From contig NZ_FNJD01000010.1 in NCBI RefSeq assembly GCF_900103185.1, positions 62,001 to 126,000 of the forward strand: a stretch of DNA of 64,000 nt, in the 5' to 3' direction. Every line of letters starts with the position of its first letter. Within the stretch, counting starts at the first letter, position 1. A program made the position numbers and the translations under genes. Of this stretch, positions 1-64,000 are shown piece by piece. The notes below the pieces were generated by a model. The model was given only the letters and a program-made list of their open reading frames with translations, ran no database searches and was not told the origin of the DNA. This DNA comes from Sulfitobacter litoralis (GTDB lineage Bacteria > Pseudomonadota > Alphaproteobacteria > Rhodobacterales > Rhodobacteraceae).

Positions 1-3000
1 GCCGCTGCGCCTGTTGCCGCCTACAAACCCCGGGCCAATGCCGTCCGTCCGCTCAGCTTCACAAGCTTTGAGACCCCTCGTGACAACACGCCCATCTCGG
101 ACATCTATGCGCGCTACCGTCCTCAGCGGATCGAGATCGCAGGCGCGCAGGAACATCCCACGCCGCTCGTTGAAAGCATCGCCATGGCCTCGGTTGCACC
201 GCCCATGCCCTCAAACACGGGCAGTGATGACTTGCGACTGCCCGCACGGTTGATCGAGGAGGGACATCTCTCCGAGGCGCAGCTGGAAACCATCATCATG
301 GCGCATGATGCCCATGGGCGCGACCTGCCCGGTCGGTTCACTATCGATGACGACCAGACCAAGCTGACGCGCGCCGATGATGACCCGGACGCACGGGCCT
401 ATCGCCTCGGGTATTTCCTCGGCGACGGCACCGGTTGCGGCAAGGGGCGCGAATGCGCGGGACTCATTCTCGTGAACTGGCTTGCCGGGCGCAGGAAGGC
501 GATCTGGGTCTCCAAATCCGCCACGCTCATCGAGGACGCCACCCGCGACTGGACCGATCTCGGCGGCTCGCCCGCTGACATCCAGCCGCTCTCCAAATGG
601 AAACCGGACCAGCCCATCACCGTGACCTGTGGCATCCTCTTCGTCACCTACGCCACGCTGCGGTCCGCGGGCAAATGCGGCACCACGCGACTGAGCCAGA
701 TCCTCGACTGGATGGGCGAAGACTTCGACGGCGTGCTGGCTTTTGATGAGGCCCATGCCATGCAGAATGCGGCGGGGTCCGAGCAGGGCAGGGGGGCCAA
801 ACCCTCCCAGCAGGGCCTTGCCGGCCTGCGTTTGCAACTGGCAGCACCCCGCGCTCGCGTCTTCTACATCTCGGCCACGGGTGCCACGAGCGTGCACAAC
901 CTGGCCTATGCCGCGCGGCTGGGGCTCTGGGGGCAGGGCCCCGAATACCCCTTCCCGAGCCGCGAGAGCTTTGTGTCGGCGATGGAAGCTGGCGGTGTCG
1001 CCGCCATGGAGGTGGTCGCGCGCGATCTCAAGACGCTCGGGCTTTACACGGCCCGCGCCCTCAGCTTCGACGGCGTGGAGTATGACGTGCTCGAACACGC
1101 GCTCACCCCGGCCCAGATCGAGGTCTACGACGCCTACGCTGGAGCGTTTCGGACGATCCACCACAATCTCGAAGCCGCGCTGACGGCGACCGGCGTCAAC
1201 GATGCCTCTGGCGAGACCAATGCCTCGGCCGCTCGCGCCTCGGCCAAGTCCCGCTTCGAGAGCACGAAGCAGCGCTTCTTCAACCATCTCCTGATGGGCA
1301 TGAAAGCCCCGACCATCATCCGCGCCATCAAGGACGATCTGGCGGCAGGCAATGCTTGCGTCATCCAGGTTGTCTCGACAGGCGAGAGCCTGCTGAAACG
1401 CCGGCTTGAGACAATGGACCCCGAGGATGAACTCGTCGAGGGTGCCTTGACGCCGCGCGACTATGTTCTGGGCTACCTCGAACAGGCCTTCCCGATCCAT
1501 GCGCAAAAGCTCGTGGAGATTGACGGCAACATGGTGGCGGAACCTTTGCGGGATGAGACCGGGGCGCTGGTCGTCTCGCGCGAGGCGCTCGCTCTGCGTG
1601 ACGCGGCCATGATAGAGTTGATGACGCTGGCTCCGATCCCCTCGGCGCTCGATCAGATCCTCTGGGCCTTTGGCGACGAGGCCGTGGCAGAAGTCACGGG
1701 GCGGTCCATCCGGCCCCTCAAGGCCGAGGACGGCCATCTCTTCATCGAGAAGCGCGCCGCCAGCAGTAATTCGTCAGAGACCCAAGCCTTTATGGATGGT
1801 GAGAAGGATATCCTGATCTTCTCCGATGCGGGCGGTACGGGCCGGTCCTATCATGCGGCGCAAACGGCGAAGAACCAGAAACGGCGGCGGCACTACCTGT
1901 TGGAGCCCGGCTGGCGCGCAGATGCGGCCATCCAAGGGCTCGGCCGCACGCATCGCTCTGCCCAGGTCAGCGCGCCCTTCTTCCGGGTCTGCACCTCCGA
2001 TGTGCATGGCGAGAAACGCTTCACCTCAACTATAGCCAAACGCCTCGACCAGCTGGGGGCCTTGACGAAGGGCCAGCGCGAGACCGGCTCGCAGGGCATG
2101 TTCCGCGAGGAGGACAATCTCGAAAGCCCGATCGCGCGGGCGGCGCTGCGTGGGTATTTCGCCGATCTTGCCACCGGGCGGGCCGAGGCGATGAGCTACG
2201 AGAGCTTCACCGACTGGACGGCCTTGCGGCTGATCGACAAGGATGGGGTGCTCCTTGAGGAGCTTCCCCCGATCCAGCGGTTTCTGAACCGGGTTCTGGC
2301 CCTGCCCATCCACATGCAGAACGCGCTCTTTGCCGAGTTCATGCGCCGGATTGCCGATCAGACTGAACGGGCGCGCGCGGCGGGCACGCTCGATCTCGGC
2401 GTGGAAACCCTGCGTGGCGAAAAGATCGAACAGGTCTCCACAGAGGATCTCTGGACCTGCCCGAAATCCGGCGCCGTGACGCGGATCATCGGGCTCGAGG
2501 TGACGGACCCGGTCCATGTCCTGGGCGCTGAAGAGGCCCTGTCGCGCAATCCCGACAAGACCACGATGGTCAACCGAGCGTCTGGCCGCGCGGCGCTCAT
2601 CTCGGCGCGGCCCATGCAGATGTATGACGAGGATATCGTCACGCTCATGCGCAAGGCGGTGCGGCCCAATGGCTCCAGCTACCTCGAAGAGACGCGCTTC
2701 GAGTCCTCGGCCTGGGAAGACATCGGAAGGCCCGAGTTTGCAGGACTTTGGGATGCCGAGGCCGCATCCCTGCCCAATACCACCACGACCAAGCTCTACC
2801 TGTTGACAGGACTGCTGTTGCCGATCTGGAAGGACATCCCGACCACCAATGAACGCATCTACAGGGTCACGCCGGACGGGGCGACAGCGATGATCGGGCG
2901 CACGCTGAGCGAAGAAGGGGCGGCCGCGCTGCGCGCCCGCTTCCTCGTCTCAAACCCGCAAACACCGCAGGAGATGTTGACCGCTGCGCTCGGCACCACG

Positions 3001-3246
3001 GCGCCGGTCGATCTGGGCCAGGGTCTCACCCTGACCCGTCGCCGGGTCGCAGGCGAGATGCGCCTTGAGTTGGGTGGTGCGGATCGGGGCATGATCGACG
3101 GCCTCAAGGCGCTCGGCTGCTTCACCGAGATCATCGCCTTCCAGCTACGGGTGTTCCTGCCGCATGGGGACAGGATCGACACGGGAAGCATTCTGGCCCG
3201 GATCGTTGGGCAGGGAACCACCAAAGCGGCAGAACAAGCCGCCTGA
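1..3246 (+). CDS. Strawberry-notch-like helicase/NTPase, 5' end cut by window edge
   Basis: The reading frame is open from base 1, so the gene begins upstream; the in-frame ATG at 184 is probably internal, since residues such as YRPQRIEIAGAQEHPTPLVE, typical of the family, precede it. An SF2-type helicase core is visible: a Walker A-like GDGTGCGKG, a DEAHAMQNA Walker B box about 65 residues after a VSKSATLIEDATRDW segment, and a C-terminal helicase half with FSDAGGTGRSYHA and GLGRTHRSAQ. Plasmid-borne strawberry-notch proteins are large and often carry an N-terminal methylase-like domain, which would lie outside the window. They are common on alphaproteobacterial conjugative plasmids, but their role is not established; defence escape or DNA remodelling during transfer is inference. 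The downstream small plasmid genes lie on the same strand. Confidence 0.85.
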   Translation, partial: AAAPVAAYKPRANAVRPLSFTSFETPRDNTPISDIYARYRPQRIEIAGAQEHPTPLVESIAMASVAPPMPSNTGSDDLRLPARLIEEGHLSEAQLETIIMAHDAHGRDLPGRFTIDDDQTKLTRADDDPDARAYRLGYFLGDGTGCGKGRECAGLILVNWLAGRRKAIWVSKSATLIEDATRDWTDLGGSPADIQPLSKWKPDQPITVTCGILFVTYATLRSAGKCGTTRLSQILDWMGEDFDGVLAFDEAHAMQNAAGSEQGRGAKPSQQGLAGLRLQLAAPRARVFYISATGATSVHNLAYAARLGLWGQGPEYPFPSRESFVSAMEAGGVAAMEVVARDLKTLGLYTARALSFDGVEYDVLEHALTPAQIEVYDAYAGAFRTIHHNLEAALTATGVNDASGETNASAARASAKSRFESTKQRFFNHLLMGMKAPTIIRAIKDDLAAGNACVIQVVSTGESLLKRRLETMDPEDELVEGALTPRDYVLGYLEQAFPIHAQKLVEIDGNMVAEPLRDETGALVVSREALALRDAAMIELMTLAPIPSALDQILWAFGDEAVAEVTGRSIRPLKAEDGHLFIEKRAASSNSSETQAFMDGEKDILIFSDAGGTGRSYHAAQTAKNQKRRRHYLLEPGWRADAAIQGLGRTHRSAQVSAPFFRVCTSDVHGEKRFTSTIAKRLDQLGALTKGQRETGSQGMFREEDNLESPIARAALRGYFADLATGRAEAMSYESFTDWTALRLIDKDGVLLEELPPIQRFLNRVLALPIHMQNALFAEFMRRIADQTERARAAGTLDLGVETLRGEKIEQVSTEDLWTCPKSGAVTRIIGLEVTDPVHVLGAEEALSRNPDKTTMVNRASGRAALISARPMQMYDEDIVTLMRKAVRPNGSSYLEETRFESSAWEDIGRPEFAGLWDAEAASLPNTTTTKLYLLTGLLLPIWKDIPTTNERIYRVTPDGATAMIGRTLSEEGAAALRARFLVSNPQTPQEMLTAALGTTAPVDLGQGLTLTRRRVAGEMRLELGGADRGMIDGLKALGCFTEIIAFQLRVFLPHGDRIDTGSILARIVGQGTTKAAEQAA

Positions 3247-3367
3247 AAAGTCAAAGAGGGCTTTGGGCCGGGCGTCGCGGATCGGGGTTTGCCCGGTCTG
3301 CGCTTTCCGGGCGCGCGCTGACCTATGCCAAGCCCGGCCCCCCAACTTCAGACGAGAGGACAGACCC

Positions 3368-3754
3368 ATGACCAATCCCCAGATCGACTATGCCGCGATG
3401 GCGGCTCAGTGGCGCGCGGAGCGCGAAACCACCCTGAAGGCATCCCGAGCGGAGCTGCTTGCGCAACTACGCGCGCTTGGCATCAGCGAGGTCACCGCCG
3501 AATACGAAGGCTATGGCGATTCCGGCAATGTCGAGGATGTGACGGTGCAGCCTGCGGAGGTCCAACTGCCGGAGGCGCTTGCCACTGAGGTGGGCGATTT
3601 CGCCTGGTCGCTTGCCTATCACCATCATCCGGGGTTCGAAAACAACGAGGGCGGCTACGGCACGCTGACCTGGGACTTGCGCAACGACAGCATCACGCTC
3701 GATCATGCGGACCGCTACGTTGAATGCTCGCACAGCCATGACGAGGGACTGTGA
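3368..3754 (+). CDS. DUF6878-like conserved plasmid protein
   Basis: This small acidic protein of 128 residues starts at the ATG at 3368, preceded by GACGAGAGGAC, a usable ribosome site; a longer frame upstream overlaps the helicase gene and is unlikely. The N-terminal half is helical (AAQWRAERETTLKASRAELL). The C-terminal half contains AEYEGYGDSGNVEDV and a HHHPGFENNEGGYGTLTW segment, which resemble the DUF6878 family as I remember it. The function is unknown. Such genes commonly follow strawberry-notch genes on alphaproteobacterial plasmids, and the next gene starts 1 bp after this stop, so the two are probably translated from one message. The family call comes from memory of the motif and could not be searched. 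Confidence 0.75.
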   Translation: MTNPQIDYAAMAAQWRAERETTLKASRAELLAQLRALGISEVTAEYEGYGDSGNVEDVTVQPAEVQLPEALATEVGDFAWSLAYHHHPGFENNEGGYGTLTWDLRNDSITLDHADRYVECSHSHDEGL

Positions 3755-3755
3755 G

Positions 3756-4217
3756 ATGGCACATCCGCTTCATCACGCTGAAAGCTCTGCCCGGAAATTC
3801 GGCGGGGTGCCGTCTGACTATCAGGCCGTGCACGAATGGTTCGACGCCTCGAAAGAGCACCTCGCGCTCTTCACGCACCGCGCCTTGCGTCATCATTCCC
3901 AAGGCCTGTTCGAATCCGAACGTGTCTTCGGCCTGACCCTGACCAATAGCGCGGGTCGGGACATTCCCGTGCGCTGGATCGGTGAGCAGCATGTCCGTGA
4001 AGATTGCCAAGGCCGCATCCCGAGCATGGCGGACTGGCTGCGTCGGATCCAGCCCGAGCCATGGATGGCCAATGGCCACATCGACCGGCATGTCGGCTCC
4101 GAGCCCTGCGGCGACCCAAGGGTTGCCTGGGCCTCCGACGTCGCCGCCGGCAGAACAGTTCTTGGCTTGAAGGATTGGATGGCGGCGCGCGCGACACAAG
4201 CCACGCAAGGTGCCTGA
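3756..4217 (+). CDS. DUF6915-like conserved plasmid protein
   Basis: A 153-residue protein starting MAHPLHHAESSARKFGG, immediately after the stop of the preceding gene. The pattern of a hydrophilic N-terminus, YQAVHEWFDASKEH, HRALRHHSQGLFESE, then RWIGEQHVREDCQGRIPS and DWLRRIQPEPWM matches the DUF6915 family, small plasmid-associated proteins of unknown function that are rich in histidine. A perfect hairpin lies 35 bp beyond the stop and probably ends this two-gene transcript. The start at 3756 is chosen because the family begins with this MAHPLHH sequence; the upstream in-frame ATG at 3705 lies inside the previous gene. Confidence 0.75.
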   Translation: MAHPLHHAESSARKFGGVPSDYQAVHEWFDASKEHLALFTHRALRHHSQGLFESERVFGLTLTNSAGRDIPVRWIGEQHVREDCQGRIPSMADWLRRIQPEPWMANGHIDRHVGSEPCGDPRVAWASDVAAGRTVLGLKDWMAARATQATQGA

Positions 4218-4251
4218 CAGCCTCGGCCGTTTGCCAAACAAATGCTGCAGT

Positions 4252-4277
4252 GAAGCCCGGTTCGATGACCGGGCTTC
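4252..4277 (+). terminator. Stem-loop after DUF6915-like gene
   Basis: GAAGCCCGGT and ACCGGGCTTC form a perfect 10-bp stem around a 6-base loop. No long T tract follows (TTCCTGCGTCG), so it may stop transcription only partly or stabilise the 3' end of the message. Confidence 0.55.
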
Positions 4278-4316
4278 CTGCGTCGTTTCCCCACCATTCT
4301 TCGTAAGGAGGTTCGC

Positions 4317-4637
4317 ATGACACTCGATGACATCAAGGCGGCCGTCGATGCCGGCCAGACCGTGCACTGGGCCAATACCGGCTACGTTGTCCAAAAGGAT
4401 CGGCTCGGTCAGTACCTGATCAGCTTTCTGCCGAACGGCAGCTGCATCGGTCTGACCGACTGGGAAGGGCAACGGTTGAATGGCAAAGAGGCGGAGTTCT
4501 TCATCGCGCAATCGAAGGACGCTGCGGAAAATCCGGGCCGCCAATCAAGATCAGACGGGCAGGAGAGGGGCGCAGCACCCGGGGGCGCGGCGGCACACCT
4601 ACTCAGACGGCATCGCGAAGCTGGGGGCGGGGCATAA
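4317..4637 (+). CDS. Small hypothetical plasmid protein
   Basis: A 106-residue protein with a strong ribosome site (AAGGAGG, 5 bases before the ATG). Its first 65 residues are compact and look like a folded domain (MTLDDIKAAVDAGQTVHWAN, then YVVQKDRLGQYLISFLPNGS and IGLTDWEGQRLNGKEAEFF). The rest is low-complexity and rich in Gly, Ala and Arg. I recall similar short proteins near DUF736 genes on alphaproteobacterial plasmids, but no function is known to me. The low-complexity C-terminus might be read-through after a frameshift in the tail, which comparison with homologues would settle. Confidence 0.6.
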   Translation: MTLDDIKAAVDAGQTVHWANTGYVVQKDRLGQYLISFLPNGSCIGLTDWEGQRLNGKEAEFFIAQSKDAAENPGRQSRSDGQERGAAPGGAAAHLLRRHREAGGGA

Positions 4638-4744
4638 AGGGAAAGCAAGCTTTCTGATTTGTGATCCCTCAAGGGGTCGAGAAAGCAATCCCGGATGCGC
4701 TGGCAAGGACGTCAGGCACCGGCCAATCCAAAAGGAACCATCCC

Positions 4745-5473
4745 ATGTTCGCAGGAACCCTCACCCGCAACGTCGAGACCGCAGCCGCCGAATACACCGG
4801 CATGATCCATTCGACGCGCTTTGACATTGCCATCCAGCTCGAGGCACGGGCCAAGATGTCCGAACGCAGCCCGGATTTTGATGTAACCGCGGTCAACAAG
4901 TCGGGCCGCAAGGTGCGCATCGGCACAGCCTGGAACGAGACCGGCAATACCAGCGGTAACCCCTACATCTCCATGCAGATCGATGTGGGCCTCGGCCCGT
5001 TCCGGGTCAACGCGGTGCAGACGAAAGAGGCGCGCGCGGCCCAGAGCGGCGAATTCGAGATCATCCCGTTGGTCTCGAACGGTCTGATGAAATCCGGCTC
5101 GATCTCGGGCGAGCTCACCGCCATGGACGCTGACAACGCCTTCACCGGCTACATCGCCAATATGATGTTCGATCTGGAGTTCATGCTGATCGAGAACAGC
5201 TACAAGACCGAGGAGACCCACCCTGACTACCGCATCGAGGTCAGCTCGCCCCGGGGCACACCGATCCGCGTTGGCTCGGCGTGGATGGCCAAGAGCAGCC
5301 GCACGGGCAATGACTACCTTTCGCTGCTGATCAACACGCCCGATGGCGACCTGCGTGTCAACGCCGTCCAGAACGAAGAACAGCGCGGTGGCCAGACTTT
5401 CTCGATCATCCCGTTCATCGACAGCGGTGAGCAGCCGCAGGACGCAGGCGCGGGGCTGTCGCTGGTCGCGTGA
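4745..5473 (+). CDS. DUF736 family protein with two tandem DUF736 repeats
   Basis: A 242-residue protein starting at the ATG at 4745, with AAAAGGAACC upstream. It holds two copies of the DUF736 fold. The first has FDVTAVNKSGRKVRIGTAWN, then SGNPYISMQIDVGLGPFRVN; the second has YRIEVSSPRGTPIRVGSAWM, then GNDYLSLLINTPDGDLRVNA. Single-domain DUF736 proteins are around 100 residues and are very common on rhizobial and roseobacter plasmids; their function is unknown. The double form, with the shared FRVNAVQ/LRVNAVQ ends, points to an internal duplication. A rho-independent terminator follows 30 bp after the stop. Confidence 0.85.
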   Translation: MFAGTLTRNVETAAAEYTGMIHSTRFDIAIQLEARAKMSERSPDFDVTAVNKSGRKVRIGTAWNETGNTSGNPYISMQIDVGLGPFRVNAVQTKEARAAQSGEFEIIPLVSNGLMKSGSISGELTAMDADNAFTGYIANMMFDLEFMLIENSYKTEETHPDYRIEVSSPRGTPIRVGSAWMAKSSRTGNDYLSLLINTPDGDLRVNAVQNEEQRGGQTFSIIPFIDSGEQPQDAGAGLSLVA

Positions 5474-5503
5474 TCAACGCGTAAGAATAGACGATCTGAA
5501 CCG

Positions 5504-5535
5504 AAAGGGGAGCCGTGAGATCACGGTTCCCCTTT
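5504..5535. terminator. Bidirectional rho-independent terminator
   Basis: The arms AAAGGGGAGCCGTGA and TCACGGTTCCCCTTT form a near-perfect 15-bp stem with one G-T wobble, flanked by T-rich and A-rich sequence. It ends the DUF736 gene. The minus-strand ietAS genes converge on it, so it may serve both directions. Confidence 0.8.
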
Positions 5536-5639
5536 TGCTGTGTTTGTTTCAATAGAGCGATCGAACTGCCATTTCATGTGGAGGCCCGATGTAGATGCGA
5601 TGCCGAGATAGGGAGCGCTGCGCGGGGTCTCCAATACAG

Positions 5640-8105
5640 TCAGACTTGTACAACTGCTTGAGCGGCAATCAATGCGTCAACAGCAACTTGAACCTCGGCG
5701 TAGAGCTCGGTGTCCAACTCTGCTGCGTCGATTTCCACAATCAGTGCGTAGCGTACGGAAGGCAAACTCTCAGCGAGAAGCTTTTTCGACTTCCACCAAC
5801 CGGTGACTGGGTGAACAGCCAGCAAGTTGCGCCGCGCCAGATCTGAAGCCCTGCATGTCAGCTGATCTATATGGAGCGACCCGACATGGCGCCGATTGCT
5901 ACCGAAGTCCCAAAGATCATCTTCGTCGCTTGCAGGACCATCGGGCTGTTCGGCCGCCTTGCTGATCCGGGCCAGAAATTGGGCTTCGTTCTCGCCAGCG
6001 CGATTGAGTTGGAAACGTAAGTTGTGGGACGCGTAGCGATACCGAACGCCGCGCGAGGCTTCGGACGGGTTCGGAGCGATAAAGCTACTGAGTGCCACCC
6101 GCAAGGTCACATCGGCATTGCCGAGCGCGCGCAAAGCCTCAACGGGCCAGGGAAGGGCGAACAGCTTCATTTCATTGTGGACATCACCGCCGGTCTTCTC
6201 TGAAATCCCGTACGGCGTAATCGTATCTTCCACGATGAGGGTCAGCGCGTTCGACGCGCTGCGGCGGGCACGCGCCATGTCCGGCACACCATACCCATAG
6301 CGCTGAAAAAGGGGCGTGAAGTGACCCTTGTTTGGCTGGGCCGGCAGATGCGCACGCATCTGCTGCGTCCACCGCGCTGACGACACGTAGAGACCACGCA
6401 CTGTCTCGGGCCAAAGCGTCGGATAGTCCGACCAGAGTTCCGTTACATCCTTCGCGGCAAGCGCGGTCGCCGCGCTGGTATCGAAGGTGAATGTGAAGGA
6501 TCGGACTGGGTAATTGTGGTGAGTCGAAAGCAGCGATAACCATCCATGCCGCATTGGCGGTGGCATGGCACTTAGCGCCCAGTTTCCACCCTCAAGGACG
6601 ACGTCCGGCTTGTTCGGCCAATGGGACGACCACGATGCAGTTCTCGAAGCTGGCGATAGATCGCCGAATGGTGCAAGCGCCTGGGCCGGCTCTCCGTCTG
6701 GCAGTACGGTCTTCTCTGTAAAGGCCCCAACAGACAAAACATTCCACGCCTGGGCCGGCGATTCGATTTCGTTGTCCTCGTGATCGCATCGGTCGAGGTA
6801 GTTTCCGGCACCAAAGGTGAAGTTGTCGGTATTCCCTGCCGAAACAAGTACCAAGCGCTGTTGTTTGATGTCACCTGATACACCGGCGGCAAGCTGATCG
6901 ACTTCCGTTGACCAGGAGGTGGGAGCTCCGTCGTGCGGCGTATCCTCACCTGTCGTCGTCGTCATGGCAAATGTACGGCGTCGGTGGCCAACCTGTTCTA
7001 CTGTATTGATAGCCTGCTTGGTCACCGCGCCAAGGAGATGATGCGGGTTCATCCCTGCATCAGGCAGCAGCTTCACGGATTCCAAACGGTTCACGACCTT
7101 AACTGGGTTCGCCTGGTGCAGTTTCAGCGTCAGATCGCCAAAGAGCGCAAGTCCTCCCATCTCTGTGCCATGGCCCTTCACATCCTCCAGTCCCCAGGCC
7201 GGGTTGGCGGCATGTCGGTCATCCACGCTGAGCGCTGGCTGAATGAGAGGATGCGCGCGACTGACACCGGTATCCAAAAGCGTAACGTAGCCAGGATCGG
7301 GATTGTCAGTGTAGGTCGTACGGCCCGCGAGCTCGTCGACCCACTGCGCCTGTTCGGCCACCGGCAAGCCGTCGAAGAAATCCGCTGTGATGGTCGGAGC
7401 GGCAAGTGCGCGTACGCCACCCAGTCGCCGGACGGCTTGGGCAAGCTGATTGCGATCGGCCTGGACGACCACCACTGTATCTTCGGGAAACTCCAGCCGA
7501 TCCGCGCCCACAGTCACACCATAGTTTGGCGCTGCTGCAACGAAGGCCTCGGTCATTTGGGGCTCGAGCCAAGCCTCCCAGACGGTCGCAACATCCGCCA
7601 CGGGAAACTTGCCTGGAGGGCTGCGCCATAGGGCACGCAATCCCGCTTCCGTGATGGCAGCAACGCTTTGCACCAGGTCCGCGTTCTTCGGACGGCCCGG
7701 GACAATTTCACCATCTTTCTCGCGATCAGGCGTGTCTTCAGTCCGAAACTGCTCGACCTTCATACGTAGCTTTTCGATACCCTTGGCAGTCGCAAACACC
7801 GTCGCGCGCTCTTGGGCGCCACCAGGAACTGGAGTATCTTCGATGCGAAGAAGCATCAGGCCGCTGGCGTCCAAGCTGTCCTTTTTCAGGCGCTCGTCGA
7901 TGCGGGAGGCGACTTCCAGATAGACGCCGGGAAGTTCGGCTGCTGGAATATCCGGCAGCGCGTCGATTGCCTGAAGCAATGCTTGGGCGTGCGCAGCGCG
8001 ATTGGGGACATCACTTGGTCTTTTGGACCCGCCCCCGCCCTTTGCCTGGAATGGGCGCGGCTGTCCTAGATTGCGAAGGTGAAAGTGTGGAAGCTCTCGT
8101 GCCAT
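5640..8105 (-). CDS. ietS: Subtilisin-like serine protease, IetS type (toxin half of the ietAS pair)
   Basis: An 821-residue S8-family peptidase. The catalytic triad is visible: Asp278 in VTLLDTGVSRAHP, His312 in KGHGTEMGG, and Ser544 in FDTSAATALAA, with the oxyanion Asn425 in LVSAGN. No signal peptide is seen, so it should act in the cytoplasm. The preceding gene encodes an AAA ATPase and overlaps this one by 95 bp. That pairing matches ietAS of Agrobacterium pTiC58, reported as a protease/ATPase toxin-antitoxin pair giving plasmid stability and incompatibility, and the 'Iet' anti-phage module. The start at 8105 is kept because the N-terminus (LPHFHL, then NRAAHAQALLQAI) looks like that of family members; a later start would lose it. 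Targets of the protease are not known to me. Confidence 0.88.
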   Translation of the reverse strand: MARELPHFHLRNLGQPRPFQAKGGGGSKRPSDVPNRAAHAQALLQAIDALPDIPAAELPGVYLEVASRIDERLKKDSLDASGLMLLRIEDTPVPGGAQERATVFATAKGIEKLRMKVEQFRTEDTPDREKDGEIVPGRPKNADLVQSVAAITEAGLRALWRSPPGKFPVADVATVWEAWLEPQMTEAFVAAAPNYGVTVGADRLEFPEDTVVVVQADRNQLAQAVRRLGGVRALAAPTITADFFDGLPVAEQAQWVDELAGRTTYTDNPDPGYVTLLDTGVSRAHPLIQPALSVDDRHAANPAWGLEDVKGHGTEMGGLALFGDLTLKLHQANPVKVVNRLESVKLLPDAGMNPHHLLGAVTKQAINTVEQVGHRRRTFAMTTTTGEDTPHDGAPTSWSTEVDQLAAGVSGDIKQQRLVLVSAGNTDNFTFGAGNYLDRCDHEDNEIESPAQAWNVLSVGAFTEKTVLPDGEPAQALAPFGDLSPASRTASWSSHWPNKPDVVLEGGNWALSAMPPPMRHGWLSLLSTHHNYPVRSFTFTFDTSAATALAAKDVTELWSDYPTLWPETVRGLYVSSARWTQQMRAHLPAQPNKGHFTPLFQRYGYGVPDMARARRSASNALTLIVEDTITPYGISEKTGGDVHNEMKLFALPWPVEALRALGNADVTLRVALSSFIAPNPSEASRGVRYRYASHNLRFQLNRAGENEAQFLARISKAAEQPDGPASDEDDLWDFGSNRRHVGSLHIDQLTCRASDLARRNLLAVHPVTGWWKSKKLLAESLPSVRYALIVEIDAAELDTELYAEVQVAVDALIAAQAVVQV

Positions 8106-9093
8106 TGTCGTTGGTCCCTAAATCTTGGAGCGACCGTCGGCGTTCGAGGGCGTCAAGTAAATCCTGTGTCGCAATCTTGTCAGTATCATTCAAAACCGCA
8201 CGTCTCGCGGCATCTTCCGCCGCCGCCACAATATCGGCTGTTGAGAGGCCAGTGGCGACATCCGTCACCCGCTTCCATCCTATTCGATTGAACGAGAAAC
8301 CGATCAGACGGCGTTCGAGCGCTTGCCTAATGGCCGGGCCATCGGGCATGACATAAGGCAACACAAGATCGAAGCGGCGCAGCACCGCGCGGTCAAGAAT
8401 TCCCGGCAGGTTTGTGGTGGCAATGACGATCGAAGGCCCGGTATCCTCATCTAAGAACTGCAAGAATGAGTTCAGAACCCGCCGGGCTTCGCCGACGTCG
8501 TTCTCACCGCCCCGGGCGGCAGCCAAAGCGTCGATTTCGTCGAAGAGATAAATACCGCGCGTCGTCTTAATGGCATCGAAGATCATCTTCAGCTTCTGCG
8601 CTGTTTCACCCATGAACTTGGTGATCAGCCCGTGGAGCATGACCGAAAATAAGGGGTACTGCAGCTCCCCGGCCAGTGCCGACGCACTCAGTGTCTTGCC
8701 GGTACCGGGAGGACCTGAGAGGAGAACACGCCTCCGTGGCTTCAGGCCTTTTGCCTCGAGCTTTTCGCGCATGCGCGTCTCGAAAACGAGATGCGACAGT
8801 TCACTTCCAATCCTATCCGGTAAGATTACATCGACGATTCGCTCCGTCGGATAAGACGCGGCAAGAAACTCTGCAAGATCGCCGCGAGGCATTGCGATAG
8901 GGGTGACTGCAGGGGTTCGCTTTGCTGGCGGTTTTTGCCCCGCTTCAGCCCACTGCCGCAACTGTTCAGCCAGCCGAGTGTGTCCCTTCTGTTCTTCGGC
9001 CGCCGAGAGTTGCATCGCCAGATCGTAAAAACGATCAGCGTCCCCTTCTGCGTGGCTCTTAACGAGACCGATGAGTTGTTGGGCGGAAGCCAA
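8011..9093 (-). CDS. ietA: AAA+ ATPase, IetA type (antitoxin/regulator half of the ietAS pair)
   Basis: A 360-residue single AAA+ domain protein. Residues 1-60 are helical and probably a substrate or partner-binding domain (LIGLVKSHAEGDADRFYDLA). Walker A is GPPGTGKT (127-134), Walker B is YLFDEIDAL (182-190), sensor 1 is VIATTN, and an arginine-finger-like RAVLRRFD follows. The arrangement resembles classic FtsH/katanin-like AAA modules. It lies directly upstream of the subtilisin gene, with its stop inside the protease coding sequence, so the two are co-expressed. In the pTiC58 system the ATPase counters the protease. A divergent promoter should lie upstream, in the stretch beyond 9093. Confidence 0.88.
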   Translation of the reverse strand: MASAQQLIGLVKSHAEGDADRFYDLAMQLSAAEEQKGHTRLAEQLRQWAEAGQKPPAKRTPAVTPIAMPRGDLAEFLAASYPTERIVDVILPDRIGSELSHLVFETRMREKLEAKGLKPRRRVLLSGPPGTGKTLSASALAGELQYPLFSVMLHGLITKFMGETAQKLKMIFDAIKTTRGIYLFDEIDALAAARGGENDVGEARRVLNSFLQFLDEDTGPSIVIATTNLPGILDRAVLRRFDLVLPYVMPDGPAIRQALERRLIGFSFNRIGWKRVTDVATGLSTADIVAAAEDAARRAVLNDTDKIATQDLLDALERRRSLQDLGTNDNGTRASTLSPSQSRTAAPIPGKGRGRVQKTK

Positions 9094-9774
9094 GGTCGGA
9101 CTGCTCTTTCTGAATGATCATTTTCAGCGTTGATAGGATCTTGTCTACATCCGAACCCTTTAACAGACCAGACAATTTGCACGGTTTGCATGCGGAGTGT
9201 GTCGGTTTTGTGCACTCGACCATCGACCTGAGTCCCAGCCTTGCGGCCTCCCCAGCTCGGCTTCGCGTGTCGCAGGGGAGAACGGCCCTTCGGTCCGTCG
9301 CGCATTCGGCCATGCGGCCTCACCGCGGCGTCGCACCCAGGCCCCCGGTTTGCCCGCCTCGCGAGCACGTCTCTCCCTGGCCGCTCCGCCGGATTGCGCT
9401 CAGGTCTGTTTTGCGGGGCAAAACGAGCCCGCCGCTTCATCCGTCTCCCGCGTCCGGTCGGGCCGTTTGCCTGCTCGGGTCGGGCAAACCTACCGTCAAA
9501 ACACACACACATGAGCGCGGAAGCATATCCTCCGGATGGCCCCCAAATCAGCCCGCGTCAAGGATCGCAAAACTTTTCGGCGAGGGCGGGGCGTGTGGGG
9601 CGGGGCGGTCCCGTGCGTGAGCGCGCGCATGTGTCGGGTGCTGCGCGCAGAAAACTTTTGCGCCCAGCAAGCCGGCGGCTGCGCCGTCCCTGACCCGGGC
9701 AGATTCGGAAACCAGACATTCGGCCATGCCACCACACTCACGTGGTGGTCGAACCCAATATCTGGAGAAAGAAC
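9094..9774. other. Gene-free stretch between ietA and the DUF2493 gene
   Basis: About 680 bp without a convincing gene. It must hold the minus-strand promoter of ietA and the plus-strand promoter of the DUF2493 gene. Several reading frames run through but have low-complexity Arg/Pro/Ser composition typical of non-coding GC-rich DNA. A short hairpin-forming GTTTTGCGGGGCAAAAC occurs around 9410-9425. I see no clear transposase or RNA gene. Confidence 0.5.
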
Positions 9775-10704
9775 ATGGCTTACGACACCGCTAACACATA
9801 CGAGACGATCGAGCTTTTCGGACTGACCGAGAAGGACGCGCAGCTGCCGATCCCGGAGGATCACGTCCTGACCGACCGCATCATCCGAGAGAGCTTCGAG
9901 GCTCTGCTCGGGCAGCTGCGCGGGACCGGGCTCGAAGCGGAAATCGAACCGCTGGCGCATGGGCTCGCCACGATCCTGCAGCGCCGCAAGGTGGCGCTTG
10001 GCAAGGAGGTCGACCGCACTGCTGACAAGATCGGCGCGCTGGCAAAATCCCACGACGGGTCGGAGATCGCCGAGACCGCGCTCGAAGAGGCGCAGGCGCG
10101 CTTTCTGCAGCTGCGCGAGATCGTCAGCGCCATCGAGGTGATGAGCGAGGCGGCGGCGGAATGCTACGAGGTCGAAACGGGCCACGCCTTCATCCCGGCA
10201 GCCGGGTCGCGCGCAAGCGTCCGGGCGCAGGAGACCGGGGCGGTCTTCGAGGCGCGGCAGCTCCTGGAGCAGCACGACCGTGAAACCGCCGAGAAGTCGA
10301 AAGTCGAGGGGATCCCCTTGATCGTCTCGGGCGCGACCGACTGGACCGATGTCGATGTGATCTTCAACACGCTCGACAAGGTTCGCGAACGGATCAAGCA
10401 GAACCGCAATCAGGAGATCTTCCTCTGCCACAAGGGTGGCAAGCACGGGGCGGAGATGATTGCGGCTCGGTGGGCCCGGGCACGCGGGGTCGCGCAGGCG
10501 CGCTTCGATCCGCGCTGGTCCGCGCACGGGCGGGCGGCACCGTTCAAGTGCAACGACGAAATGCTGGACGACAAGTTCGCGGCGACGGGGGTTGTTCTCT
10601 TCGGTGGCAACGGGGTCGCGCTGAACCTCGGGCAGAAGGCGGAAGCGAAAGGCCTGACGGTCATGCGGGTTGCGGACCCGGCGAAGAAGGCGTCGCAGGA
10701 TTGA
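9775..10704 (+). CDS. DUF2493 domain plasmid protein
   Basis: A 309-residue protein starting at the ATG at 9775 after GGAGAAAGAAC. Residues 1-120 are mostly helical, with coiled-coil character (LHRT-free segments such as EALLGQLRGTGLEAEIE and ALEEAQARFLQLREI). Residues about 178-290 form a Rossmann-like DUF2493 domain: PLIVSGATDWTDVDVIF, then EIFLCHKGGKHGAEMIAARW, and GVVLFGGNGVALNL. DUF2493 belongs to the nucleotide-binding SLOG-like superfamily; the natural ligand in plasmid members is not known. The gene is a common backbone component of alphaproteobacterial plasmids. A hairpin follows directly after the stop. Confidence 0.85.
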   Translation: MAYDTANTYETIELFGLTEKDAQLPIPEDHVLTDRIIRESFEALLGQLRGTGLEAEIEPLAHGLATILQRRKVALGKEVDRTADKIGALAKSHDGSEIAETALEEAQARFLQLREIVSAIEVMSEAAAECYEVETGHAFIPAAGSRASVRAQETGAVFEARQLLEQHDRETAEKSKVEGIPLIVSGATDWTDVDVIFNTLDKVRERIKQNRNQEIFLCHKGGKHGAEMIAARWARARGVAQARFDPRWSAHGRAAPFKCNDEMLDDKFAATGVVLFGGNGVALNLGQKAEAKGLTVMRVADPAKKASQD

Positions 10705-10710
10705 AGAGAG

Positions 10711-10733
10711 AGGGTCGCGCATGGCGCGGCCCT
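10711..10733 (+). terminator. Stem-loop after DUF2493 gene
   Basis: AGGGTCGCGC and GCGCGGCCCT pair as a 10-bp stem with one G-T wobble around a 3-base loop, followed by TTCGT. The T run is short. Its position 6 bp after the stop codon supports a terminator role. Confidence 0.55.
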
Positions 10734-11243
10734 TTCGTCATGTCTCATGGCGCGTGCGGTCGGTTACGCAAGATCGACAGGCTGCGGCGGTCGGCACTGT
10801 CATCGCTCTACCCGGTCCGTCAGCGTGCGGCCCATCCGCATCGGTACGGGTTGGGGATGGTGCGTACCTCACGCACATCGTCAGCGGGGCAAGACGCGAG
10901 GGGTCGAGACGTCGCACTTTAGGCCGAAGACTTGCGCGTCCCTCGGGTGGTGTTTCAGAACATCGCATCCACGCGGGCGGGCTCCGTCAGCTCCCCGGCC
11001 AGGCTTGGCGGGACGCGGACGCGGATGGTGGCGGCTGCGTGATGGCAAGGATCATCCGGATCTCTCCTTTTTGCTCATAGATGTGGATCGCACGGGGTCG
11101 GCCCAATCGTGCCCTCAGCTCACGCTTCGGCAAGCACAAATACGGCTTCCACGGCGGGGCCGCGGACCCTCCGCATTTGCGCTTGCGACCGGGCCTCTTG
11201 CCCCGGTGCTGGCAGATCCCCATCGCAAAAAGGAGAGACCCAA
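10734..11243. other. Gene-free stretch
   Basis: About 510 bp without a supported gene. Possible reading frames have Arg/Ser/Gly-rich composition and no recognisable domain. It should contain the promoter of the small gene at 11244. No repeat or RNA signature was seen. Confidence 0.45.
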
Positions 11244-11450
11244 ATGACCAACCACTACGTCGCCACCGTCCCCGTCAAGTTCACCGACACCGATGGCCAG
11301 GAGCGCACCCGTTTTCAGCGCGTGGGTGCGATGTTCCGCAACACCCGCAACGGGGACGGCTCGGAGTTCTTCAGCCTCAAGCTCGACTTCCCGGTCGCGG
11401 TCTCGGAGCTGGTGATGTTCCCACCGAGCGCGAAAGATCCCCAGGACTAA
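11244..11450 (+). CDS. Small conserved hypothetical protein
   Basis: A 68-residue protein starting MTNHYVATVPVKFTDTDGQE, with a clear AAAAAGGAGAG ribosome site 10 bases upstream. The pattern FTDTDGQERTRFQRVGAMF, GDGSEFFSLKLDFPVAVSE and VMFPPS suggests a single small beta domain. I recall such short proteins near DUF736/DUF2493 genes on alphaproteobacterial plasmids. No function can be assigned. The upstream in-frame extension is rejected because the ribosome site fits this ATG and the extension is low-complexity. Confidence 0.7.
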   Translation: MTNHYVATVPVKFTDTDGQERTRFQRVGAMFRNTRNGDGSEFFSLKLDFPVAVSELVMFPPSAKDPQD

Positions 11451-11466
11451 ATCCTCTGACGAGGAT

Positions 11467-11497
11467 GGGCCGCCCCAGCACGATCTTGGGGCGGCCC
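11467..11497 (+). terminator. Strong GC stem-loop after the small gene
   Basis: GGGCCGCCCCA and TGGGGCGGCCC form a perfect 11-bp stem 16 bp after the stop codon. There is no T run, so it may act as a message stabiliser or a weak terminator. Confidence 0.6.
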
Positions 11498-11893
11498 GAT
11501 CCCTGTTCCAGGGATGCCGCGTCCGGCGGTCAGATCGCCCGAGGCGACTTCACGAAGCCGTCGGCCGCTGCGCGTTCAACAGACGCACTCCTCCCGAAAT
11601 GATCAGGCCGCGACAGACCGGCCAGTCAGCCTCAAGGGGGCCATCCACAAAAACCTATCGGCCAGGGCCTCCCGGTTTTTGCGGCAGAGATTTGGCAAGC
11701 CAAATCTGGCCCTCCTTGACCCTGCCTGTCCGCCCTGTCGGTGGGGTTTGCGCCCGCCCGCGGTTCCGTCCGAACACATGCGCGTTCGGCCAGACCCTCG
11801 GGCGGGGCTGGTGGACGGGACCCCTAGGACAGGTGGTGCACCCGGTGGTGAGGGCGGCAGAGCCGCGTCCCTGCGGGCCGCGGGGGAAGCGGA
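11498..11893. other. Gene-free stretch upstream of candidate oriT
   Basis: About 400 bp with no convincing gene. Frames on both strands are Arg/Pro-rich. It leads into the AT-rich inverted-repeat region described next. Confidence 0.4.
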
Positions 11894-11978
11894 CACCAAG
11901 GCTGCCTGAGACTGAATGCGACGTAAGTATATAATTGACATATCGGTATATTATCGTAAGGTGGGGGCAGCCTTGGTG
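11894..11978. other. Candidate origin of transfer (oriT) region
   Basis: A perfect 13-bp inverted repeat, CACCAAGGCTGCC (11894-11906) and GGCAGCCTTGGTG (11966-11978), flanks a 59-base loop containing an AT-rich block (TATATAATTGACATATCGGT and TATTATCG) in an otherwise GC-rich region. It lies 33 bp before a MobC-like gene and a relaxase gene, where oriT usually sits in mobilisation modules. The repeat could instead be an operator for the mob operon. No nic-site consensus was recognised. Confidence 0.55.
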
Positions 11979-12011
11979 GAAGGTGGCAGGAAATAGGGGG
12001 TCTTTCTTCGC

Positions 12012-12593
12012 ATGTCTCGCTCGAAACGTCTCACGGATGCGCAACGTATGGAGATCGTGCGCGAAGCCGCGGACGGAGTCTCGACGTCCGTGCTTGCGAA
12101 GCGGTTCGGGGTGACACCGCGGGCGGTGCAATACACCTTGAAGAGTGACGATCAGCGCCAGCGCGATACGGCCGTGCCGGTCTTGGCGGTGAGTGTGAAA
12201 GTGACCCCTGACGAGATGGCGGCATTCGATGCGGTGCTGGCGTCGGCGGGGATCGAGACCCGCTCGGAAGGGCTGCGCCGCTTGATGCAAGCGGCAGGTG
12301 GCACCTTTGTGGCGGACACATCGTTGGCGGCAGAGATGGCGCGCTATCGCGCCTCATTAAATGATGTTGGAAACGGTGTCGCCCAGATTGCCAAGCAGAT
12401 GCAGAAGGCCAACAGGGAGGGACAGGGAACTGGTGCTGAGTTCTCAGAATTGCGGCTTGCACAGATGCGCGGGTTGGCGCGATTCATCCTCGATAGTGCA
12501 GATGAGATTGACCTGCTTGTGCGCCGCCGGCGTGACGCGATGCAGCTGAAAGCAACGGCTGCCTTGAAGGAGTTCGCCCATGCGGCTGAATGA
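12012..12593 (+). CDS. MobC-like relaxosome accessory DNA-binding protein
   Basis: A 193-residue protein. Residues 1-45 form a helix-turn-helix (LTDAQRMEIVREAADGVSTS, then LAKRFGVTPRAVQYTL). The middle part, VTPDEMAAFDAVLASAGIET followed by RSEGLRRLM, resembles a ribbon-helix-helix. The C-terminal LNDVGNGVAQIAKQMQKANR is typical of MobC/TraC-type plasmid mobilisation proteins. It would bind oriT and help the relaxase nick. It overlaps the relaxase start by 14 bp, implying translational coupling, and lies next to the candidate oriT. The joining of an N-terminal helix-turn-helix to a MobC-like C-terminus suggests it may also repress its own operon (inference). Confidence 0.75.
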   Translation: MSRSKRLTDAQRMEIVREAADGVSTSVLAKRFGVTPRAVQYTLKSDDQRQRDTAVPVLAVSVKVTPDEMAAFDAVLASAGIETRSEGLRRLMQAAGGTFVADTSLAAEMARYRASLNDVGNGVAQIAKQMQKANREGQGTGAEFSELRLAQMRGLARFILDSADEIDLLVRRRRDAMQLKATAALKEFAHAAE

Positions 12594-14823
12594 TGCGGTT
12601 GGTGCCGTCACCGGAGAGATATTTGAGGATGGGTGGAGCCGGATCCGTGGCTCGATGCAGGGTCTGTATGCCTCCAAGCAAAAGCAGATGGTGCGCGCCG
12701 CTGCGGGACATCGGGCCGCTGTGTTCAAAGCGATCCGGGGCGGGGGCACGCATAATAAATCCCAGCTGTCCAACCAGCTCGAATACCTCACGACAAAGTC
12801 CACCCATATCGTCGACAGCAGCGGGTTCCTGGATGGCAAATCCAAGCTTGAGCGCGGCGAGATCAAAGACCTGACCGAGCGCTTTGCCAAGCGGTGGGAC
12901 GCGGGGTTCAAACCCAAACTTGGGCAAACCACACATCTGCTGATGTCCTTCCCGATTGGAACGCGCGGAGAGGACGTGCGCGACATCGCGACTGACGTGG
13001 CCGAGCGGTTCTTCCAGAAAGATGAAGGCCACTTTGATTATATCATTGCTGTACATGAGGACCGCGAGCATCCGCATGCGCATCTCGTATTGAATCGCCG
13101 CTCTCAAGAGGGCGAGTTTTTCTATTTGGCGCGCAATCATCGGTTCAACTATGACGACTTCCGGTTGGCGATGGTCGAAGAGGCCGAGACCTACGGCGTG
13201 CGGTTGGAGGCAACGCGGCGGATAGATCGCGGCGAGGTGCATTACCCGGCCAAGACCCGCGAGGTCTATGCCGCCAAAGAAGAGGGCAGGACGCCAGTGG
13301 AGCGCGAACGGGTGGGTAAAGACCTGACCCGCACGCTTGCCGAGATCGCAAACACCAAAATCATATTCCACTCGCTGGCTGCCGAGGCGTCCTCCGAGAA
13401 CCGCGAAGACATTGCTGAGGTTCTGTTCCGTGCGGGCGAGGTTCTGGCGAAGGGTGGTCACGTTGAAACCGCAGGAGGCATTTACATGGCCGAAGACGAA
13501 ACGTTCGAGGATCTGCGCAGCCGCTACGCGGAGAAGGTCGCAAACATCACAGATTTGATCGCGGCAAAGCCGGATGCAGAGCGACCCGCGCTGGAGAAGT
13601 CTCTCAACGCAATTCAAGCGCGGGTGCAGCATATGCAGCCCCTTGGGCTACGGTCCAATTCCCTCTCGGAGGTCCCATCAGAAGGCGGGGTTTATTCTGA
13701 AGCCAATATTCAGCAAAGCCAGTTGGAGCGTCTGTCTGAGCCACGGGTGCGCGCCCGCGTCGATGCAGCACTGCGCGGCACGGGGATCAGCACATCCGAG
13801 GTTGTGGCCCGGATGGAGACGGGGGCGCAAAACGCGGCTCTGGAACATCAATGGATTGCGGATGATTTGTCCAAGGTGGCCGAGGCGAAGGATTTGAACC
13901 TTGAGCGCCGCGCGGATTTGGAACAGGCGCGGGATATCCTCAATGATGTACATGTGCAGCTGGGGACCATGCTGGAACGGGAAGGTGTGCTGCGCCGTGA
14001 CGGGGTCATTGAAGACGCCCGCGAGGTGCAGGCGCATGTCACGCAAGCTCAGATCGAAACCGCTGCCAATGCCGTTCGCGTCGAGACTCAGATTGAAGCT
14101 CAGAGTGAGGACCTTGATGAGGCCGTGATCGAAAGCCTTGCCGTAGAGCGTTTGGAGGACGAACAGCGGGACTATCTGCGCGACCATCCAGAGCTGATTG
14201 CGCGCCCGACCGATGTGATCCGCACGGATGAGGAGGGCAGGGCGGTGATCGTAGATCAGGCCGCAGCAGACTGGGTTATCAATGAGGTCGAAGCGGCGCG
14301 TTTGGGGGCGCACGGCAGCACGCCAATCTCCGTTTCCGTCGCGCGCGATCTACAGACGCGATATCCTGATATGCCCGAGCAGCTGGCGGAGGGTCTCGGC
14401 GACACTTACGCGCGTGTCTATGAAGCGCGCGGCGCTGAACGGGAGGAAAACCTGACGGAGCGCGAGACAGTCCAGAATGAGACGCCCGAACTGTCCCGTG
14501 TTCTCGCCCATGAACGGGCAGGGGAGTTGTCTTCGCCCTTTGAGACCAACCAAGAACGTGAGGCCTTCCGCAGCGATGTGGCGCGGGTTTTGGACGCGGC
14601 GCAGCTCGATCGCCTGAAGGAGGGTGACAGTGACGCTTTGGAAAATGTGATCGAAGATCGCCTTGATCGGCTCTATGTCGCAAAGGTCTATCTACAATCG
14701 GATGCGGCAACGGCAAACTCGGAGGCGTTGCGACAGGTTGTCGATGAGTTGGCAGACGTAGAAGTCGAGAGACACCGCGCGGCGGACGTGGACGGCGAGA
14801 TTGAGCGGGGCCAGGTCCATTGA
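12580..14823 (+). CDS. VirD2-like relaxase
   Basis: A 747-residue protein. Motif I contains the probable nicking tyrosine Tyr69 (SQLSNQLEYLTTK). Motif III is the histidine cluster AVHEDREHPHAHLVLNR (157-173, His159, His164, His166 and His168), which binds the catalytic metal. The first 220 residues form the relaxase domain; the remaining 500 are charged, helical and coiled-coil-like, and probably carry the secretion signal near the C-terminus. The enzyme nicks oriT, stays covalently on the 5' end and pilots the strand into the secretion channel. It lies between the MobC-like gene and the VirD4 gene in one operon, and its stop overlaps the start region of the next gene. Confidence 0.88.
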   Translation: MRLNDAVGAVTGEIFEDGWSRIRGSMQGLYASKQKQMVRAAAGHRAAVFKAIRGGGTHNKSQLSNQLEYLTTKSTHIVDSSGFLDGKSKLERGEIKDLTERFAKRWDAGFKPKLGQTTHLLMSFPIGTRGEDVRDIATDVAERFFQKDEGHFDYIIAVHEDREHPHAHLVLNRRSQEGEFFYLARNHRFNYDDFRLAMVEEAETYGVRLEATRRIDRGEVHYPAKTREVYAAKEEGRTPVERERVGKDLTRTLAEIANTKIIFHSLAAEASSENREDIAEVLFRAGEVLAKGGHVETAGGIYMAEDETFEDLRSRYAEKVANITDLIAAKPDAERPALEKSLNAIQARVQHMQPLGLRSNSLSEVPSEGGVYSEANIQQSQLERLSEPRVRARVDAALRGTGISTSEVVARMETGAQNAALEHQWIADDLSKVAEAKDLNLERRADLEQARDILNDVHVQLGTMLEREGVLRRDGVIEDAREVQAHVTQAQIETAANAVRVETQIEAQSEDLDEAVIESLAVERLEDEQRDYLRDHPELIARPTDVIRTDEEGRAVIVDQAAADWVINEVEAARLGAHGSTPISVSVARDLQTRYPDMPEQLAEGLGDTYARVYEARGAEREENLTERETVQNETPELSRVLAHERAGELSSPFETNQEREAFRSDVARVLDAAQLDRLKEGDSDALENVIEDRLDRLYVAKVYLQSDAATANSEALRQVVDELADVEVERHRAADVDGEIERGQVH

Positions 14824-14831
14824 GTGGATCC

Positions 14832-16823
14832 ATGGGAAAGGCTTGGATTGCCATAGGGGTGGTTCTGGTCACCTTGGTGGCAGGGGCGATGGGCTACACC
14901 ATTGCCTCGGCTGTGCTGACCTTTAAGGCGCTTGGGTTCAGCGCCGATATCGATTTTGGATATATCGCGCAAAATTACCTCTGGATCAGAGATAGACGGC
15001 CTGATGATTTCCAACTGATCAACCTGATCATTGGCGGTGCCGCCGTCGCGGGGCTAATGATGAGCCTTGCCCTTTCCGGCTCGGCCCTCACGCGCTTCGG
15101 GCAGACCCATTGGCAAAAGCGCGATGAGATGAAAACCAACGGGTTCTTTGGCAAGCCAGGGACCGGGTTTATTCTGGGCAAATTGGGCAGCCCAAAGTCG
15201 CGGGCCCGCTACATCACATCTAAGGTCTTTCCCCATGCCCTGATCGTGGCACCAACGGGGCGCGGTAAAACCAGCGGCTTTGTGATCCCGAACCTGCTCA
15301 CATGGCAGGGGTCTGCCGTTACGTTGGATGTGAAGGGCGAGTGTTTTGAAGCCACGGCGCGTCACCGTGCCGCCCAGGGCGACAAGGTCTACCGCTTTGC
15401 GCCCACGGACTGGGAAGACAAGCGCACCCATCGCTACAATCCGCTGCTGCGCATCTATGAATTGGAAGACCCCGCGCGCCAGCAGATGGAATTGCAGCTG
15501 CTGGCGACCTTGTTTCTGCAAAGTGACAATGATCGCGTGCAAGGGCTTTTGAAGGGCGGCATTGATTTGTTTGTGGCCGCGGGCTTGCTGGCGTTCCAGC
15601 GCAAGAAGCCCAACTTGGGCGAGATCTACCGGATCGCGGCTTCGGGGGGCAACAAACAGAAAGAATATGTGGCGCGGGGCCACGAGATCGACAACAAAGC
15701 CGCGAAGTTGATCTTTACGCGGCTGGCGTCCACCAACAACGACACGCTAACCTCCTATGTCTCGCTTCTGATGACCTCAGGTCTGGATCAATGGCAGAAC
15801 CCGGCGATTGACGAAGCGACGCAGATTTCCGACTTTGATTTCCGCACGATCCGCAAGAAGCCCTTCACGGTCTATCTCGTTGTCCAACCGCTGATGGTGA
15901 AACCACTCGCGCCGCTAATCCGGTTGTTTTTCTCAGACCTTCTCTCGGCCATGCAAGAGAAGGAACCGGGCAAAGATGAGCCTTGGCCTGTGATGATCAT
16001 GCTCGATGAGTTCAACCGCCTTGGCAAAATGCCCATTGTGGTCGAGAGCATCGAAACTCTGCGCACCTATCGCGGCCACTTGGCGGTGGTGACCCAAACC
16101 ATCCCTGCCCTTGATGAAATCTACGGTGAAAACACCCGCCGCGCGTTGCAGGGCAACGCAGGTGTGAAGCTCTACCTCACTCCCTCAGATGAAAAGACCA
16201 TCGAGGAGCTCAGCAAGGCAGTTGGGAAGACAACGAAGACAGTTATCACTCGATCGCGGTCCATTGGGAAGAACCCGTTTGAGGGGCGCAGTCAGTCCAC
16301 ACGGACGGAAGAGACATCGTTGTTGCCTGAAGACGAAGCGCGCCGGTTGCCGCTTGATGAAATTATCATGGTCGTGGATGCGCAAATGCCAGTGCGGGCG
16401 AAGCGGATCCAGTATTTTGATGATCGGCTGTTTGCGGCGATCCATGGCGCGCAGCGGGGCGAGTTGCCGTTTCCGGTGATGGGCGGAGGTGGCGGCAAGG
16501 CGGATGGTTCAGATTTCGGCGGAACAGAGCGGAGTCCGAGCCAAGCTGGAACGAGTGCGGAGCCCCAGGTGCATGATGAGCGTCTGGATGGTCCAAACGA
16601 GGTCGGTTCAGGTAAATCAGTGCCGCCAGCCAAGAAAAGTTCGAAGGCTGTTCAAGCCGTTGTCGAAGAGGAGCAACGGCAGATGGAAATGAGCTTTGCC
16701 GACCAGGTTGAGATGCAAATTGAGGAAATCGATGGTGGCGGTATAGATCGACTCGATACAGTGGTGGATGATTTGGACGGGCTGGAAAGCCGGTTGAAGC
16801 AAGGGGAGGGGGTGTCTGGCTGA
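14832..16823 (+). CDS. virD4: Type IV coupling protein VirD4/TraG
   Basis: A 663-residue inner-membrane ATPase that links the relaxosome to the secretion channel. Two transmembrane helices lie near the N-terminus (AIGVVLVTLVAGAMGYTIA and LINLIIGGAAVAGLMMSLAL). Walker A is APTGRGKTSG, Walker B is VMIMLDEFNRLGKM, and GSAVTLDVKGECFEATA is typical of the family. The C-terminal 120 residues are polar and variable. The start at ATG 14832 is chosen; a TTG at 14820, overlapping the relaxase stop, would add four residues. The matching VirB genes lie 30 kb away on the other strand, which is unusual (see findings). Confidence 0.9.
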   Translation: MGKAWIAIGVVLVTLVAGAMGYTIASAVLTFKALGFSADIDFGYIAQNYLWIRDRRPDDFQLINLIIGGAAVAGLMMSLALSGSALTRFGQTHWQKRDEMKTNGFFGKPGTGFILGKLGSPKSRARYITSKVFPHALIVAPTGRGKTSGFVIPNLLTWQGSAVTLDVKGECFEATARHRAAQGDKVYRFAPTDWEDKRTHRYNPLLRIYELEDPARQQMELQLLATLFLQSDNDRVQGLLKGGIDLFVAAGLLAFQRKKPNLGEIYRIAASGGNKQKEYVARGHEIDNKAAKLIFTRLASTNNDTLTSYVSLLMTSGLDQWQNPAIDEATQISDFDFRTIRKKPFTVYLVVQPLMVKPLAPLIRLFFSDLLSAMQEKEPGKDEPWPVMIMLDEFNRLGKMPIVVESIETLRTYRGHLAVVTQTIPALDEIYGENTRRALQGNAGVKLYLTPSDEKTIEELSKAVGKTTKTVITRSRSIGKNPFEGRSQSTRTEETSLLPEDEARRLPLDEIIMVVDAQMPVRAKRIQYFDDRLFAAIHGAQRGELPFPVMGGGGGKADGSDFGGTERSPSQAGTSAEPQVHDERLDGPNEVGSGKSVPPAKKSSKAVQAVVEEEQRQMEMSFADQVEMQIEEIDGGGIDRLDTVVDDLDGLESRLKQGEGVSG

Positions 16824-17045
16824 GATGGGTAAGGCGTAGCGCAACCATTGAATGCACGTAGATCACTGAACCAGTCGTTCGCCGCACCAGATTTGAAGGA
16901 CAACAAAGCGGATAAGGACGAAACCGCTCTGGCGGTATTGGCGCTTGTGGCAGGCGTAGCGCGTTGATTTGTGCGTTGTGATTTTGTGAACTGACGAACC
17001 TGTTGGACGATTGGGAGCTTTTTAATCTGACGACAGGAAGTTTCA

Positions 17046-17158
17046 ATGTCAGACCAATATGTACCGGCTCTGCGCCAGCGATTTCTCGAAGACATGCAGA
17101 TCAAGGGTCTGCAACCAAAGACGCAGACGATGTATTTGCGAGGGATGCGCGACTTCTT
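17046..17158 (+). pseudogene. N-terminal remnant of a tyrosine recombinase
   Basis: The first 38 or so residues (MSDQYVPALRQRFLEDMQIK, then GLQPKTQTMYLRGMRDFL) match the SAM-like N-terminal core-binding domain of plasmid/IS91-associated tyrosine recombinases. After that the frame runs into unrelated sequence and stops at 17273. The catalytic domain with its R..HxxR..Y residues is absent. It is therefore a truncated remnant. It marks the left boundary of the metabolic island, just after the coupling protein gene. Confidence 0.65.
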
Positions 17159-17269
17159 GTTATTCAAATTGAATGCACCGGTATTGAGGGAGCCTAAGAA
17201 TTACCGGACGCCAGCTAATGGACAATACCAAGCGCCTGTTTTTGCTGTTAGCAGTGATTGCCTGGCTCG

Positions 17270-17956
17270 TTAGAACAAGAACTGGCATCCCAACGTCTCG
17301 CGCAATGCAGCGATCAGCTGGTCCAAAGTTTCGGCACTGGTATAAGTCCCGCCCGTCCGGTCGGCGAGGCACCGGGATGTACTTTCCGACGTATTGTAGT
17401 CGTTGTCGGTCTGCCGGTCCCATGAAAAGAACGTACCGCGCACTTTGAAACCGATCACATGGACGGTGGTGTTAAACCCGTCTGTTGCCAATTCGGCGGC
17501 CAGCATACAGGGCATGCCGCCACAGGTCTCCTTGCCGTCTGTGACCAACACTACGGTCGCGGGTTGCGTTTTGTAATCCAGCGTTTGCGCCGCCAATTTG
17601 ACGGCCTGCGTCAACGCGGTGCTGCCACCGGGTTCAAGTGCGTTGATGGCTGAAATGATCAGCGAGGCGGCATTGGCTTCGGGCGCGAACCGCATCTCGA
17701 CGCCCGAACACTCATCCGCGCCGTTGGGACCGTAGACGACAAGGCCAAGGCGACGGTTCTGCGCAATTTGCGGCAGTGCATCGGCCATCGCCCGGCGCGC
17801 CTCAAAAATGCGCGGCTCGTCAATGTCGTTGAAGCCCATCTCGGCCATGGAACCCGAACCGTCAAAGACGATCATCGCGTCGGCGGCGCAATCGTCTGTC
17901 GCCATGGCATTTGTGGCGCCGAGAAGTGTGAAGATGAAGGGAAGGCAAAATCGCAT
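17270..17956 (-). CDS. Secreted von Willebrand factor A domain protein
   Basis: A 228-residue protein with a signal peptide (LPFIFTLLGATNAMA) and a vWA domain with a complete MIDAS motif: DGSGSM, a later SGG-like GGSTALTQ, and VVLVTDGKETCGG. Cysteines in DDCAA, DECSG, TCGGMPC and SRCLAD suggest periplasmic disulfides. vWA proteins occur in methanol and alcohol oxidation loci, where MxaA/C/K/L-type genes aid metal insertion; this protein is a simpler secreted type and its exact role is unknown. It is divergent from pqqA, and the 250 bp between them should carry both promoters. The right-hand end is close to the recombinase remnant, but the protein appears whole. Confidence 0.75.
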   Translation of the reverse strand: MRFCLPFIFTLLGATNAMATDDCAADAMIVFDGSGSMAEMGFNDIDEPRIFEARRAMADALPQIAQNRRLGLVVYGPNGADECSGVEMRFAPEANAASLIISAINALEPGGSTALTQAVKLAAQTLDYKTQPATVVLVTDGKETCGGMPCMLAAELATDGFNTTVHVIGFKVRGTFFSWDRQTDNDYNTSESTSRCLADRTGGTYTSAETLDQLIAALRETLGCQFLF

Positions 17957-18138
17957 AACGCAAGCGTGTCACGGCACCCGCAAGCTGTCCAGAAATTTGC
18001 GGCTCTCAGGCATGAGACGATGGTCGGAAGTATCTACCAAAAGCATCGCGGGCGGGAATGCGCCGACAATGGGAGGCTCTGGTGGGTAAGATCCGCCGTC
18101 ATTTGAAGTTCTGGTTCATCTCCGAGGTTTGATACCTT

Positions 18139-18150
18139 AGTCTCATAGAC
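18139..18150 (+). promoter_or_regulatory. Possible operator upstream of pqqA
   Basis: AGTCTCATAGAC contains the short inverted repeat GTCT-CAT-AGAC. It lies 60 bp before pqqA and resembles GTCTAAT-type motifs in front of the cytochrome c, coxG and binding-protein genes. Weak evidence on its own. Confidence 0.3.
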
Positions 18151-18210
18151 AATCGCGAGGTCGCGACGAATACTCGAAGCTGAGAAAACGTAACCTGTGG
18201 AGGAAACACA

Positions 18211-18315
18211 ATGGCATGGTCAAAACCGATTATCCGCGAAATTGAATGCGGGATGGAGATCAACATGTACGGCCCGGACGGTGATCGCGAGCAAGACGAC
18301 GGCGATCTGTTCTGA
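18211..18315 (+). CDS. pqqA: PQQ precursor peptide PqqA
   Basis: A 34-residue peptide. It starts MAWSKPIIREIECGMEINMY and carries the conserved Glu16-x-x-x-Tyr20 pair (EINMY) whose side chains are joined by PqqE and become the PQQ skeleton. The start has a strong GTGGAGGAAACACA ribosome site. The C-terminal tail is acidic (GDREQDDGDLF). The pqqB gene follows 24 bp later, so this heads the pqqABCDE operon. High translation of pqqA relative to the enzymes is usual in such operons; the unusually strong ribosome site agrees with that. Confidence 0.92.
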   Translation: MAWSKPIIREIECGMEINMYGPDGDREQDDGDLF

Positions 18316-18339
18316 TATTTCTGCGCGCGGAGAGTTGCA

Positions 18340-19236
18340 TTGACGTTTCGCGCGCATGTTCTTGGGTCGGCTGCCGGTGGTGGTTTGCCACAGTGGAACT
18401 GCGGGTGCGAGAATTGCAATCTGGCGCGTGCAGGAACGATACCCGCGCAAACCCAGTCTTCGCTCGCCCTCAGCGCCAATGGCACCGAGTGGGCGGTTTT
18501 GAATGCGTCGCCCGATATTCGGGACCAGATGCTCAAAGCCCCGCCTCTGCATCCGAGTGACCTGCGCAAATCCCCCTTGCGGTCTGTCCTGCTCACCAAT
18601 GGCGATATCGACCACATTGCAGGGTTGTTGACCCTGCGCGAGCAACAGGCTTTTACGCTTTTCGCCACACCTGAAATTCATCGCGTGCTCGCCGAAAATC
18701 CGATTTTTAATGCCCTCCATCCGGACTTCGTCAAACGCGTTTCGATTGAGCTGGGATGCGAGGTCGAAATTGCACCGGGTCTGACGGCGCAGCTGTTTCC
18801 GGTGCCGGGCAAGGTGCCGCTCTATCTGGAAGGTGCGGAAGTCCAAACCGACCTGGAGGGTGAGCAGACGGTCGGGGTACATTTGCGGGCAGGGGACAAA
18901 AACGCATTCTACATTCCCGGCTGTGCGGCAATGCGCGATACGCTTGCGGCGCGGCTGGACGGGGCGGATGCGGTTTTCTTTGACGGGACACTTTGGCAGG
19001 ACGACGAGATGGTGCGCGCAGGACTGAGCCAGAAAACCGGGCGGCGGATGGGGCATATGTCCATGTCCGGCCCCGACGGTTCCATCGCTGCCTTCGAAGA
19101 TATCAAGATTGCGAAGAAAGTTTTTGTCCATATGAACAATACCAATCCAGTGTTCCGGCCTATGTCAGAAGAGCGCAAAGCGGTCGAAGCCGCCGGATGG
19201 ATCATTGCGCAGGACGGGATGGAGTTGGAGATATGA
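18340..19236 (+). CDS. pqqB: PQQ biosynthesis protein PqqB
   Basis: A 298-residue metallo-beta-lactamase-fold oxygenase of PQQ synthesis. It starts at a TTG at 18340 with a GGAGAG ribosome site 6 bases upstream; the family N-terminus (xFRAHVLGSAAGGGLPQWNC) begins exactly here and there is no ATG nearby. Metal-binding and fold motifs include LLTNGDIDHIAGLLTLRE, CGCENCNLA (the zinc-binding cysteines seen in PqqB) and HMSMSGPDGS. It acts in the cytoplasm, hydroxylating the cross-linked Glu-Tyr intermediate. Its stop overlaps the pqqC start (ATGA). Confidence 0.95.
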   Translation: MTFRAHVLGSAAGGGLPQWNCGCENCNLARAGTIPAQTQSSLALSANGTEWAVLNASPDIRDQMLKAPPLHPSDLRKSPLRSVLLTNGDIDHIAGLLTLREQQAFTLFATPEIHRVLAENPIFNALHPDFVKRVSIELGCEVEIAPGLTAQLFPVPGKVPLYLEGAEVQTDLEGEQTVGVHLRAGDKNAFYIPGCAAMRDTLAARLDGADAVFFDGTLWQDDEMVRAGLSQKTGRRMGHMSMSGPDGSIAAFEDIKIAKKVFVHMNNTNPVFRPMSEERKAVEAAGWIIAQDGMELEI

Positions 19237-19979
19237 CGGCCACACCCGCCGAATTCGAAGCCCGCCTGCGCCGGATCGGGGCCGAGCGGTATCACGACAA
19301 GCATCCGTTTCACGACTTGCTGCATGGCGGCGGTTGCACGCCCGATCAGGTCCGCGCATGGGTGATCAACAGGTTCTACTATCAGGCCAGTATCCCGATG
19401 AAAGATGCCGCTTTCATGAGCCGTGTCGATGATCCCGCGCTGCGCCGCGCGTGGCGGTCACGCATTGAGGACCACGACGGCACTGACGAGGTCGAGGGCG
19501 GCATTGCCCGCTGGTTGCATCTTGCAGATGCTGTTGGGCTAGACCGCGACTATGTTGCCAGTGCCCGCGGGGTGTTACCGGCTACGCGCTTTGCGGTGGA
19601 TGCCTACGTGCGCTTTGTCCGAGACAAGACGCTGCTTGAAGCGGTCGCCGCGTCGCTGACCGAGCTGTTTGCGCCAAAAATTCACGCCGCGCGGATCGAA
19701 GGACTGATGGCGAATTACGCCTTTGCCGACGACACGAGCCTGTCCTATTTCCGCAACCGGCTGACACAGGCGCCCAAGGATGTGGCCTTCGGGTTGGGAT
19801 GGGTTCTGGAGCACGCCGATACTGCCGAGAAACAGGACGCGGCGGCGGCTGCGCTTGAATTCAAGACCGATGTGCTTTGGGCGCAGCTCGATGCGTTACA
19901 TGCGGCCTATGTCACGCCTGCGCGTATTCCGCCGGGGGCCTGGGTGCCCGGTTCATACGTTTTGACCCCCGCATCATGA
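19233..19979 (+). CDS. pqqC: Pyrroloquinoline-quinone synthase PqqC
   Basis: A 248-residue protein matching the usual PqqC length. It catalyses the last ring closure and eight-electron oxidation to PQQ. Family motifs include RYHDKHPFHDLLHGG, WVINRFYYQASIPMKDAAF, RIEDHDG and GWVLEHADT. The helical bundle fold needs no metal. The start ATG overlaps the pqqB stop, and the stop overlaps the pqqD start. It is a separate gene rather than the PqqC/D fusion found in some methylotrophs. Confidence 0.95.
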   Translation: MTATPAEFEARLRRIGAERYHDKHPFHDLLHGGGCTPDQVRAWVINRFYYQASIPMKDAAFMSRVDDPALRRAWRSRIEDHDGTDEVEGGIARWLHLADAVGLDRDYVASARGVLPATRFAVDAYVRFVRDKTLLEAVAASLTELFAPKIHAARIEGLMANYAFADDTSLSYFRNRLTQAPKDVAFGLGWVLEHADTAEKQDAAAAALEFKTDVLWAQLDALHAAYVTPARIPPGAWVPGSYVLTPAS

Positions 19980-20260
19980 CGGCGCTCGACGGTCAGGCAG
20001 TACCACGGATACCGCGCGGCGTGCGGATGCATGATGATACGGTACGCGGCAAAACTGTCTTGCTGGCACCCGAGCGGGTCATCGACCTTGATGCCATCGG
20101 ACTTGCCATTTTGCAGCAGATCGACGGTGAGAAAACCATGTCCCAGATTATCGAGACGCTCGCAGCGCTTTATGCCGCACCTGTTGCGCAAATCTCGGAG
20201 GATGTGTCCGGGTATGTGGTGGGCCTGATGGACCGCCGGATACTGGAGATTAAACCATGA
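19976..20260 (+). CDS. pqqD: PqqA-binding chaperone PqqD
   Basis: A 94-residue protein. PqqD is the peptide chaperone (RiPP recognition element) that presents PqqA to PqqE. Matching features are PRIPRGVRMHDDTVRGKTVL, then LLAPERVIDLDAIGLAILQ and the winged-helix end. Start and stop both overlap the neighbours by the ATGA arrangement, so translation is coupled with pqqC and pqqE. Confidence 0.93.
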   Translation: MTALDGQAVPRIPRGVRMHDDTVRGKTVLLAPERVIDLDAIGLAILQQIDGEKTMSQIIETLAALYAAPVAQISEDVSGYVVGLMDRRILEIKP

Positions 20261-21339
20261 CCGCGCCCGCACCCATCGCCATGCTGGCGGAGCTGACCTA
20301 TCGCTGCCCCCTGTCGTGCCCCTATTGCTCCAATCCCGTCGAAATGGCGGCACGGGAGAAGGAGATTTCGACGGAACTCTGGGTCGACGTCTTTCGTCAG
20401 GCCGCAGGCCTTGGCGTGTTGCAACTGCATCTGTCGGGAGGCGAGCCTGCTTCGCGGCGGGATCTGGTTGATCTGGTGGCGGGCGCGCGGGATGCCGGGC
20501 TGTACACCAACCTCATCACCTCGGCCATCGGCCTCACGCAGCGGCGACTTGCCGAACTGGACGCAGCAGGGCTTGATCATGTGCAGCTGTCCTTGCAAGG
20601 CACGGATGCAGATATGGCCGACCGGATCGGCGGGTACAACGGCGGGTTCAAACGCAAGATGCAGGCAGCGGCGTGGATCGTCGAGGCAGGTTTTCCGCTG
20701 ACGCTCAACGCTGTGGTGCATCGCCAGAACCTGCACCAATTGCCGGAGGCGATCGAGATGGCCGTTGAAATGAAAGCGCGGCGGATCGAAGTTGCGATTG
20801 TGCAATTCCACGGCTGGGCGATGCTGAACCGCAGCGCGATGATGCCGACACGCGCGCAGGCAGACGAGGCCAGCCGCGTGGTCGCTGAAGCGCGCAAGCG
20901 GCTCAAAGGTCAGCTGGTCATCGACTATGTGCCGGCGGATTACCACGGCGATTATCCCAAACGGTGTATGGGCGGATGGGGGCTCTCGGGTCTGAACGTA
21001 ACGCCTGACGGGCTGGTGTTGCCCTGTCACGCTGCGCAGACGATCCCCAACCTCGTCTTCGACAACGTGGCGGACAAGCCGCTGTCGGACATCTGGTATC
21101 ACGGCGGCGCCTTCAACGCCTATCGCGGCGAGGACTGGATGCAGGAGCCGTGTAAATCCTGCGATCGGCGCAAGCTGGACTTTGGGGGGTGCAGGTGTCA
21201 GGCGATGGCGATTGCGGGCGATCCGGCGGCCACGGACCCGACCTGCATCAAATCGCCGTTGCATTCACGCATGCAGGAACTGGCGCAAGGGTTTTCAACG
21301 GATGACACCGCCGAACTGGTTTACCGCAAAAGCCCGTAA
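20257..21339 (+). CDS. pqqE: Radical SAM PqqA peptide cyclase PqqE
   Basis: A 360-residue radical SAM enzyme that forms the Glu-Tyr carbon-carbon bond in PqqA. The SAM cluster motif CxxxCxxC is CPLSCPYCSNP (near residue 16), followed by LHLSGGEPASRRDL. The C-terminal SPASM auxiliary-cluster cysteines are visible in CMGGWGLSGLNVTPDG, LPCH, and EPCKSCDRRKLDFGGCRCQA. It is the last gene of the operon; no pqqF protease follows, so peptide trimming must use a protease from elsewhere. The stop lies 2 bp from the end of the convergent sensor kinase gene. Confidence 0.95.
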   Translation: MTAPAPIAMLAELTYRCPLSCPYCSNPVEMAAREKEISTELWVDVFRQAAGLGVLQLHLSGGEPASRRDLVDLVAGARDAGLYTNLITSAIGLTQRRLAELDAAGLDHVQLSLQGTDADMADRIGGYNGGFKRKMQAAAWIVEAGFPLTLNAVVHRQNLHQLPEAIEMAVEMKARRIEVAIVQFHGWAMLNRSAMMPTRAQADEASRVVAEARKRLKGQLVIDYVPADYHGDYPKRCMGGWGLSGLNVTPDGLVLPCHAAQTIPNLVFDNVADKPLSDIWYHGGAFNAYRGEDWMQEPCKSCDRRKLDFGGCRCQAMAIAGDPAATDPTCIKSPLHSRMQELAQGFSTDDTAELVYRKSP

Positions 21340-21341
21340 CC

Positions 21342-23534
21342 TCACGAGACACTGCGGAGAAAGTCGAACAGCCTGAGACGGTCGATGGGTTTGGGCATCA
21401 GGTTCAACCCCATCGAGGCACACTGTTGCGCAAGCGCGCTACTGCGGTCGGCAGAGATCATACGCGTCGGGATTGGCCCGTATTGCTGAATGATCCGTTG
21501 GTGCAGCTCGGGCCCCGACATGCCATCGCCCAACTGGCAATCGAGCAATAGTACATCGGGGACAAGATCGATGTCCCTGAGGATGGCAATTGCCTCCTCA
21601 CCGTTGAGCGCGTGAATGACATGGGCGCCCCAGCCTTCGATCATGAGGGATATTGCGTTGGCAAGATCCCCGTCATTCTCCACAAGCAATATAATCTGAC
21701 CGAGCTTCGGTAACTTGGGGCTGTCGCTCATTGGTCTTACGGTCGTTTTTTGGGCTTTGTCACTGCAGAGGATCTTCAGCTCTACCGTAAAACAGCTACC
21801 CTTGTCCGGAATGGAGCAGAGATGCAGCGGGTGGTTCAGGGACTTGCAAGCCCGTTCGACAATGGCCAGACCCAGACCCAGACCGGCCGCAGAGTTCGCC
21901 ATATCCAGACGCTTGAACTCCTGAAAGATCAGTTTCTGATCAGCCTCTGCAATGCCAAAGCCCGTATCCCAGATCTCCATACGGGCCGTGGCCCCGCTGC
22001 GCCGCACGCCCACAAGAACCTTGCCACTCTGCGTGTACCGGATCGCGTTGGAAATGAGGTTCTGTGCGATGCGCCGCAAATAGCCGGGATCACTGCGCAC
22101 GGTCAGGCCGCAGCTCACGATGGTGAGATCCAGCCCCTTGTCCCGTGCTACGGGCGTCAACTCGTCGCTGAGAGGGCCAAGGATGGCGTCCAGCCGCACC
22201 GGCTGGATGTCGAAAGTGGGGCTGGTCGCGTCCAGTTTGGAGATGTCCAGCAAAGCTTCGATGATCTTCTCGACGCTGATCAAGGCTGTTTCGGCCTTGC
22301 CGATCACATTGAGTAGGTCTGGCTGCGTCAACCGGTCCGACACCGAAGCCACAAACAGTTTTGCAGCAGAAAGCGGTTGCAACAGGTCATGGCTTGCAGC
22401 AGCGACAAATCGGGATTTTGACGCATTGGCGCGCTCCGCTTCCGACAAGGCGATCCCCAACTCATTCGTGCGGTCCTGCACGCGCTGTTCCAGCACTTCG
22501 TTCATTTCGGCCAATGATTTCGCCGCAGACCGCTCGGCAGTGACGTCGGTAAAACTCATCACAAAGCCACGGTCCGGCATTTCCTGACCAAAAACGCTAA
22601 AGGTCTGGCGGCCGTTGCGCGTGACTTCAAAAGCAATCGGGGACCGCCCTTCATTGTGGTTGGCCCATCGCACCAGCATGTCGACGTCGAACTGGTCGGA
22701 GAAGATGAGCTGTTTTTCAAGCTGTTCGAGGAGAATGACAAAATTTCTCCCCAATGCTGCTTCCTGAGGGGGCAGATCCAGCAGCTGATTCATCTTCTTG
22801 TTCCAGCCCACAAGATTTTTTGCATGATCAAAAATGCAAACTCCCTGATTGAGATGGTCAAGCGTGGCTTGAAGGATCTGCGCCTGGCGGTCGCGCATCC
22901 GGTCCTGTTCTTTTCGTTCCAGCCGGATAATTTCGGTGACGTCCGTCTGCAGGATAACGGTGCCGCGACGGGCTGTGCGGTGTTCGCTGACCTGTATCCA
23001 GCGGTCATGTTTCAGACTGACATTGAACACCACATGGTTGTCGCGGTGCCGCTCGGTGCGCCGATTGGCCCACTGGGCGGGTGTCACATCAGGCGGCAGT
23101 GCGAGGGAGCTGCTTCGCGAAACCAGGTCGACGTAGTCGTTGAAAGGCAACCCTTCGACCAATCGCATCTCCACGTCTTTCATATCGCGGCAAAAACGGC
23201 TGTTGAACAGGACGAGTAGGTCGTTGGAATCAAACAGCGCAAAACCTTCGTTGATCGTCTCAATAGCCTCACCCAGATTGGTGCGGGCGGTTTCGGTCTC
23301 GCGGTTGGCCTCTTCAAGCTGTGCATTGGATTCCTGCAACAGATCGAGTGTGCGCTCCAGATCAATGGTCCGTTCCTTGACCTGCATCTCAAGCAGGGCG
23401 GCCCGTTCGAACTGGGCATAGGCAAGACCGGACTGTTCGTTTTTTTGCTCCACGCGGCGCATGAGAACTTTGGAAATCAGCAGCAGCTTTTCATTCTGGC
23501 GCTCGATGCTGTCGAGTGGGTTGATCAATGACAT
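21342..23534 (-). CDS. PAS-domain hybrid histidine kinase (FlhS/PedS1-like)
   Basis: A 730-residue cytoplasmic hybrid sensor kinase without clear transmembrane segments. A coiled coil (residues 40-90) is followed by two PAS domains (about 90-200 and 220-335), a second coiled coil, a HisKA domain with His382 in FVAAASHDLLQPLSAAKLF, a HATPase domain (N box LISNAIRYT, G boxes WDTGFGIA and GLGLGLAI), and a C-terminal receiver (ILLVENDGD, then LLLDCQLGDGMSG). The layout resembles FlhS of Paracoccus and the PedS1-type kinases of quinoprotein alcohol dehydrogenase loci. It precedes nothing on its strand and follows the FIST and LuxR genes, forming a three-gene signalling set for the dehydrogenase next door. 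The signal sensed is unknown. Confidence 0.85.
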   Translation of the reverse strand: MSLINPLDSIERQNEKLLLISKVLMRRVEQKNEQSGLAYAQFERAALLEMQVKERTIDLERTLDLLQESNAQLEEANRETETARTNLGEAIETINEGFALFDSNDLLVLFNSRFCRDMKDVEMRLVEGLPFNDYVDLVSRSSSLALPPDVTPAQWANRRTERHRDNHVVFNVSLKHDRWIQVSEHRTARRGTVILQTDVTEIIRLERKEQDRMRDRQAQILQATLDHLNQGVCIFDHAKNLVGWNKKMNQLLDLPPQEAALGRNFVILLEQLEKQLIFSDQFDVDMLVRWANHNEGRSPIAFEVTRNGRQTFSVFGQEMPDRGFVMSFTDVTAERSAAKSLAEMNEVLEQRVQDRTNELGIALSEAERANASKSRFVAAASHDLLQPLSAAKLFVASVSDRLTQPDLLNVIGKAETALISVEKIIEALLDISKLDATSPTFDIQPVRLDAILGPLSDELTPVARDKGLDLTIVSCGLTVRSDPGYLRRIAQNLISNAIRYTQSGKVLVGVRRSGATARMEIWDTGFGIAEADQKLIFQEFKRLDMANSAAGLGLGLAIVERACKSLNHPLHLCSIPDKGSCFTVELKILCSDKAQKTTVRPMSDSPKLPKLGQIILLVENDGDLANAISLMIEGWGAHVIHALNGEEAIAILRDIDLVPDVLLLDCQLGDGMSGPELHQRIIQQYGPIPTRMISADRSSALAQQCASMGLNLMPKPIDRLRLFDFLRSVS

Positions 23535-23539
23535 GGGTG

Positions 23540-24709
23540 TCAGGCCTCGCCGCCATGGGTTTCGGCATAGATCGCCAGACCGGACATGGTGTGGTTGACG
23601 TGAAGCGGCCCGATTTGTTCGCCATAGGTTGAAAAGCCGATGACCTTGTGACGGGTCAGTACGTCCGACACCTGGCGGGTGCTCTGTTTTTGCTCGGCTT
23701 CAATGCGGCGCAGAATGCAGTCACATCCTACGATGTCCGTCAGCGTGCCCATTCTGGACAGCTCGGTCAGCTTCTCGTCCAGATGTTCGGCCATGTCCCG
23801 CGGCTCTGCCACAGTCAGCACCATGCCTTCGTCTATGGCAGAGAAGAACACCAACTCGCCTTTTGGCGTGACCTGCTGGATCGCGCGGACATGATGGGCA
23901 CCGCCGATACGCACGACGACCGGATGGGAGGCGAAAGTGAACTGGTCGAGCTGGTCAGGGTTCGTACCGACCAATCGCGCATATTCGCGCGCGGCCGGCT
24001 CTGCGTTGATGGATTTCACGATGCGCCTGTCGGGATCGGCGTCGGTGACGACCATCTGAATATCCGTGGGGACAAGGTGATCAATGCTGAAGACCTGCGT
24101 TTTATGATCTGTCTGGATCATCGTCAGAACGGCAGCGTTTTGGCGCACCCGTCCATTAAATGACACGAACGTCTGTTTGAATCTGGTGCCGTCTCCCGCC
24201 GATCCGCCAAACAGCGGCATGTCCCGCAGCGCAGGCGAGATCGCAGCCGTCAGGGTATCCTCGCGCAGGGAAAGGCCGTCCACCACGAGAAAGGCAAACC
24301 CATTCAGTTTTTTGGGGTTTCTATCGCGCAAGGCAACCCGGTCCTGCGCAATGCGGTCAACCGCGCTTTGGGTCTCGCGACCGTCAAGGTCTTCGACGAG
24401 GATCGAAATGCTGTCAAAATGTGCGGCGGGGTAGCCAAGTCCGAGGATCGTTCCCTCCTCATAGCCTCCCGCGCCGATTTCTCCGGCGGTGGTACAGGCT
24501 ACAATATCAGTTGTGGGAAATACTGCGTTGAGTCTCTCTGAGACAGCAGCAAAATCGACATTCGGGGTCACAAAGACCGTGAGCAGGGCCAAGGGAGCGT
24601 CCCCCAGCTTTTCGCGCAGATGCGCGACCGGATCGTCGCATTTTACCGAGACCTGGGCCTGAGATAATACATGCACGTCCCGCCCGTTGCTCTGGATCTT
24701 TTCGGTCAT
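23540..24709 (-). CDS. FIST N/C domain sensory protein (NosP-like)
   Basis: A 389-residue protein starting at ATG 24709; a GTG at 24718 would add three residues. It has a FIST_N domain (residues about 30-220: LLTVFVTPNVDFAAVSERL, CTTAGEIGAGGYEEG, FLVVDGLSLREDTL) and a FIST_C domain (about 220-370: GGAHHVRAIQQVTPKGELVF, ending with SFTYGEQIG-like FSTYGEQIGPLHVNHTMSG). FIST proteins often lie next to kinases and modulate them; NosP members bind haem and sense nitric oxide. Its stop is 5 bp before the kinase gene start, so they are co-expressed. Whether haem is bound cannot be judged from sequence alone. Confidence 0.82.
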   Translation of the reverse strand: MTEKIQSNGRDVHVLSQAQVSVKCDDPVAHLREKLGDAPLALLTVFVTPNVDFAAVSERLNAVFPTTDIVACTTAGEIGAGGYEEGTILGLGYPAAHFDSISILVEDLDGRETQSAVDRIAQDRVALRDRNPKKLNGFAFLVVDGLSLREDTLTAAISPALRDMPLFGGSAGDGTRFKQTFVSFNGRVRQNAAVLTMIQTDHKTQVFSIDHLVPTDIQMVVTDADPDRRIVKSINAEPAAREYARLVGTNPDQLDQFTFASHPVVVRIGGAHHVRAIQQVTPKGELVFFSAIDEGMVLTVAEPRDMAEHLDEKLTELSRMGTLTDIVGCDCILRRIEAEQKQSTRQVSDVLTRHKVIGFSTYGEQIGPLHVNHTMSGLAIYAETHGGEA

Positions 24710-24742
24710 TCTGATCACCCCGTTCCGGTCACGATAGAGGTG

Positions 24743-25441
24743 CTATTCCCGGTTTGGCAAGACTTCGGAAAAATTCGCTTCATGTGCAACCAGCACCGCC
24801 TGGGTGCGGCTTTGAACGCCGAGTTTGCGCATGATCGCGGTCACATGCGCCTTTACAGTTGTTTCCGCAATCGTCAGGTCGAATGCGATCTGCTTGTTGA
24901 GCTTACCCTCGCAGATGAGGTTCAGGATACGGGCTTGCTGGTTGGTCAGGGACGACAATCTTCGCAGCGTGTCATCCTTGGCAGACCCCTCGCTGCCTTT
25001 GACAAAACCGGGCGGCGTGAAAATCTTGCCTTCCCTGATCTGGTCGACGGCATCCTTGAACACCGACCGGCGGCTGTGTTTGGGCACAAAACCCGCTGCA
25101 CCGGATGTGATTGCGGCGTTGATGATTGTGTTATCGGTCATCGAAGAGACTACGATGATTTTCGACTCTTCGGACTTCCGGCGCAGCTGCATCAATCCGT
25201 CAAGGCCGCTGACATCGGGTAGGTTCAAATCGAGCAGGATGAGGTGCGGCGCTTTGAAGGTGTCGAGCGTCTTGAGTGCCGATTGAAGGCAATCTGCTGT
25301 GCGAACTTCCACGAACTCTGCCACCGACCGCAGGGTCAGATCAAGCGCATCGCAAAACAGAGGATGGTCATCGACGATGAGCGCCCAGGGTGCGATGTCT
25401 TGCAATAAATGTTTTGATATTGGCGATTGATGAGGTGTCAT
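24743..25441 (-). CDS. NarL/LuxR-family response regulator (FlhR/AgmR-like)
   Basis: A 232-residue two-domain regulator. The receiver has IVDDHPLFCDAL and the phospho-acceptor Asp in HLILLDLNLPDVSGLDGL. The C-terminal helix-turn-helix is LTNQQARILNLICEGKLNKQ, then AETTVKAHVTAIMRKLG. This type (AgmR/ExaE/PedR2, FlhR) activates quinoprotein alcohol dehydrogenase genes. It lies upstream of the FIST and kinase genes on the same strand, and the dehydrogenase gene lies just upstream again, ended by its own terminator. A 15-bp palindrome sits immediately before its start codon and may mediate autoregulation. Confidence 0.87.
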   Translation of the reverse strand: MTPHQSPISKHLLQDIAPWALIVDDHPLFCDALDLTLRSVAEFVEVRTADCLQSALKTLDTFKAPHLILLDLNLPDVSGLDGLMQLRRKSEESKIIVVSSMTDNTIINAAITSGAAGFVPKHSRRSVFKDAVDQIREGKIFTPPGFVKGSEGSAKDDTLRRLSSLTNQQARILNLICEGKLNKQIAFDLTIAETTVKAHVTAIMRKLGVQSRTQAVLVAHEANFSEVLPNRE

Positions 25442-25442
25442 G

Positions 25443-25457
25443 GCCCTACGCTAGGGC
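25443..25457 (-). promoter_or_regulatory. Palindrome at the LuxR regulator start
   Basis: GCCCTA-CGC-TAGGGC is a perfect 6-bp inverted repeat with a 3-base centre, 1 bp upstream of the regulator start codon. It would sit over the ribosome site, so it could act as an operator or as an RNA hairpin controlling translation. Confidence 0.4.
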
Positions 25458-25504
25458 ACAACAATCCAAAAGTCTCTTGTCAAAAAGTCCTAGTCGCCCG
25501 TGCC

Positions 25505-25534
25505 AAAAAAATGCGCCCCTACGAGAGGGGCGCA
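25505..25534 (-). terminator. Rho-independent terminator of the dehydrogenase gene
   Basis: Read on the minus strand: TGCGCCCCT, a 5-base loop and AGGGGCGCA form a perfect 9-bp stem followed by seven Ts, 20 bp after the dehydrogenase stop. It separates this gene from the regulator downstream. Confidence 0.9.
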
Positions 25535-25554
25535 CAAGGTTACAGGGAGATTTC

Positions 25555-27321
25555 TTAGTTGTTGGAAGCAAGCTGTGCAGGCAGACGGAAGGTCCACAGC
25601 AGGCCGCCCTGGTTGAGGTAGCTCACCTTCTGGGCCACTTCGCCGCCCCAGAGTGGCACCGCACCACCCCATCCGGAGATTACGGTCACAAACTGTTCAC
25701 CGTCCTGTTCCCAGGTGATGGGCTGGCCGACGATGCCGGAACCGGTCTGGAACGACCAAAGCTTGTCGCCGGTTTCGTCATCGAAGGCGATGAATTCACC
25801 CTCGGGCGTGCCTGTGAACACCAGTCCACCGGCAGTGGTCATCACACCGGCCCAAAGGGGCGCGTCGTTCTTGTACTCCCACTTGATCTCGCCGGTGTCG
25901 GGGTCCATCGCCTTGAGGCTGCCGATGTGGTCCTCGTAGTTCGGCTTGATCGTGAAGCCCGAACCAAGGTAGGCCGCACCTTTCTTGTAGGTGATCGGCT
26001 CGTTCCAGACGTCCATGCCCCATTCGTTGGAGGGCACATAAAACAGGCCAGTTACGGGCGAGTGTGCCATAGGCATCCAGTTTTTGCCGCCGAGGAAGGA
26101 AGGCGACGAGAACACGACTTCCCCCTTGTTGCCATCGGCCGACGCAGCCGGGTCGCCGGGGCGATTCTCTTCGACGAAGATCGGACGACCGGTATCATCG
26201 ATGCCGCTGGCCCATGTGATGTCCTTGACGAAAGGTGCGGCACTCACAAATGCGCCGTCCTCGCGGTTGAGAACATAGAAGTAGCCGTTGCGGTCGGCGG
26301 TAGCCCACCGTTTGTTGCCTGCGCGGTCTTCATAGGCGACGACTTCGTTCACCCCGTCATAGTCCCAGCCTTCGCGGGGCGTCGTCTGGAAGTGCCACTT
26401 GATCTCGCCCGTGGCCGGGTCGATACCGATGCGTGACGCGGCATAGAGGTTGTCACCGGAGTTGCCTTCTGTCGGCTGGCCCGCATTGCGCAGGTGGCTG
26501 TTCCAGGGGGCAGGGTTTCCCGCGCCGAACACCAGCGTATCCGTGTCCGCGTCATACGATCCACCGAGCCAGGTAGCCCCGCCGCCGGTTTTCCACATAT
26601 CGCCCGGCCATGTCGCGTTCAACGTGCCGGTCATCGTGCTTTCTTCGCCGTTCAGCATCCCCATGTGACCCTCGATCACCGGACGATCCCAGATCAGTTC
26701 GCCGGTCTCGGTATCACGGGCTTGGACACGGCCGACCACGCCGAACTCACCGCCAGAGTTGCCGGTGATGATCATGCCGTTCAGGATCAGCGGGGCGGCA
26801 GTGTAGCTGTACCCCGCCTTGTAATCGGCGATCTGCTTGTTCCAGACCACATCGCCGGTGTCCTTGTTCAATGCAACGATGCGCGCATCGAGCGTGCCGA
26901 AGTAAACCTTGTCGCCAAAGATGGCGGCACCCCGGTTCACGACGTCGCAACACGGCAGGATACCTTCGGGCAGGCGGGCGTCATACTGCCACAGCTCTTT
27001 GCCTGTCTTGATGTCGATTGCATACATCCGCGAATAGGAGCCGGTGATGTACATCACGCCGTCATGCACGATGGGCTGCGTTTCCTGGCCGCGCTGCTTT
27101 TCACCGCCGAGAGAGAACGCCCAGGCCGGCACAAGGTTCTTGACGTTGTCCTTGTTCAGAGTTGTCAGCGGAGAGTGGCGTTGCAGGTGACGCCCCATGC
27201 CGTTTGTCAACACGTCACCCGTGGATGCCGTATCATTCGCAAGATCGGCCTCTGTGACGTCAGCGACCGCCAGGGTTGCCGTCATCATCGAAGCCGTCAG
27301 CGCCAAAATAAATCTGTTCAT
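25555..27321 (-). CDS. exaF: PQQ-dependent alcohol dehydrogenase, ExaF/PedH type (probably lanthanide-dependent)
   Basis: A 588-residue periplasmic quinoprotein starting at ATG 27321, with a strong GGGAGGAATACCGA ribosome site; the longer frame to 27357 adds unlikely residues before the signal peptide ([16 protein letters not shown]). The eight-bladed propeller shows TRP-docking repeats such as [13 protein letters not shown] and [15 protein letters not shown]. Vicinal Cys124-Cys125 ([10 protein letters not shown]) is the redox disulfide. The catalytic base Asp320 in GWDYDGVNE is followed by Asp322; this Asp-x-Asp pair marks lanthanide-dependent enzymes, whereas calcium enzymes have Ala or Ser there. 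The C-terminus ([25 protein letters not shown]) resembles PedH/ExaF more than XoxF. It oxidises primary alcohols to aldehydes, passing electrons to cytochrome c. Confidence 0.9.
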
Positions 27322-27543
27322 TCGGTATTCCTCCCAAGAATTATCTGGTCCGGCCACACCTTATGAATGAACGGCGCAATCCGGCATAGCTCGACTATCT
27401 GCACAAAAAGGCAAAGCGGCTATTGAACAATGGTCGTATCTCCAAGGGCGTCTCGCCCAAGACCAAAGTCGCAGTGCTGACGCGGGTGCGAGGGGGCTAG
27501 TCTGGCAGTCGAACGGACAGCCCTCCAGATCAAAGGACACCCC

Positions 27544-28518
27544 TTGCGAAACTTCATTACGGCTCTCTTTCTTTCCATGGCTGCTGCGTTCGGGGTAACG
27601 CCGGTACGCGCTGAACTGCCCGTCTTGCGCATCGCCGTTCTACCGGTTGGAACGGTAAACTGGGAGCTTGATACAATCCGTCACCACGGCCTCGATACCG
27701 CCAACGGTTTCACACTCGAGGTTCAGGGCGTCGCGGGCGGAGCAGCGGCGATGGTGGCGTTTCAGGGGGGTGCTGCCGACGCGATGGTGAGCGACTGGCT
27801 GTGGGTTGCGCGGCAGCGGGCGGCGGGCAAGGATTTCGTGTTTCTCCCCTATTCACGCGCAGTCGGTGCATTGATGGTACAGGAAGAAAGCGCGGCGCAG
27901 ACGCTTGCCGATCTGCGGGGCCGCAAAATCGGTATCGCAGGCGGTCCGCTGGATAAAAGCTGGCTGGTGCTGCGGGCCTATGCGGCTCAGGAATACGGCA
28001 TGGATCTGAAGGCCGAAACCGAACAAGTCTTTGGTGCGCCCCCGCTGATCTTCAAGACAGCAGTTGATGGCGGTGTGGACGGTGCGATCAATTATTGGCA
28101 TTTCAATGCCAAGATGCAGGCGCGTGGCATGCGCAAACTGATCGACATAGACGATGCCGCCCGCGCGCTGGACCTTGATCCGCAAAAACCGCTGCTGGGA
28201 TATGTCGTGAGGGGTGAATTGCTGCGCGCCAAACCGGGCCTTGTTGCAGGCCTTGCCGCGGCGTCGCGTGCGGCGAAAGATATCATGCTGTCGAATGATG
28301 CTGTATGGGACCGTCTGCGGCCCTTAATGAGCGCACGGTCAGATGCACAATTCCTAGCCCTCAGGGATGGATTTCGCGCAGGAATCCCACCAGCTGCTCC
28401 GGTTGACGAGCAGGCCGCGGCGCGCATGCTGGCATTGATGGCCGATCTGGGCGGTACCGAGTTGCTGGGGGATGCCACGACCCTCCCGCAAGGCGTTTTC
28501 TACAAACAGGTGCCCTGA
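27544..28518 (+). CDS. NitT/TauT-type ABC substrate-binding protein
   Basis: A 324-residue periplasmic protein with a signal peptide (ITALFLSMAAAFGVTPVRA). It starts at a TTG at 27544 with AAAGGAC upstream. SsuA/THI5-like binding-protein features are LRIAVLPVGTVNWELDTIRH, FQGGAADAMVSDWLWVARQR, LRGRKIGIAGGPLDKSWLVL and DGGVDGAINYWHFN. It is followed 1 bp later by an ATPase gene, but no permease is present here; the matching permease appears to be at 42496. The ligand is unknown; the context suggests something needed for quinoprotein metabolism. Divergent from the dehydrogenase gene, sharing its 220-bp upstream region. Confidence 0.82.
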   Translation: MRNFITALFLSMAAAFGVTPVRAELPVLRIAVLPVGTVNWELDTIRHHGLDTANGFTLEVQGVAGGAAAMVAFQGGAADAMVSDWLWVARQRAAGKDFVFLPYSRAVGALMVQEESAAQTLADLRGRKIGIAGGPLDKSWLVLRAYAAQEYGMDLKAETEQVFGAPPLIFKTAVDGGVDGAINYWHFNAKMQARGMRKLIDIDDAARALDLDPQKPLLGYVVRGELLRAKPGLVAGLAAASRAAKDIMLSNDAVWDRLRPLMSARSDAQFLALRDGFRAGIPPAAPVDEQAAARMLALMADLGGTELLGDATTLPQGVFYKQVP

Positions 28519-28519
28519 C

Positions 28520-29131
28520 ATGCAGGCGTCACATGCCCCTGTGGTGGATCTTGATCTGCGGTCATTCGCGAAGAACGACACGGCAATCCTGGGCAGCATC
28601 AAGATCACCCTGAGCCCTGCGGAAACGCTGGCGCTAGTCGGGCCTTCGGGGATTGGAAAGACGTCGCTGTTGCGGATCATCGCGGGGATCGAGACGGGGT
28701 TCGAAGGCGACAGGCGGGTGCACGGAAAAATCGCGATGGTGTTTCAGGAGCCCACCTTGCTGCCCTGGCGCTGCCTGCGCGACAATATCACGATCCCGAC
28801 CGGTGTTGATGCCAAGACTGCCGAGGATGCCTTGACGGAAGTCGGGCTGGCCGGGCGCGGCAGCGATTTTCCGGCGCAGCTATCACTGGGCCAGCAGCGC
28901 CGCTTGTCTCTGGCGCGGGCGTTTGCGGTCAAGCCGACGCTCTTGCTGCTGGACGAGCCGTTCGTATCGCTGGACCCTGCGCTGGCCGATGAAATGATTT
29001 TGCTTTTCATAAGGCTGCGCGAGGCGCATCAGGTGGCCAGCATCTTTGTGACCCACGTCGTTGACGAAGCCGAGAAGATGGCGAGCCGTACGATCCGGTT
29101 GGCCGGATCACCGGCCCGTCTGGTCCTCTGA
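28520..29131 (+). CDS. NitT/TauT-type ABC transporter ATPase
   Basis: A 203-residue ATPase, short for the family. Walker A is GPSGIGKTSL, the Q loop is MVFQEPTLLPWR, the signature is LSLGQQRRLSLARA (LSLGQ rather than LSGGQ), Walker B is LLLLDEPFVSLDP and the H-loop is FVTHVVDEA. The MVFQEPTLLPW segment is typical of nitrate/sulfonate-type importers. The start at 28520 lies 1 bp after the stop of the binding-protein gene, so the pair is one operon. The next gene runs in the opposite direction. Confidence 0.87.
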   Translation: MQASHAPVVDLDLRSFAKNDTAILGSIKITLSPAETLALVGPSGIGKTSLLRIIAGIETGFEGDRRVHGKIAMVFQEPTLLPWRCLRDNITIPTGVDAKTAEDALTEVGLAGRGSDFPAQLSLGQQRRLSLARAFAVKPTLLLLDEPFVSLDPALADEMILLFIRLREAHQVASIFVTHVVDEAEKMASRTIRLAGSPARLVL

Positions 29132-29139
29132 CAGCCGCC

Positions 29140-29931
29140 TCACCGCTTGCGCCCGACCATGCCACGTGCCGGATCGTATCCCCAGACGGCACCGGCGACA
29201 AAAACACCGGCGGCCAGCAGCGTCCACAACAGCGCCTCTCCGTTGAACTGGCCGTAAAGCGCGAAACGGATCAGTTCGATCCCGTGTGTGAACGGGTTGA
29301 AAGCGCAGATTGCATAGAGAAGTTCAGAGCTTTCGGCCATTTTCCATAGCGGATAGAGTGCGGAGGACAAAAAGAACATCGGGAAGATGACGAAGTTCAT
29401 CACACCTGCGAAATTCTCGAGCTGTTTGACAAAGCTCGACAAAACCAGCCCAAGCGCGCCAAGCATCAGGCCGACAATCAAGAACGCAGGGAAAACTGCG
29501 AGGTACCCCGCCACGGGGGCCGACACACCAAAGGCCGCCGCGATGGCCAGAAACGCGTATGCCTGCAAGATCGAGATCAGAGTGGAGCCGACAAGTTTGC
29601 AAAACAGCAACCACCAGCGGGGCAGGGGGCTGGTCAGCAACAGCTTCATCGAGCCCATCTCGCGGTCATACACAAGGCTGAGCGAAGATTGCATGCCATT
29701 GAACAACAAGATCATGCCGCACAGACCCGGTACGATATATGTCTCGTAGGTGATGTAGGTCTGATAGGGCGCGATAATGCTGATGCCCAACGCCGCGCGA
29801 AAGCCTGCGGCAAAGACCAGCAGCCAGACGAGCGGCCGCACGAGTGCGGCGACAAAACGCTCGCGCTGGTGCACGAAACGCAACGCTTCGCGCAGCGAAA
29901 TGGCGTAAAGCGATGTCATATAGGCATTCAT
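29140..29931 (-). CDS. ABC-2 type permease of quinoprotein locus (PedC-like)
   Basis: A 263-residue membrane protein with about six hydrophobic helices (for example VRPLVWLLVFAAGFRAALG, YLAVFPAFLIVGLMLGALGL, VIFPMFFLSSALYPLW). The segments REMGSMKLLLTSPLPRWWLL and FNPFTHGIELIRFALYGQ are typical of ABC-2 exporters such as NodJ and of the permease described in PQQ-dependent alcohol dehydrogenase loci. It overlaps the ATPase gene by 4 bp. It is the last gene of a five-gene minus-strand operon beginning at 33243. The exported substrate is unknown. Confidence 0.85.
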   Translation of the reverse strand: MNAYMTSLYAISLREALRFVHQRERFVAALVRPLVWLLVFAAGFRAALGISIIAPYQTYITYETYIVPGLCGMILLFNGMQSSLSLVYDREMGSMKLLLTSPLPRWWLLFCKLVGSTLISILQAYAFLAIAAAFGVSAPVAGYLAVFPAFLIVGLMLGALGLVLSSFVKQLENFAGVMNFVIFPMFFLSSALYPLWKMAESSELLYAICAFNPFTHGIELIRFALYGQFNGEALLWTLLAAGVFVAGAVWGYDPARGMVGRKR

Positions 29932-30644
29932 GCAGCCGCCCCTGTCAGCTTTAGAAAACGGTCGGAAAGAGGCATCTCTGCACTGATGTCGCCGGCGGTG
30001 CCATCGGCCAGAATTTTCCCTCGGTGCAGGATCACAAGGCGGTCGTCGGGGCGCACTTCATCGGCCAGATGGGTCGCCCAGAGCACACAGGTGCCCTCTG
30101 CCCCCAGGTCGTGTACATGGGCCGTGATTGCATGGCGTGCCGCAGCATCCAAGCCGACGGTTGGTTCGTCCAGCAAAAGCACCGAAGGGCTGTGCAGAAG
30201 GGCGCGGGCGATTTCGGTCCGGCGTTTGTGACCGCCGTTCAGCGTGCGCGCTTTTTCACCGGCGCGGGCGCGCATGTCCAAACGGTCAAGTGCCGCATCA
30301 ATGGCGGTCTCTGCCCTGCGGCCCGACATACCCTGCAACGCCGCAAAATAGCGCAGGTTCTGGCGCACTGTCAGATCCAGATCCAGCGTTGTCTGCTGGA
30401 ACACGATGCCCAGATGCGACAGCGCGCGGCGTGGATGGTCCGACAGGGTCTCACCCGCAATCGTGATGCGGCCCTGCCGTGACACGATCAACCGCGTCAG
30501 CAGATTGAACAATGTCGATTTTCCCGCCCCGTTGGGGCCCAGCAGGGCGCAAAACTGTCCTGACGAGACCTCGAACGAGACGTCGTCCAACGCGACCTTT
30601 GACCCGTAGCGATAGCTCAGGCCGCTGATGGATAATCCTGTCAT
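29928..30644 (-). CDS. ABC transporter ATPase of quinoprotein locus
   Basis: A 238-residue ATPase. Walker A is GPNGAGKSTL, the Q loop is GIVFQQTTLDLDLTV, the signature region is LNGGHKRRTEIARAL, Walker B is VLLLDEPTVGLD and the H-loop is WATHLADEV. The signature has NGGHK in place of the usual SGGQQ, as in the NodI/CcmA-like group of exporters. It pairs with the ABC-2 permease downstream and follows the small periplasmic protein gene, overlapping both by 4 bp. The same ATPase family is annotated as PQQ-dependent alcohol dehydrogenase-associated. Confidence 0.87.
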   Translation of the reverse strand: MTGLSISGLSYRYGSKVALDDVSFEVSSGQFCALLGPNGAGKSTLFNLLTRLIVSRQGRITIAGETLSDHPRRALSHLGIVFQQTTLDLDLTVRQNLRYFAALQGMSGRRAETAIDAALDRLDMRARAGEKARTLNGGHKRRTEIARALLHSPSVLLLDEPTVGLDAAARHAITAHVHDLGAEGTCVLWATHLADEVRPDDRLVILHRGKILADGTAGDISAEMPLSDRFLKLTGAAA

Positions 30645-31090
30645 TCGATGGTGATTTCAATCCGCTGGGTTTCACCCGTGCTGCCGGGTACTTTCATATA
30701 ATAGCGTCCCGGCTTGATCGCCAAGAACCCGATCTCCATTTCGCCCGCTTCGTCGAACTCAACACTGTCGAGGCCAAGGGGTCTGATCTCAAGCCCCTCA
30801 ACGACAATCTCGTCGATCCAGATCGACCGAAAGAACTCCGGCCCCGTCAACGCCAGCTCCTGCGAGCCATCGCCGATGATCTCGAACTCGTAATAGGTGC
30901 CGGATTTCAGCACCCATGGACCCTCCGAAATGGGCATGCCCGAGGACAGTGTCAGGGGCGGCAGGTCTTCCTTATTCTTGCCCGACAGCACGCCCGCGGC
31001 ACCAAAGCCGCTGTCGTGATCGTCCCCAAATGCCGGTGAGGACAGTGCAAGGCAGGCAATCAGCGTGGGTTTCAGCAGTGTTTTCAACAT
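30641..31090 (-). CDS. Secreted protein of quinoprotein locus, unknown function
   Basis: A 149-residue protein with a signal peptide (TLIACLALSSPAFG). The mature part is acidic and beta-rich (KSGTYYEFEIIGDGSQELAL, FRSIWIDEIVVEGLEIRPLG, IGFLAIKPGRYYMKVPGSTG), suggesting a cupredoxin-like or immunoglobulin-like sandwich; no full copper-binding set is seen. It sits between the beta-propeller gene and the ATPase gene, overlapping the latter, so it probably works with the exporter in the periplasm. No named family was recognised. Confidence 0.7.
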   Translation of the reverse strand: MLKTLLKPTLIACLALSSPAFGDDHDSGFGAAGVLSGKNKEDLPPLTLSSGMPISEGPWVLKSGTYYEFEIIGDGSQELALTGPEFFRSIWIDEIVVEGLEIRPLGLDSVEFDEAGEMEIGFLAIKPGRYYMKVPGSTGETQRIEITIE

Positions 31091-31114
31091 ATGTATTCTC
31101 CGGTTGTCGTGTCG

Positions 31115-32086
31115 TTATGGACGAAAGGCGGCACCCCATGGAAAGCGTCCGACCTTGATTGTCTTGACGGCCTTGCGCGATGCCACGTCGATGACGGTCA
31201 CGTCACCTGAAACACCGTTGGTGGTGAACAACTGCGAATGGTCCTCGTTGAACTCCATGTGCCAGACGCGGCGCCCGACGAGGATGTATTCTTCGACCTC
31301 GTAGGTTTCGGCGTTGACCGCTGCGATGTGATTGGACGGCCCTAGGGCCACAAATACGGTGCCGTAATCGGGCGTAAACTCGAAGCCGACGGGCTGTACG
31401 CGGTCGGGATGCACGCCCTGCACCTCGAACTCGATCTTTCCCTTTTCGGTTTGCGTCGCTGTATCAAACACCGTGAGCGTGCCGCCGATTTCAGAGCTGA
31501 CCCACATTTCGGTGCCCTGTTTGGCAAATTCGGCGTGGCGCGGGCGGCTGTCGACCAGCGTGTTGGCAAACAGCTCGTTGGTTTCGGTGTTGATCCAATG
31601 CGCCATGTTCGTGGTCTCGGACGTGGTGATGGCAATCTTTCCATCCGGCGATACGGCCATGCCTTCGGGTTCAACGCCTACGTCGATCTGGGCCACAACC
31701 TCGCCGGTTTGCGTGTTGACGACCGTGGTGATCGCGTCGTCTTCGTTGGCGATATAGAGGTGGATGTCATCGGGGTGCAGCACGAATTGTTCGGGGTCTT
31801 CCCCCGAGGGCAGATCGCGCAGGATCTCGCCGGTGTTCGGGTCCATCACCTGGACTGAATCACTGTCGGACGCGCAGATGTAGAGGCGGGTGAAGTCCTT
31901 TGAAAAGGTAATGCCGCGCGGGCGTTCGCCTGTGGGATAGGTCTGGATGACTTCCAGTGTGTCGGTGTCGATCACACTGACGGTGTCGTCCTTTTCGTTG
32001 GTGACCCAGATTTCGCCGGCGGTGACAGGCGCGGCGAGCGCCAGAGGCACAATCAGGGGCAGCAGTTTTGTCAGGGGTTCGTTCAT
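31115..32086 (-). CDS. YVTN-type beta-propeller protein associated with PQQ catabolism loci
   Basis: A 323-residue periplasmic protein with a signal peptide (LLPLIVPLALAAPVTA). It is made of about seven YVTN-like repeats, for example IWVTNEKDDTVSVIDTDTLE, LYIANEDDAITTVVNTQTGE and LFTTNGVSGDVTVIDVASRK. This matches the beta-propeller family found next to the ABC genes in PQQ-dependent alcohol oxidation loci. Its role is unknown; binding a partner or ligand in the periplasm is likely. It overlaps the binding-protein gene upstream by 4 bp. Confidence 0.85.
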   Translation of the reverse strand: MNEPLTKLLPLIVPLALAAPVTAGEIWVTNEKDDTVSVIDTDTLEVIQTYPTGERPRGITFSKDFTRLYICASDSDSVQVMDPNTGEILRDLPSGEDPEQFVLHPDDIHLYIANEDDAITTVVNTQTGEVVAQIDVGVEPEGMAVSPDGKIAITTSETTNMAHWINTETNELFANTLVDSRPRHAEFAKQGTEMWVSSEIGGTLTVFDTATQTEKGKIEFEVQGVHPDRVQPVGFEFTPDYGTVFVALGPSNHIAAVNAETYEVEEYILVGRRVWHMEFNEDHSQLFTTNGVSGDVTVIDVASRKAVKTIKVGRFPWGAAFRP

Positions 32087-33243
32087 TGGAAAGCCTCACA
32101 TTTGCTTTCGGGCTGATCCAGCCCGAGGGTATCGAGTTCATTGACGCGGTGCAGAAATCCTTCGAGAGGTGCCTGCTCCACCAGCGCGCGGGGGTGCACG
32201 ATGGCGATGGGCTGGCGCAGCTGACCGTTCCAGGTGCGGTAGGTCAACGGGCGGCCCTTGAAGCCCGCCAACTCGAAATCATCTGACAGGATATAGGCGC
32301 GCACAGCGCCGACAACGCCGGTGTTCGCGCGCGTCACGGCTTCGCCTACGGTGCGCGCGGCGGCCCAGCCTGCGTAATCCTCGGATGCCATCGGGCGCAA
32401 GCTTTCCTCCTCGAAGCGGCTTTGCAGCTGTGCGGCGCCCCATTGCTCGATCACGCGGTCCCATGTCACTGCCGACAGCCCTTCAGAGCCGACAACAGGC
32501 CGTGCAGCCCAAGTGTTGTAGAGAACGTAGCGCCCGAAATCATGCAATTCGTCCGCAACGATCAGCGCGTCATAATCGCCCAGTTCTTGCGTAAACAGGG
32601 GCACTTCTTGCGCTGCATTGCGCCGCATGTCCGCATCAAAAAGCCATTGCTTTTCGGGCCCGGGCTTTAGCCCGAATTTGACGAGCGAGGCGCGCATTGC
32701 CGCGGCATAGGCCTCATCCTGCGGATGCCCGCCGACGATCATCGCAAGGTCCGTCCAGCGTTTTTGCACCAGTACCTGCGCCAGTGCATCGGTGCGCATT
32801 GCGACGGACGGGAGGGCATGCAGCAGGTTGGCGCGGCAGGCGTCATCACGCAGCGCCACATTGCCCGATGATATGTTGAACAACAGCGCATCGCGCGCCT
32901 CTGGCAGATCGGCGATCTGGAGGATGATCTCCGGGGCGGCATTCAGGATCAGAAATTTCGTGTCCTGTAGCAAGATCTTTGCAGCGGCCAGCGGATCCTC
33001 CCCTTCCGCCACATGCCCGTCGATCAGCGCGTATGTCTGGCCAAGGAACCTGCCGGTCGTCGCATTGTCCGCGATCCCTGTCCGCACGCCCGCAAGGCCA
33101 AGATCGTCCGGGAGTGGATCAAGGTTGGACAGGGTAGGGGGCAAGGGCTGCTCGACGTGCAGATAGGCCACTGTCACAGCGACATCGGCCTGCGCCATTC
33201 GGGTAAGGCCGAGGGTTACCGCAATCGCAAGTCTCAAGATCAT
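32083..33243 (-). CDS. Periplasmic binding protein of quinoprotein locus ABC system
   Basis: A 386-residue protein with a short signal peptide (LRLAIAVTLGLTRMAQA). It resembles the type I binding proteins (branched-chain amino-acid type) described for PQQ-dependent alcohol dehydrogenase systems: VAVTVAYLHVEQPLPPTLSN, then KFLILNAAPEIILQIADLPE, DLAMIVGGHPQDEAYAAAMR and LIVADELHDFGRYVLYNTW. It heads the five-gene operon that continues with the beta-propeller, the small secreted protein, the ATPase and the permease. It is divergent from the cytochrome c gene; the shared 163-bp promoter region has two GTCTAAT motifs. Confidence 0.83.
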   Translation of the reverse strand: MILRLAIAVTLGLTRMAQADVAVTVAYLHVEQPLPPTLSNLDPLPDDLGLAGVRTGIADNATTGRFLGQTYALIDGHVAEGEDPLAAAKILLQDTKFLILNAAPEIILQIADLPEARDALLFNISSGNVALRDDACRANLLHALPSVAMRTDALAQVLVQKRWTDLAMIVGGHPQDEAYAAAMRASLVKFGLKPGPEKQWLFDADMRRNAAQEVPLFTQELGDYDALIVADELHDFGRYVLYNTWAARPVVGSEGLSAVTWDRVIEQWGAAQLQSRFEEESLRPMASEDYAGWAAARTVGEAVTRANTGVVGAVRAYILSDDFELAGFKGRPLTYRTWNGQLRQPIAIVHPRALVEQAPLEGFLHRVNELDTLGLDQPESKCEAFQ

Positions 33244-33287
33244 ATCCGCCTCCCGCTTTTATCAAACGTACCGCGCGCGCCGGAACT

Positions 33288-33299
33288 GTCTAATGAGAC
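33288..33299. promoter_or_regulatory. GTCTAATGAGAC inverted-repeat motif
   Basis: GTCT-AATG-AGAC lies in the divergent region between the binding-protein operon and the cytochrome c gene, 45 bp from the start of the former. It shares GTCTAAT with the motif copies at 33338 and 35030. Confidence 0.4.
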
Positions 33300-33337
33300 C
33301 TTCGTAGAATACCTGCCGAAGGGTGTACCCAACCAAA

Positions 33338-33346
33338 GTCTAATAT
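33338..33346 (+). promoter_or_regulatory. GTCTAATAT motif upstream of cytochrome c gene
   Basis: GTCTAATAT starts 69 bp before the cytochrome c start codon. The same nine bases occur 62 bp before the coxG start. A TTAGAC inverted partner follows at about 33366. It is a candidate site for the LuxR-type regulator. Confidence 0.45.
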
Positions 33347-33406
33347 CGCCACCGTTTGGCAATCCTTAGACAGGTGGAAAAACACAACCTGACTTGGGAG
33401 AGTGAT

Positions 33407-34111
33407 ATGAAACTTCGTCTGTTCGCAAAAACAGCCCTGCCGACAATTATTCTGGCAGGCGCTGTCACCACCGCATTCGCGGCGGGTCCGCCTATCGGAA
33501 TCTCGCCGGTGGATACGGGCAGCCTGCCGTCAACGGGCGAGGAATGGTTGACCGTCAATCCCTACCGCGCGGACACGGCCGGTGTCGATGTCTGGAAAGA
33601 AGCTGTCGAGGTCGGTGCCTCGGGATACAACCAGAACTGTGCGCGCTGTCACGGGATCGAGGGCGTATCGGGGGGCCTTGCACCCGATCTGCGGTATCTC
33701 GAAGCCGAAGAATACGGCGACGAATGGTATGCGGAACGGTTCCGCTCGGGCATGACGCAGAACGGCATTACCAAAATGCCCGCTTTCGAAGAGCAGCTGG
33801 GACAGGACGCCGCCTGGGCGATCCGAACATACATCGAAACGCGCCCCGACAGCGATGCAATGGATGCGGTGTCAGACGAGCTGAAAGCTTTGCGTGACCA
33901 GATGGCAGAATACGCTAACAATGCAGAGGGCGCGGATGCGGAAGCATTACAGGCCCGGCTGACCGAGATCGGCGAGGGGATTGATACGCTGTCCGGCGCG
34001 CCAGTTGCAGACTCCATTGCCCTGCGTGCGGCGGCTCAGATCGACGGTACGCCTGCTGCATACAAAACTGCGGCAGAGACGCTTACAATCGGATTGTCGG
34101 CGGCGAACTAG
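33407..34111 (+). CDS. PedF-like cytochrome c-550
   Basis: A 234-residue protein with a signal peptide (TALPTIILAGAVTTAFA). The haem site is CARCHG, and the distal methionine is probably in GITKMPAFEEQLGQDAAWAI. The surrounding NQNCARCHGIEGVSGGLAPD, then LRYL, resembles the PedF family of cytochromes paired with quinoprotein alcohol dehydrogenases. A C-terminal helical extension of about 90 residues (LKALRDQMAEYANNAEGADA) is present. It would accept electrons from the ExaF-type enzyme in the periplasm. The start at 33407 has GGGAGAGTGAT upstream. The XoxJ-like gene follows 1 bp after the stop. Confidence 0.87.
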   Translation: MKLRLFAKTALPTIILAGAVTTAFAAGPPIGISPVDTGSLPSTGEEWLTVNPYRADTAGVDVWKEAVEVGASGYNQNCARCHGIEGVSGGLAPDLRYLEAEEYGDEWYAERFRSGMTQNGITKMPAFEEQLGQDAAWAIRTYIETRPDSDAMDAVSDELKALRDQMAEYANNAEGADAEALQARLTEIGEGIDTLSGAPVADSIALRAAAQIDGTPAAYKTAAETLTIGLSAAN

Positions 34112-34112
34112 C

Positions 34113-35015
34113 ATGCGCGCCCTGACAGTCGCTCTTTCGCTGGCGCTTGCGGGCCTGTCCTTTGCGGGGCAGGCCCACGCTGCCGATCCTTGTGCCGATT
34201 ATGTGCCGCAACCCAAACCGCAGAATGCCGGCCGCGACGAGGTGGGGCAGGACCTTGATCAGATCGTGGAGCGTGGATTCATGCTGTTTGCGGTCTACGA
34301 AAACTACCCACCCTACAGCTGGGAGGAGGCGGGCAAGCCAAGGGGGGTCGATGTCGACATTGCCCGCCTGATTGCCGAAGAAATCGGCGTTAAGGCACAA
34401 TTCAATTTTGTGTCGTCGGACGAGAACCTCGAAGCGGATCTGCGCAACAACGTCTGGAAGGGTGCTGTCATCGGTGGGCGTGTCTCCAATGTGATGATGC
34501 GGGTGCCTTACGATTCAGCGTTCAAGTGCCGGGTCGAGCAGGTGGTGTTCACGGGCCAGTATTCCACCGAATCCATCGCCATCGCCTATGTCAAATCCGA
34601 GTATCCGGACGAAAAGCCCGTACCGGCCTATTTCCGGTTCGATACGGTTGCGGTTGAAAACGATTCAATATCGGATTTCTACCTGACGTCATTTGCAGGC
34701 GGGCAGTTGGCGGCGAATATTACGAGATATCCCGATATGCAGGCCGCAATGACCGCGCTGAACGGCGGCGAGACGAAGGCGGCCATGGGCCCGCTGGGGC
34801 AGTTGGAATACGGGCTGACCGAGGCGACGGACGTACACCAGCCCCCGCTGGCAGGCTTTGCCGTCAGCAAGTGGACTTTGGGTGTCGGGGTCAACTTCCG
34901 TTTTCGGCCACTGTCTTATGCCGTGGATGACGCGATCTATGCAGCGCTCGAGGATGGACGGATCGCAGCAATATTCGACAGCTACGGGTTGAGTTTCCAG
35001 CCCCCTCTGCGCTGA
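34113..35015 (+). CDS. XoxJ/MxaJ-like quinoprotein-associated solute-binding protein
   Basis: A 300-residue protein with a signal peptide (VALSLALAGLSFAGQAHA). Family 3 binding-protein features are FMLFAVYENYPPYSWEEAGK, RGVDVDIARLIAEEIGVKAQ and GAVIGGRVSNVMMRVPYDS. This is the type called quinoprotein dehydrogenase-associated binding protein, including XoxJ and MxaJ, which are thought to help mature or activate the dehydrogenase or its cytochrome. It directly follows the cytochrome gene, giving a cytochrome-J pair like xoxG-xoxJ, but the dehydrogenase itself is 6 kb away on the other strand. Confidence 0.83.
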   Translation: MRALTVALSLALAGLSFAGQAHAADPCADYVPQPKPQNAGRDEVGQDLDQIVERGFMLFAVYENYPPYSWEEAGKPRGVDVDIARLIAEEIGVKAQFNFVSSDENLEADLRNNVWKGAVIGGRVSNVMMRVPYDSAFKCRVEQVVFTGQYSTESIAIAYVKSEYPDEKPVPAYFRFDTVAVENDSISDFYLTSFAGGQLAANITRYPDMQAAMTALNGGETKAAMGPLGQLEYGLTEATDVHQPPLAGFAVSKWTLGVGVNFRFRPLSYAVDDAIYAALEDGRIAAIFDSYGLSFQPPLR

Positions 35016-35029
35016 GATATGCGCCGTTG

Positions 35030-35038
35030 GTCTAATAT
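35030..35038 (+). promoter_or_regulatory. GTCTAATAT motif upstream of coxG-like gene
   Basis: An exact copy of the nine-base motif found before the cytochrome c gene, at a similar distance (62 bp) from the start codon, followed by GCCGCTGCG and a GGACTAGCG half-site. It suggests shared control of the cytochrome and cox operons. Confidence 0.45.
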
Positions 35039-35091
35039 GCCGCTGCGTCTCGTTGGACTAGCGTAGAGAAAATCAAAGTGGGGATTATGAC

Positions 35092-35610
35092 GTGAACCTT
35101 AGTGATACAAAGACGATCGACGCAGACCGCGCGACGGTCTATGCCGCCTTGCTGAACGCAGAGGTTTTGCAAGCCTGTGTGCCCGGGTGCCAGGAAATGA
35201 CCGGATCACCCGAAAACGGTTTCGAAGCCGTGGTGGTTCAAAAGGTCGGGCCGGTAAAGGCGACCTTCAAGGGCGCTGTCCAGCTGAGCGAGATGGTCGA
35301 GCCTGAAAGCCTGACCATCACCGGCGAGGGCAAAGGCGGTGCCGCCGGCTTTGCGAAGGGCGGTGCGAAAGTCCGTCTGGAAGCCGACGGCGACCAGACG
35401 ATCCTGCACTACGACGTCGAGGCAAAGGTGGGCGGCAAGCTGGCCCAGCTTGGCAGCCGCATCATCGATGGATTTGCCAAGAAAATGGCAGATCAGTTTT
35501 TCAGCAATTTCCAGGATGCCCTCGGCACACCATCGCAAGAGGTTGCCGCAACTGCCGAGGCAGCGCCAGAACAGAAAAAAGGCTGGTTCCGCAAGCTGGT
35601 AAAAAGCTGA
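35092..35610 (+). CDS. coxG: CoxG-like SRPBCC protein
   Basis: A 172-residue protein starting at a GTG, in the SRPBCC (START-like) superfamily. The N-terminus ([20 protein letters not shown], then CVPGCQEM) and the segment [18 protein letters not shown] are typical of CO dehydrogenase subunit G. CoxG proteins help anchor the CoxMSL enzyme at the membrane or serve quinone access. The tail is positively charged ([11 protein letters not shown]) and may be membrane-associated. It heads the coxG-S-L-M-like operon, an order different from the coxMSL order of true CO dehydrogenase. Confidence 0.87.
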
Positions 35611-35644
35611 GCGGGTCACACGAGTACACCAAGGGAGAAACGAC

Positions 35645-36130
35645 ATGACGAAAGTAGAAATGACGGTCAACGGGAAGCAGGTGTCCCGCGACGTTGAGGG
35701 GCAGACGCTTTTGGTGTCAATGCTGCGTGAGGATCTGCGACTGACGGGCACCCATGTCGGGTGCGATACATCGCAGTGCGGCGCATGCGTGGTTCATGTG
35801 AACGGAAAATCTGTGAAAGCCTGCACCATGTTCGCAATCGAAGCCGATGGTGCGGATATCAAGACGATCGAAGGGATGGCAGGCTCGGACGGATCGCTCA
35901 GCGTGATCCAGAGCGCGTTTCAGGAGCATCACGGATTGCAGTGCGGATTCTGCACACCGGGCATGGTGATGACGGCGGCCAACCTTCTCAAGGACAATCC
36001 GAAACCGACAGAGGCCGAAGTGCGCCACTATCTGCAAGGCAATATCTGCCGTTGCACGGGATACCACAACATCGTCAAGGCGATCATGGCCGCATCCGGT
36101 CAGGATGTCAGCGCCATCGCTGCAGAATAG
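35645..36130 (+). CDS. coxS: 2Fe-2S subunit of CoxSLM-type molybdenum hydroxylase
   Basis: A 161-residue protein with two [2Fe-2S] centres. The plant-type ferredoxin cysteines are in [15 protein letters not shown] and KAC, and the second cluster is in [10 protein letters not shown] and [11 protein letters not shown]. It moves electrons from the molybdenum centre to the FAD subunit. A strong AAGGGAGAAACGAC ribosome site precedes the ATG. It lies 34 bp after the CoxG-like gene and 60 bp before the large subunit gene. The length is typical. Confidence 0.93.
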
Positions 36131-36190
36131 CCCGGGCCGGAATACAAAGGCCGACGCCTACACAAAATAAAAGATTAAGGGAGAAGTTTC

Positions 36191-38563
36191 ATGCCGAAGG
36201 ACACCGGAATTGGCGCATCGACACGCCGCCGCGAAGACGTTCGTTTCCTCAAGGGAAAAGGACAATACACCGATGATATCCCGCCCGCCCATGATCAGGC
36301 GGCGGCGGTCTTCGCCCGCTCGACCGTGGCAAACGGCGTTATCAAATCAATCGACACATCCGTTGCGGAAAGCATGCCCGGCGTGCTGGCGGTTTTTACC
36401 GGTGCCGATTTCGCCGATGTTGGCGGCAACCCCGCAGGCTGGCTTATCAACAGCCGCGATGGCGAGCCGATGAAGGAGCCCAAGCGTCCCGTGCTGGCCC
36501 ACGGCAAGGTCCGTCATGTGGGCGATGCCTATGCCGCGGTCATTGCCGAGACGGAAAAACAGGCGCGTGATGCGGTAGAAGCCATCGAGGCCGACATCGA
36601 GGAACTGCCCGCCATCATGGACGTGAAGGCGGCGCTCACATCGGACAATTTCGTACATGACGAGATTGGCACGAACCAGTGTTTCGACTGGGGCTGGATC
36701 GAAGACAACCGACGGGCCACTGATGATGCGATCAAAGGTGCGGCGCATGTCACCACGCTCGAGCTGGTCAACAACCGGTTGGTGCCCAACGCGATGGAAC
36801 CGCGCTGCTCCATGGCAAGCTACAAAGAGAGCAGCGATGAATATACGCTGCACACCACATCGCAAAATCCTCATCTGACCCGGTTGCTGATTTCGGCCTT
36901 CGTGATGGGTATTCCCGAAAACAAGCTGACGGTAATCGCGCCTGACGTGGGCGGCGGCTTTGGCTCCAAGATTTACCACTACGGCGAAGAGGCACTGGTG
37001 CTGGCGGCGGCGAAACGCGTGGGTCGCACGGTCAAGTGGACGTCCGACAGGACCGAAGCGTTTCTGACCGATGCCCATGGCCGTGACCATGTGACCACAA
37101 TTGAACTGGCCACAGATGCCGAAGGCAACTTTCTGGCCTTCCGCACCGAGACCTATGCAAACGTCGGTGCCTACCTGTCAAACTTTGCCACTGCCACGCC
37201 GACCTTTCTGCACGGCACGTTGATGGCGGGCAACTATACGGTGCCGAATGTCTATGTGAACGTCAAAGCGGTGTTTACAAACACCGCGCCGGTCGACGCC
37301 TACCGCGGTGCCGGTCGGCCCGAAGCGACCTATTCTCTGGAGCGGGTCATCGACAAATGCGCACGCGAGTTGGGCATGGACCCGATTGCCCTGCGGCGCA
37401 AAAACTTCATCAAGCCGGACCAGTATCCTTTCGCCTCCGCGGCCGGTCTGGAATACGATTCCGGCAATTACGACGCCCTGATGGACAAGATGGAGGAAGT
37501 TGCGGACGTTGCGGGTTTCGCTGAGCGCCGCAAGGCGTCCGAGGCCAAAGGCCTGCTGCGCGGATTTGGTGTGAACGCCTATGTCGAGGCTTGCGGCATT
37601 GCGCCCTCCAACCTTGTCGGCGTGCTGGGCAGCCGTGTGGGTCTCTATGATGCGGCGACCGTGCGGGTGAACGCCACGGGCAACCTCAGTGTCATGGTCG
37701 GCGCGCACAGCCACGGCCAGGGCCATGAAACCGTGTTCCCGCAGATTGTCGCCGATATGCTGGGCATCGACGCCCAAAGCATCGACATCGTGCATGGCGA
37801 TACGTCCAAGATCCCCTTCGGGATGGGCACCTACGGGTCGCGTAGCCTTGCGGTGTGTGGCTCTGCCGTTGTCCGCGCCACCGAAAAGATCATCGCCAAA
37901 GCCAAGAAGATCGCAGGACATATGCTGGAAGCTGCCGAGACCGATATCGAGCTCAAGGACGGTCAATTCTCGGTCGTGGGAACGAACAAGGGCGTTTCCT
38001 TTGGCGAGGTAGCCCTCAAGGCCTACATCCCGCATAATTTCCCGATTGAAGACATCGAGCCGGGGCTGGAGGAAACAGCCTTCTATGATCCGGCCAACTT
38101 CACGTTTCCGTCAGGCGCTTACTGCTGTGAGGTCGAGGTTGATCCGGATACGGGCAAGGTGCGGGTAGACCGCATGACAGCCGTGGATGATTTCGGCAAT
38201 GTCATGAACCCGATGATCGTGACCGGCCAAGTGCATGGCGGTCTGGGGCAGGGCATCGGCCAGGCGCTGCTGGAAGCGGCGCGTTATAACGAAGATGGCC
38301 AGTTGGAGAGCGCGTCCTACATGGACTATGCCATGCCGCGCGCGGACGATCTGCCCTTCTATATCGTTGATCACAGTCAGGGAACACCCTGCACCCACAA
38401 CCCGCTGGGGGCCAAAGGCTGCGGTGAAGCCGGTGCCATCGGATCCCCGCCCACAGTTGTGAACGCTGTGATCGACGCCCTTCAATCGGGCGGCAAGAAC
38501 GTCACACACATCGACATGCCGTTGACTCCACACCGTGTGTGGTCAGCCATGAACAACGCGTAA
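36191..38563 (+). CDS. coxL: Molybdopterin large subunit of CoxSLM-type hydroxylase (form II-like)
   Basis: A 790-residue subunit of the xanthine oxidase family. The active-site loop is VDAYRGAGRPEA, the AYRGAGR type, not the AYxCSFR of form I CO dehydrogenase, so the selenium/copper-type CO site is absent. The catalytic glutamate is in PLGAKGCGEAGAIG. Cofactor-binding segments include PDVGGGFGSKIYHYGEE and GQGHETVFPQI. Form II enzymes have mostly unproven substrates; in this alcohol-oxidation setting an aldehyde is the likely substrate (inference). It binds molybdenum-molybdopterin cytosine dinucleotide, for which no chaperone gene is seen nearby. Confidence 0.9.
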   Translation: MPKDTGIGASTRRREDVRFLKGKGQYTDDIPPAHDQAAAVFARSTVANGVIKSIDTSVAESMPGVLAVFTGADFADVGGNPAGWLINSRDGEPMKEPKRPVLAHGKVRHVGDAYAAVIAETEKQARDAVEAIEADIEELPAIMDVKAALTSDNFVHDEIGTNQCFDWGWIEDNRRATDDAIKGAAHVTTLELVNNRLVPNAMEPRCSMASYKESSDEYTLHTTSQNPHLTRLLISAFVMGIPENKLTVIAPDVGGGFGSKIYHYGEEALVLAAAKRVGRTVKWTSDRTEAFLTDAHGRDHVTTIELATDAEGNFLAFRTETYANVGAYLSNFATATPTFLHGTLMAGNYTVPNVYVNVKAVFTNTAPVDAYRGAGRPEATYSLERVIDKCARELGMDPIALRRKNFIKPDQYPFASAAGLEYDSGNYDALMDKMEEVADVAGFAERRKASEAKGLLRGFGVNAYVEACGIAPSNLVGVLGSRVGLYDAATVRVNATGNLSVMVGAHSHGQGHETVFPQIVADMLGIDAQSIDIVHGDTSKIPFGMGTYGSRSLAVCGSAVVRATEKIIAKAKKIAGHMLEAAETDIELKDGQFSVVGTNKGVSFGEVALKAYIPHNFPIEDIEPGLEETAFYDPANFTFPSGAYCCEVEVDPDTGKVRVDRMTAVDDFGNVMNPMIVTGQVHGGLGQGIGQALLEAARYNEDGQLESASYMDYAMPRADDLPFYIVDHSQGTPCTHNPLGAKGCGEAGAIGSPPTVVNAVIDALQSGGKNVTHIDMPLTPHRVWSAMNNA

Positions 38564-38576
38564 AGGGACCCAAACC

Positions 38577-39365
38577 ATGTATGCATTTGACATAGAACGT
38601 CCAACGACAGTTGCAGAAGCGGTGAACGCGCTGAAAACGGATGAAGCCCAGCCTCTTGGCGGCGGGCAAACCCTGATCCCCACGCTCAAGGCACGGCTCG
38701 CTGCCCCCAGCAAGTTGGTCTCCCTCAGCGCGATTGCGGAAATGATCGGAATATCGCGCGAAGGATCAACGATCCGCATCGGCGGTGCGACGACGCACGG
38801 GCAGGTCGCGACAGAGTTGGCTGAGAGCTATCCCGCACTCGGCTATCTTGCCTCCAAGATCGGCGATCCTGCGGTGCGCAACCGCGGGACGATAGGCGGA
38901 TCGGTGGCCAACAACGATCCCGCAGCCTGCTATCCGGCAGCGTGCCTCGCCTCCGGTGCGACCATCACCACCAACACCCGCGACATCGCGGCGGACGACT
39001 TCTTTCTGGGCATGTTCGAAACGGCGTTGGAGGAGGACGAGATTGTGACGGCGGTGACGTTCCCCGTGCCGCAAAAAGCGGACTACCAGAAGTTCGAGCA
39101 GCCCGCCTCGCGGTTCCCGCTGGTGGGTGTGTTTGTGGCCAAGCACGACGACGGTGTGCGGGTCGCTGTCACCGGCGCTTCCGAGAGCGGCGTTTTCCGG
39201 TGGACCGAAGCAGAGGAGGCGCTGTCGGCGGATTTCTCCGCAGGTGCGCTGGACGGGTTGAGTGTGGACGCAGACGGGATGATCACCGACCTGCACGGCG
39301 ATGGCGCCTACCGCGCCCATCTGATCAAGGTTCTGACCGGACGGGCCGTTACAGCCTCACGCTAA
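38577..39365 (+). CDS. coxM: FAD subunit of CoxSLM-type molybdenum hydroxylase
   Basis: A 262-residue FAD-binding protein. The FAD motifs are PLGGGQTLIPTLKARLAAPS and the pyrophosphate loop TIGGSVANNDPAACYPAACL, then DFFLGMFETALEEDEI, as in CoxM. It completes the heterotrimer with CoxS and CoxL and passes electrons to the respiratory chain. It starts 13 bp after coxL and ends the operon, with a terminator 26 bp beyond the stop. Confidence 0.92.
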   Translation: MYAFDIERPTTVAEAVNALKTDEAQPLGGGQTLIPTLKARLAAPSKLVSLSAIAEMIGISREGSTIRIGGATTHGQVATELAESYPALGYLASKIGDPAVRNRGTIGGSVANNDPAACYPAACLASGATITTNTRDIAADDFFLGMFETALEEDEIVTAVTFPVPQKADYQKFEQPASRFPLVGVFVAKHDDGVRVAVTGASESGVFRWTEAEEALSADFSAGALDGLSVDADGMITDLHGDGAYRAHLIKVLTGRAVTASR

Positions 39366-39390
39366 GCTCGCATGCCTGAACAACACGAAG

Positions 39391-39417
39391 GCCTCCGCAT
39401 AATGCGGGGGCTTTTTT
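39391..39417 (+). terminator. Rho-independent terminator after coxM
   Basis: GCCTCCGCA and TGCGGGGGC form a 9-bp stem with one G-T wobble, followed by six Ts. It separates coxM from the convergent apbE gene. Confidence 0.88.
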
Positions 39418-40306
39418 ATGCAGGGGCCTCGACCCTCGAGACATCGCCTTGATCACTAACAAGCGTGATCCGCCGGATCCCGAATGTCCCCACCGCCGCA
39501 CGGATATCCTCAAGGCGGGCCATTGTCAGCGCTGTGGAAAACCCGTCCGCCATGGTTGCGGTCGCCGCCTCGACCGAGACTGTAGACCAACGCGGTTTTG
39601 CGTGCCCATGCAGGATATGCCCTTGACCGCCCAGCGGAACGGCCTTGGGGCTGGAGGTGGCGATGGCCGACGAGGTGAGCGTGCGCGTGCCGATCATCCC
39701 GATTTCGGGGTCACTGATGCCCAGCCTCCACGGCCCGCCGGTGCCTCGAAATTCACCGATATTGACCAGCGTGCGCTCGAGCCCCGCATCCCGCAGCGCC
39801 TCGGCCACCAGATCTGTCGCGAACCCTTGGGCGATTCCGTTAAAGGTCAACGCCTGTCCTTCGCCCAACGTAACCGACGCAGCACTATGGCGCACACGCG
39901 ACCAGTCGATGAGCGCGCGCGCGGCCTCAGGTGGTTGCCCTTCGGCTAATGCGCGCCACAGCGGCTGAACGGTGGGGTCAAATAGCCCGCCGGTTGCTGC
40001 GTGAACCTGTGTGCAGGCCTGCATCAACCTGCGAAACATCACATCGGGCGCATCAAGGTGCCCGGTCCGGTTCAACCGCGAGACTGTGGAGGCCGGATCG
40101 AACAGGTCGAATTGCGCCATAACGGCATCCAGAGACCCACGGGCGCGGTCCAATGCGGGCTCGGCAATCTCTGCCGGGGCATGCAGGGTTATGTCAACCT
40201 CCGCCCCCAGGGCACGACCCTGCCAGCGGTGGATCTGCGCCCGCGCGGGCGTCGCCAGCATGCAGGCGGCCGAGATAGACAAGAAACGCCGACGATTCAG
40301 TTTCAT
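39416..40306 (-). CDS. apbE: FAD:protein FMN transferase ApbE
   Basis: A 296-residue periplasmic enzyme with a Tat-like signal (NRRRFLSISAACMLATPARA). Family motifs are GRALGAEVDITLHAPAEIAE, FDLFDPASTVSRLNR, FNGIAQGFATDLVAEALRDA and NIGEFRGTGGPWRLGI, with the metal site in MADGFSTALTMA. ApbE attaches FMN covalently to threonine of flavinylated proteins such as NqrC and NosR. The start overlaps the stop of the NosR-like gene, so its target is almost certainly that protein. Confidence 0.9.
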   Translation of the reverse strand: MKLNRRRFLSISAACMLATPARAQIHRWQGRALGAEVDITLHAPAEIAEPALDRARGSLDAVMAQFDLFDPASTVSRLNRTGHLDAPDVMFRRLMQACTQVHAATGGLFDPTVQPLWRALAEGQPPEAARALIDWSRVRHSAASVTLGEGQALTFNGIAQGFATDLVAEALRDAGLERTLVNIGEFRGTGGPWRLGISDPEIGMIGTRTLTSSAIATSSPKAVPLGGQGHILHGHAKPRWSTVSVEAATATMADGFSTALTMARLEDIRAAVGTFGIRRITLVSDQGDVSRVEAPA

Positions 40307-42405
40307 TGCGCGGCCACCTTATGCAGTCTGCGCCCGTTCCGCGCCGCCACGATCAGCGGCACGCATTGTTTTGGGTCATCGTGGATCGTGACGCAATCAA
40401 GGCATTGGAAACATTCGGAATACTGGATTTCGCCGGTTTTCTTGATGGCTCCGTAGGCGCATTTGACGCGGCACAACTGGCAGGGCGATCCGCATTCCGC
40501 CCGCCTGTCGATCCATTTGCGGGTGCGTATCAATCCGCCGATCGCCATGACGGCGCCCAGTGGGCAAATGTAGCGGCAGAACCCTTTGAACACCACCATG
40601 GACAGCACCAAAAGCCCCACCGCATAAGCCACATAATACCATTCGCGGACAAAGAACGTGGTCACTGCGGTCTTGAACGGCTCGACTTCGATGGCTTTGT
40701 CCAATCGCGCAGGGGCGGTGAACATGATCGCCACAAGTGCGAACAAGACGGCGTATTTGATCCATTTCAGGCGGTCGTCCCACGCATCGGGCACGTCAAT
40801 CTGGCGGATGCGCAACAGTCTTGCGAGGTGGTGGGCGAACTCTTGCATCGCCCCGAAGGGACACAACCAGCCGCAAAACAGACCTCGCCCCCAGAGCACA
40901 AACCCGAGGATCGTGACAGCCCAGATGACAAGCGAGAAGGGATCGTAGAGTAAAAACGCCAGTGATCCGCCCTCGGCCACCGTACGGATCACCCCGAGCG
41001 GCGTAACGATCGACAATTGCCCTTGCCCCCACCAGCCGACAAACCCGATGACAAAGGCCAGAATCCCGAGGCGGATCGGTGTGAAATATCTATGCCCGGC
41101 CAGGCGGTTCAGGCTAAGGCCCAGCAGTGCGATCAATCCGACAAGAAAGACGGCGAGGATAATCAGATCCGCCGCACGGTTGCGCAACGCATCTACCCAC
41201 GCAGGCGTCGGTTTGACCGCTTCGAGACGTTTGAAAAACCGCGCGTCCGTGCTGTGGGTGATGTCTACCGAGGCTGAACCGATTTCGGGTTTGAACATGC
41301 CATGCTCGCGCAGCGCCTTGATCCGCAGTGTCCATTCCGCAGTAGGATCGAACCCCAGCCGCCTGTCCGTGCGCAGGATCAGGGCAGCACTGTCGTGCAG
41401 TTCGTCGGGCAGGGCGTCATTCAGCTCAATGTAGATGTCGGCATCTCGCAGGGCTATCGGAAAACCGCCTTGTTCCGCGCTGATCAGATCGGGTGAGGTG
41501 TTGCGGATGAATTCATCGGTGACCAACCCGTGCCGTGCCGTCTCGATTACAAGAATGGGTTCGTCGCTGGTGGAGATACCCATAAACCCCTTCAGTTCAG
41601 CGAGGCTGCCGGGAGACAGCACCGCGCGGGCGATCGAGGGCGGGCCTATGTCCACAACCCAAAGATCGAGGAAGGTGCCGTCGGGATTGTCTCTTGCTTC
41701 CGGATCATCGTCGGCCCAGATCGTCCCTGCAAATTCAGCGTTTATCTCCGCATTCGACACGCGGTGACGGGTGACCAGTCCTTGTCTGACCAGATCCTCC
41801 CAGTCCAATGGCTCATCATAGGTAAGGTCCGGATAGGCGGGCGGACCTGTCGAGACGCCGCTCATCTTTTCGCGTGCGACCTTCAGCGTCGCGGCCAGCA
41901 CGCTTTCATGGGCGATGCGCACGGAGGCGGTCGCTTTGGTGACGCCGTCAAGATAGACCAGCGCGGATCCGTCAGTTCCCGCGCCATAAGGCGTCCCGAC
42001 CACCAGACTTTCGGTAATCGAATGGCCACGATATTGCTCGAAGAACTTGTGGAACGGTGCCTGTCCCAGCCCTGAGACAAAGATCGGCTCGTTGTGGGAG
42101 ATCAGTTTGACGTCGAGAAAACGAGCTTCAAGGTCAAGGACCACCAGCACGTTGATAGGCGCACCGGAAAAGCCGGGCAGCGGTGCCATCGGCTCAGTCT
42201 CGAACACAAATCCTGCCTCGGCACCGCCCGAGTTCAGAAGCTGCCACACGCCTTCATCGTTGATCCTCTCGCCCAGCGACATCGGCGGAACGATGTAGGG
42301 CTCCAACGTCTCTCGATCCAGCGGCTGGGCGGCCAGCGCAATGCACGACACCAGCCATAAAGTGACCGCACCAAGCACGATGTGTAATATCCAGTGGCGT
42401 TGCAT
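40303..42405 (-). CDS. NosR/NirI-like FMN and 4Fe-4S membrane protein
   Basis: A 700-residue protein. After an N-terminal helix (VLGAVTLWLVSCIALAA) comes a periplasmic FMN-binding domain ending in LDGVTKATASVRI, where Thr159 fits the flavinylation motif. A long periplasmic region follows, then about five transmembrane helices (for example LIILAVFLVGLIALLGLSLN), with CGWLCPFGAMQEF and FCRYICPLGAVM, and a C-terminal ferredoxin domain (CGSPCQLCRVKCAYGAIKK, CFQCLDC). True NosR serves nitrous oxide reductase; no nos genes are seen, so this homologue probably links periplasmic flavin chemistry to the quinone pool for alcohol oxidation (inference). Confidence 0.85.
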   Translation of the reverse strand: MQRHWILHIVLGAVTLWLVSCIALAAQPLDRETLEPYIVPPMSLGERINDEGVWQLLNSGGAEAGFVFETEPMAPLPGFSGAPINVLVVLDLEARFLDVKLISHNEPIFVSGLGQAPFHKFFEQYRGHSITESLVVGTPYGAGTDGSALVYLDGVTKATASVRIAHESVLAATLKVAREKMSGVSTGPPAYPDLTYDEPLDWEDLVRQGLVTRHRVSNAEINAEFAGTIWADDDPEARDNPDGTFLDLWVVDIGPPSIARAVLSPGSLAELKGFMGISTSDEPILVIETARHGLVTDEFIRNTSPDLISAEQGGFPIALRDADIYIELNDALPDELHDSAALILRTDRRLGFDPTAEWTLRIKALREHGMFKPEIGSASVDITHSTDARFFKRLEAVKPTPAWVDALRNRAADLIILAVFLVGLIALLGLSLNRLAGHRYFTPIRLGILAFVIGFVGWWGQGQLSIVTPLGVIRTVAEGGSLAFLLYDPFSLVIWAVTILGFVLWGRGLFCGWLCPFGAMQEFAHHLARLLRIRQIDVPDAWDDRLKWIKYAVLFALVAIMFTAPARLDKAIEVEPFKTAVTTFFVREWYYVAYAVGLLVLSMVVFKGFCRYICPLGAVMAIGGLIRTRKWIDRRAECGSPCQLCRVKCAYGAIKKTGEIQYSECFQCLDCVTIHDDPKQCVPLIVAARNGRRLHKVAAQ

Positions 42406-42495
42406 TGATCGAGATTAGAAGCAGGTGGAAAAATGCTCTATGCGACTATGGTAGGGCTTCGCTATTTCGCCTTGGGATTGGCGCGGGATTTGTGC

Positions 42496-43281
42496 ATGGT
42501 AATTGCTATGCCTGACCACAACCCTCACCCCTCATTGCCGGTCGTGGTGATATCACTTTTCGGGCTGTATTTGATCTGGGTCCTTGCGGCATGGGTAACA
42601 AGTGATGGTGCGGTCCTTCCCGGCCCTGCCGAGGTCTGGCGCGTCGGCTTGCTCGAGGGCCGATCGGGTGAGTTGCAGCGGCACATCTGGGCAACGCTCA
42701 AGCGGGTTGCCATGGCCTTCGCGCTTGCGATGGTTTTTGGCACGGTGGCGGGGCTGTTGTTGGGGTTCTATCCGTATCTCAACCGCTGGTTCGGGCCATG
42801 GCTGATCGTGCTTTTGAATATTCCCGCATTGGTTGTTATCGTTTTGTGCTACCTCTGGATCGGTCTGAACGAGGTTGCTGCGGTTACTGCTGTCGCCCTC
42901 AATAAAATGGCGATGGTGGCTGTGACCTTGCGCGAAGGGGTGCAGGCCCTGGACCCTAAACTTGGCGAAATGGCACGTGTCTTCCGGATGCGGCCCATAC
43001 AGCGCCTTCGCCATGTGACACTACCCCAGCTTTGGCCCTATTTTGCTGCCAGCACGCGCAACGGGTTGGCGATTATTTGGAAAATTGTGCTCGTGGTCGA
43101 GTTTCTGGGCCGCAGCGATGGCATCGGGTTTCAGATCCACCTCTATTTCCAGCTGTTCGAGACGCGCTATGTTCTCGCCTATGCGCTGAGTTTTGTGTTT
43201 CTGATGTTGGCGCTCGAATACGGAGCGCTGCAAACCTTGGAGCGACGCGCAACACGCTGGCGTAGCGCGTCCTGGGTCTGA
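42496..43281 (+). CDS. NitT/TauT-type ABC transporter permease
   Basis: A 261-residue membrane protein of the BinPDT (SsuC/TauC) type, starting at 42496 or 42508; an upstream ATG at 42433 gives a longer form. Transmembrane segments include VVVISLFGLYLIWVLAAWV and FALAMVFGTVAGLLLGFYPY. The conserved EAA-like loop is TLREGVQALDPKLGEMARVF, then RMRPIQRLRHVTLPQLWPYF. No ATPase or binding-protein gene lies nearby; both are at 27.5-29.1 kb on the same strand. It is divergent from the NosR-like gene and the last intact gene of the island on this side. Confidence 0.85.
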   Translation: MVIAMPDHNPHPSLPVVVISLFGLYLIWVLAAWVTSDGAVLPGPAEVWRVGLLEGRSGELQRHIWATLKRVAMAFALAMVFGTVAGLLLGFYPYLNRWFGPWLIVLLNIPALVVIVLCYLWIGLNEVAAVTAVALNKMAMVAVTLREGVQALDPKLGEMARVFRMRPIQRLRHVTLPQLWPYFAASTRNGLAIIWKIVLVVEFLGRSDGIGFQIHLYFQLFETRYVLAYALSFVFLMLALEYGALQTLERRATRWRSASWV

Positions 43282-43461
43282 TCTCCCAAAGTTCAGTTGG
43301 CGTTAAGTTGCGCCGCGGTAGGGTCCCAGTGAGCTGCCACCGGTTTCTTAATAGCACCTTCGTCGGACGGCTCTTGTGACCCGTGAAGAGTTCTTGGCTA
43401 TATAAAATGGTGCATCAGTGCGGCTTGAGCATTGGAGGCTCTGGCTCGTTTGCGTGATTGA

Positions 43462-43665
43462 TTATTCGGCTTGTTTTTGATTTTGCCAGCGGCGCTGGCG
43501 GATTTTCAGTTTCTTGATCTTCTCCCTTTCCCTGAGAATGGCTTTGTCTCGCCCGAAGTAAACGTCTGCGGGTGTGACGTTGTGCGGGCTCTCGTGATAA
43601 CGATCACGGTACTTGCGGTGAACCTGCTCGGCGGCGTCTTTCGACGTCTGGGGTTTCTTTATCAT
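43462..43665 (-). pseudogene. C-terminal remnant of an IS3-family transposase
   Basis: A 67-residue frame (RDRYHESPHNVTPADVYFGR, then REREKIKKLKIRQRRWQN) matches the C-terminal end of IS3-family integrase-type transposases, in which NVTPADVYFGR is typical. The DDE catalytic core and the N-terminal OrfA are absent. It is a scar at the right edge of the metabolic island. Confidence 0.75.
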
Positions 43666-43790
43666 CTCGATCTCCTAATCGATAAGATGAACCAGAAATC
43701 CTCCCTTTTTCAAATCCTCAAATCTGTCCCGTGGGTGCTGACGTCATACAATTTTCCGCTGCGTTGCAGCTCATTTCACCGAAGCGGATG

Positions 43791-43807
43791 GTGTGGATAG
43801 CTCCTGC
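43791..43807 (+). repeat. Left inverted repeat of the IS110-family element
   Basis: GTGTGGATAGCTCCTGC matches the reverse complement of 45167-45183 at 16 of 17 bases. It lies 66 bp before the transposase start codon. Confidence 0.8.
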
Positions 43808-43872
43808 TCCAACCGGCGTCGCAATGCGCCATACTGCAGTTGTTATTGACTGCTTTTGAGAGGAGCTACCCA

Positions 43873-44892
43873 ATGCAGGTTACAACAGTCGTCCTCGATT
43901 TGGCCAAGAATATCTTTCAGGTTCACGGAGTGACTGAGAATGGCGAAGTCGCTTTCAACCAAGCTTTGCGGCGCGCGCAGTTGTTCGCATTCTTTGAGAA
44001 ACTCCCACCCTGTCTGGTTGGCATGGAGGCTTGCGGTTCCAGTCATTATTGGGCCCGACAGCTAAGTAAGTTGGGCCATGATGTGCGCCTGATCCCAGCG
44101 ATGTATGTGAAGCCCTATGTGAAACGGGGCAAATCCGACGCGGTTGATGCCGCTGCTATCTGCGAGGCAGTGACTTGTCCAATAATGCGGTTTGTCGCGA
44201 TTAAGTCAGAAGAGCAACAGGGCGTTCTCTTCCTCCACCGAGCCCGTGATCTGATCGTCCGGCAGAGAACCCAACTAAGTAATATGCTGCGTGGCTTGCT
44301 GGGCGAATTTGGTATCGTAATTGTGCAGGGGATCGGCAGCGCGATCAAGTTTGCAAAGGGTGTGCTGGATGGCGACAAGCCAGGCATTCCAGAAGTTGCC
44401 ATCGATGTGCTCGACAATCTGAGCAACCAACTTGTTGCCCTGCATCTCCGCGTGCGGCGGTATGAAATGCGTATAAGGCTTCAAGCCAAGCAGGACCTCC
44501 GCGTGACGTTACTTCGGTCGATCCCCGGCGTTGGTCCAGTGACCGCGTCAGCAATTGTCGCAACAGCAGGAGATGCCAGTCAGTTCAAGAACGGTCGCGA
44601 ATTTGCCGCCTGGCTGGGGCTGACGCCGCTTAACCGATCAAGTGGTGGCAAAGAAAAACTTGGGCTTATCACAAAGATGGGGGATCGATATATCATACGC
44701 CTGCTGGTCACTGGTATAACTTCTCGGCTGAGGCAGATGAAAACACATCCCGAACGCGTTGATCCGTGGTCCCGAGCATTGCTTGACCGCAAACCTACCC
44801 GCCTTGCCACCGTGGCAATGGCAAACAAGACAGCGCGGATTATCTGGGCCGTTTTGAGCAAGAACGAGTACTACAGACCGCACACGATCTAA
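43873..44892 (+). CDS. IS110-family transposase (DEDD recombinase)
   Basis: A 339-residue protein starting at ATG 43873 with GAGAGGAGCTACCCA upstream. The N-terminal RuvC-like DEDD domain has VVLDLAKNIFQVHG (Asp9), VGMEACGSSHYW and KSDAVDAAAICEA. The C-terminal Transposase_20 domain has LRSIPGVGPVTASAIVATAG, FAAWLGLTPLNRSSGGKEKL with the conserved serine, and GLITKMGDRYIIRLL. No stop or frameshift interrupts it, so it could be active. IS110 enzymes act with a structured bridge RNA encoded in the element's non-coding end. Confidence 0.93.
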   Translation: MQVTTVVLDLAKNIFQVHGVTENGEVAFNQALRRAQLFAFFEKLPPCLVGMEACGSSHYWARQLSKLGHDVRLIPAMYVKPYVKRGKSDAVDAAAICEAVTCPIMRFVAIKSEEQQGVLFLHRARDLIVRQRTQLSNMLRGLLGEFGIVIVQGIGSAIKFAKGVLDGDKPGIPEVAIDVLDNLSNQLVALHLRVRRYEMRIRLQAKQDLRVTLLRSIPGVGPVTASAIVATAGDASQFKNGREFAAWLGLTPLNRSSGGKEKLGLITKMGDRYIIRLLVTGITSRLRQMKTHPERVDPWSRALLDRKPTRLATVAMANKTARIIWAVLSKNEYYRPHTI

Positions 44893-45166
44893 ACTGAGGA
44901 GAACAGAACACACGAGACAGCAAGACCATTGAAATGATGGAGCACAGTCAGCCCGTCAGCCAAGAAACCCCGTCGAATGTCAGTGGCTTCACTTGTCCGC
45001 AGACCGGTTTGGGACTTGGTTTGCGGAAACCATCCACTGCCCGGCAGGGCATTGCACAGCAATGTCCCGAGAGGGAGGGCCAGCGGCCGCGTGCGCCGCG
45101 CAAACAGGCCGGACACACGTCTGCTTCTGACCAGTGCCAAAATCAGCTTCAAATATGTCTTGCTTT
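44893..45166 (+). ncRNA. Possible bridge RNA region of the IS110-family element
   Basis: The 274 bp between the transposase stop and the right inverted repeat is non-coding. In IS1111-type members the bridge RNA is encoded in the 3' non-coding end, whereas in the other IS110 group it lies 5'. The position and length fit. I have not folded it and no stem-loops are claimed. This is family-based inference. Confidence 0.35.
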
Positions 45167-45183
45167 GCAGCAGCTATCCACAC
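45167..45183 (-). repeat. Right inverted repeat of the IS110-family element
   Basis: GCAGCAGCTATCCACAC is the reverse complement of the left repeat with one mismatch. Together with 43791-43807 it defines the element. Confidence 0.8.
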
Positions 45184-45368
45184 AGGACATTGAACTCCGC
45201 TGCGCCTTACGGAATTCATACTGCTCTTTCGCTGTACAGCCCGTGAACATCTAAAATGCGCGACCAAAAAGAACATTCGTTATAGTTGCGCCAACTACTG
45301 GTTCAAAGGCCAGAAATGGATCATGCAGTAAATCGTAACAGCGTGATAGTTCGCATTGGAGCCCACTC

Positions 45369-46136
45369 TCAAACCTGACAAGCATCATCCTGGGTCGCTC
45401 TAACCCGCGCCGGTGTCTGCCCTGTCCAGGCACGAAACGCGCGATGGAAAGCATTGGTGTCGCGGTAGGCCAGCAGGCTGGCGACCTGTTTGACCGGCAT
45501 GTCGCTATTGCGCAGGTATCTCAGCGCGAGAGATTTTCGCGTGTCGGTCAGAATGCCCTGAAACGTTACGCCCTCTGCTTGTAGTTCCCGCAGTAGCCCC
45601 GTGCGACTTCTTGACAGGCGTTCGCAAATATAGGCGATCGACGGGTCGCCGTCGCCAATGGCCCCGATCAAACAGGCACGGACGCGTTCTTGCATGCTGG
45701 TTGCCGTCGTGGCTTGCGCGAGCTGAAGGTCCTGCTCAACCGACGTCCAAAGCGCCGTATTTTCGGACACGAGAGACAGGCGCGCATCGTCAACAGCATA
45801 GATAACTTCTGGGTCACCTGTCTCTGGCATGGCACCAAACACGCCTGCCAATTCTTGTCGTTTTTCGATTGATCCTTGGAACTTCACCATTTCGGGCACA
45901 AGGCGTCGCGCGGTACACGAACACGCCTTCTCGTGAAGAAAGACGAGGATACCTGGTCCGAGGCACGCGGGGAAATCAAAGTTCTGATGCAAGAGCCGGA
46001 TTGCGATACGCAAGCGACCTTTGTCATTTTTGACCGTTAGTGCAATTGGCCCAAAGATTGTTTTAAACTTTCCAAACCGTTCAAAACCACTGGCAAAACC
46101 TTTGCGGTTGTGGCAGGATTTTTTTTCCGCCTGGCT
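45369..46136 (-). pseudogene. AraC-family regulator, 5'-truncated
   Basis: The C-terminal helix-turn-helix is complete (PSIAYICERLSRSRTGLLRE, then RKSLALRYLRNSDMPVKQVA, LLAYRDTNAFHRAFRAWTGQ), and part of the OruR-like ligand-binding domain precedes it (LTVKNDKGRLRIAIRLLHQN, GSIEKRQELAGVF). The N-terminal 100 or so residues that such proteins normally have are missing: the open frame continues upstream, but that DNA is the 3' end of virB6 in another frame and encodes unlike sequence. The junction lies near 46.13 kb. This indicates a deletion or recombination event beside the transfer operon. Confidence 0.72.
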
Positions 46137-46137
46137 G

Positions 46138-47217
46138 TCACCGCCTGCCCAACCTACCAAGTCTCGAAAGCTGTGCCAGCATTCGGGCGCCTGTTCCGGT
46201 TGCGTCACCCGGACGAGCCGCAGTTGGCCCTCCAGCAGTATTTGGTCGGCTTGGCAACGCTTGCACGCCAAAGAATTGCCGCGCTCGAAGGGCTGCGTAT
46301 TCAGCCCCAGTTGCGCCACCGATGGCATAGCGATTGTAAACTTGTTTGCTACCTGCAAGCCCTCTGGCGAAGGCATAGCTTCCCCCGAACCCGGCCGAGA
46401 GTGCTGGCATCATGATGTTTCCGGAAATCGCCCGAACCAAGAAAGGTGTTGCTATGATGAAACCCTTTGCCATCAGCACCATCATGAAAAATGGGAGAAG
46501 GGCCCCTATGTTCGAGGCCCCCTCTGGGTCACCAAGCTTAGCAAGAAGCGCACGAGAGACACCTGTGATCGTTGCGAACACGCCTGCGACGATGATCGGA
46601 TACATCGCGAAAGAAACAAGTGCCGAAAGCCAGCGCGCGAAATAATCCTTGGTCACCTCGAAAAGGGTCAAGAAGATCATCACTGGCGCAATGCCAATTA
46701 GCAGAGCGATCATGAGCCGGGACGCCACAACAATGAACGCCGCCAACCCGCCAAGAATCGAGAGCAGCAGAATCCCAAGTGTGTCAAGCAAGGCACCCGC
46801 CATCCAGTTCAGCTCAGATCCCGCAGCATTCAGATAGTCCCCGAGCGCTGCAATTAGGTCGTCAAATTCCTCTGCAAAGGTACCGGACGGGCCAGGTGAT
46901 CCGCCGCCGACAGAAGCCACAAGGGCCCCGGCAATGCTGTCGATTCCGTTCAGTATCGCTGAGGCAAGCGCATTGAACTGGACCCAGTTGGCTGCGAAGA
47001 CCCCTATCAGTCCGACCTTCACGGCCAGCCAAAATGCAGTTCGGCCGTCCATGGCGCGATACTGGTAGATCATGTTGATGAAGACAAGAATGACAACCAG
47101 TGTTGTGCCCAGAACCAGCAACGTGCCGACCGTTGCTGCGACCGCACCAAACTGAGTTTCGGCAGCGGTATTGAGATAGCCATCGGCCGTTTCCACGAAG
47201 TAGGTGACAACACTCAT
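46138..47217 (-). CDS. virB6: VirB6-like type IV secretion inner-membrane protein
   Basis: A 359-residue polytopic protein. About six hydrophobic helices are visible (for example AATVGTLLVLGTTLVVILVF, LLLSILGGLAAFIVVASRLM, MIALLIGIAPVMIFLTLFEV and LVSFAMYPIIVAGVFATITG), with the TrbL/VirB6 pattern in the centre. The C-terminal tail is Gly/Ala/Arg-rich. VirB6 forms part of the inner-membrane channel. It is the last gene of the operon, moved from its usual place between virB5 and virB8. The AraC remnant begins directly after it, and the last few residues may be altered by that junction. Confidence 0.87.
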   Translation of the reverse strand: MSVVTYFVETADGYLNTAAETQFGAVAATVGTLLVLGTTLVVILVFINMIYQYRAMDGRTAFWLAVKVGLIGVFAANWVQFNALASAILNGIDSIAGALVASVGGGSPGPSGTFAEEFDDLIAALGDYLNAAGSELNWMAGALLDTLGILLLSILGGLAAFIVVASRLMIALLIGIAPVMIFLTLFEVTKDYFARWLSALVSFAMYPIIVAGVFATITGVSRALLAKLGDPEGASNIGALLPFFMMVLMAKGFIIATPFLVRAISGNIMMPALSAGFGGSYAFARGLAGSKQVYNRYAIGGATGAEYAALRARQFFGVQALPSRPNTAGGPTAARPGDATGTGARMLAQLSRLGRLGRR

Positions 47218-47223
47218 GGTGAC

Positions 47224-47628
47224 CTACCAGTTCCCGGCGGCTTCGCAGATTGGTATGGCTTCGCGTCGAAGCTCATTTGCTTGGTGCCGGTATGCGGAAG
47301 TCGCTTCCACGATGTCCCAGTATTCAGATGAGGCGTAGCGCTCGGTGTAGACGCGTACGGCGACCTCCCAAGTCGGATACCGTACGGGACAGTCACAGCT
47401 TTGCGCGTCAACGATGCGTTTCATGCTTTCAGCTCGGTAGATCTGTTGGATCAAGAGGCGCTTGTAGGACTCGCGCACATCGATGTTCTGCATCCACTCC
47501 GGCTCGGGTGACTGTTCTGGGCAAACATCTGGACGGTTGTCGAGCGTCGGGATCAGGTTCCGCTCGGCCACACCAGCGGTTGCGCCGAGAACGACGAGCA
47601 GGCCTACAGTCGCAACGACCCGCATCAT
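47224..47628 (-). CDS. Small secreted protein of the type IV secretion operon
   Basis: A 134-residue protein with a signal peptide (ATVGLLVVLGATAGVA). The mature part has four cysteines (DVCPEQSPEPEW, QSCDCPVRYPTWEVA, PICEAAG) that could form disulfides. It starts 6 bp before virB6 and 3 bp overlaps the gene upstream. No recognised family. The conserved position between virB11 and virB6 suggests a role in the channel or surface pilus (inference). Confidence 0.7.
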   Translation of the reverse strand: MMRVVATVGLLVVLGATAGVAERNLIPTLDNRPDVCPEQSPEPEWMQNIDVRESYKRLLIQQIYRAESMKRIVDAQSCDCPVRYPTWEVAVRVYTERYASSEYWDIVEATSAYRHQANELRREAIPICEAAGNW

Positions 47629-47813
47629 TCTGAACCTGCCTTCTTTCTTAAAGATTCTCGCTTCAGGAACGTGGTGTAGCCGTAGTCACCTGCTTCAGCT
47701 GTAATGACTTCCCACCCCTCGGCGCCGCGCGCATTCAAGGCGCTTCGCATCGCGTCGTAGTCCTTTTGCTTTTTCACCTGAAAGGACAGGATATCGTATT
47801 CGAAGGTCTTCAT
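47625..47813 (-). CDS. DUF4177-like small protein
   Basis: A 62-residue protein with an F-[EY]-Y-[DK] start (MKTFEYDILSFQVKK) and GAEGWEVITAEAGDYGYTTF, then LKRE, the DUF4177 signature. The fold is a small alpha/beta domain of unknown function. It overlaps virB11 by 4 bp upstream and the small secreted protein gene by 4 bp downstream, so it is translated with the operon. Confidence 0.8.
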   Translation of the reverse strand: MKTFEYDILSFQVKKQKDYDAMRSALNARGAEGWEVITAEAGDYGYTTFLKRESLRKKAGSE

Positions 47814-48796
47814 TGGGAAGTTCCAATCTCAGTTGCGCCGGGCAGGTAGAATTCGGTGATGCCGCGTTTGCCGTCATGGCGACCGGCCTGGATGATCACA
47901 TCGATGGAGTTCTCGATGTACTGGATCATGTCGGCATAGGTCATCGGGATTTCTGTCTTGAGGGCCGCGATCGCAAGCCGCTGCACGGCCAGTTGCGGGG
48001 TTTCGGCATGGAGCGTGGTCATGGAGCCGCCATGGCCGGTGTTGATCGCTTCCAGAAAGGTCATGGCCTCTTTGCCACGCACCTCGCCGAGGATGATCCG
48101 GTCGGGGCGCATGCGGAGCGTGGCGGTGAGAAGAACATCGGCGGTCTGGAATTCTGCGTCGCGATTGGCGAGGAGGGTCACGGTATTGGGCTGGGTCGGC
48201 AGAAGCTCGGCGGCTTCTTCGATGGTGACGATCCGTTCCTCGGCCGGTACGTGAGAGAGGATCTTGCGCGCGGCCACGGTCTTGCCGGTGGAGGTGCCGC
48301 CCGAGACGATCATGTTGAGTTTGTTCTCGACGCAGAAGGCCAGCGCATCATCTATCACACCTGCGGCCACCACGGCGCGCAAGGCGCGCTTTTTTTCGAC
48401 ACGCAGGTCTTCGAGCTTGCGCTCCTGGCCGTAAAGAAAATCGAGCGCAATGCCATCGAGAGGCAGGCTTGAGAAGAACCGCAGGCTGATCGACATGGCC
48501 GAGAGCACGGCGGGTGGGGTGATGACCTGCGCTCGGATCGGGCGCCCCTTGTAGGTGATCGATACCGAGACGATGGGGCGGTCCTTGCTCATCGTGGTAT
48601 TGGCCGAGGAGGCGATCTGGTTGCCGAGGTCCCTGACCTGAACGCCCGTAAGCCTCTGGTCCAGCGCGCGCATGAAGTGATCGCCCTGGAACTCGCCCCA
48701 ACAGGTCCCGTCGGGGTTGATACAAATCTCGATGACATCGTCGCGGTTGGCGGCGTCGATCCGGTCGAGCGATGTTTCAAGATAGCTCAGCGACAT
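47810..48796 (-). CDS. virB11: VirB11 hexameric ATPase
   Basis: A 328-residue traffic ATPase starting at ATG 48796 (MSLSYLETSLDRIDAANRDD). Walker A is VSGGTSTGKT, the Asp box is RIVTIEEAAELL, Walker B is PDRIILGEVRGKEAMTFLEA and the His box is NTGHGGSMTTLHA. It powers assembly and substrate passage. The long upstream extension of the frame overlaps virB10 and is rejected. Four bp separate it from virB10. Confidence 0.93.
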   Translation of the reverse strand: MSLSYLETSLDRIDAANRDDVIEICINPDGTCWGEFQGDHFMRALDQRLTGVQVRDLGNQIASSANTTMSKDRPIVSVSITYKGRPIRAQVITPPAVLSAMSISLRFFSSLPLDGIALDFLYGQERKLEDLRVEKKRALRAVVAAGVIDDALAFCVENKLNMIVSGGTSTGKTVAARKILSHVPAEERIVTIEEAAELLPTQPNTVTLLANRDAEFQTADVLLTATLRMRPDRIILGEVRGKEAMTFLEAINTGHGGSMTTLHAETPQLAVQRLAIAALKTEIPMTYADMIQYIENSIDVIIQAGRHDGKRGITEFYLPGATEIGTSQ

Positions 48797-48800
48797 GGGC

Positions 48801-50180
48801 TCAGAATATTTCCAGATCGCGATCGACCATGACCGTGACGCGTGCGCCTTGGTCGACATAGATGACGGGGCCGATGGAGAGGTAATCACCAATGACGCTG
48901 TCCGTGGCATCTGCCAGATCATCGCCAACGTCTTCGAGAACGTCGGCTGTTCCCTCGTCTTCCACATTTGATGCAGCTGCATTGGGTGCAGCGGAAATTA
49001 GCGAGATCAGGGCGGCCGACCCGAAACGCTCGGCGAAGCGCGTGTCCACGAAACCGTTGACACCGGAACGGCCCAGTTCATCACCCCCGAAGGAGCTGAT
49101 CTGGACGGTCTGGTTGTCGGGCATGATGATCCGGTCCCAGGCGATCGTCACGCGGCGCTGCGCGATATCGACGCCGGCGCGGTAGCGCCCGATGAGACGG
49201 GATCCGCGCGGGATCAGGAGGCGCGTGCCATCGACGCTGTAGACATCCTCGGACACCACGGCACGGGTCTGGCCGGGCAGTGAGCTGTCGAGGGCAGTTT
49301 CCATGACGGCCTGGATCATGGTGCCCTGAATGATGGTGTTGGAGGGATTGGCGATCACCTCGGCCTGCGTCACGGTGGCGGGCAACGCACCGTTCAGCAC
49401 GAAATCCGTCACCTCGCCAAAGTTGCGTTCGGTCAGAGCCGTTTCATTCGCTCCGGAGGCGCCGCCAAAGGCGATGGTGGGCGAGGCGATCCGGCGTTCC
49501 TGGAACGCACGCTCTTCGGCCGCGCGGCGTTCGAGATCCGCCAGTCGCCGTGCCTCTTCCTCGCGGCGGAGCCGTTCCTCTTCCCGTGCGCGCAGCTCAT
49601 CTTCCGTGGGGCCCGTTGGGGCAGGTTGCGGTCGGCTTGCCTCGAGTTGGGCCAATTCCAGATCCATGCGGAGTTGTTCAAGACTTCGATCCCGGGCTGT
49701 CAGTTCGTCCTGGAACCGCTGCTGTGCGGCTTCCGATGCAGCTTGCAGCGCCGCGATCTGAGTGGTCAGCGCGTCGATCGCCTCTGCGGCGGCGGTGTCT
49801 TCCTCGACAACTGGTCCAGGGGCGTTGCGCAATTCCTCGATCTGAGCCTGCAGGGCCGTGATCTGCGCCAGAAGCTCAGCGTTATGCTCGACTGGATCGG
49901 GTCCGACGAACACAACCTCGGGCTCGGGCGGGGGCAAGGTCTCGATGGCGCCAAAGCCGTCCCCCTCGTTTTGGAAGACGTCCGGGGTGGCCGTCGGCAA
50001 GGCTTCCTCTTCGTCGGGCTGTGAGAGGAGATAAAGCAGGGCACCACCCGCGCCGATGACGAGGACCACGATCAGCGCGAGAAGGGGCGACCGGCGCTGC
50101 GCCGCCGTGGGGGCGCGGGCACTGCCTTTCTCAAGGGCGGCGAGGCGCTTTTCCAGCTCGGTGTTCTCAGTATCGCTCAT
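48801..50180 (-). CDS. virB10: VirB10 channel scaffold protein
   Basis: A 459-residue protein starting at ATG 50180, overlapping the virB9 stop (ATGA). A cytoplasmic N-terminus is followed by one transmembrane helix (SPLLALIVVLVIGAGGALLY), a proline-rich and coiled-coil periplasmic segment (EELRNAPGPVVEEDTAA to RREEEARRLADLERRAAEER) and the C-terminal TrbI/VirB10 domain (LIPRGSRLIGRYRAGVDIAQ, RVTIAWDRIIMPDNQTVQIS, GVNGFVD). It spans both membranes and links ATPases to the outer pore. Confidence 0.92.
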   Translation of the reverse strand: MSDTENTELEKRLAALEKGSARAPTAAQRRSPLLALIVVLVIGAGGALLYLLSQPDEEEALPTATPDVFQNEGDGFGAIETLPPPEPEVVFVGPDPVEHNAELLAQITALQAQIEELRNAPGPVVEEDTAAAEAIDALTTQIAALQAASEAAQQRFQDELTARDRSLEQLRMDLELAQLEASRPQPAPTGPTEDELRAREEERLRREEEARRLADLERRAAEERAFQERRIASPTIAFGGASGANETALTERNFGEVTDFVLNGALPATVTQAEVIANPSNTIIQGTMIQAVMETALDSSLPGQTRAVVSEDVYSVDGTRLLIPRGSRLIGRYRAGVDIAQRRVTIAWDRIIMPDNQTVQISSFGGDELGRSGVNGFVDTRFAERFGSAALISLISAAPNAAASNVEDEGTADVLEDVGDDLADATDSVIGDYLSIGPVIYVDQGARVTVMVDRDLEIF

Positions 50181-50875
50181 GAGGCGGCCTCCGCGGGCGG
50201 GATCGCCTCGATGCAGACCACCTCTTCGCCAAGTCGCAGGACCCATTGGCGGTTTACGCCGTTGACGCGGATCACGCCGTCCTCAGGGGTTTGCGTGTTA
50301 ACCGTGCGTTCACGGCCGCCCGCATAGCGGAAGATCGCTGGCACAGGTGCGTTTCTCGGAAAGGCGAAATACGTGAACGTCCCGTCATCCCAGATGCGCG
50401 TTGGCGTGAACTCGGTCCGCGCGCTGGCGCCGTAATTGTAGTTAGGTGCTTGGGCGGCGATGGCCCGGGTCGGGCGCGCAGCGTCGTCCGGATAGCGGAA
50501 CTGCACCACGTAGAAGGTCGGGCTACGGACCTCCTCGACGTTGAAATAGTAGCTTCGCCTGTTCGTGTAGACGGTCACGTTGGTATGGACACCGCGCGCG
50601 ACGGGCTTGATCGCAAATGCCTCCCCGCCCGGCACGCCATCGATCTCGAAGCCCTCCGTGTCGCCCGCGATAATCGAGCGGATGCTTTCACCCTCACCGA
50701 ATTCGACCGTGGTTACATGGGTGAGCGAAACACTCAGGCGATAGACCTGGCCCTCCTGGTAGGTGGCCAAGCGCACCCGATTGTCGTTGGGACCGCCACG
50801 CGGGATGGCTTCGGCAGCGACCAACCCCGGCAACAAAACGATAAGGACAACAAATGCAATTCGTACGGGAAACAA
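50177..50875 (-). CDS. virB9: VirB9 outer-membrane complex protein
   Basis: A 232-residue protein with a signal peptide (FVVLIVLLPGLVAAEA). Family features are IRSIIAGDTEGFEIDG, VHTNVTVYTNRRSYYFNVEE and the C-terminal TRIWDDGTFTYFAFPRNAPV, then VNGVNRQWVLRLG. It forms the periplasmic outer-membrane complex with VirB7 and VirB10. Two bp separate it from virB8. Confidence 0.92.
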   Translation of the reverse strand: MFPVRIAFVVLIVLLPGLVAAEAIPRGGPNDNRVRLATYQEGQVYRLSVSLTHVTTVEFGEGESIRSIIAGDTEGFEIDGVPGGEAFAIKPVARGVHTNVTVYTNRRSYYFNVEEVRSPTFYVVQFRYPDDAARPTRAIAAQAPNYNYGASARTEFTPTRIWDDGTFTYFAFPRNAPVPAIFRYAGGRERTVNTQTPEDGVIRVNGVNRQWVLRLGEEVVCIEAIPPAEAAS

Positions 50876-50877
50876 GA

Positions 50878-51534
50878 TCAGTTCTCCAATCTGTCGGAGC
50901 GGATGGAATATTCGAGGACGGTGAAGCCGAATGGATTGGTCCAGACCTCATCGATGGAGCGGCGGGTCTCCGGGCGGAACTCGAAGAGAAGCGTCGCAGT
51001 GAAGAGGCCGGTCTGGGTGCCGTTAATGGACGTCAGGCGCTTGCGCAGGCGGACCGTCGCGCGGTTGGTTCCGATCCGGTTGATGCTGAGGATTTCCACG
51101 TCGAGCCGAGCATTGGGGCCATAGACCGTCGGCGGGTAATTATCGTTGGCGCTGTTCCAGATCTGGCGCAGCCCGCTCTCGGCAGCTCCGTCCGAGCGGC
51201 GCAGGACGCTGCGGATGCGCAGATCGTTGTCGAGCTGGTTATAGACCTCCCGGTCGGTCACATAGCGGAACACCTCCGCCTCGATGATCGCCTGGTTGGC
51301 AGTCACCGAGGAGGCGCCCACCGAGGCTTCGGGGAGTGCAAAGCCGGTGGCGGGATCATAGGGGACAACGACGGGGGGCGGGTCGACATCGAGGATCGAG
51401 ACAGCCGCGGCACTCAGACAGCCGATGATACCGAAGACAAGGCCCATCAGGCCAAGGCGTTGCCAGAGCCGTTCGCGGCGTAAGGCACCATAAACCAGTT
51501 CTTCCTCGATGATTTCTTGTTCAGTCGCCACCAT
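50878..51534 (-). CDS. virB8: VirB8 inner-membrane assembly protein
   Basis: A 218-residue bitopic protein. A short cytoplasmic N-terminus leads into one transmembrane helix (LGLMGLVFGIIGCLSAAAV), and the periplasmic NTF2-like domain follows (FRYVTDREVYNQLDNDLRIR, NRATVRLRKRLTSINGTQTG, PFGFTVLEYSI). It nucleates the channel. The start is only 15 bp from a large inverted repeat that separates this gene from virB5. Confidence 0.9.
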   Translation of the reverse strand: MVATEQEIIEEELVYGALRRERLWQRLGLMGLVFGIIGCLSAAAVSILDVDPPPVVVPYDPATGFALPEASVGASSVTANQAIIEAEVFRYVTDREVYNQLDNDLRIRSVLRRSDGAAESGLRQIWNSANDNYPPTVYGPNARLDVEILSINRIGTNRATVRLRKRLTSINGTQTGLFTATLLFEFRPETRRSIDEVWTNPFGFTVLEYSIRSDRLEN

Positions 51535-51548
51535 TCATGCCCCCGCTC

Positions 51549-51645
51549 GGCGTTTCGAAATGAGTTGAATCGGTTCTTCGCTGCCTCTCGCTGCGCTCGA
51601 ACGCGAAAACCGATCTTTGATTTTGTGGATCAATTTCGAAACGCC
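51549..51645 (-). repeat. Extended inverted repeat between virB5 and virB8
   Basis: The outer arms GGCGTTTCGAAAT (51549-51561) and ATTTCGAAACGCC (51633-51645) are a perfect 13-bp repeat. Inner arms ATCGGTTCTTCGC (51569-51581) and GCGAAAACCGAT (51603-51614) pair with a one-base bulge. It starts right after the virB5 stop and occupies the whole spacer. Both strands could fold into a long hairpin. It could be a miniature mobile element, an intergenic repeat family member, or a message-processing or attenuation structure. Confidence 0.75.
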
Positions 51646-52455
51646 TTAGTCGGCCCGGAGGTCCGGCAAGGTGAAATCCATGAAGCGCTGTTCTTCGGCG
51701 ATGGTGGCGGCATCGATCACGCCGCCGGTGCCATCGCCCACCGTTTGAATCGCTTCCAGCTGCCACATTGCCACGAGGGCGATGGCCAATTCAGCTGTCA
51801 CGCGCGTGTTGAGATCGACGCTTTGCTTGAGCTCTTCCATGTCGTCGATGAGCCCGACAAGGCGGTCTACCCGCTCGAGCGACTGGCCGGCATCTTCATA
51901 GCTGTTCTGGGCGGCGGCTGAGACGAGTGCGCCGGTTGTTGCCTGCGTGGCCACACGGTTGGCCCCGGGATTGCCGCTGGTGGCCATTTCCGAGAGCGTG
52001 TCTTCATCGAAGCCGAGATCGGCCAGCACCCGGTCCATCTGGGTTTCGATCTCGCCTGCGCCGGAGCCGGAGAGGCCCGAGAAGTCGCCCGTCTTGATCG
52101 CCTCAATCGTGGCCAGGATGTCCCCGAACTCCTGATCGAGCAGGCCATTGAGTTCGTCTTCCATCTCGGTGCGGATGATTTCTGGAAGCTCGGCGATGCG
52201 GGTGAGGGCCTCGTAGGTGCGCTGCAGCTCGGCAAGTTGATCGGTGAGTGTGGCAAGTTGTTCGCGGAGCTGCGTCAGCTGCTCGTTCTGCAGAATCTCG
52301 TCTTCGATCATCTGCCGGAGTTGCTGGATGTTTTGAGCGATGTTCTGGGTGTCGACGACCGGTACACCTTGTGCTGCGGCAGGGGGTAGGGCGCTGAACT
52401 GCAAGCCAACGCCAAGTGTCGTGGCCAAAGCTGTCCTCAAGAGCAGATGTCCCAT
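51646..52455 (-). CDS. virB5: VirB5-like type IV secretion protein
   Basis: A 269-residue protein with a signal peptide (ATTLGVGLQFSALPPAAA). The mature part is almost all helical and coiled-coil (NIAQNIQQLRQMIEDEILQN, LREQLATLTDQLAELQRTYE), as expected for the VirB5/TrbJ pilus-tip family, ending in LAIALVAMWQLEAIQTVGDG. It follows the transglycosylase gene with overlapping stop and start (TAATG). VirB5 caps the pilus and may contact recipients. Confidence 0.8.
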   Translation of the reverse strand: MGHLLLRTALATTLGVGLQFSALPPAAAQGVPVVDTQNIAQNIQQLRQMIEDEILQNEQLTQLREQLATLTDQLAELQRTYEALTRIAELPEIIRTEMEDELNGLLDQEFGDILATIEAIKTGDFSGLSGSGAGEIETQMDRVLADLGFDEDTLSEMATSGNPGANRVATQATTGALVSAAAQNSYEDAGQSLERVDRLVGLIDDMEELKQSVDLNTRVTAELAIALVAMWQLEAIQTVGDGTGGVIDAATIAEEQRFMDFTLPDLRAD

Positions 52456-53609
52456 TATTCAATCTCCCTGATCGTAGAATCCATGAACGCGCCTTCGGCC
52501 ATGCGGGCGCTAGCCTGGGCTAGCTCTTCGGCGGAGAGCACGCGGGTGCGGGCGGCCTGAAGCCGGATGCGGGCAGCCACGAGACGCACGAGTTCGGCGC
52601 GGGCATAGGTGTTGAGCGCGACGCTCTCCTGAACGTCCTCGGTTTCGGAAATCCGTTCGACGATATCGCGGATGCGCAGGGCGGCTTGGCGGATCGCGGC
52701 TGGGGAGTTGCCGCCATAAAAGGCCGCGCCATGCCCGGTCATCGAAAGGTTTGCATTGGCGAGAAGCGCCCGATCGATCGTGCCGAGCGCTTCAATCCCG
52801 CCGATACGGGTCAAATAGAGGTTATAGCGTTCGGGAATGACCTGAACGTAATGCTGGGTTTCGGCAAAGGGCGGGACGCCACCATATTCGAACACCCGGC
52901 CGGGTCCCGCGTTATAGGCCGCGAGCGCATTGATGATATTGCCGTCGAAGGTGTTGAGCTGTGTCGCGAGATAGCGTGCACCGCCATGCACCTGCAGGTA
53001 GGGGCTGTCATAGTATTCCGGATTGATGCCCAGATCGCTGGCCGTGCCCGGCATGATCTGGGTGAGACCATAGGCGCCGACGGGAGAGCGTGCACCGATG
53101 GTGAAACGGCTTTCCTGCCAGATCAGCGCTTGCAGCAGCGCGCGCCATTGGACGGGGGAGAGCCCTGCGCGTCCAACACCCGCAAAGCCGCTGGTCTCCT
53201 GAGCCACGCGGATGATGAGCTGCTCGATGGTCTCAGACGCATCCCCGAACATCTGCGCACCGCCGGGATTGGGATCGATGTCGGCATTGCCATAGACCGC
53301 CTCGACTGACCGGGCCGGATCCCCGCTGCCGCTTTCCAGCCCCGAGACCATAGCCGGCAAGCCCTGACCGCCGAAGCTGGTCTGGGCATCGAGGATGCGT
53401 TGCAGGGTTTCCAGCTGCTCCCGTTCGATCTCGGCAATGAGTTCGCGCACGGCAAGCTTGTCGGCCTGAACGGCCAAGTCAGCCTCGCGATCGCCAGTCT
53501 CGACGATGTCACGCGCAATCAGCCCACTGTCATTGGTCGGCACGCCTTGAGACAAAGCGAGACCGGGCAGCAGGCAAAGTGCCAGGATATGAGGCAGGCT
53601 AGACTTCAA
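52455..53609 (-). CDS. Lytic transglycosylase with helical flanks
   Basis: A 384-residue protein. The TTG start at 53609 has GGAGG 7 bases upstream and begins exactly at a signal peptide (LKSSLPHILALCLLPGLALS); it lies inside the lipoprotein gene. The central SLT domain (about 170-300) has the catalytic glutamate in ALIWQESRFTIGARS and the motifs VGAYGLTQIMPGTASDLG and NALAAYNAGPG. Helical regions on both sides resemble VirB5-like proteins. A second transglycosylase, besides VirB1, is at 56791. It would open the cell wall for the channel. Confidence 0.83.
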   Translation of the reverse strand: MKSSLPHILALCLLPGLALSQGVPTNDSGLIARDIVETGDREADLAVQADKLAVRELIAEIEREQLETLQRILDAQTSFGGQGLPAMVSGLESGSGDPARSVEAVYGNADIDPNPGGAQMFGDASETIEQLIIRVAQETSGFAGVGRAGLSPVQWRALLQALIWQESRFTIGARSPVGAYGLTQIMPGTASDLGINPEYYDSPYLQVHGGARYLATQLNTFDGNIINALAAYNAGPGRVFEYGGVPPFAETQHYVQVIPERYNLYLTRIGGIEALGTIDRALLANANLSMTGHGAAFYGGNSPAAIRQAALRIRDIVERISETEDVQESVALNTYARAELVRLVAARIRLQAARTRVLSAEELAQASARMAEGAFMDSTIREIE

Positions 53610-53766
53610 TGTCGCCCTCCAGTGCGCCAAAGGGCGTGAAGTCACAATCAGGCGCGACGGGTGCCGTGGACGCAAGGAATGTGAAGCAGTTCGCCTGCGG
53701 CTCCCGGTACTGGGTGCAGGAGGCCAGCGCGCCGAGGGCAGCCAAAGCGACAAGAATACGGATCAT
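53599..53766 (-). CDS. virB7: VirB7-like short lipoprotein
   Basis: A 55-residue lipoprotein: MIRILVALAALGALASC with a LASC lipobox, so the mature protein begins at Cys17. The mature 39 residues contain two further cysteines (QANCFTF, PDCDFTP). The size and lipobox are those of VirB7, which stabilises VirB9 at the outer membrane. Its ATG overlaps the virB4 stop, and its end overlaps the transglycosylase start. The position, four genes from virB9, is not canonical. Confidence 0.75.
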   Translation of the reverse strand: MIRILVALAALGALASCTQYREPQANCFTFLASTAPVAPDCDFTPFGALEGDIEV

Positions 53767-56153
53767 GAAAGCCTCCAGAAGTCTGGGCGGTCGCGGTAAT
53801 CGGGGCCGACGAGCGCTTCGCCCTTTTCCATGCCGCCAAGGATGGTGAGATTGGGTCCAAGCGCGCTCAGATCGGCATCGACGACGATCGAGCCCTGATC
53901 GTCGCGGATCAATGCGAGGCGGCTGTTGCTGCCCGTGTTGAGAAGGACGTCGAGCTCCTTCTCCGTGAGGTTCAGCATGGCGTAATCCGCCGGCTGCGCG
54001 CGGATATTGGGCAGCAGGATCTGCGTCGGAACGGCCTCGACGATGGTCTTACCGGTCCGGGTGCGCTCGAGCTGGCTTGCGTATTGCGTCATCATCACCG
54101 CGACGGTGTTCTGCTTGCGCGCGGTCACCAGCCAGTTCGACAACCGTTCGGCAAAATATGCGTTGTCGAGCGCCTTCCAGGCCTCGTCGATCACGATGAT
54201 GGTGGGGCGGCGGTCCTCGATCTCGCGTTCGACCCGACGGAAGAGATAGGAAAGGACCGCCATCCGTTCCTTGTCGGCCTCGCTGTCGAGAATGCCGGTC
54301 AGATCGAAGCCCACGACATCGCCCTTGAGGGAGAACGTGTCCTCGAGGCTCTGCCCGAAGATCCAGCCATAGCGGCCGTCTTCGGTCCACTCGAGCAGGC
54401 GCTGGTGCAGATCGCCGCCATCATCGGTGGACACAAAAAGCGATGCGAAATCCCGCCAGTTCCTCAGTGCCGGGTTTGTGGCCTGCGCGTTCTGGCGCAC
54501 GACCTCTTGGATGCGGTTGGTCTGCGCCGGGGTCAGGGGCTTGTCGGCGCGGTAGAGCAGGGTGGCAAGCCAGTCCGAGAGCCAGGCGGTGCCGCGGGCA
54601 TCGGTCTCGGTCCAGAGCGGGTTGAGGCCCGTGGGCTGCCCGGCGTTCAGGGACGCGTAGCGCCCGCCATTGGCGCGCACCGCCATCTCCATGCCAAGAC
54701 GGTAATCGAAGACGAAGATCCGCGCCCCTGCGCGACGGGCCTGGGTCATCAGGAAGGCCGAAAGCACAGACTTACCTGACCCGGGCCGCCCCATGATCAG
54801 GGTATGGCCGCTGGTGGGTTCCTTGTCGGGCGAGCCTTGCTCGTGATAGGAAAACCGGTAGGCGCTTTGCTCCGGCGTGGGGAAATAAGTGACGACCCGG
54901 CCCCATGGGGTAAGTGCTGCGGGTTTGCCAAGCTGTGTCCGGTGGAAGGCCGCGAAATCCGCGAAGTTGCGATTGGTGACGGCGCTGGCGCGGACCCGCT
55001 TGGGCTGGTTGCCGGGGTGCTGGCTGAGGTAATGCGCCTTGGCCGCGACCCGTTCGCCGATCATTTTCACTCCCTCGGTTGCAGCGGCGTTTACGATCTC
55101 GGCGCTGAGGGTTTGCAGCTCTTCGAGCGTTTCGCAGAAGAGCGTCACGACCATATGATGCTCGCCGAAGCTTTGGCGCTTGGCTTCGAGATCATCGGCG
55201 GCGATGTCGAGGGCTTCGAGGAGCGAGAGGGCCGCGTCCTGGCTGGCCTGCATCTGGCGCTTTTGCCGTTTGATGCGGCCCGCCATGAGGTTCGAATTGA
55301 TCGGCGTGAAGGAATGGGTGACGATCATGTCGACCGGCAGGTTCAGCATGTCGAACATGGTGCAGGAGGTGCCTTCCGAGTATTCTCCGATGGTGAAGCT
55401 CTTGCCGTAGCGGTGGCCCACGACGCCCTCGGAAAGCTCGAAATGGTCGCCGTGAAACGTCACGCGGGTATTGGCGACGTTGAAGGACAAAAAGCCGTAG
55501 GTATTGGCGGGATAGAGCGGCAGCTCGGTTCCTGTGTTGAGCGCGCCCAGAAACCCCACCAACTCTCCCGATCCGGCTGACAGCAGGCGCGGCTTGAGCT
55601 CGGTAAGCCCCGAGAGGAAGACGTTCACGGCCTCACCGAGGCGCTGCAGGCGTTTGCGGGTCTCCTCTCTCAGCCGGTCCGGCGCGCTGCGGCTGAGGAA
55701 CGGCAGGAGGCTTTTCGGGGGTGGGCGGTGAATGACGGTGAGCGTCAGCGTCTTGTCGCGCAGCCCGCTGGTCTCGAGTTTCGCGCGCCAGCGCCGGTCG
55801 ACCTCGCCTGCGAAGCTGTCCTCACGGATCGGGTCGAGATCAGGTTTGATGGCCTTGGAGACCTTGTGGACGTAATAGCTGAATTCCGGCCCAAGTTGCG
55901 CGACGATGCGGGCAAAAAGTGCCGTCAGTTTGTCGAGATAGGCATCGTCCGTCGTGTAGCTGTTGATCCCCTCGAGCCGGATGCAGCGGAAGAGTTCGTT
56001 CACCCGTGTCCGCACGGTCTGGTCGTCGACGAGGCTCACATAGGGCAGCATATTTGCAAGCCGGGTCTCGCGCGCATACCACTCTGGCGTCATTGTGCGG
56101 GCATCGAGCGCAGCATCATGGGCGTCATCACGGGGCATAGCTGTCCCCGCCAT
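53763..56153 (-). CDS. virB4: VirB4 transport ATPase
   Basis: A 796-residue ATPase, the largest in the system. The N-terminal CagE/VirB4 domain has MLPYVSLVDDQTVRTR and FLSFNVANTRVTFHGDHFEL. The C-terminal motor has Walker A in TLIMGRPGSGKSVL, then ARIFVFDYRLGMEMAVRANG and Walker B in PTIIVIDEAWKALDNAYFAE, with VMMTQYASQLERTRTG. The start at 56153 overlaps virB3 by 26 bp; ATG 56138, which has a GGGGA ribosome site, is an alternative. It energises pilus assembly and transfer. Confidence 0.93.
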   Translation of the reverse strand: MAGTAMPRDDAHDAALDARTMTPEWYARETRLANMLPYVSLVDDQTVRTRVNELFRCIRLEGINSYTTDDAYLDKLTALFARIVAQLGPEFSYYVHKVSKAIKPDLDPIREDSFAGEVDRRWRAKLETSGLRDKTLTLTVIHRPPPKSLLPFLSRSAPDRLREETRKRLQRLGEAVNVFLSGLTELKPRLLSAGSGELVGFLGALNTGTELPLYPANTYGFLSFNVANTRVTFHGDHFELSEGVVGHRYGKSFTIGEYSEGTSCTMFDMLNLPVDMIVTHSFTPINSNLMAGRIKRQKRQMQASQDAALSLLEALDIAADDLEAKRQSFGEHHMVVTLFCETLEELQTLSAEIVNAAATEGVKMIGERVAAKAHYLSQHPGNQPKRVRASAVTNRNFADFAAFHRTQLGKPAALTPWGRVVTYFPTPEQSAYRFSYHEQGSPDKEPTSGHTLIMGRPGSGKSVLSAFLMTQARRAGARIFVFDYRLGMEMAVRANGGRYASLNAGQPTGLNPLWTETDARGTAWLSDWLATLLYRADKPLTPAQTNRIQEVVRQNAQATNPALRNWRDFASLFVSTDDGGDLHQRLLEWTEDGRYGWIFGQSLEDTFSLKGDVVGFDLTGILDSEADKERMAVLSYLFRRVEREIEDRRPTIIVIDEAWKALDNAYFAERLSNWLVTARKQNTVAVMMTQYASQLERTRTGKTIVEAVPTQILLPNIRAQPADYAMLNLTEKELDVLLNTGSNSRLALIRDDQGSIVVDADLSALGPNLTILGGMEKGEALVGPDYRDRPDFWRLS

Positions 56154-56406
56154 GAATGGACCTGTTGCGCGTGGGCGGTGTCTCCTGCAGGGCCGTCATC
56201 ATCACGTCGATGAAACGCGGGTCCCAATCTGCGGCCTTCCAAAGCACAGGGTAGAGCAGGACGGCGACAGCCAGCACTGCGATGTGCTGGACCCACACGA
56301 ACAAGAGCACCGAACCGAAGAGCCAGATCATCGCATACATGATGGGCAGGCCCAGAAGCTTGGGCGGGCGCACGAGGCCGAGAAAGAGAGGCGCGCGCTC
56401 AGCCAC
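56128..56406 (-). CDS. virB3: VirB3 inner-membrane protein
   Basis: A protein of about 92 residues. The conserved N-terminus ERAPLFLGLVRPPKLLGLPI is followed by two close transmembrane helices (MYAMIWLFGSVLLFVWVQHI, AVLAVAVLLYPVLW). The GTG at 56406 overlaps the virB2 stop and puts the start just before this conserved part; an upstream start at 56448 would lie well inside virB2. VirB3 works with VirB4 in pilus biogenesis. Confidence 0.85.
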   Translation of the reverse strand: MAERAPLFLGLVRPPKLLGLPIMYAMIWLFGSVLLFVWVQHIAVLAVAVLLYPVLWKAADWDPRFIDVMMTALQETPPTRNRSIHGGDSYAP

Positions 56407-56794
56407 CGGCAAAAACCGCGGCAACGATGGTGGGGGCGGCCGCAACACCGGCGATGCCCACGAGGACCCAAAGAGCTTGGCGCAGGTCGATGATGTTGAA
56501 GAACCAGCTCAAGAAAACGCCGAGGACCGCGAGTGTGGCGATAACCACACCAAGAGGGCCGGTCAGCGCATCGACAATGCCCTGCAACAAGCTTTGGATC
56601 GGGGAGAGATCGATGCTCTGTGCAAGGGCGGGCTCGGCAATGAACAGGAATAGCGCCAGCGAGGCGACAAAGAGGTTTGAAATCCAACTTGTTTGGAAAA
56701 AGCGGTATCGCCAATGCACTGCCGCGCTGCGCGCTTTCGCGACATTGCCGATGAGTGTTTTGAGGAATGATTTCCAAAAAGGTTGGGACATCAT
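56399..56794 (-). CDS. virB2: VirB2-like pilin
   Basis: A 131-residue protein. A long hydrophobic signal (SNLFVASLALFLFIAEPALA) ends in AEPALAQS, a likely signal-peptidase site. The mature pilin has two hydrophobic helices (GPLGVVIATLAVLGVFLSWF and ALWVLVGIAGVAAAPTIVAA). The 38-residue N-terminal extension before the signal (MMSQPFWKSFLKTLIGNVAK) is longer than usual; a later start is possible. Overlaps virB1 by 4 bp. Confidence 0.83.
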   Translation of the reverse strand: MMSQPFWKSFLKTLIGNVAKARSAAVHWRYRFFQTSWISNLFVASLALFLFIAEPALAQSIDLSPIQSLLQGIVDALTGPLGVVIATLAVLGVFLSWFFNIIDLRQALWVLVGIAGVAAAPTIVAAVFAGG

Positions 56795-57513
56795 GAATTT
56801 GATCCTTCCAATCGGGCCACGACGGCCATGACGCGGGCCACGTGGTTCTGGGTTTCTCGGTAAGGGGGAATGCTGCCATATTGGCGAACAGCGTCAGGTC
56901 CGGCATTGTAGGCAGCCAGCGCCAGATATGGGTCGGCGAACGTCTCCAGCATCATCGCGAGGTAGCGGGCGGAGCCGTCGAGGTTCTGCAGTGCGTCATG
57001 CGGATCGACGTCGAGATCACGCGCGGTTGCCGGCATCAGCTGGCCAAGGCCAACGGCTCCTGCATGTGAGATTGCATCTTGCCGATAGGCGCTCTCAACC
57101 TCGATATTGGCGCGGTAGAGAGCCAGCCACTGCGTGACGGACAGTCCTGCGCGGCGCAAACCGGGATGGCCGGCATAACGCAGGGCCGTTGCCTTGATGC
57201 CAGAGAGAACGTCTGCGCGGGGCAGGGGTGCTGGCTGGGCGAGTGCCGCAAACCTCAGCGCGTCAGGTTTGGGCGCTGCTTCCGTCTCACCAAGAATGGC
57301 CAAACCATCGGACGCCAATCCCAGCCCAACGCCGTCATTATAGTTCCGCGCAAAACCGCTCTGAGACCGCGACGGGGTCAGAGCGCCGTCGCTCGCCATG
57401 ACCAGGACCATTTGCGCTGAGGCGGGTGCTGCGACCAGCCAGAGACAGACGAGGTTAGTTGCCAGTGCCCTTGTCTGATGGGGCTTTGTCTGGTGGGGCG
57501 AGTTTGTGCGCAC
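56791..57513 (-). CDS. virB1: VirB1 lytic transglycosylase
   Basis: A protein of about 240 residues from a GTG at 57513. The start is uncertain; it overlaps the gene upstream, and the signal peptide (NLVCLWLVAAPASA) begins some 18 residues in. The SLT domain has the catalytic glutamate in YRANIEVESAYRQDAISHAG, then AVGLGQLMPATARDLDVDPH and LALAAYNAGPDAVRQYG. It cuts peptidoglycan to make room for the channel. It is the first recognisable virB gene. Confidence 0.85.
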   Translation of the reverse strand: MRTNSPHQTKPHQTRALATNLVCLWLVAAPASAQMVLVMASDGALTPSRSQSGFARNYNDGVGLGLASDGLAILGETEAAPKPDALRFAALAQPAPLPRADVLSGIKATALRYAGHPGLRRAGLSVTQWLALYRANIEVESAYRQDAISHAGAVGLGQLMPATARDLDVDPHDALQNLDGSARYLAMMLETFADPYLALAAYNAGPDAVRQYGSIPPYRETQNHVARVMAVVARLEGSNS

Positions 57514-57835
57514 GGCTCGTACCCGAAACAAGCGGCAGGTCCACATGCGCAAAGCCAAGGCCAATGAAGAAAGAAACCACGCCGGAGATCGTCTTGAACT
57601 CGCGGATCTTGATATCGTTGTAGGTCGTCCGCGTGCGGGCGGTGACGAGGAACTTTTCCACCCCATCATCAGAGACAACGCGCATGATCCAGACCCCGTA
57701 ATAGCTGGGGCCTTTCTTATGTGCCGACTTTTGGCACAGGATTTCTGCGCTATAGCCGCTTTCCACGAGCTCGCGGAACCTGGCTTCCGTAACCACATTT
57801 GGTGCTTCGATGTCCCAGTTCATGGCCCGGCTCAC
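57455..57835 (-). CDS. Hypothetical first gene of the virB operon
   Basis: A 126-residue protein starting at a GTG at 57835 with a GGAGAAAGC ribosome site. The sequence has a mixed alpha/beta part (NVVTEARFRELVESGYSAEI, GVWIMRVVSDDGVEKFLVTA) and one hydrophobic stretch (ISGVVSFFIGLGFAHVDLPL) but no signal peptide. No family is recognised. It heads the virB operon and overlaps the transglycosylase gene by 59 bp. Confidence 0.65.
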   Translation of the reverse strand: MSRAMNWDIEAPNVVTEARFRELVESGYSAEILCQKSAHKKGPSYYGVWIMRVVSDDGVEKFLVTARTRTTYNDIKIREFKTISGVVSFFIGLGFAHVDLPLVSGTSRAHKLAPPDKAPSDKGTGN

Positions 57836-57887
57836 GCTTTCTCCAATGGCGCGACCCCAAGCATTCCCACTTGAAGCCCAGAGTTAC

Positions 57888-57901
57888 GATAGTATACTAT
57901 C
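57888..57901. promoter_or_regulatory. Perfect palindrome upstream of the virB operon
   Basis: GATAGTATACTATC is a perfect 14-bp palindrome in a short AT-rich stretch, 53 bp before the virB operon start and 125 bp before the gene at 58026. Such palindromes serve as operators; the Xre-type gene at 58411 is a natural candidate repressor. Confidence 0.55.
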
Positions 57902-58025
57902 AACCGCAAGTTATATTACGGCAGATACAGATGTATTTCGATTACACAGACTCTAGGCATGGCCCTTGGTGTCTATCAAGGAGATAAAAGGTTTTACAAA
58001 CCTTAGGTTGAGGAAGGTGCTAGCA

Positions 58026-58286
58026 ATGCGAGTGCTGATCGCTTTTATGCTCGCTCAGGTCGCGGACTATGCCGAGGCCTGCTTCGCGCCATCCCGCCCC
58101 TTCCTGCCAAGCGATTCGCAGGCGACACGGGACTATGCGGATATCATCCGCCGCGACTTTGAAGATTATATCGACGATATCCAGAACTACTTCCGTTGCC
58201 TTGACGGCGAACGGGCCCGCGCCTTCGAGGAAGCGCGCGAAGTCAGCGAAGACTACGGCCGATTTCTGCAATTGGTAGGGGATTGA
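58026..58286 (+). CDS. Small secreted protein, unknown function
   Basis: An 86-residue protein with a short hydrophobic N-terminus (RVLIAFMLAQVADYAEA) that could be a signal peptide. The mature part is acidic and helical (FAPSRPFLPSDSQATRDYAD, RRDFEDYIDDIQNYFRCLDG) and has two cysteines. Similar small proteins with a DFEDYIxxIQxYFxCLDxER pattern occur in alphaproteobacteria, function unknown. It lies divergently to the virB operon and upstream of the Xre gene. Confidence 0.65.
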   Translation: MRVLIAFMLAQVADYAEACFAPSRPFLPSDSQATRDYADIIRRDFEDYIDDIQNYFRCLDGERARAFEEAREVSEDYGRFLQLVGD

Positions 58287-58350
58287 TGGGCAGCTTCGGG
58301 AGCACCAGACTTGCAGCCCATGGAAACCAGACGCCGATAACACCCTCAAA

Positions 58351-58409
58351 TATCTACTTTTTAGATAACAGATTTCATCCGCTAGCGACGTCACAAAAGG
58401 TATGTGACG
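58351..58409 (+). promoter_or_regulatory. Two inverted repeats before the Xre-type gene
   Basis: TATCTA-cttt-t-TAGATA (58351-58367) and CGTCAC-9 bases-GTGACG (58389-58409) precede the GTG at 58411. The second covers the probable ribosome site AAAAGG, so a bound protein could block both transcription and translation. This suggests autoregulation. Confidence 0.45.
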
Positions 58410-58410
58410 C

Positions 58411-58668
58411 GTGGCGAAAACAATCAGAAGCAAGGGACAAGTGGCACTCTGCCGGGCGTTGGTCGACGCGCGTGTCAAAGCGGGCCTTGGTCAGAAAGAC
58501 TTGGCGGATAGGCTCAGATGCCACCAATCCCTTATTGCCCGTCTTGAAAGCGGTCAGCGCCGGGTCGATGTCGTCGAGCTGGTCGTCCTGGCGCGCGCCA
58601 TCGGCTTTGACCCGTTCGAGGTTCTGGCGATCGTTGAAACCGCCACGGAGCCCGACCACAGGATTTGA
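58411..58668 (+). CDS. Xre-family transcriptional regulator
   Basis: An 85-residue single helix-turn-helix protein starting at GTG 58411. The HTH_3 domain runs through most of it: LVDARVKAGLGQKDLADRLR, then CHQSLIARLESGQRRVDVVE and LVVLARAIGFDPFEVLAIVE. Such small repressors control conjugation operons and toxin-antitoxin genes. It is placed 0.6 kb from the virB operon promoter. No toxin gene is seen beside it. Confidence 0.83.
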   Translation: MAKTIRSKGQVALCRALVDARVKAGLGQKDLADRLRCHQSLIARLESGQRRVDVVELVVLARAIGFDPFEVLAIVETATEPDHRI

Positions 58669-58837
58669 AGCCAATGAATTGTTGAGAACACGGAAACCCA
58701 TTTTCCCGGTCTGATGATCATTCCCTCCTCGAGGACCAGTTAGCCAACATTAACGAAGCCCGGCGCGCGGTCGTAGTGAACGCTCTGCAAACCCACGCCG
58801 CAATTCGCAGCGCCACAGTGCAGGAAGTCAGTAAACA

Positions 58838-59047
58838 GTGAACGAAGATAAGGGTGAGGGCGTCGCGATCGCCAATCTGATCGGGACCGATGGGTGCAGT
58901 GTTGTTGGTTGGGTTTATCGCTGGAGGACAGGATCACATGCGGTGATGTGGGACGTCCAAGGGCCCCGGCCGGTATCGGAAACCCGGCCGGATATAAGTG
59001 ACGAACAGAAGCAAGAAATCGACTTCGATGCACTCATGCGGATTTGA
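58838..59047 (+). CDS. Small hypothetical protein
   Basis: A 69-residue protein starting at a GTG. Residues such as EGVAIANLIGTDGCSVVGWV, then YRWRTGSHAVMWDVQGPRPV and IDFDALMRI suggest a small beta domain. The YRWxTGxxxxMW pattern looks conserved rather than random. No function is known to me. There is no strong ribosome site, so confidence is moderate. Confidence 0.5.
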   Translation: MNEDKGEGVAIANLIGTDGCSVVGWVYRWRTGSHAVMWDVQGPRPVSETRPDISDEQKQEIDFDALMRI

Positions 59048-59450
59048 AAAAGTGACAGTGGATAGGCTTCTCAGGCAGCCGCCATTTCATATTGATGGAA
59101 AGGGTCTGCGAGCGTACCGGTCATTGGAGAAGATGGCAGCGAAGGTCTCGAAGGAGCCCATCCTGTGAATTCGAAATTCGCGCTGCGCGCGCTCGCAGCA
59201 AGAAAATCGCCGCGATCGCATAATTATTGGCGCTGCTGCGCGGCGTAAAAAGCAGCCGTTCATGTATGTTGAAGCGAGGAAGAGAGCCCGGATCTACAAT
59301 TTTCTTGACTCAGCCGACCTTAATGCAGTCTTAATCGACTACTGGTATCGGCCCATATTCCGCGTCAGCAGGTACCTGGAACGCGGATTGCTTACGACGC
59401 GAGCGAGCAAGCAAAATTGACCAGACCAGGCAAACTGCTAAGGTTGTTAT
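59048..59450. other. Gene-free stretch before the second hydroxylase locus
   Basis: About 400 bp with no supported gene. It includes an AT-rich segment (59230-59340) that probably contains the promoter of the AraC gene. A short minus-strand frame near 59090-59160 (MGSFETFAAIFSNDRYARRP) looks like a possible remnant, but is too short to assign. Confidence 0.4.
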
Positions 59451-60305
59451 ATGTCGTCTGCTCTGAGGATTGCTATCGGGTCGTTCGGGCGGGTCGCTCT
59501 CTTGGATATGGATCGGCCTTTGGTCAAGCACGCACATGCGCAATGCCACGCGCTGCTCAAGGTCGAAGGTGCGGATACCGAGTTTGACGTGGGCGGGCGG
59601 CGCGTGGCGCTGACCGATGAAAGCGCCGTTCTCATCAACGCTTGGGAACACCACAGCTACGTGCACCGCGCCGGGCAGCCACCGACGATCATCCTCGCGC
59701 TTTACATCGAGCCGAACTGGCTGGGCGCGTTTCGCAGCAATTGGCAGGCGAGCGCGGGACCAGGTTTTTTTCCGCATCCGGGCGGTGCCATCACCCCACA
59801 GATCCGCCGCCAGATCGGCGAAACCGCCGAGGCGATGGTGCAGGCCCCGGGCGACGCCACAGCACATGAGCGGCTGATCGGGCGGTTGATGGTCTCGATC
59901 ATCGAGCGGCTGGCGCTTTGGCGCGAAGCGCAGCCGTCGCTCCGAGCGCGGGCCACGGCAATGCGCGCACCCGACCGGCGGATCGCGCGGGCCCTGGGCT
60001 TGATGCGCGCGGACCCGGCCCGCATTCCATCGATGGAGTGGCTGGCGCGCGAAAGCGGTGTGTCCCGCGCGCATTTCTTCCGGCTGTTCGAGGCCGAGAC
60101 CGGCATTTCTCCGCGTGTCTATCTGAACACCCAGCGGGTCGAACGCGCGGTGCAGGCGGTCGCAAACGACACCCGCAGTTTCACCGACATCTCCGACGAT
60201 CTGGGCTTTTCGGTGCCGGCGCATTTCTCGCGCTTCTTTCACGACCATGCTGGCTCCTCGCCCAGCATATTCCGCGATGTCTCGGCACTTCGCGACAACG
60301 GCTGA
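59451..60305 (+). CDS. AraC-family transcriptional regulator
   Basis: A 284-residue regulator. The N-terminal cupin-like ligand domain has VKHAHAQCHALLKVEGADTE, then DESAVLINAWEHHSY and TIILALYIEPNWLG. The C-terminal double helix-turn-helix is PSMEWLARESGVSRAHFFRL, then TQRVERAVQAVANDTRSFTD, ISDDLGFSVPAHFSRFF. It lies 115 bp upstream of the second molybdenum hydroxylase large-subunit gene on the same strand, so it is probably its activator. The inducer is unknown. Confidence 0.87.
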   Translation: MSSALRIAIGSFGRVALLDMDRPLVKHAHAQCHALLKVEGADTEFDVGGRRVALTDESAVLINAWEHHSYVHRAGQPPTIILALYIEPNWLGAFRSNWQASAGPGFFPHPGGAITPQIRRQIGETAEAMVQAPGDATAHERLIGRLMVSIIERLALWREAQPSLRARATAMRAPDRRIARALGLMRADPARIPSMEWLARESGVSRAHFFRLFEAETGISPRVYLNTQRVERAVQAVANDTRSFTDISDDLGFSVPAHFSRFFHDHAGSSPSIFRDVSALRDNG

Positions 60306-60420
60306 CCCCGGTTTTTGAGACTCCTCGGTAAGGTCCGAGACCTGGCGGGATCGCGGGGCCTACGGATGACCGCCTAACGTCCCTTCCCAAGGGCTTGCCC
60401 ATGCCAAGCCGGGAGGAGAC

Positions 60421-63405
60421 ATGAAAGATACCATTACAGAGCCACTTGTTGGCCGCTCGGTCGCGCGCGTCGAGGATCCGGCACTCCTGTCGGGGCACGG
60501 GCGTTACATCGACGATCTGCCGGTGACAGCCGGAACGCTGGCATTGGCCTTCGTGCGGTCGCCACACGGCCACGCCGACATCCGGTCGGTCGACACCGCC
60601 GAGGCAGCATGCGCGCCCGGCGTCGTCGCCGTCATCACCGGACAGGACGTCGCGCTGCGCACTCGGTCGATGACCGTCGGTGTCAAGGCCAATGTGGAAT
60701 GCTGGCCAATGGCGGTGGAGCGGGTGCGCTATGTCGGTGAGCCGGTGGCCATGGTCGTCGCCACCGACCGCTACCTGGCCGAGGATGCCGCCGATCTGGT
60801 CGCGGTCGACTACGCGCCGCGCCGCGCGGTGGTCGATCCGGTCGCGGCACTTTCGGACGATGCACCGGTGCTGCATTCCAGCCTCGGTGGCAACCTCATC
60901 AACGAACGGCGCTTTCGCTACGGCGATCCCGAGGCGGCGTTCGAGGCCGCCCGGCACCGGATCGGCATCGACGTCACCTATCCGCGCAGCGCCTGCACCC
61001 CCATTGAAACCTACGGCGTGATCGCCAGCTACGAGCCGGGCGAGGATGCCTTTGACGTCACCGCGAATTTCCAGGGCCCCTTCTCGATCCACGCAGTGGT
61101 GGCTCGGTCGCTGAACGTGCCGGGCAACCGGCTGCGGCTGCGCACGCCGCCCGATTCCGGTGGTTCTTTCGGGATCAAGCAGGGCGTCTTTCCCTACATG
61201 ATCCTCGCTGGCGTTGCCGCGCGCATCGCGGGCGCGCCGGTCAAGTGGATCGAGGACCGGCTGGAGCATCTGTCGGCCAGCGTCTCAGCCACCAATCGCC
61301 AGACCCGGATCGAGGCGGCGGTCGCGGCGGATGGCCGGATCACCGCGCTTGACTGGGATCAGATCGAGGATTGCGGTGCCCATCTGCGCGCGCCGGAACC
61401 TGCCACGCTCTACCGGATGCACGGCAACATGACCGGCGCCTACGACATATCGAACATGAGCATCCGCAACCGCGTCGTGCTGACCAACAAGACGCCAACC
61501 GGGCTTAATCGCGGCTTTGGCGGCCCGCAGATCTATTTCGCGCTGGAGCGGTTGATGGACACCATCGCGCGGCAGCTTGGGCTGGACAAGCTGGAGGTCA
61601 TCCGCCGCAACCTCATCCCAGCCGGGGCGTTTCCCTACCGCACGGCAAGCGGCGCGCTCTACGACTCGGGCGATTACGCCACGGCGCTGGACCGCGCGGT
61701 CACCGAAGGCGGTCTGGCCGACCTTTACGCCCGCCGCGACAAAGCCCGCGCCGAAGGCCGACGTTACGGCATCGGATTTGCCTGCGTGGTTGAGCCTTCG
61801 GTGTCGAACATGGGCTACATCACCACCGTCCTGACCCCCGAAGAGCGTGCCAAGGCGGGGCCCAAGAACGGTGCGCAGGCAACCGCGACCATCGCAATCG
61901 ACCCACTCGGCTCAGTCACGGTCAAGGTCGCCTCGGTCCCGCAGGGTCAAGGCCACCGGACCGTGCTGGCGCAAGTCGTGGCCGACAAGTTTGGGCTGCC
62001 GATGGAGGCGGTGCGCGTTCTGGCTGATGTGGACACGATGCGCGATGCCTGGTCCATCGCCTCGGGCAACTACGCCTCGCGCTTTGCCCCGGCGGTTGCT
62101 GGTGCGACCGAGATCGCAGCAACGCGGCTGCGCGACAAACTGGCCAAGGTCGCGGCCACACAGCTGAACATTGCGCTCGAGGACGTGTCCTTCGAAGGGG
62201 GCCGCATACGCGCCAGGGGCAATCCCGACAACAGCCTGTCCTTCGCGCGGGTCGCCGCCACGGCGCATTGGTCGCCGGGCACCCTGCCGGACGACGTGGA
62301 TCACACCCTGCGCGAGACGGTCTATTGGAGCCCGCCCGAACTGGAGGCCCCGACTGCCGAGGACGGGATCAATTCCTCGCTCTGTCACGGGTTCATCTTC
62401 GATTTCTGCGGGGTCGAGATCGACCCCGAGACCGCCGAGCCGCGGATCGACCGCTACGTGACCATGCATGATTGCGGGCGCATCCTGCATCCCGCCATGG
62501 TCGACGGCCAGGTGCGGGGCGGCTTTGCCCAGGCGGTCGGCGCGGCGTTCCTCGAGGAATATTCTTACGGTGCGGACGGCTCATTCCAATCGGGAACGCT
62601 GGCCGATTACCTCTTGCCCACCGTGATGGAGGTTCCCGAGCCGGTGATCCTGCATCACGAGACCCTGTCGCCCTTCACACCGCTTGGGGCCAAGGGCGTG
62701 GGCGAAGGCAATTGCATGTCCACGCCCGTGTGCATCGCCAACGCCGTGGCCGATGCGCTCGCACCCGAGGGCGATGCACCCGAGATCGTGCTGCCGGTGA
62801 CTGCGTCCAAGCTCGCCGCCCTGATTTTCGGCGACGAGCCCGCCCCGAAAGAGCCCGTGTCCGAGACGAAAACCGAGGCCACGGCAGGTGGGCGCACGCT
62901 TACCGGCGAAGGCCGCGCCGTGGTACAGGCCAGCCGCGAGGATGTCTGGCGGATGCTGCTCGATCCCGCGACGCTCGACGCGATCATCCCCGGCTCGCAT
63001 GGCGTCCGGAAGGTCGGCGAGACGCGCTTTGAGGCGGATGTGACGCTGGGCATCGGGCCCGTGCGAGGGCGCTACAAGGCCGATATCGACCTGTCGGACC
63101 TCGACCCGCCCAACGCGGTCACCCTCTCAGGGCAGGCCGTAGGCGCGCTCGGTACGGGCGGTGGACAAGGCCGCATCACGCTGACCGACACCGAAGACGG
63201 CACCGAGATCGCCTATCGCTACGAGGCCCAGATCGGCGGCAAGGTCGCATCGGTCGGCGGACGGCTTCTGGACGGCGCGGCGAAGGTCGTGATCGGCGAG
63301 TTCTTCCGCGCTCTCGCGCGCCATTGCGGCGGCGGCGCGTCCAGCGGTGCCGTGGCTCGTCTGCGCGGTCTTGTTGATCGCGTCATCAAGGGAGGCCGAT
63401 CATGA
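60421..63405 (+). CDS. Molybdenum hydroxylase large subunit fused to a CoxG-like domain
   Basis: A 994-residue fusion. Residues 1-800 are a xanthine oxidase-family large subunit (GRSVARVEDPALLSGHGRYI, DDLP; RTPPDSGGSFGIKQGVFPYM; PLGAKGVGEGNCMS with the catalytic Glu). The loop facing the metal reads TPTGLNRGFGGPQIYFALER instead of the AYRGAGR or AYxCSFR of Cox enzymes, so the substrate is not CO. Residues about 825-994 form an SRPBCC/CoxG domain (QASREDVWRMLLDPATLDAI, PGSHGVRKVG, GIGPVRGRYKADIDLSDLDP) fused in frame. A GGGAGGAGAC ribosome site precedes the ATG. The substrate is unknown; an aromatic N-heterocycle or aldehyde is possible. Confidence 0.88.
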   Translation: MKDTITEPLVGRSVARVEDPALLSGHGRYIDDLPVTAGTLALAFVRSPHGHADIRSVDTAEAACAPGVVAVITGQDVALRTRSMTVGVKANVECWPMAVERVRYVGEPVAMVVATDRYLAEDAADLVAVDYAPRRAVVDPVAALSDDAPVLHSSLGGNLINERRFRYGDPEAAFEAARHRIGIDVTYPRSACTPIETYGVIASYEPGEDAFDVTANFQGPFSIHAVVARSLNVPGNRLRLRTPPDSGGSFGIKQGVFPYMILAGVAARIAGAPVKWIEDRLEHLSASVSATNRQTRIEAAVAADGRITALDWDQIEDCGAHLRAPEPATLYRMHGNMTGAYDISNMSIRNRVVLTNKTPTGLNRGFGGPQIYFALERLMDTIARQLGLDKLEVIRRNLIPAGAFPYRTASGALYDSGDYATALDRAVTEGGLADLYARRDKARAEGRRYGIGFACVVEPSVSNMGYITTVLTPEERAKAGPKNGAQATATIAIDPLGSVTVKVASVPQGQGHRTVLAQVVADKFGLPMEAVRVLADVDTMRDAWSIASGNYASRFAPAVAGATEIAATRLRDKLAKVAATQLNIALEDVSFEGGRIRARGNPDNSLSFARVAATAHWSPGTLPDDVDHTLRETVYWSPPELEAPTAEDGINSSLCHGFIFDFCGVEIDPETAEPRIDRYVTMHDCGRILHPAMVDGQVRGGFAQAVGAAFLEEYSYGADGSFQSGTLADYLLPTVMEVPEPVILHHETLSPFTPLGAKGVGEGNCMSTPVCIANAVADALAPEGDAPEIVLPVTASKLAALIFGDEPAPKEPVSETKTEATAGGRTLTGEGRAVVQASREDVWRMLLDPATLDAIIPGSHGVRKVGETRFEADVTLGIGPVRGRYKADIDLSDLDPPNAVTLSGQAVGALGTGGGQGRITLTDTEDGTEIAYRYEAQIGGKVASVGGRLLDGAAKVVIGEFFRALARHCGGGASSGAVARLRGLVDRVIKGGRS

Positions 63406-64000
63406 AACCCGCCCCGTTCGATCTCGTAACGGCCAACGACATGAGTGAGGCGCTGGAGGCGCTGCACCAGGGCGGCACCGAGGCCCGCGTCATCGCTGGC
63501 GGTCAGTCGCTGGTGCCCATGCTCAACATGCGCCTCGCGCGCCCTGCCACGCTGGTCGACATCACCCGCATCCCGGAACTGTCGCGGATCGAAGCCAAGA
63601 GCGACCGGATTACCATCGGTGCCGCCGTGCGCCAGAGCACGCTGGAGCGCTGGCCGGAGCTGGCAGATCGTCTGCCCTTGGTACACGCGGCACTTCCTTG
63701 GGTCGCCCATACGCAGGTGCGCAATCGCGGCACGATCTGCGGCTCCGTCGCCCATGCCGATCCCAGTGCCGAGCTGCCACTCTGCCTGATCGCGCTCGGC
63801 GGCACCTTGACCCTGCGCCGCCGCCGCAAGACGCGTGAGATTGGGGCGCATGATTTCTTTCAGGGCATGATGTCCACCGACCTCGCCCCCGGCGAGATGA
63901 TCGTCTCGGTGTCGTTCCCGGCCCGCAAGCCGGGCACCGGATATGCCTTCCGCGAAGTGGCGCGCCGACACGGCGATTTCGCCATCGTCGCCTGCGCCGC
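63402..64000 (+). CDS. FAD subunit of the second molybdenum hydroxylase, 3' end cut by window
   Basis: The first 199 residues of a CoxM-like FAD-binding protein; the gene runs off the right edge. Its start overlaps the stop of the large subunit gene (ATGA). FAD motifs are VIAGGQSLVPMLNMRLARPA, then TLVDITRIPEL and NRGTICGSVAHADPSAELPL. DFFQGMMSTDLAPGEMIVSV follows. A 2Fe-2S subunit gene is expected to follow, completing an L-M-S order. Confidence 0.9.
   Translation, partial: MKPAPFDLVTANDMSEALEALHQGGTEARVIAGGQSLVPMLNMRLARPATLVDITRIPELSRIEAKSDRITIGAAVRQSTLERWPELADRLPLVHAALPWVAHTQVRNRGTICGSVAHADPSAELPLCLIALGGTLTLRRRRKTREIGAHDFFQGMMSTDLAPGEMIVSVSFPARKPGTGYAFREVARRHGDFAIVACA

Follow-up and report, generated by a model that had tools for sequence, protein, structure and literature searches.

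The window, a stretch of 64,000 nucleotides from Sulfitobacter litoralis, carries a gene for a NosR-like protein and an apbE gene that overlap by 4 bp; both lie within an island of genes around a PQQ alcohol dehydrogenase (ADH), on a replicon resembling a plasmid (Table 1). An earlier note on this DNA had described a NosR homologue coupled to ApbE at 39416-42405, and these limits were exact, with open reading frames of 700 and 296 aa. The NosR-like gene lies 13 kb and more than five genes away from the ADH gene. In a plasmid copy of the cassette the cytochrome is annotated pedF. Neither a CXXCW motif nor a family match was found in the protein encoded at 30641-31090, and the divergent permease probably goes with the NMT1 protein and the ABC ATPase.

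Table 1. Features of the ADH island in the window, by position.
Feature	Position	Strand	Basis or remark
NahK-like hybrid kinase, NosP-like protein, ErdR-like regulator	21342..25441	-	each under the cut-off of the named model
PedH/ExaF-like PQQ ADH	25555..27357	-	WDYDG (DxD) metal motif; vicinal Cys-Cys
NMT1 protein	27544-28518		
ABC ATPase	28472-29131		
PQQ-ADH-associated genes: TIGR03861, TIGR03864, 149-aa protein, TIGR03866, TIGR03863	29140..33243	-	
Cytochrome c-550 PedF	33356..34111	+	TIGR04494, 159.4 bits, cut-off 122; true start likely downstream of the mechanical ORF start
PedG-like periplasmic binding protein, SBP family 3	33981..35015	+	true start likely after the listed ORF start
CoxG/CoxS/CoxL/CoxM-like molybdenum hydroxylase genes	35092..39365	+	variable part of the cassette
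ApbE-type FAD:protein FMN transferase, 296 aa	39416..40306	-	twin-arginine N-terminus; Pfam ApbE, 125 bits
NosR-family membrane iron-sulfur protein, probably flavinylated, 700 aa	40303..42405	-	ORF; NCBIfam and Pfam profile matches
Ferredoxin-like C-terminal region C638-C681, two [4Fe-4S] motifs	40363..40494	-	
Second CxxxCP motif, C610RYICP615	40561..40578	-	
First CxxxCP motif, C511GWLCP516	40858..40875	-	
Flavinylation motif D153-GVTKA-T159, T159 the predicted FMN acceptor	41929..41949	-	conservation in 63 family members
ABC permease, divergent from the NosR-like gene	42433..43281	+	

The NosR-like gene encodes a complete family protein with T159, both CxxxCP motifs and both C-terminal [4Fe-4S] motifs. 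Residues 30-689 aligned to the NCBIfam NosR model NF046105 with 449.8 bits (E 1.6e-134), far short of the equivalog cut-off of 1000, and by that criterion the protein is not NosR. A match to Pfam Fer4_5 (PF12801) was also obtained. The features of the NosR/NirI superfamily were found, namely a periplasmic FMN-type segment, CxxxCP motifs and a C-terminal 2x[4Fe-4S] region, with the topology read from hydropathy alone. Since the Pfam FMN-binding domain model gave no match at E 0.001, the putative FMN domain was assigned by the NosR model together with the motif. Each of T159, the four cysteines of the CxxxCP motifs and the eight of ferredoxin type was kept in 63/63 family members, in agreement with the iron-sulfur domains proposed earlier; K157 was present in 63/63 and D153 in 62/63. 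The flavinylation motif placed at Thr159 by the earlier note stood as far as the threonine is concerned, but it departs from the published consensus D-x-x-[S/T]-G-A-[S/T] by a K in place of G (D-G-V-T-K-A-T, 63/63). A Gly-to-Ala change in the motif is reported to have halved flavinylation of a test protein. Judged by these motifs, the NosR-like protein is probably flavinylated at T159 by ApbE.

AlphaFold gave a poor model (mean pLDDT 65.9, and below 50 at residues 127-164), and a Foldseek search with it returned nothing at E 0.001. RnfG chains appeared among the matches at E ~0.2 (probability 0.77-0.90), too weak for use. A sequence search for solved relatives found none at the limits used, with one match at E 0.09 that covered the ferredoxin-like end only. 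The closest public plasmid copy of the protein is annotated '4Fe-4S binding protein'.

ApbE was encoded once in the source genome, and the protein resembles ApbEs adjoining nosZ. In 60 of 63 loci apbE lay at most 120 bp from the NosR-like gene; four genomes in which ApbE was not adjacent encoded one elsewhere. In a study of Pseudomonas putida and butanol, insertions in apbE, read there as a thiamine gene, are reported to have changed butanol traits.

We compared this NosR type with 19 NosZ-linked NosR sequences and eight homologues with an SRAT motif, which we take to be NirI-like. By sequence, the type is a third branch of the NosR/NirI family and a separate clade, mostly with TKAT at the motif, where NosZ-linked NosR has SGAT. 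It shares with NosR that has NosX/ApbE the domain order along the NosR model, the position of the flavinylation site, the CxxxCP and C-terminal Fe-S motifs and an ApbE with a twin-arginine start; unlike that NosR it is only about 30% identical, carries TKAT, falls under the equivalog cut-off and has no adjoining nosZ. The NirI-like homologues have identical cysteine motifs and a basic residue at the third-last motif position, but form a clade of their own; two of their loci read with flanks held no PQQ ADH, PQQ-ABC gene or nosZ. The earlier note had reported no nos genes, and indeed nosZ gave no match in the source genome at E 1e-60, while the protein at 23540-24718, which matches the nitric-oxide sensor NosP under its cut-off, is not a nos-operon gene. 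A nosZ gene beside the NosR gene in relatives, which that note had named as speaking against its reading, was seen in 0/63 and 0/80 loci (sets overlapping by 19, or 124 distinct loci), compared with five of seven controls. A full nosZ did occur in 13 of the 63 genomes, always on a different contig or no closer than 392 kb.

We further investigated which genes accompany the NosR type in 292 related genomes, kin to one another and from a family of mostly marine bacteria. The NosR type was found in 63, the PedH/ExaF-like ADH in 63, and both in 62, that is in 62 of the 64 genomes having either. In the one genome with the ADH only (G128) the ADH contig ends inside the coxS gene, and in the one with the NosR type only (G155) the NosR gene is on a 4.7-kb contig. 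Within the source genus (n=15) the same three genomes carried both, and in four genomes the pairing was kept although the two genes were 103-232 kb apart on one contig. The ADH was present in 13 of 14 additional genomes, 12 of which had been chosen for a PQQ gene not in view (some on short contigs), four of which were labelled Granulosicoccus or Granulosicoccaceae, and one of which repeated one of the 63. In a phylum sample (n=190), the NosR type occurred in all four genomes with an ADH at least 79% identical. The locus was frequently on plasmids, and part of the co-occurrence is therefore co-transfer. Strains of Phaeobacter gallaeciensis and Sulfitobacter pontiacus are among the carriers of the cassette.

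The PQQ-ABC loci of 40 genomes without the NosR type contained a NosR or ApbE match in 0/40. The ADHs in view there were 34-43% identical to the window ADH, except in G128, and the two of 34 that were tested for the XoxF label were both closest to solved XoxF. XoxF5 was essential for methanol and ethanol growth in a study found through the Rhodobacteraceae/lanthanide literature. The presence of both genes in 62 of 64 genomes strongly supported the tie to a quinoprotein dehydrogenase drawn in the earlier note, along with the co-occurrence in relatives on which it depended. The partnership is narrower than that note had it, since the NosR type follows one PedH/ExaF-like ADH and not XoxF-type PQQ dehydrogenases.

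The metal motif of the window ADH, WDYDGVNE, contains the DxD of PedH/ExaF, which we take to mark a lanthanide-type enzyme, and the closest solved structures were 6zcv/6zcw, presumably PedH. From its sequence the ADH is probably lanthanide-dependent. Two observations speak against a strict dependence of such an ADH on the NosR type. The plasmid cassette of Sinorhizobium fredii NGR234 holds an ADH (79% identical), PedF, a PedG-like protein and PQQ-ABC with no NosR-like gene within 20 kb of plasmid sequence, and ten of ten more distant PedH-like ADH loci (62-66% identical) had none in the 14.5-20 kb read, so that such ADHs can probably work without one.

In outline, an association of flavoproteins with PQQ ADHs is already published. 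Méheust 2021 describes flavinylated NapH-like proteins encoded with exaA (172 genomes in their set) and proposes, in an electron-transfer model, that the exaA-linked flavoprotein stands in for cytochrome c. An FMN-bearing NapH/NosR-type protein encoded near a PQQ ADH is common to their clusters and ours, and the window has a PF12801 protein, ApbE and a PQQ ADH, with the ADH 13 kb off and past five genes. Their example replaces cytochrome c, whereas cytochrome c550 PedF was present in all 63 NosR-type genomes (in view at 48/63 loci and, in the other 15/15 genomes, next to the PedG-like gene), and because of this a cytochrome replacement does not fit. The ped cluster of Pseudomonas putida likewise has a PedH-like ADH, PedF, a PedG-like protein and PQQ-ABC genes, and has SoxYZ/SoxH proteins in addition; the words 'flavin' and 'iron-sulfur' are absent from the text of a 2026 ped review. 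Keyword searches found no relevant report joining a NosR-like protein with a PQQ-dependent or lanthanide ADH, none joining an FMN-binding 4Fe-4S protein with a lanthanide PQQ ADH, and none joining NosR, PQQ and plasmid in Sulfitobacter. The combination of NosR, PQQ, ADH and ApbE matched work on N2O-respiring methanotrophs.

We propose that the NosR-like protein and ApbE constitute a dedicated module that would carry quinol electrons to the periplasm via FMN and serve the PedH/ExaF-like ADH, most likely in its maturation or reactivation, a reading to which we assign a probability of about 45%. T159 would receive its FMN from ApbE at the periplasmic face. Electrons, with quinol as their most likely source, would be taken up by the iron-sulfur part, in the membrane or the cytoplasm, and passed on through the FMN to an acceptor of the ADH system in the periplasm. 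The module would most likely make or keep the ADH competent by maturing or reactivating it reductively, PQQ and the vicinal disulfide being examples of targets, with the main catalytic electrons of the ADH leaving via PedF. The link between quinone pool and periplasm suggested in the earlier note is made plausible by homology; we infer the flavinylation, the donor and the acceptor, and the direction of flow follows the analogy with FMN-loaded NosR, which has been proposed as electron donor to NosZ (PMC7660919). Bennett et al. report that assembly of the NosZ copper centre does not need NosX; what this family offers as precedent is therefore the supply of electrons in turnover, not maturation.

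A more specific version, in which the module reductively matures or reactivates the lanthanide PQQ ADH (acting on PQQ or the vicinal disulfide) and so fills a role that SoxYZ/SoxH may have in XoxF systems and in the ped systems of Pseudomonas, is doubtful. A SoxYZ carrier over the cut-off was found in nine of 40 NosR-type genomes (31/40 were without) versus 37/40 genomes with PQQ-ABC loci lacking the NosR type, and six of the nine had a second PQQ-ABC locus. The complementarity was only partial, in that SoxYZ in the order studied goes mostly with genomes having XoxF-type loci, and just two of the ten distant PedH-like loci had a SoxYZ match in the stretch read.

Electrons could also flow the other way, the NosR-like protein taking them from the ADH, directly or from c550, and handing them to the respiratory chain; the strict pairing with the ADH agrees with this, and we regard it as possible though less probable than the proposed module. 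By general values, the potential of such covalently bound FMN is far lower than those of PQQH2 and cytochrome c, and forward flow would therefore be uphill if the FMN of the NosR-like protein has a similarly low potential. The Méheust model for flavinylated NapH-like proteins with exaA is a published precedent for this direction, yet the flavoprotein there fills the very role for which all 63 genomes have PedF.

An indirect role, with the protein sensing redox or alcohol state and regulating the locus, a function formerly proposed for NosR, appears unlikely. The NCBIfam model is named 'transcriptional regulator NosR', NosR regulation is mentioned in PMC7660919, and kinase, NosP-like and ErdR-like proteins are encoded in the same island. 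Against such a role, the locus already has regulators of its own, and the invariant flavin-site and Fe-S residues with the adjacent ApbE point to redox work.

Still less likely is that the partner is the molybdenum hydroxylase or the NMT1-type ABC transporter instead of the ADH. The 'cox' neighbours of the earlier note do adjoin the pair in the window, as does the permease; the CoxL-like large subunit scored under both CO-dehydrogenase cut-offs. Cox-like genes were in view in 24/63 loci and 13/15 extra stretches around the PedG-like gene, and the permease in 37/63; a different 24/63 loci had the PedG-like gene and apbE in view and no cox gene in view, though it could lie elsewhere in the genome. 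Cox-like genes are thus frequent, but were rejected as a constant partner. The ADH co-occurred in 62/63, and NMT1-type transporter genes were also present at XoxF-type loci without NosR. Finally, a leftover NosR whose nitrous oxide reductase cluster has been lost, suggested by family membership and an ApbE like those beside nosZ, was rejected given the separate clade, its own motif, nosZ beside none of the 124 loci and the distant nosZ genes of 13 genomes.

The helpers usually named for PQQ ADHs, above all for lanthanide ones, are a cytochrome and a binding protein. That a flavin/iron-sulfur protein of the membrane tracks one such ADH almost without exception in the family suggests that an electron path has been missed, and the pairing lends itself to a clean genetic test. 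It would explain the NosR-family proteins, often annotated '4Fe-4S binding protein', in genomes without nitrous oxide reductase.

The NosR-like protein aligned with the NCBIfam NosR model at residues 30-689 of its 700, nearly its full length, scoring 449.8 bits (cut-off 1000). The product of the neighboring apbE had a twin-arginine N-terminus, resembled four ApbEs from nos clusters, and was the only ApbE in the Sulfitobacter litoralis genome, in which a search found no nosZ. The surrounding island contained pqqB, pqqE, a PedH/ExaF-like PQQ alcohol dehydrogenase (ADH), PQQ-associated ABC genes, cytochrome c550 PedF, a PedG-like binding protein, CoxG/S/L/M-like genes, and NosP-type regulators. 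Among the annotated plasmid records examined, the best match was a conjugative Sulfitobacter pontiacus plasmid with identical gene order, on which the pair was annotated '4Fe-4S binding protein' and 'FAD:protein FMN transferase'; protein identity was 99.4% for NosR and 99.8% for ADH. The NMT1-type transporter of the window was apparently split, its two parts lying 13 kb apart, and its three genes were contiguous in several relatives (e.g. loci L081, L084, L090, and L098). The NosP-like/NahK-like/ErdR-like set recurred in PQQ loci of relatives.

Features of the alcohol-oxidation island and its flank in the window
Feature	Coordinates	Strand	Remarks
NosP-like protein (nitric-oxide sensor family), NahK-like kinase, ErdR-like regulator	21342-25441		inside the island
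ADH	25555-27357	-	
NMT1-type ABC transporter, binding protein and ATPase	27544-29131		
PQQ-ABC-group protein, 149 aa	30641-31090		kept in relatives; no Pfam or NCBIfam match
apbE	39416-40306	-	4-bp overlap with NosR-like gene
NosR-family protein, 700 aa	40303-42405	-	matches NCBIfam NosR model and Pfam Fer4_5
NMT1-type ABC transporter, permease	42433-43281		adjoins NosR-like gene
IS110-type transposase, then VirB/Trb conjugation genes	43840-56153		directly after the cassette

Across 292 genomes from the order that includes S. litoralis, NosR matches fell into two groups, one of 63 genomes at 54-100% identity and the others, among the matches listed, at 29-33%. T159 (the predicted FMN acceptor), K157, both CxxxCP motifs, and eight C-terminal cysteines were each kept in 63/63. 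A tree was built from these 63 proteins, 19 nosZ-adjacent NosR, 8 NirI-like sequences, and a 44%-identical protein of a different family. It resolved three separate clades, with support of 0.90 for the subtype (1.0 with the 44% protein added), 0.999 for NosZ-linked NosR, and 1.0 for the NirI-like sequences. The flavinylation motif was specific to each clade, with SGAT in 19/19 NosZ-linked NosR and SRAT in 8/8 NirI-like sequences, whereas the subtype had mostly TKAT (53/63; TKGT in 6, AKAT in 3, LKAT in 1). The earlier note's view of a NosR homologue coupled to its own ApbE was borne out well beyond the overlapping pair of the window, as ApbE lay within 120 bp of the NosR-like gene in 60/63 loci and was found in 77/80 loci from named genomes. 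Of the three subtype loci without an ApbE this close, one began at a contig end (G103) and two genomes (G207 and G159) carried ApbE elsewhere, as was also the case for named-genome loci L218 and L220.

The absence of nos genes likewise held outside the S. litoralis genome: nosZ adjoined the subtype gene in 0/63 subtype loci and 0/80 named-genome loci, compared to 5/7 controls. Because 19 loci belong to both surveys, the two sets comprise 124 distinct loci, many of them shorter than 20 kb and at contig ends. Elsewhere in the genome, nosZ exceeded the cut-off in 13/63. The proposed location next to cox genes was seen in the window and in 24/63 loci, but not as a constant arrangement. Cox-like genes were not in view in 24 others, despite the PedG-like gene and apbE being in view; the stretches of the remaining 15 left their status undecided. 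When further sequence flanking the PedG-like gene was read in 15 genomes, cox-like genes were seen in 13. Cox-like genes are therefore a frequent but dispensable neighbor.

The quinoprotein partner was nearly constant. At a strict limit, the window ADH was found in 63/292 genomes (73-100% identity), 62 of which also carried the NosR subtype; the only exceptions were G155 (NosR, ADH absent) and G128 (ADH, NosR absent). The PedG-like protein occurred in 64/292 genomes, exactly the union of the two sets, and the PQQ-ABC binding protein TIGR03863 was present in 63/63 subtype genomes and in 40 without this NosR. Since the compared genomes are related, the Fisher value for co-occurrence is descriptive only; more telling, both genes occurred in the same 3 of the 15 genomes of the window's genus. 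The survey suggested in the earlier note, of whether this subtype always lies with PQQ alcohol dehydrogenase genes, gave 62/63 genomes with both. The two genes were within 25 kb of each other in 48 genomes. In four they shared a contig at a distance of 103-232 kb, in one they stood at the two ends of a contig, and in nine they were on separate contigs, several of these at contig ends. ADH was also found in 13 of 14 further genomes, 12 chosen because they had no PQQ gene in view and two (L183 and L215) by taxonomy, with L192 repeating one of the 63; the sole miss was a 2.6-Mb MAG. Neither the NosR-like protein nor its ApbE had a match in the PQQ-ABC loci of the 40 PQQ-ABC-only genomes. ADH was in view in 35 of these, and 34 were only 34-43% identical to the window ADH, with a WDxDG(V/I)NE motif in 31; two compared with solved structures were both closest to XoxF. 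The 35th, G128, had an 82%-identical ADH on a contig that breaks within coxS. That the ADHs of these genomes are mostly of another type explains the specificity of the NosR subtype.

Flavinylation at T159 is probable, given the invariant acceptor Thr and adjacent ApbE; we infer it despite a Gly-to-Lys departure from the motif consensus given in an ApbE review. In PMC7660919, FMN-loaded NosR was proposed as donor to NosZ, and by this analogy we favor electrons passing outward through the NosR-like protein, which would serve the competence of ADH. Forward flow, from ADH to the respiratory chain via the NosR-like protein, follows the model of Meheust et al. 2021 and seems to us somewhat less likely. 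That paper described flavinylated NapH-like clusters with ethanol oxidase in 172 genomes, so the general association of flavoprotein with alcohol oxidase was already known. It suggested for the flavoprotein a role as electron carrier between oxidase and respiratory chain, a task that falls to cytochrome c in other microbes. In the present set, PedF was present in all 63 genomes (in 48/63 loci, and adjoining the PedG-like gene in the other 15/15), which argues against replacement of the cytochrome by the flavoprotein here. In 80 of the 103 genomes of both kinds, a SoxYZ carrier exceeded the cut-off in 9/40 NosR-type versus 37/40 PQQ-ABC-only genomes. These counts allow that the NosR-like module may stand in for a SoxYZ relay, and no more than allow it, since vicinal cysteines occurred in 48/48 ADHs examined, of both types. 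A 2026 ped review covers PedF, PedG, and SoxYZ/SoxH proteins, and its text contains neither 'flavin' nor 'iron-sulfur'. The literature searched, as far as its accessible text goes, mentioned neither a one-to-one pairing of NosR type and PedH-like ADH nor a motif particular to the clade, and likewise neither the constant cytochrome nor the SoxYZ contrast.

In a class sample of 240 genomes, NosR matched at E 1e-110 in the window's own genome and only two others, one at 67% with the full cassette and one at 44% with a 69% ADH about 13 kb off. In a phylum sample of 190 genomes, ADH was found at E 1e-220 in 14: the four at 79-100% (G000, G003, G332, and G583) all had the NosR type, and the ten loci at 62-66% had no NosR-like gene within the 14.5-20 kb read. 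The NosR-like gene, apbE, and ADH occurred together on Methylorubrum extorquens pME152 (43%) and a Variovorax replicon (41%). On Azoarcus plasmid pAZKH (L277, 11956-14118), a NosR-like protein (38%) adjoined a two-component system, with no PQQ or nos genes in the annotated 26 kb, and may represent an additional branch of the NosR family. The PedH-like cassette of the Sinorhizobium fredii NGR234 plasmid (L278, 16300-33600; ADH 79%) had no NosR-like gene within 20 kb and no NosR-apbE in view, and S. fredii was not among the matches listed (best 60 of 70 plasmid NosR records). Together, the unpartnered S. fredii, Azoarcus, and 62-66% ADH loci and the order-level counts indicated that the NosR-ADH pairing is near-strict within this order and optional further out. 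The S. fredii cassette offers a natural test of the need for the NosR-apbE module.
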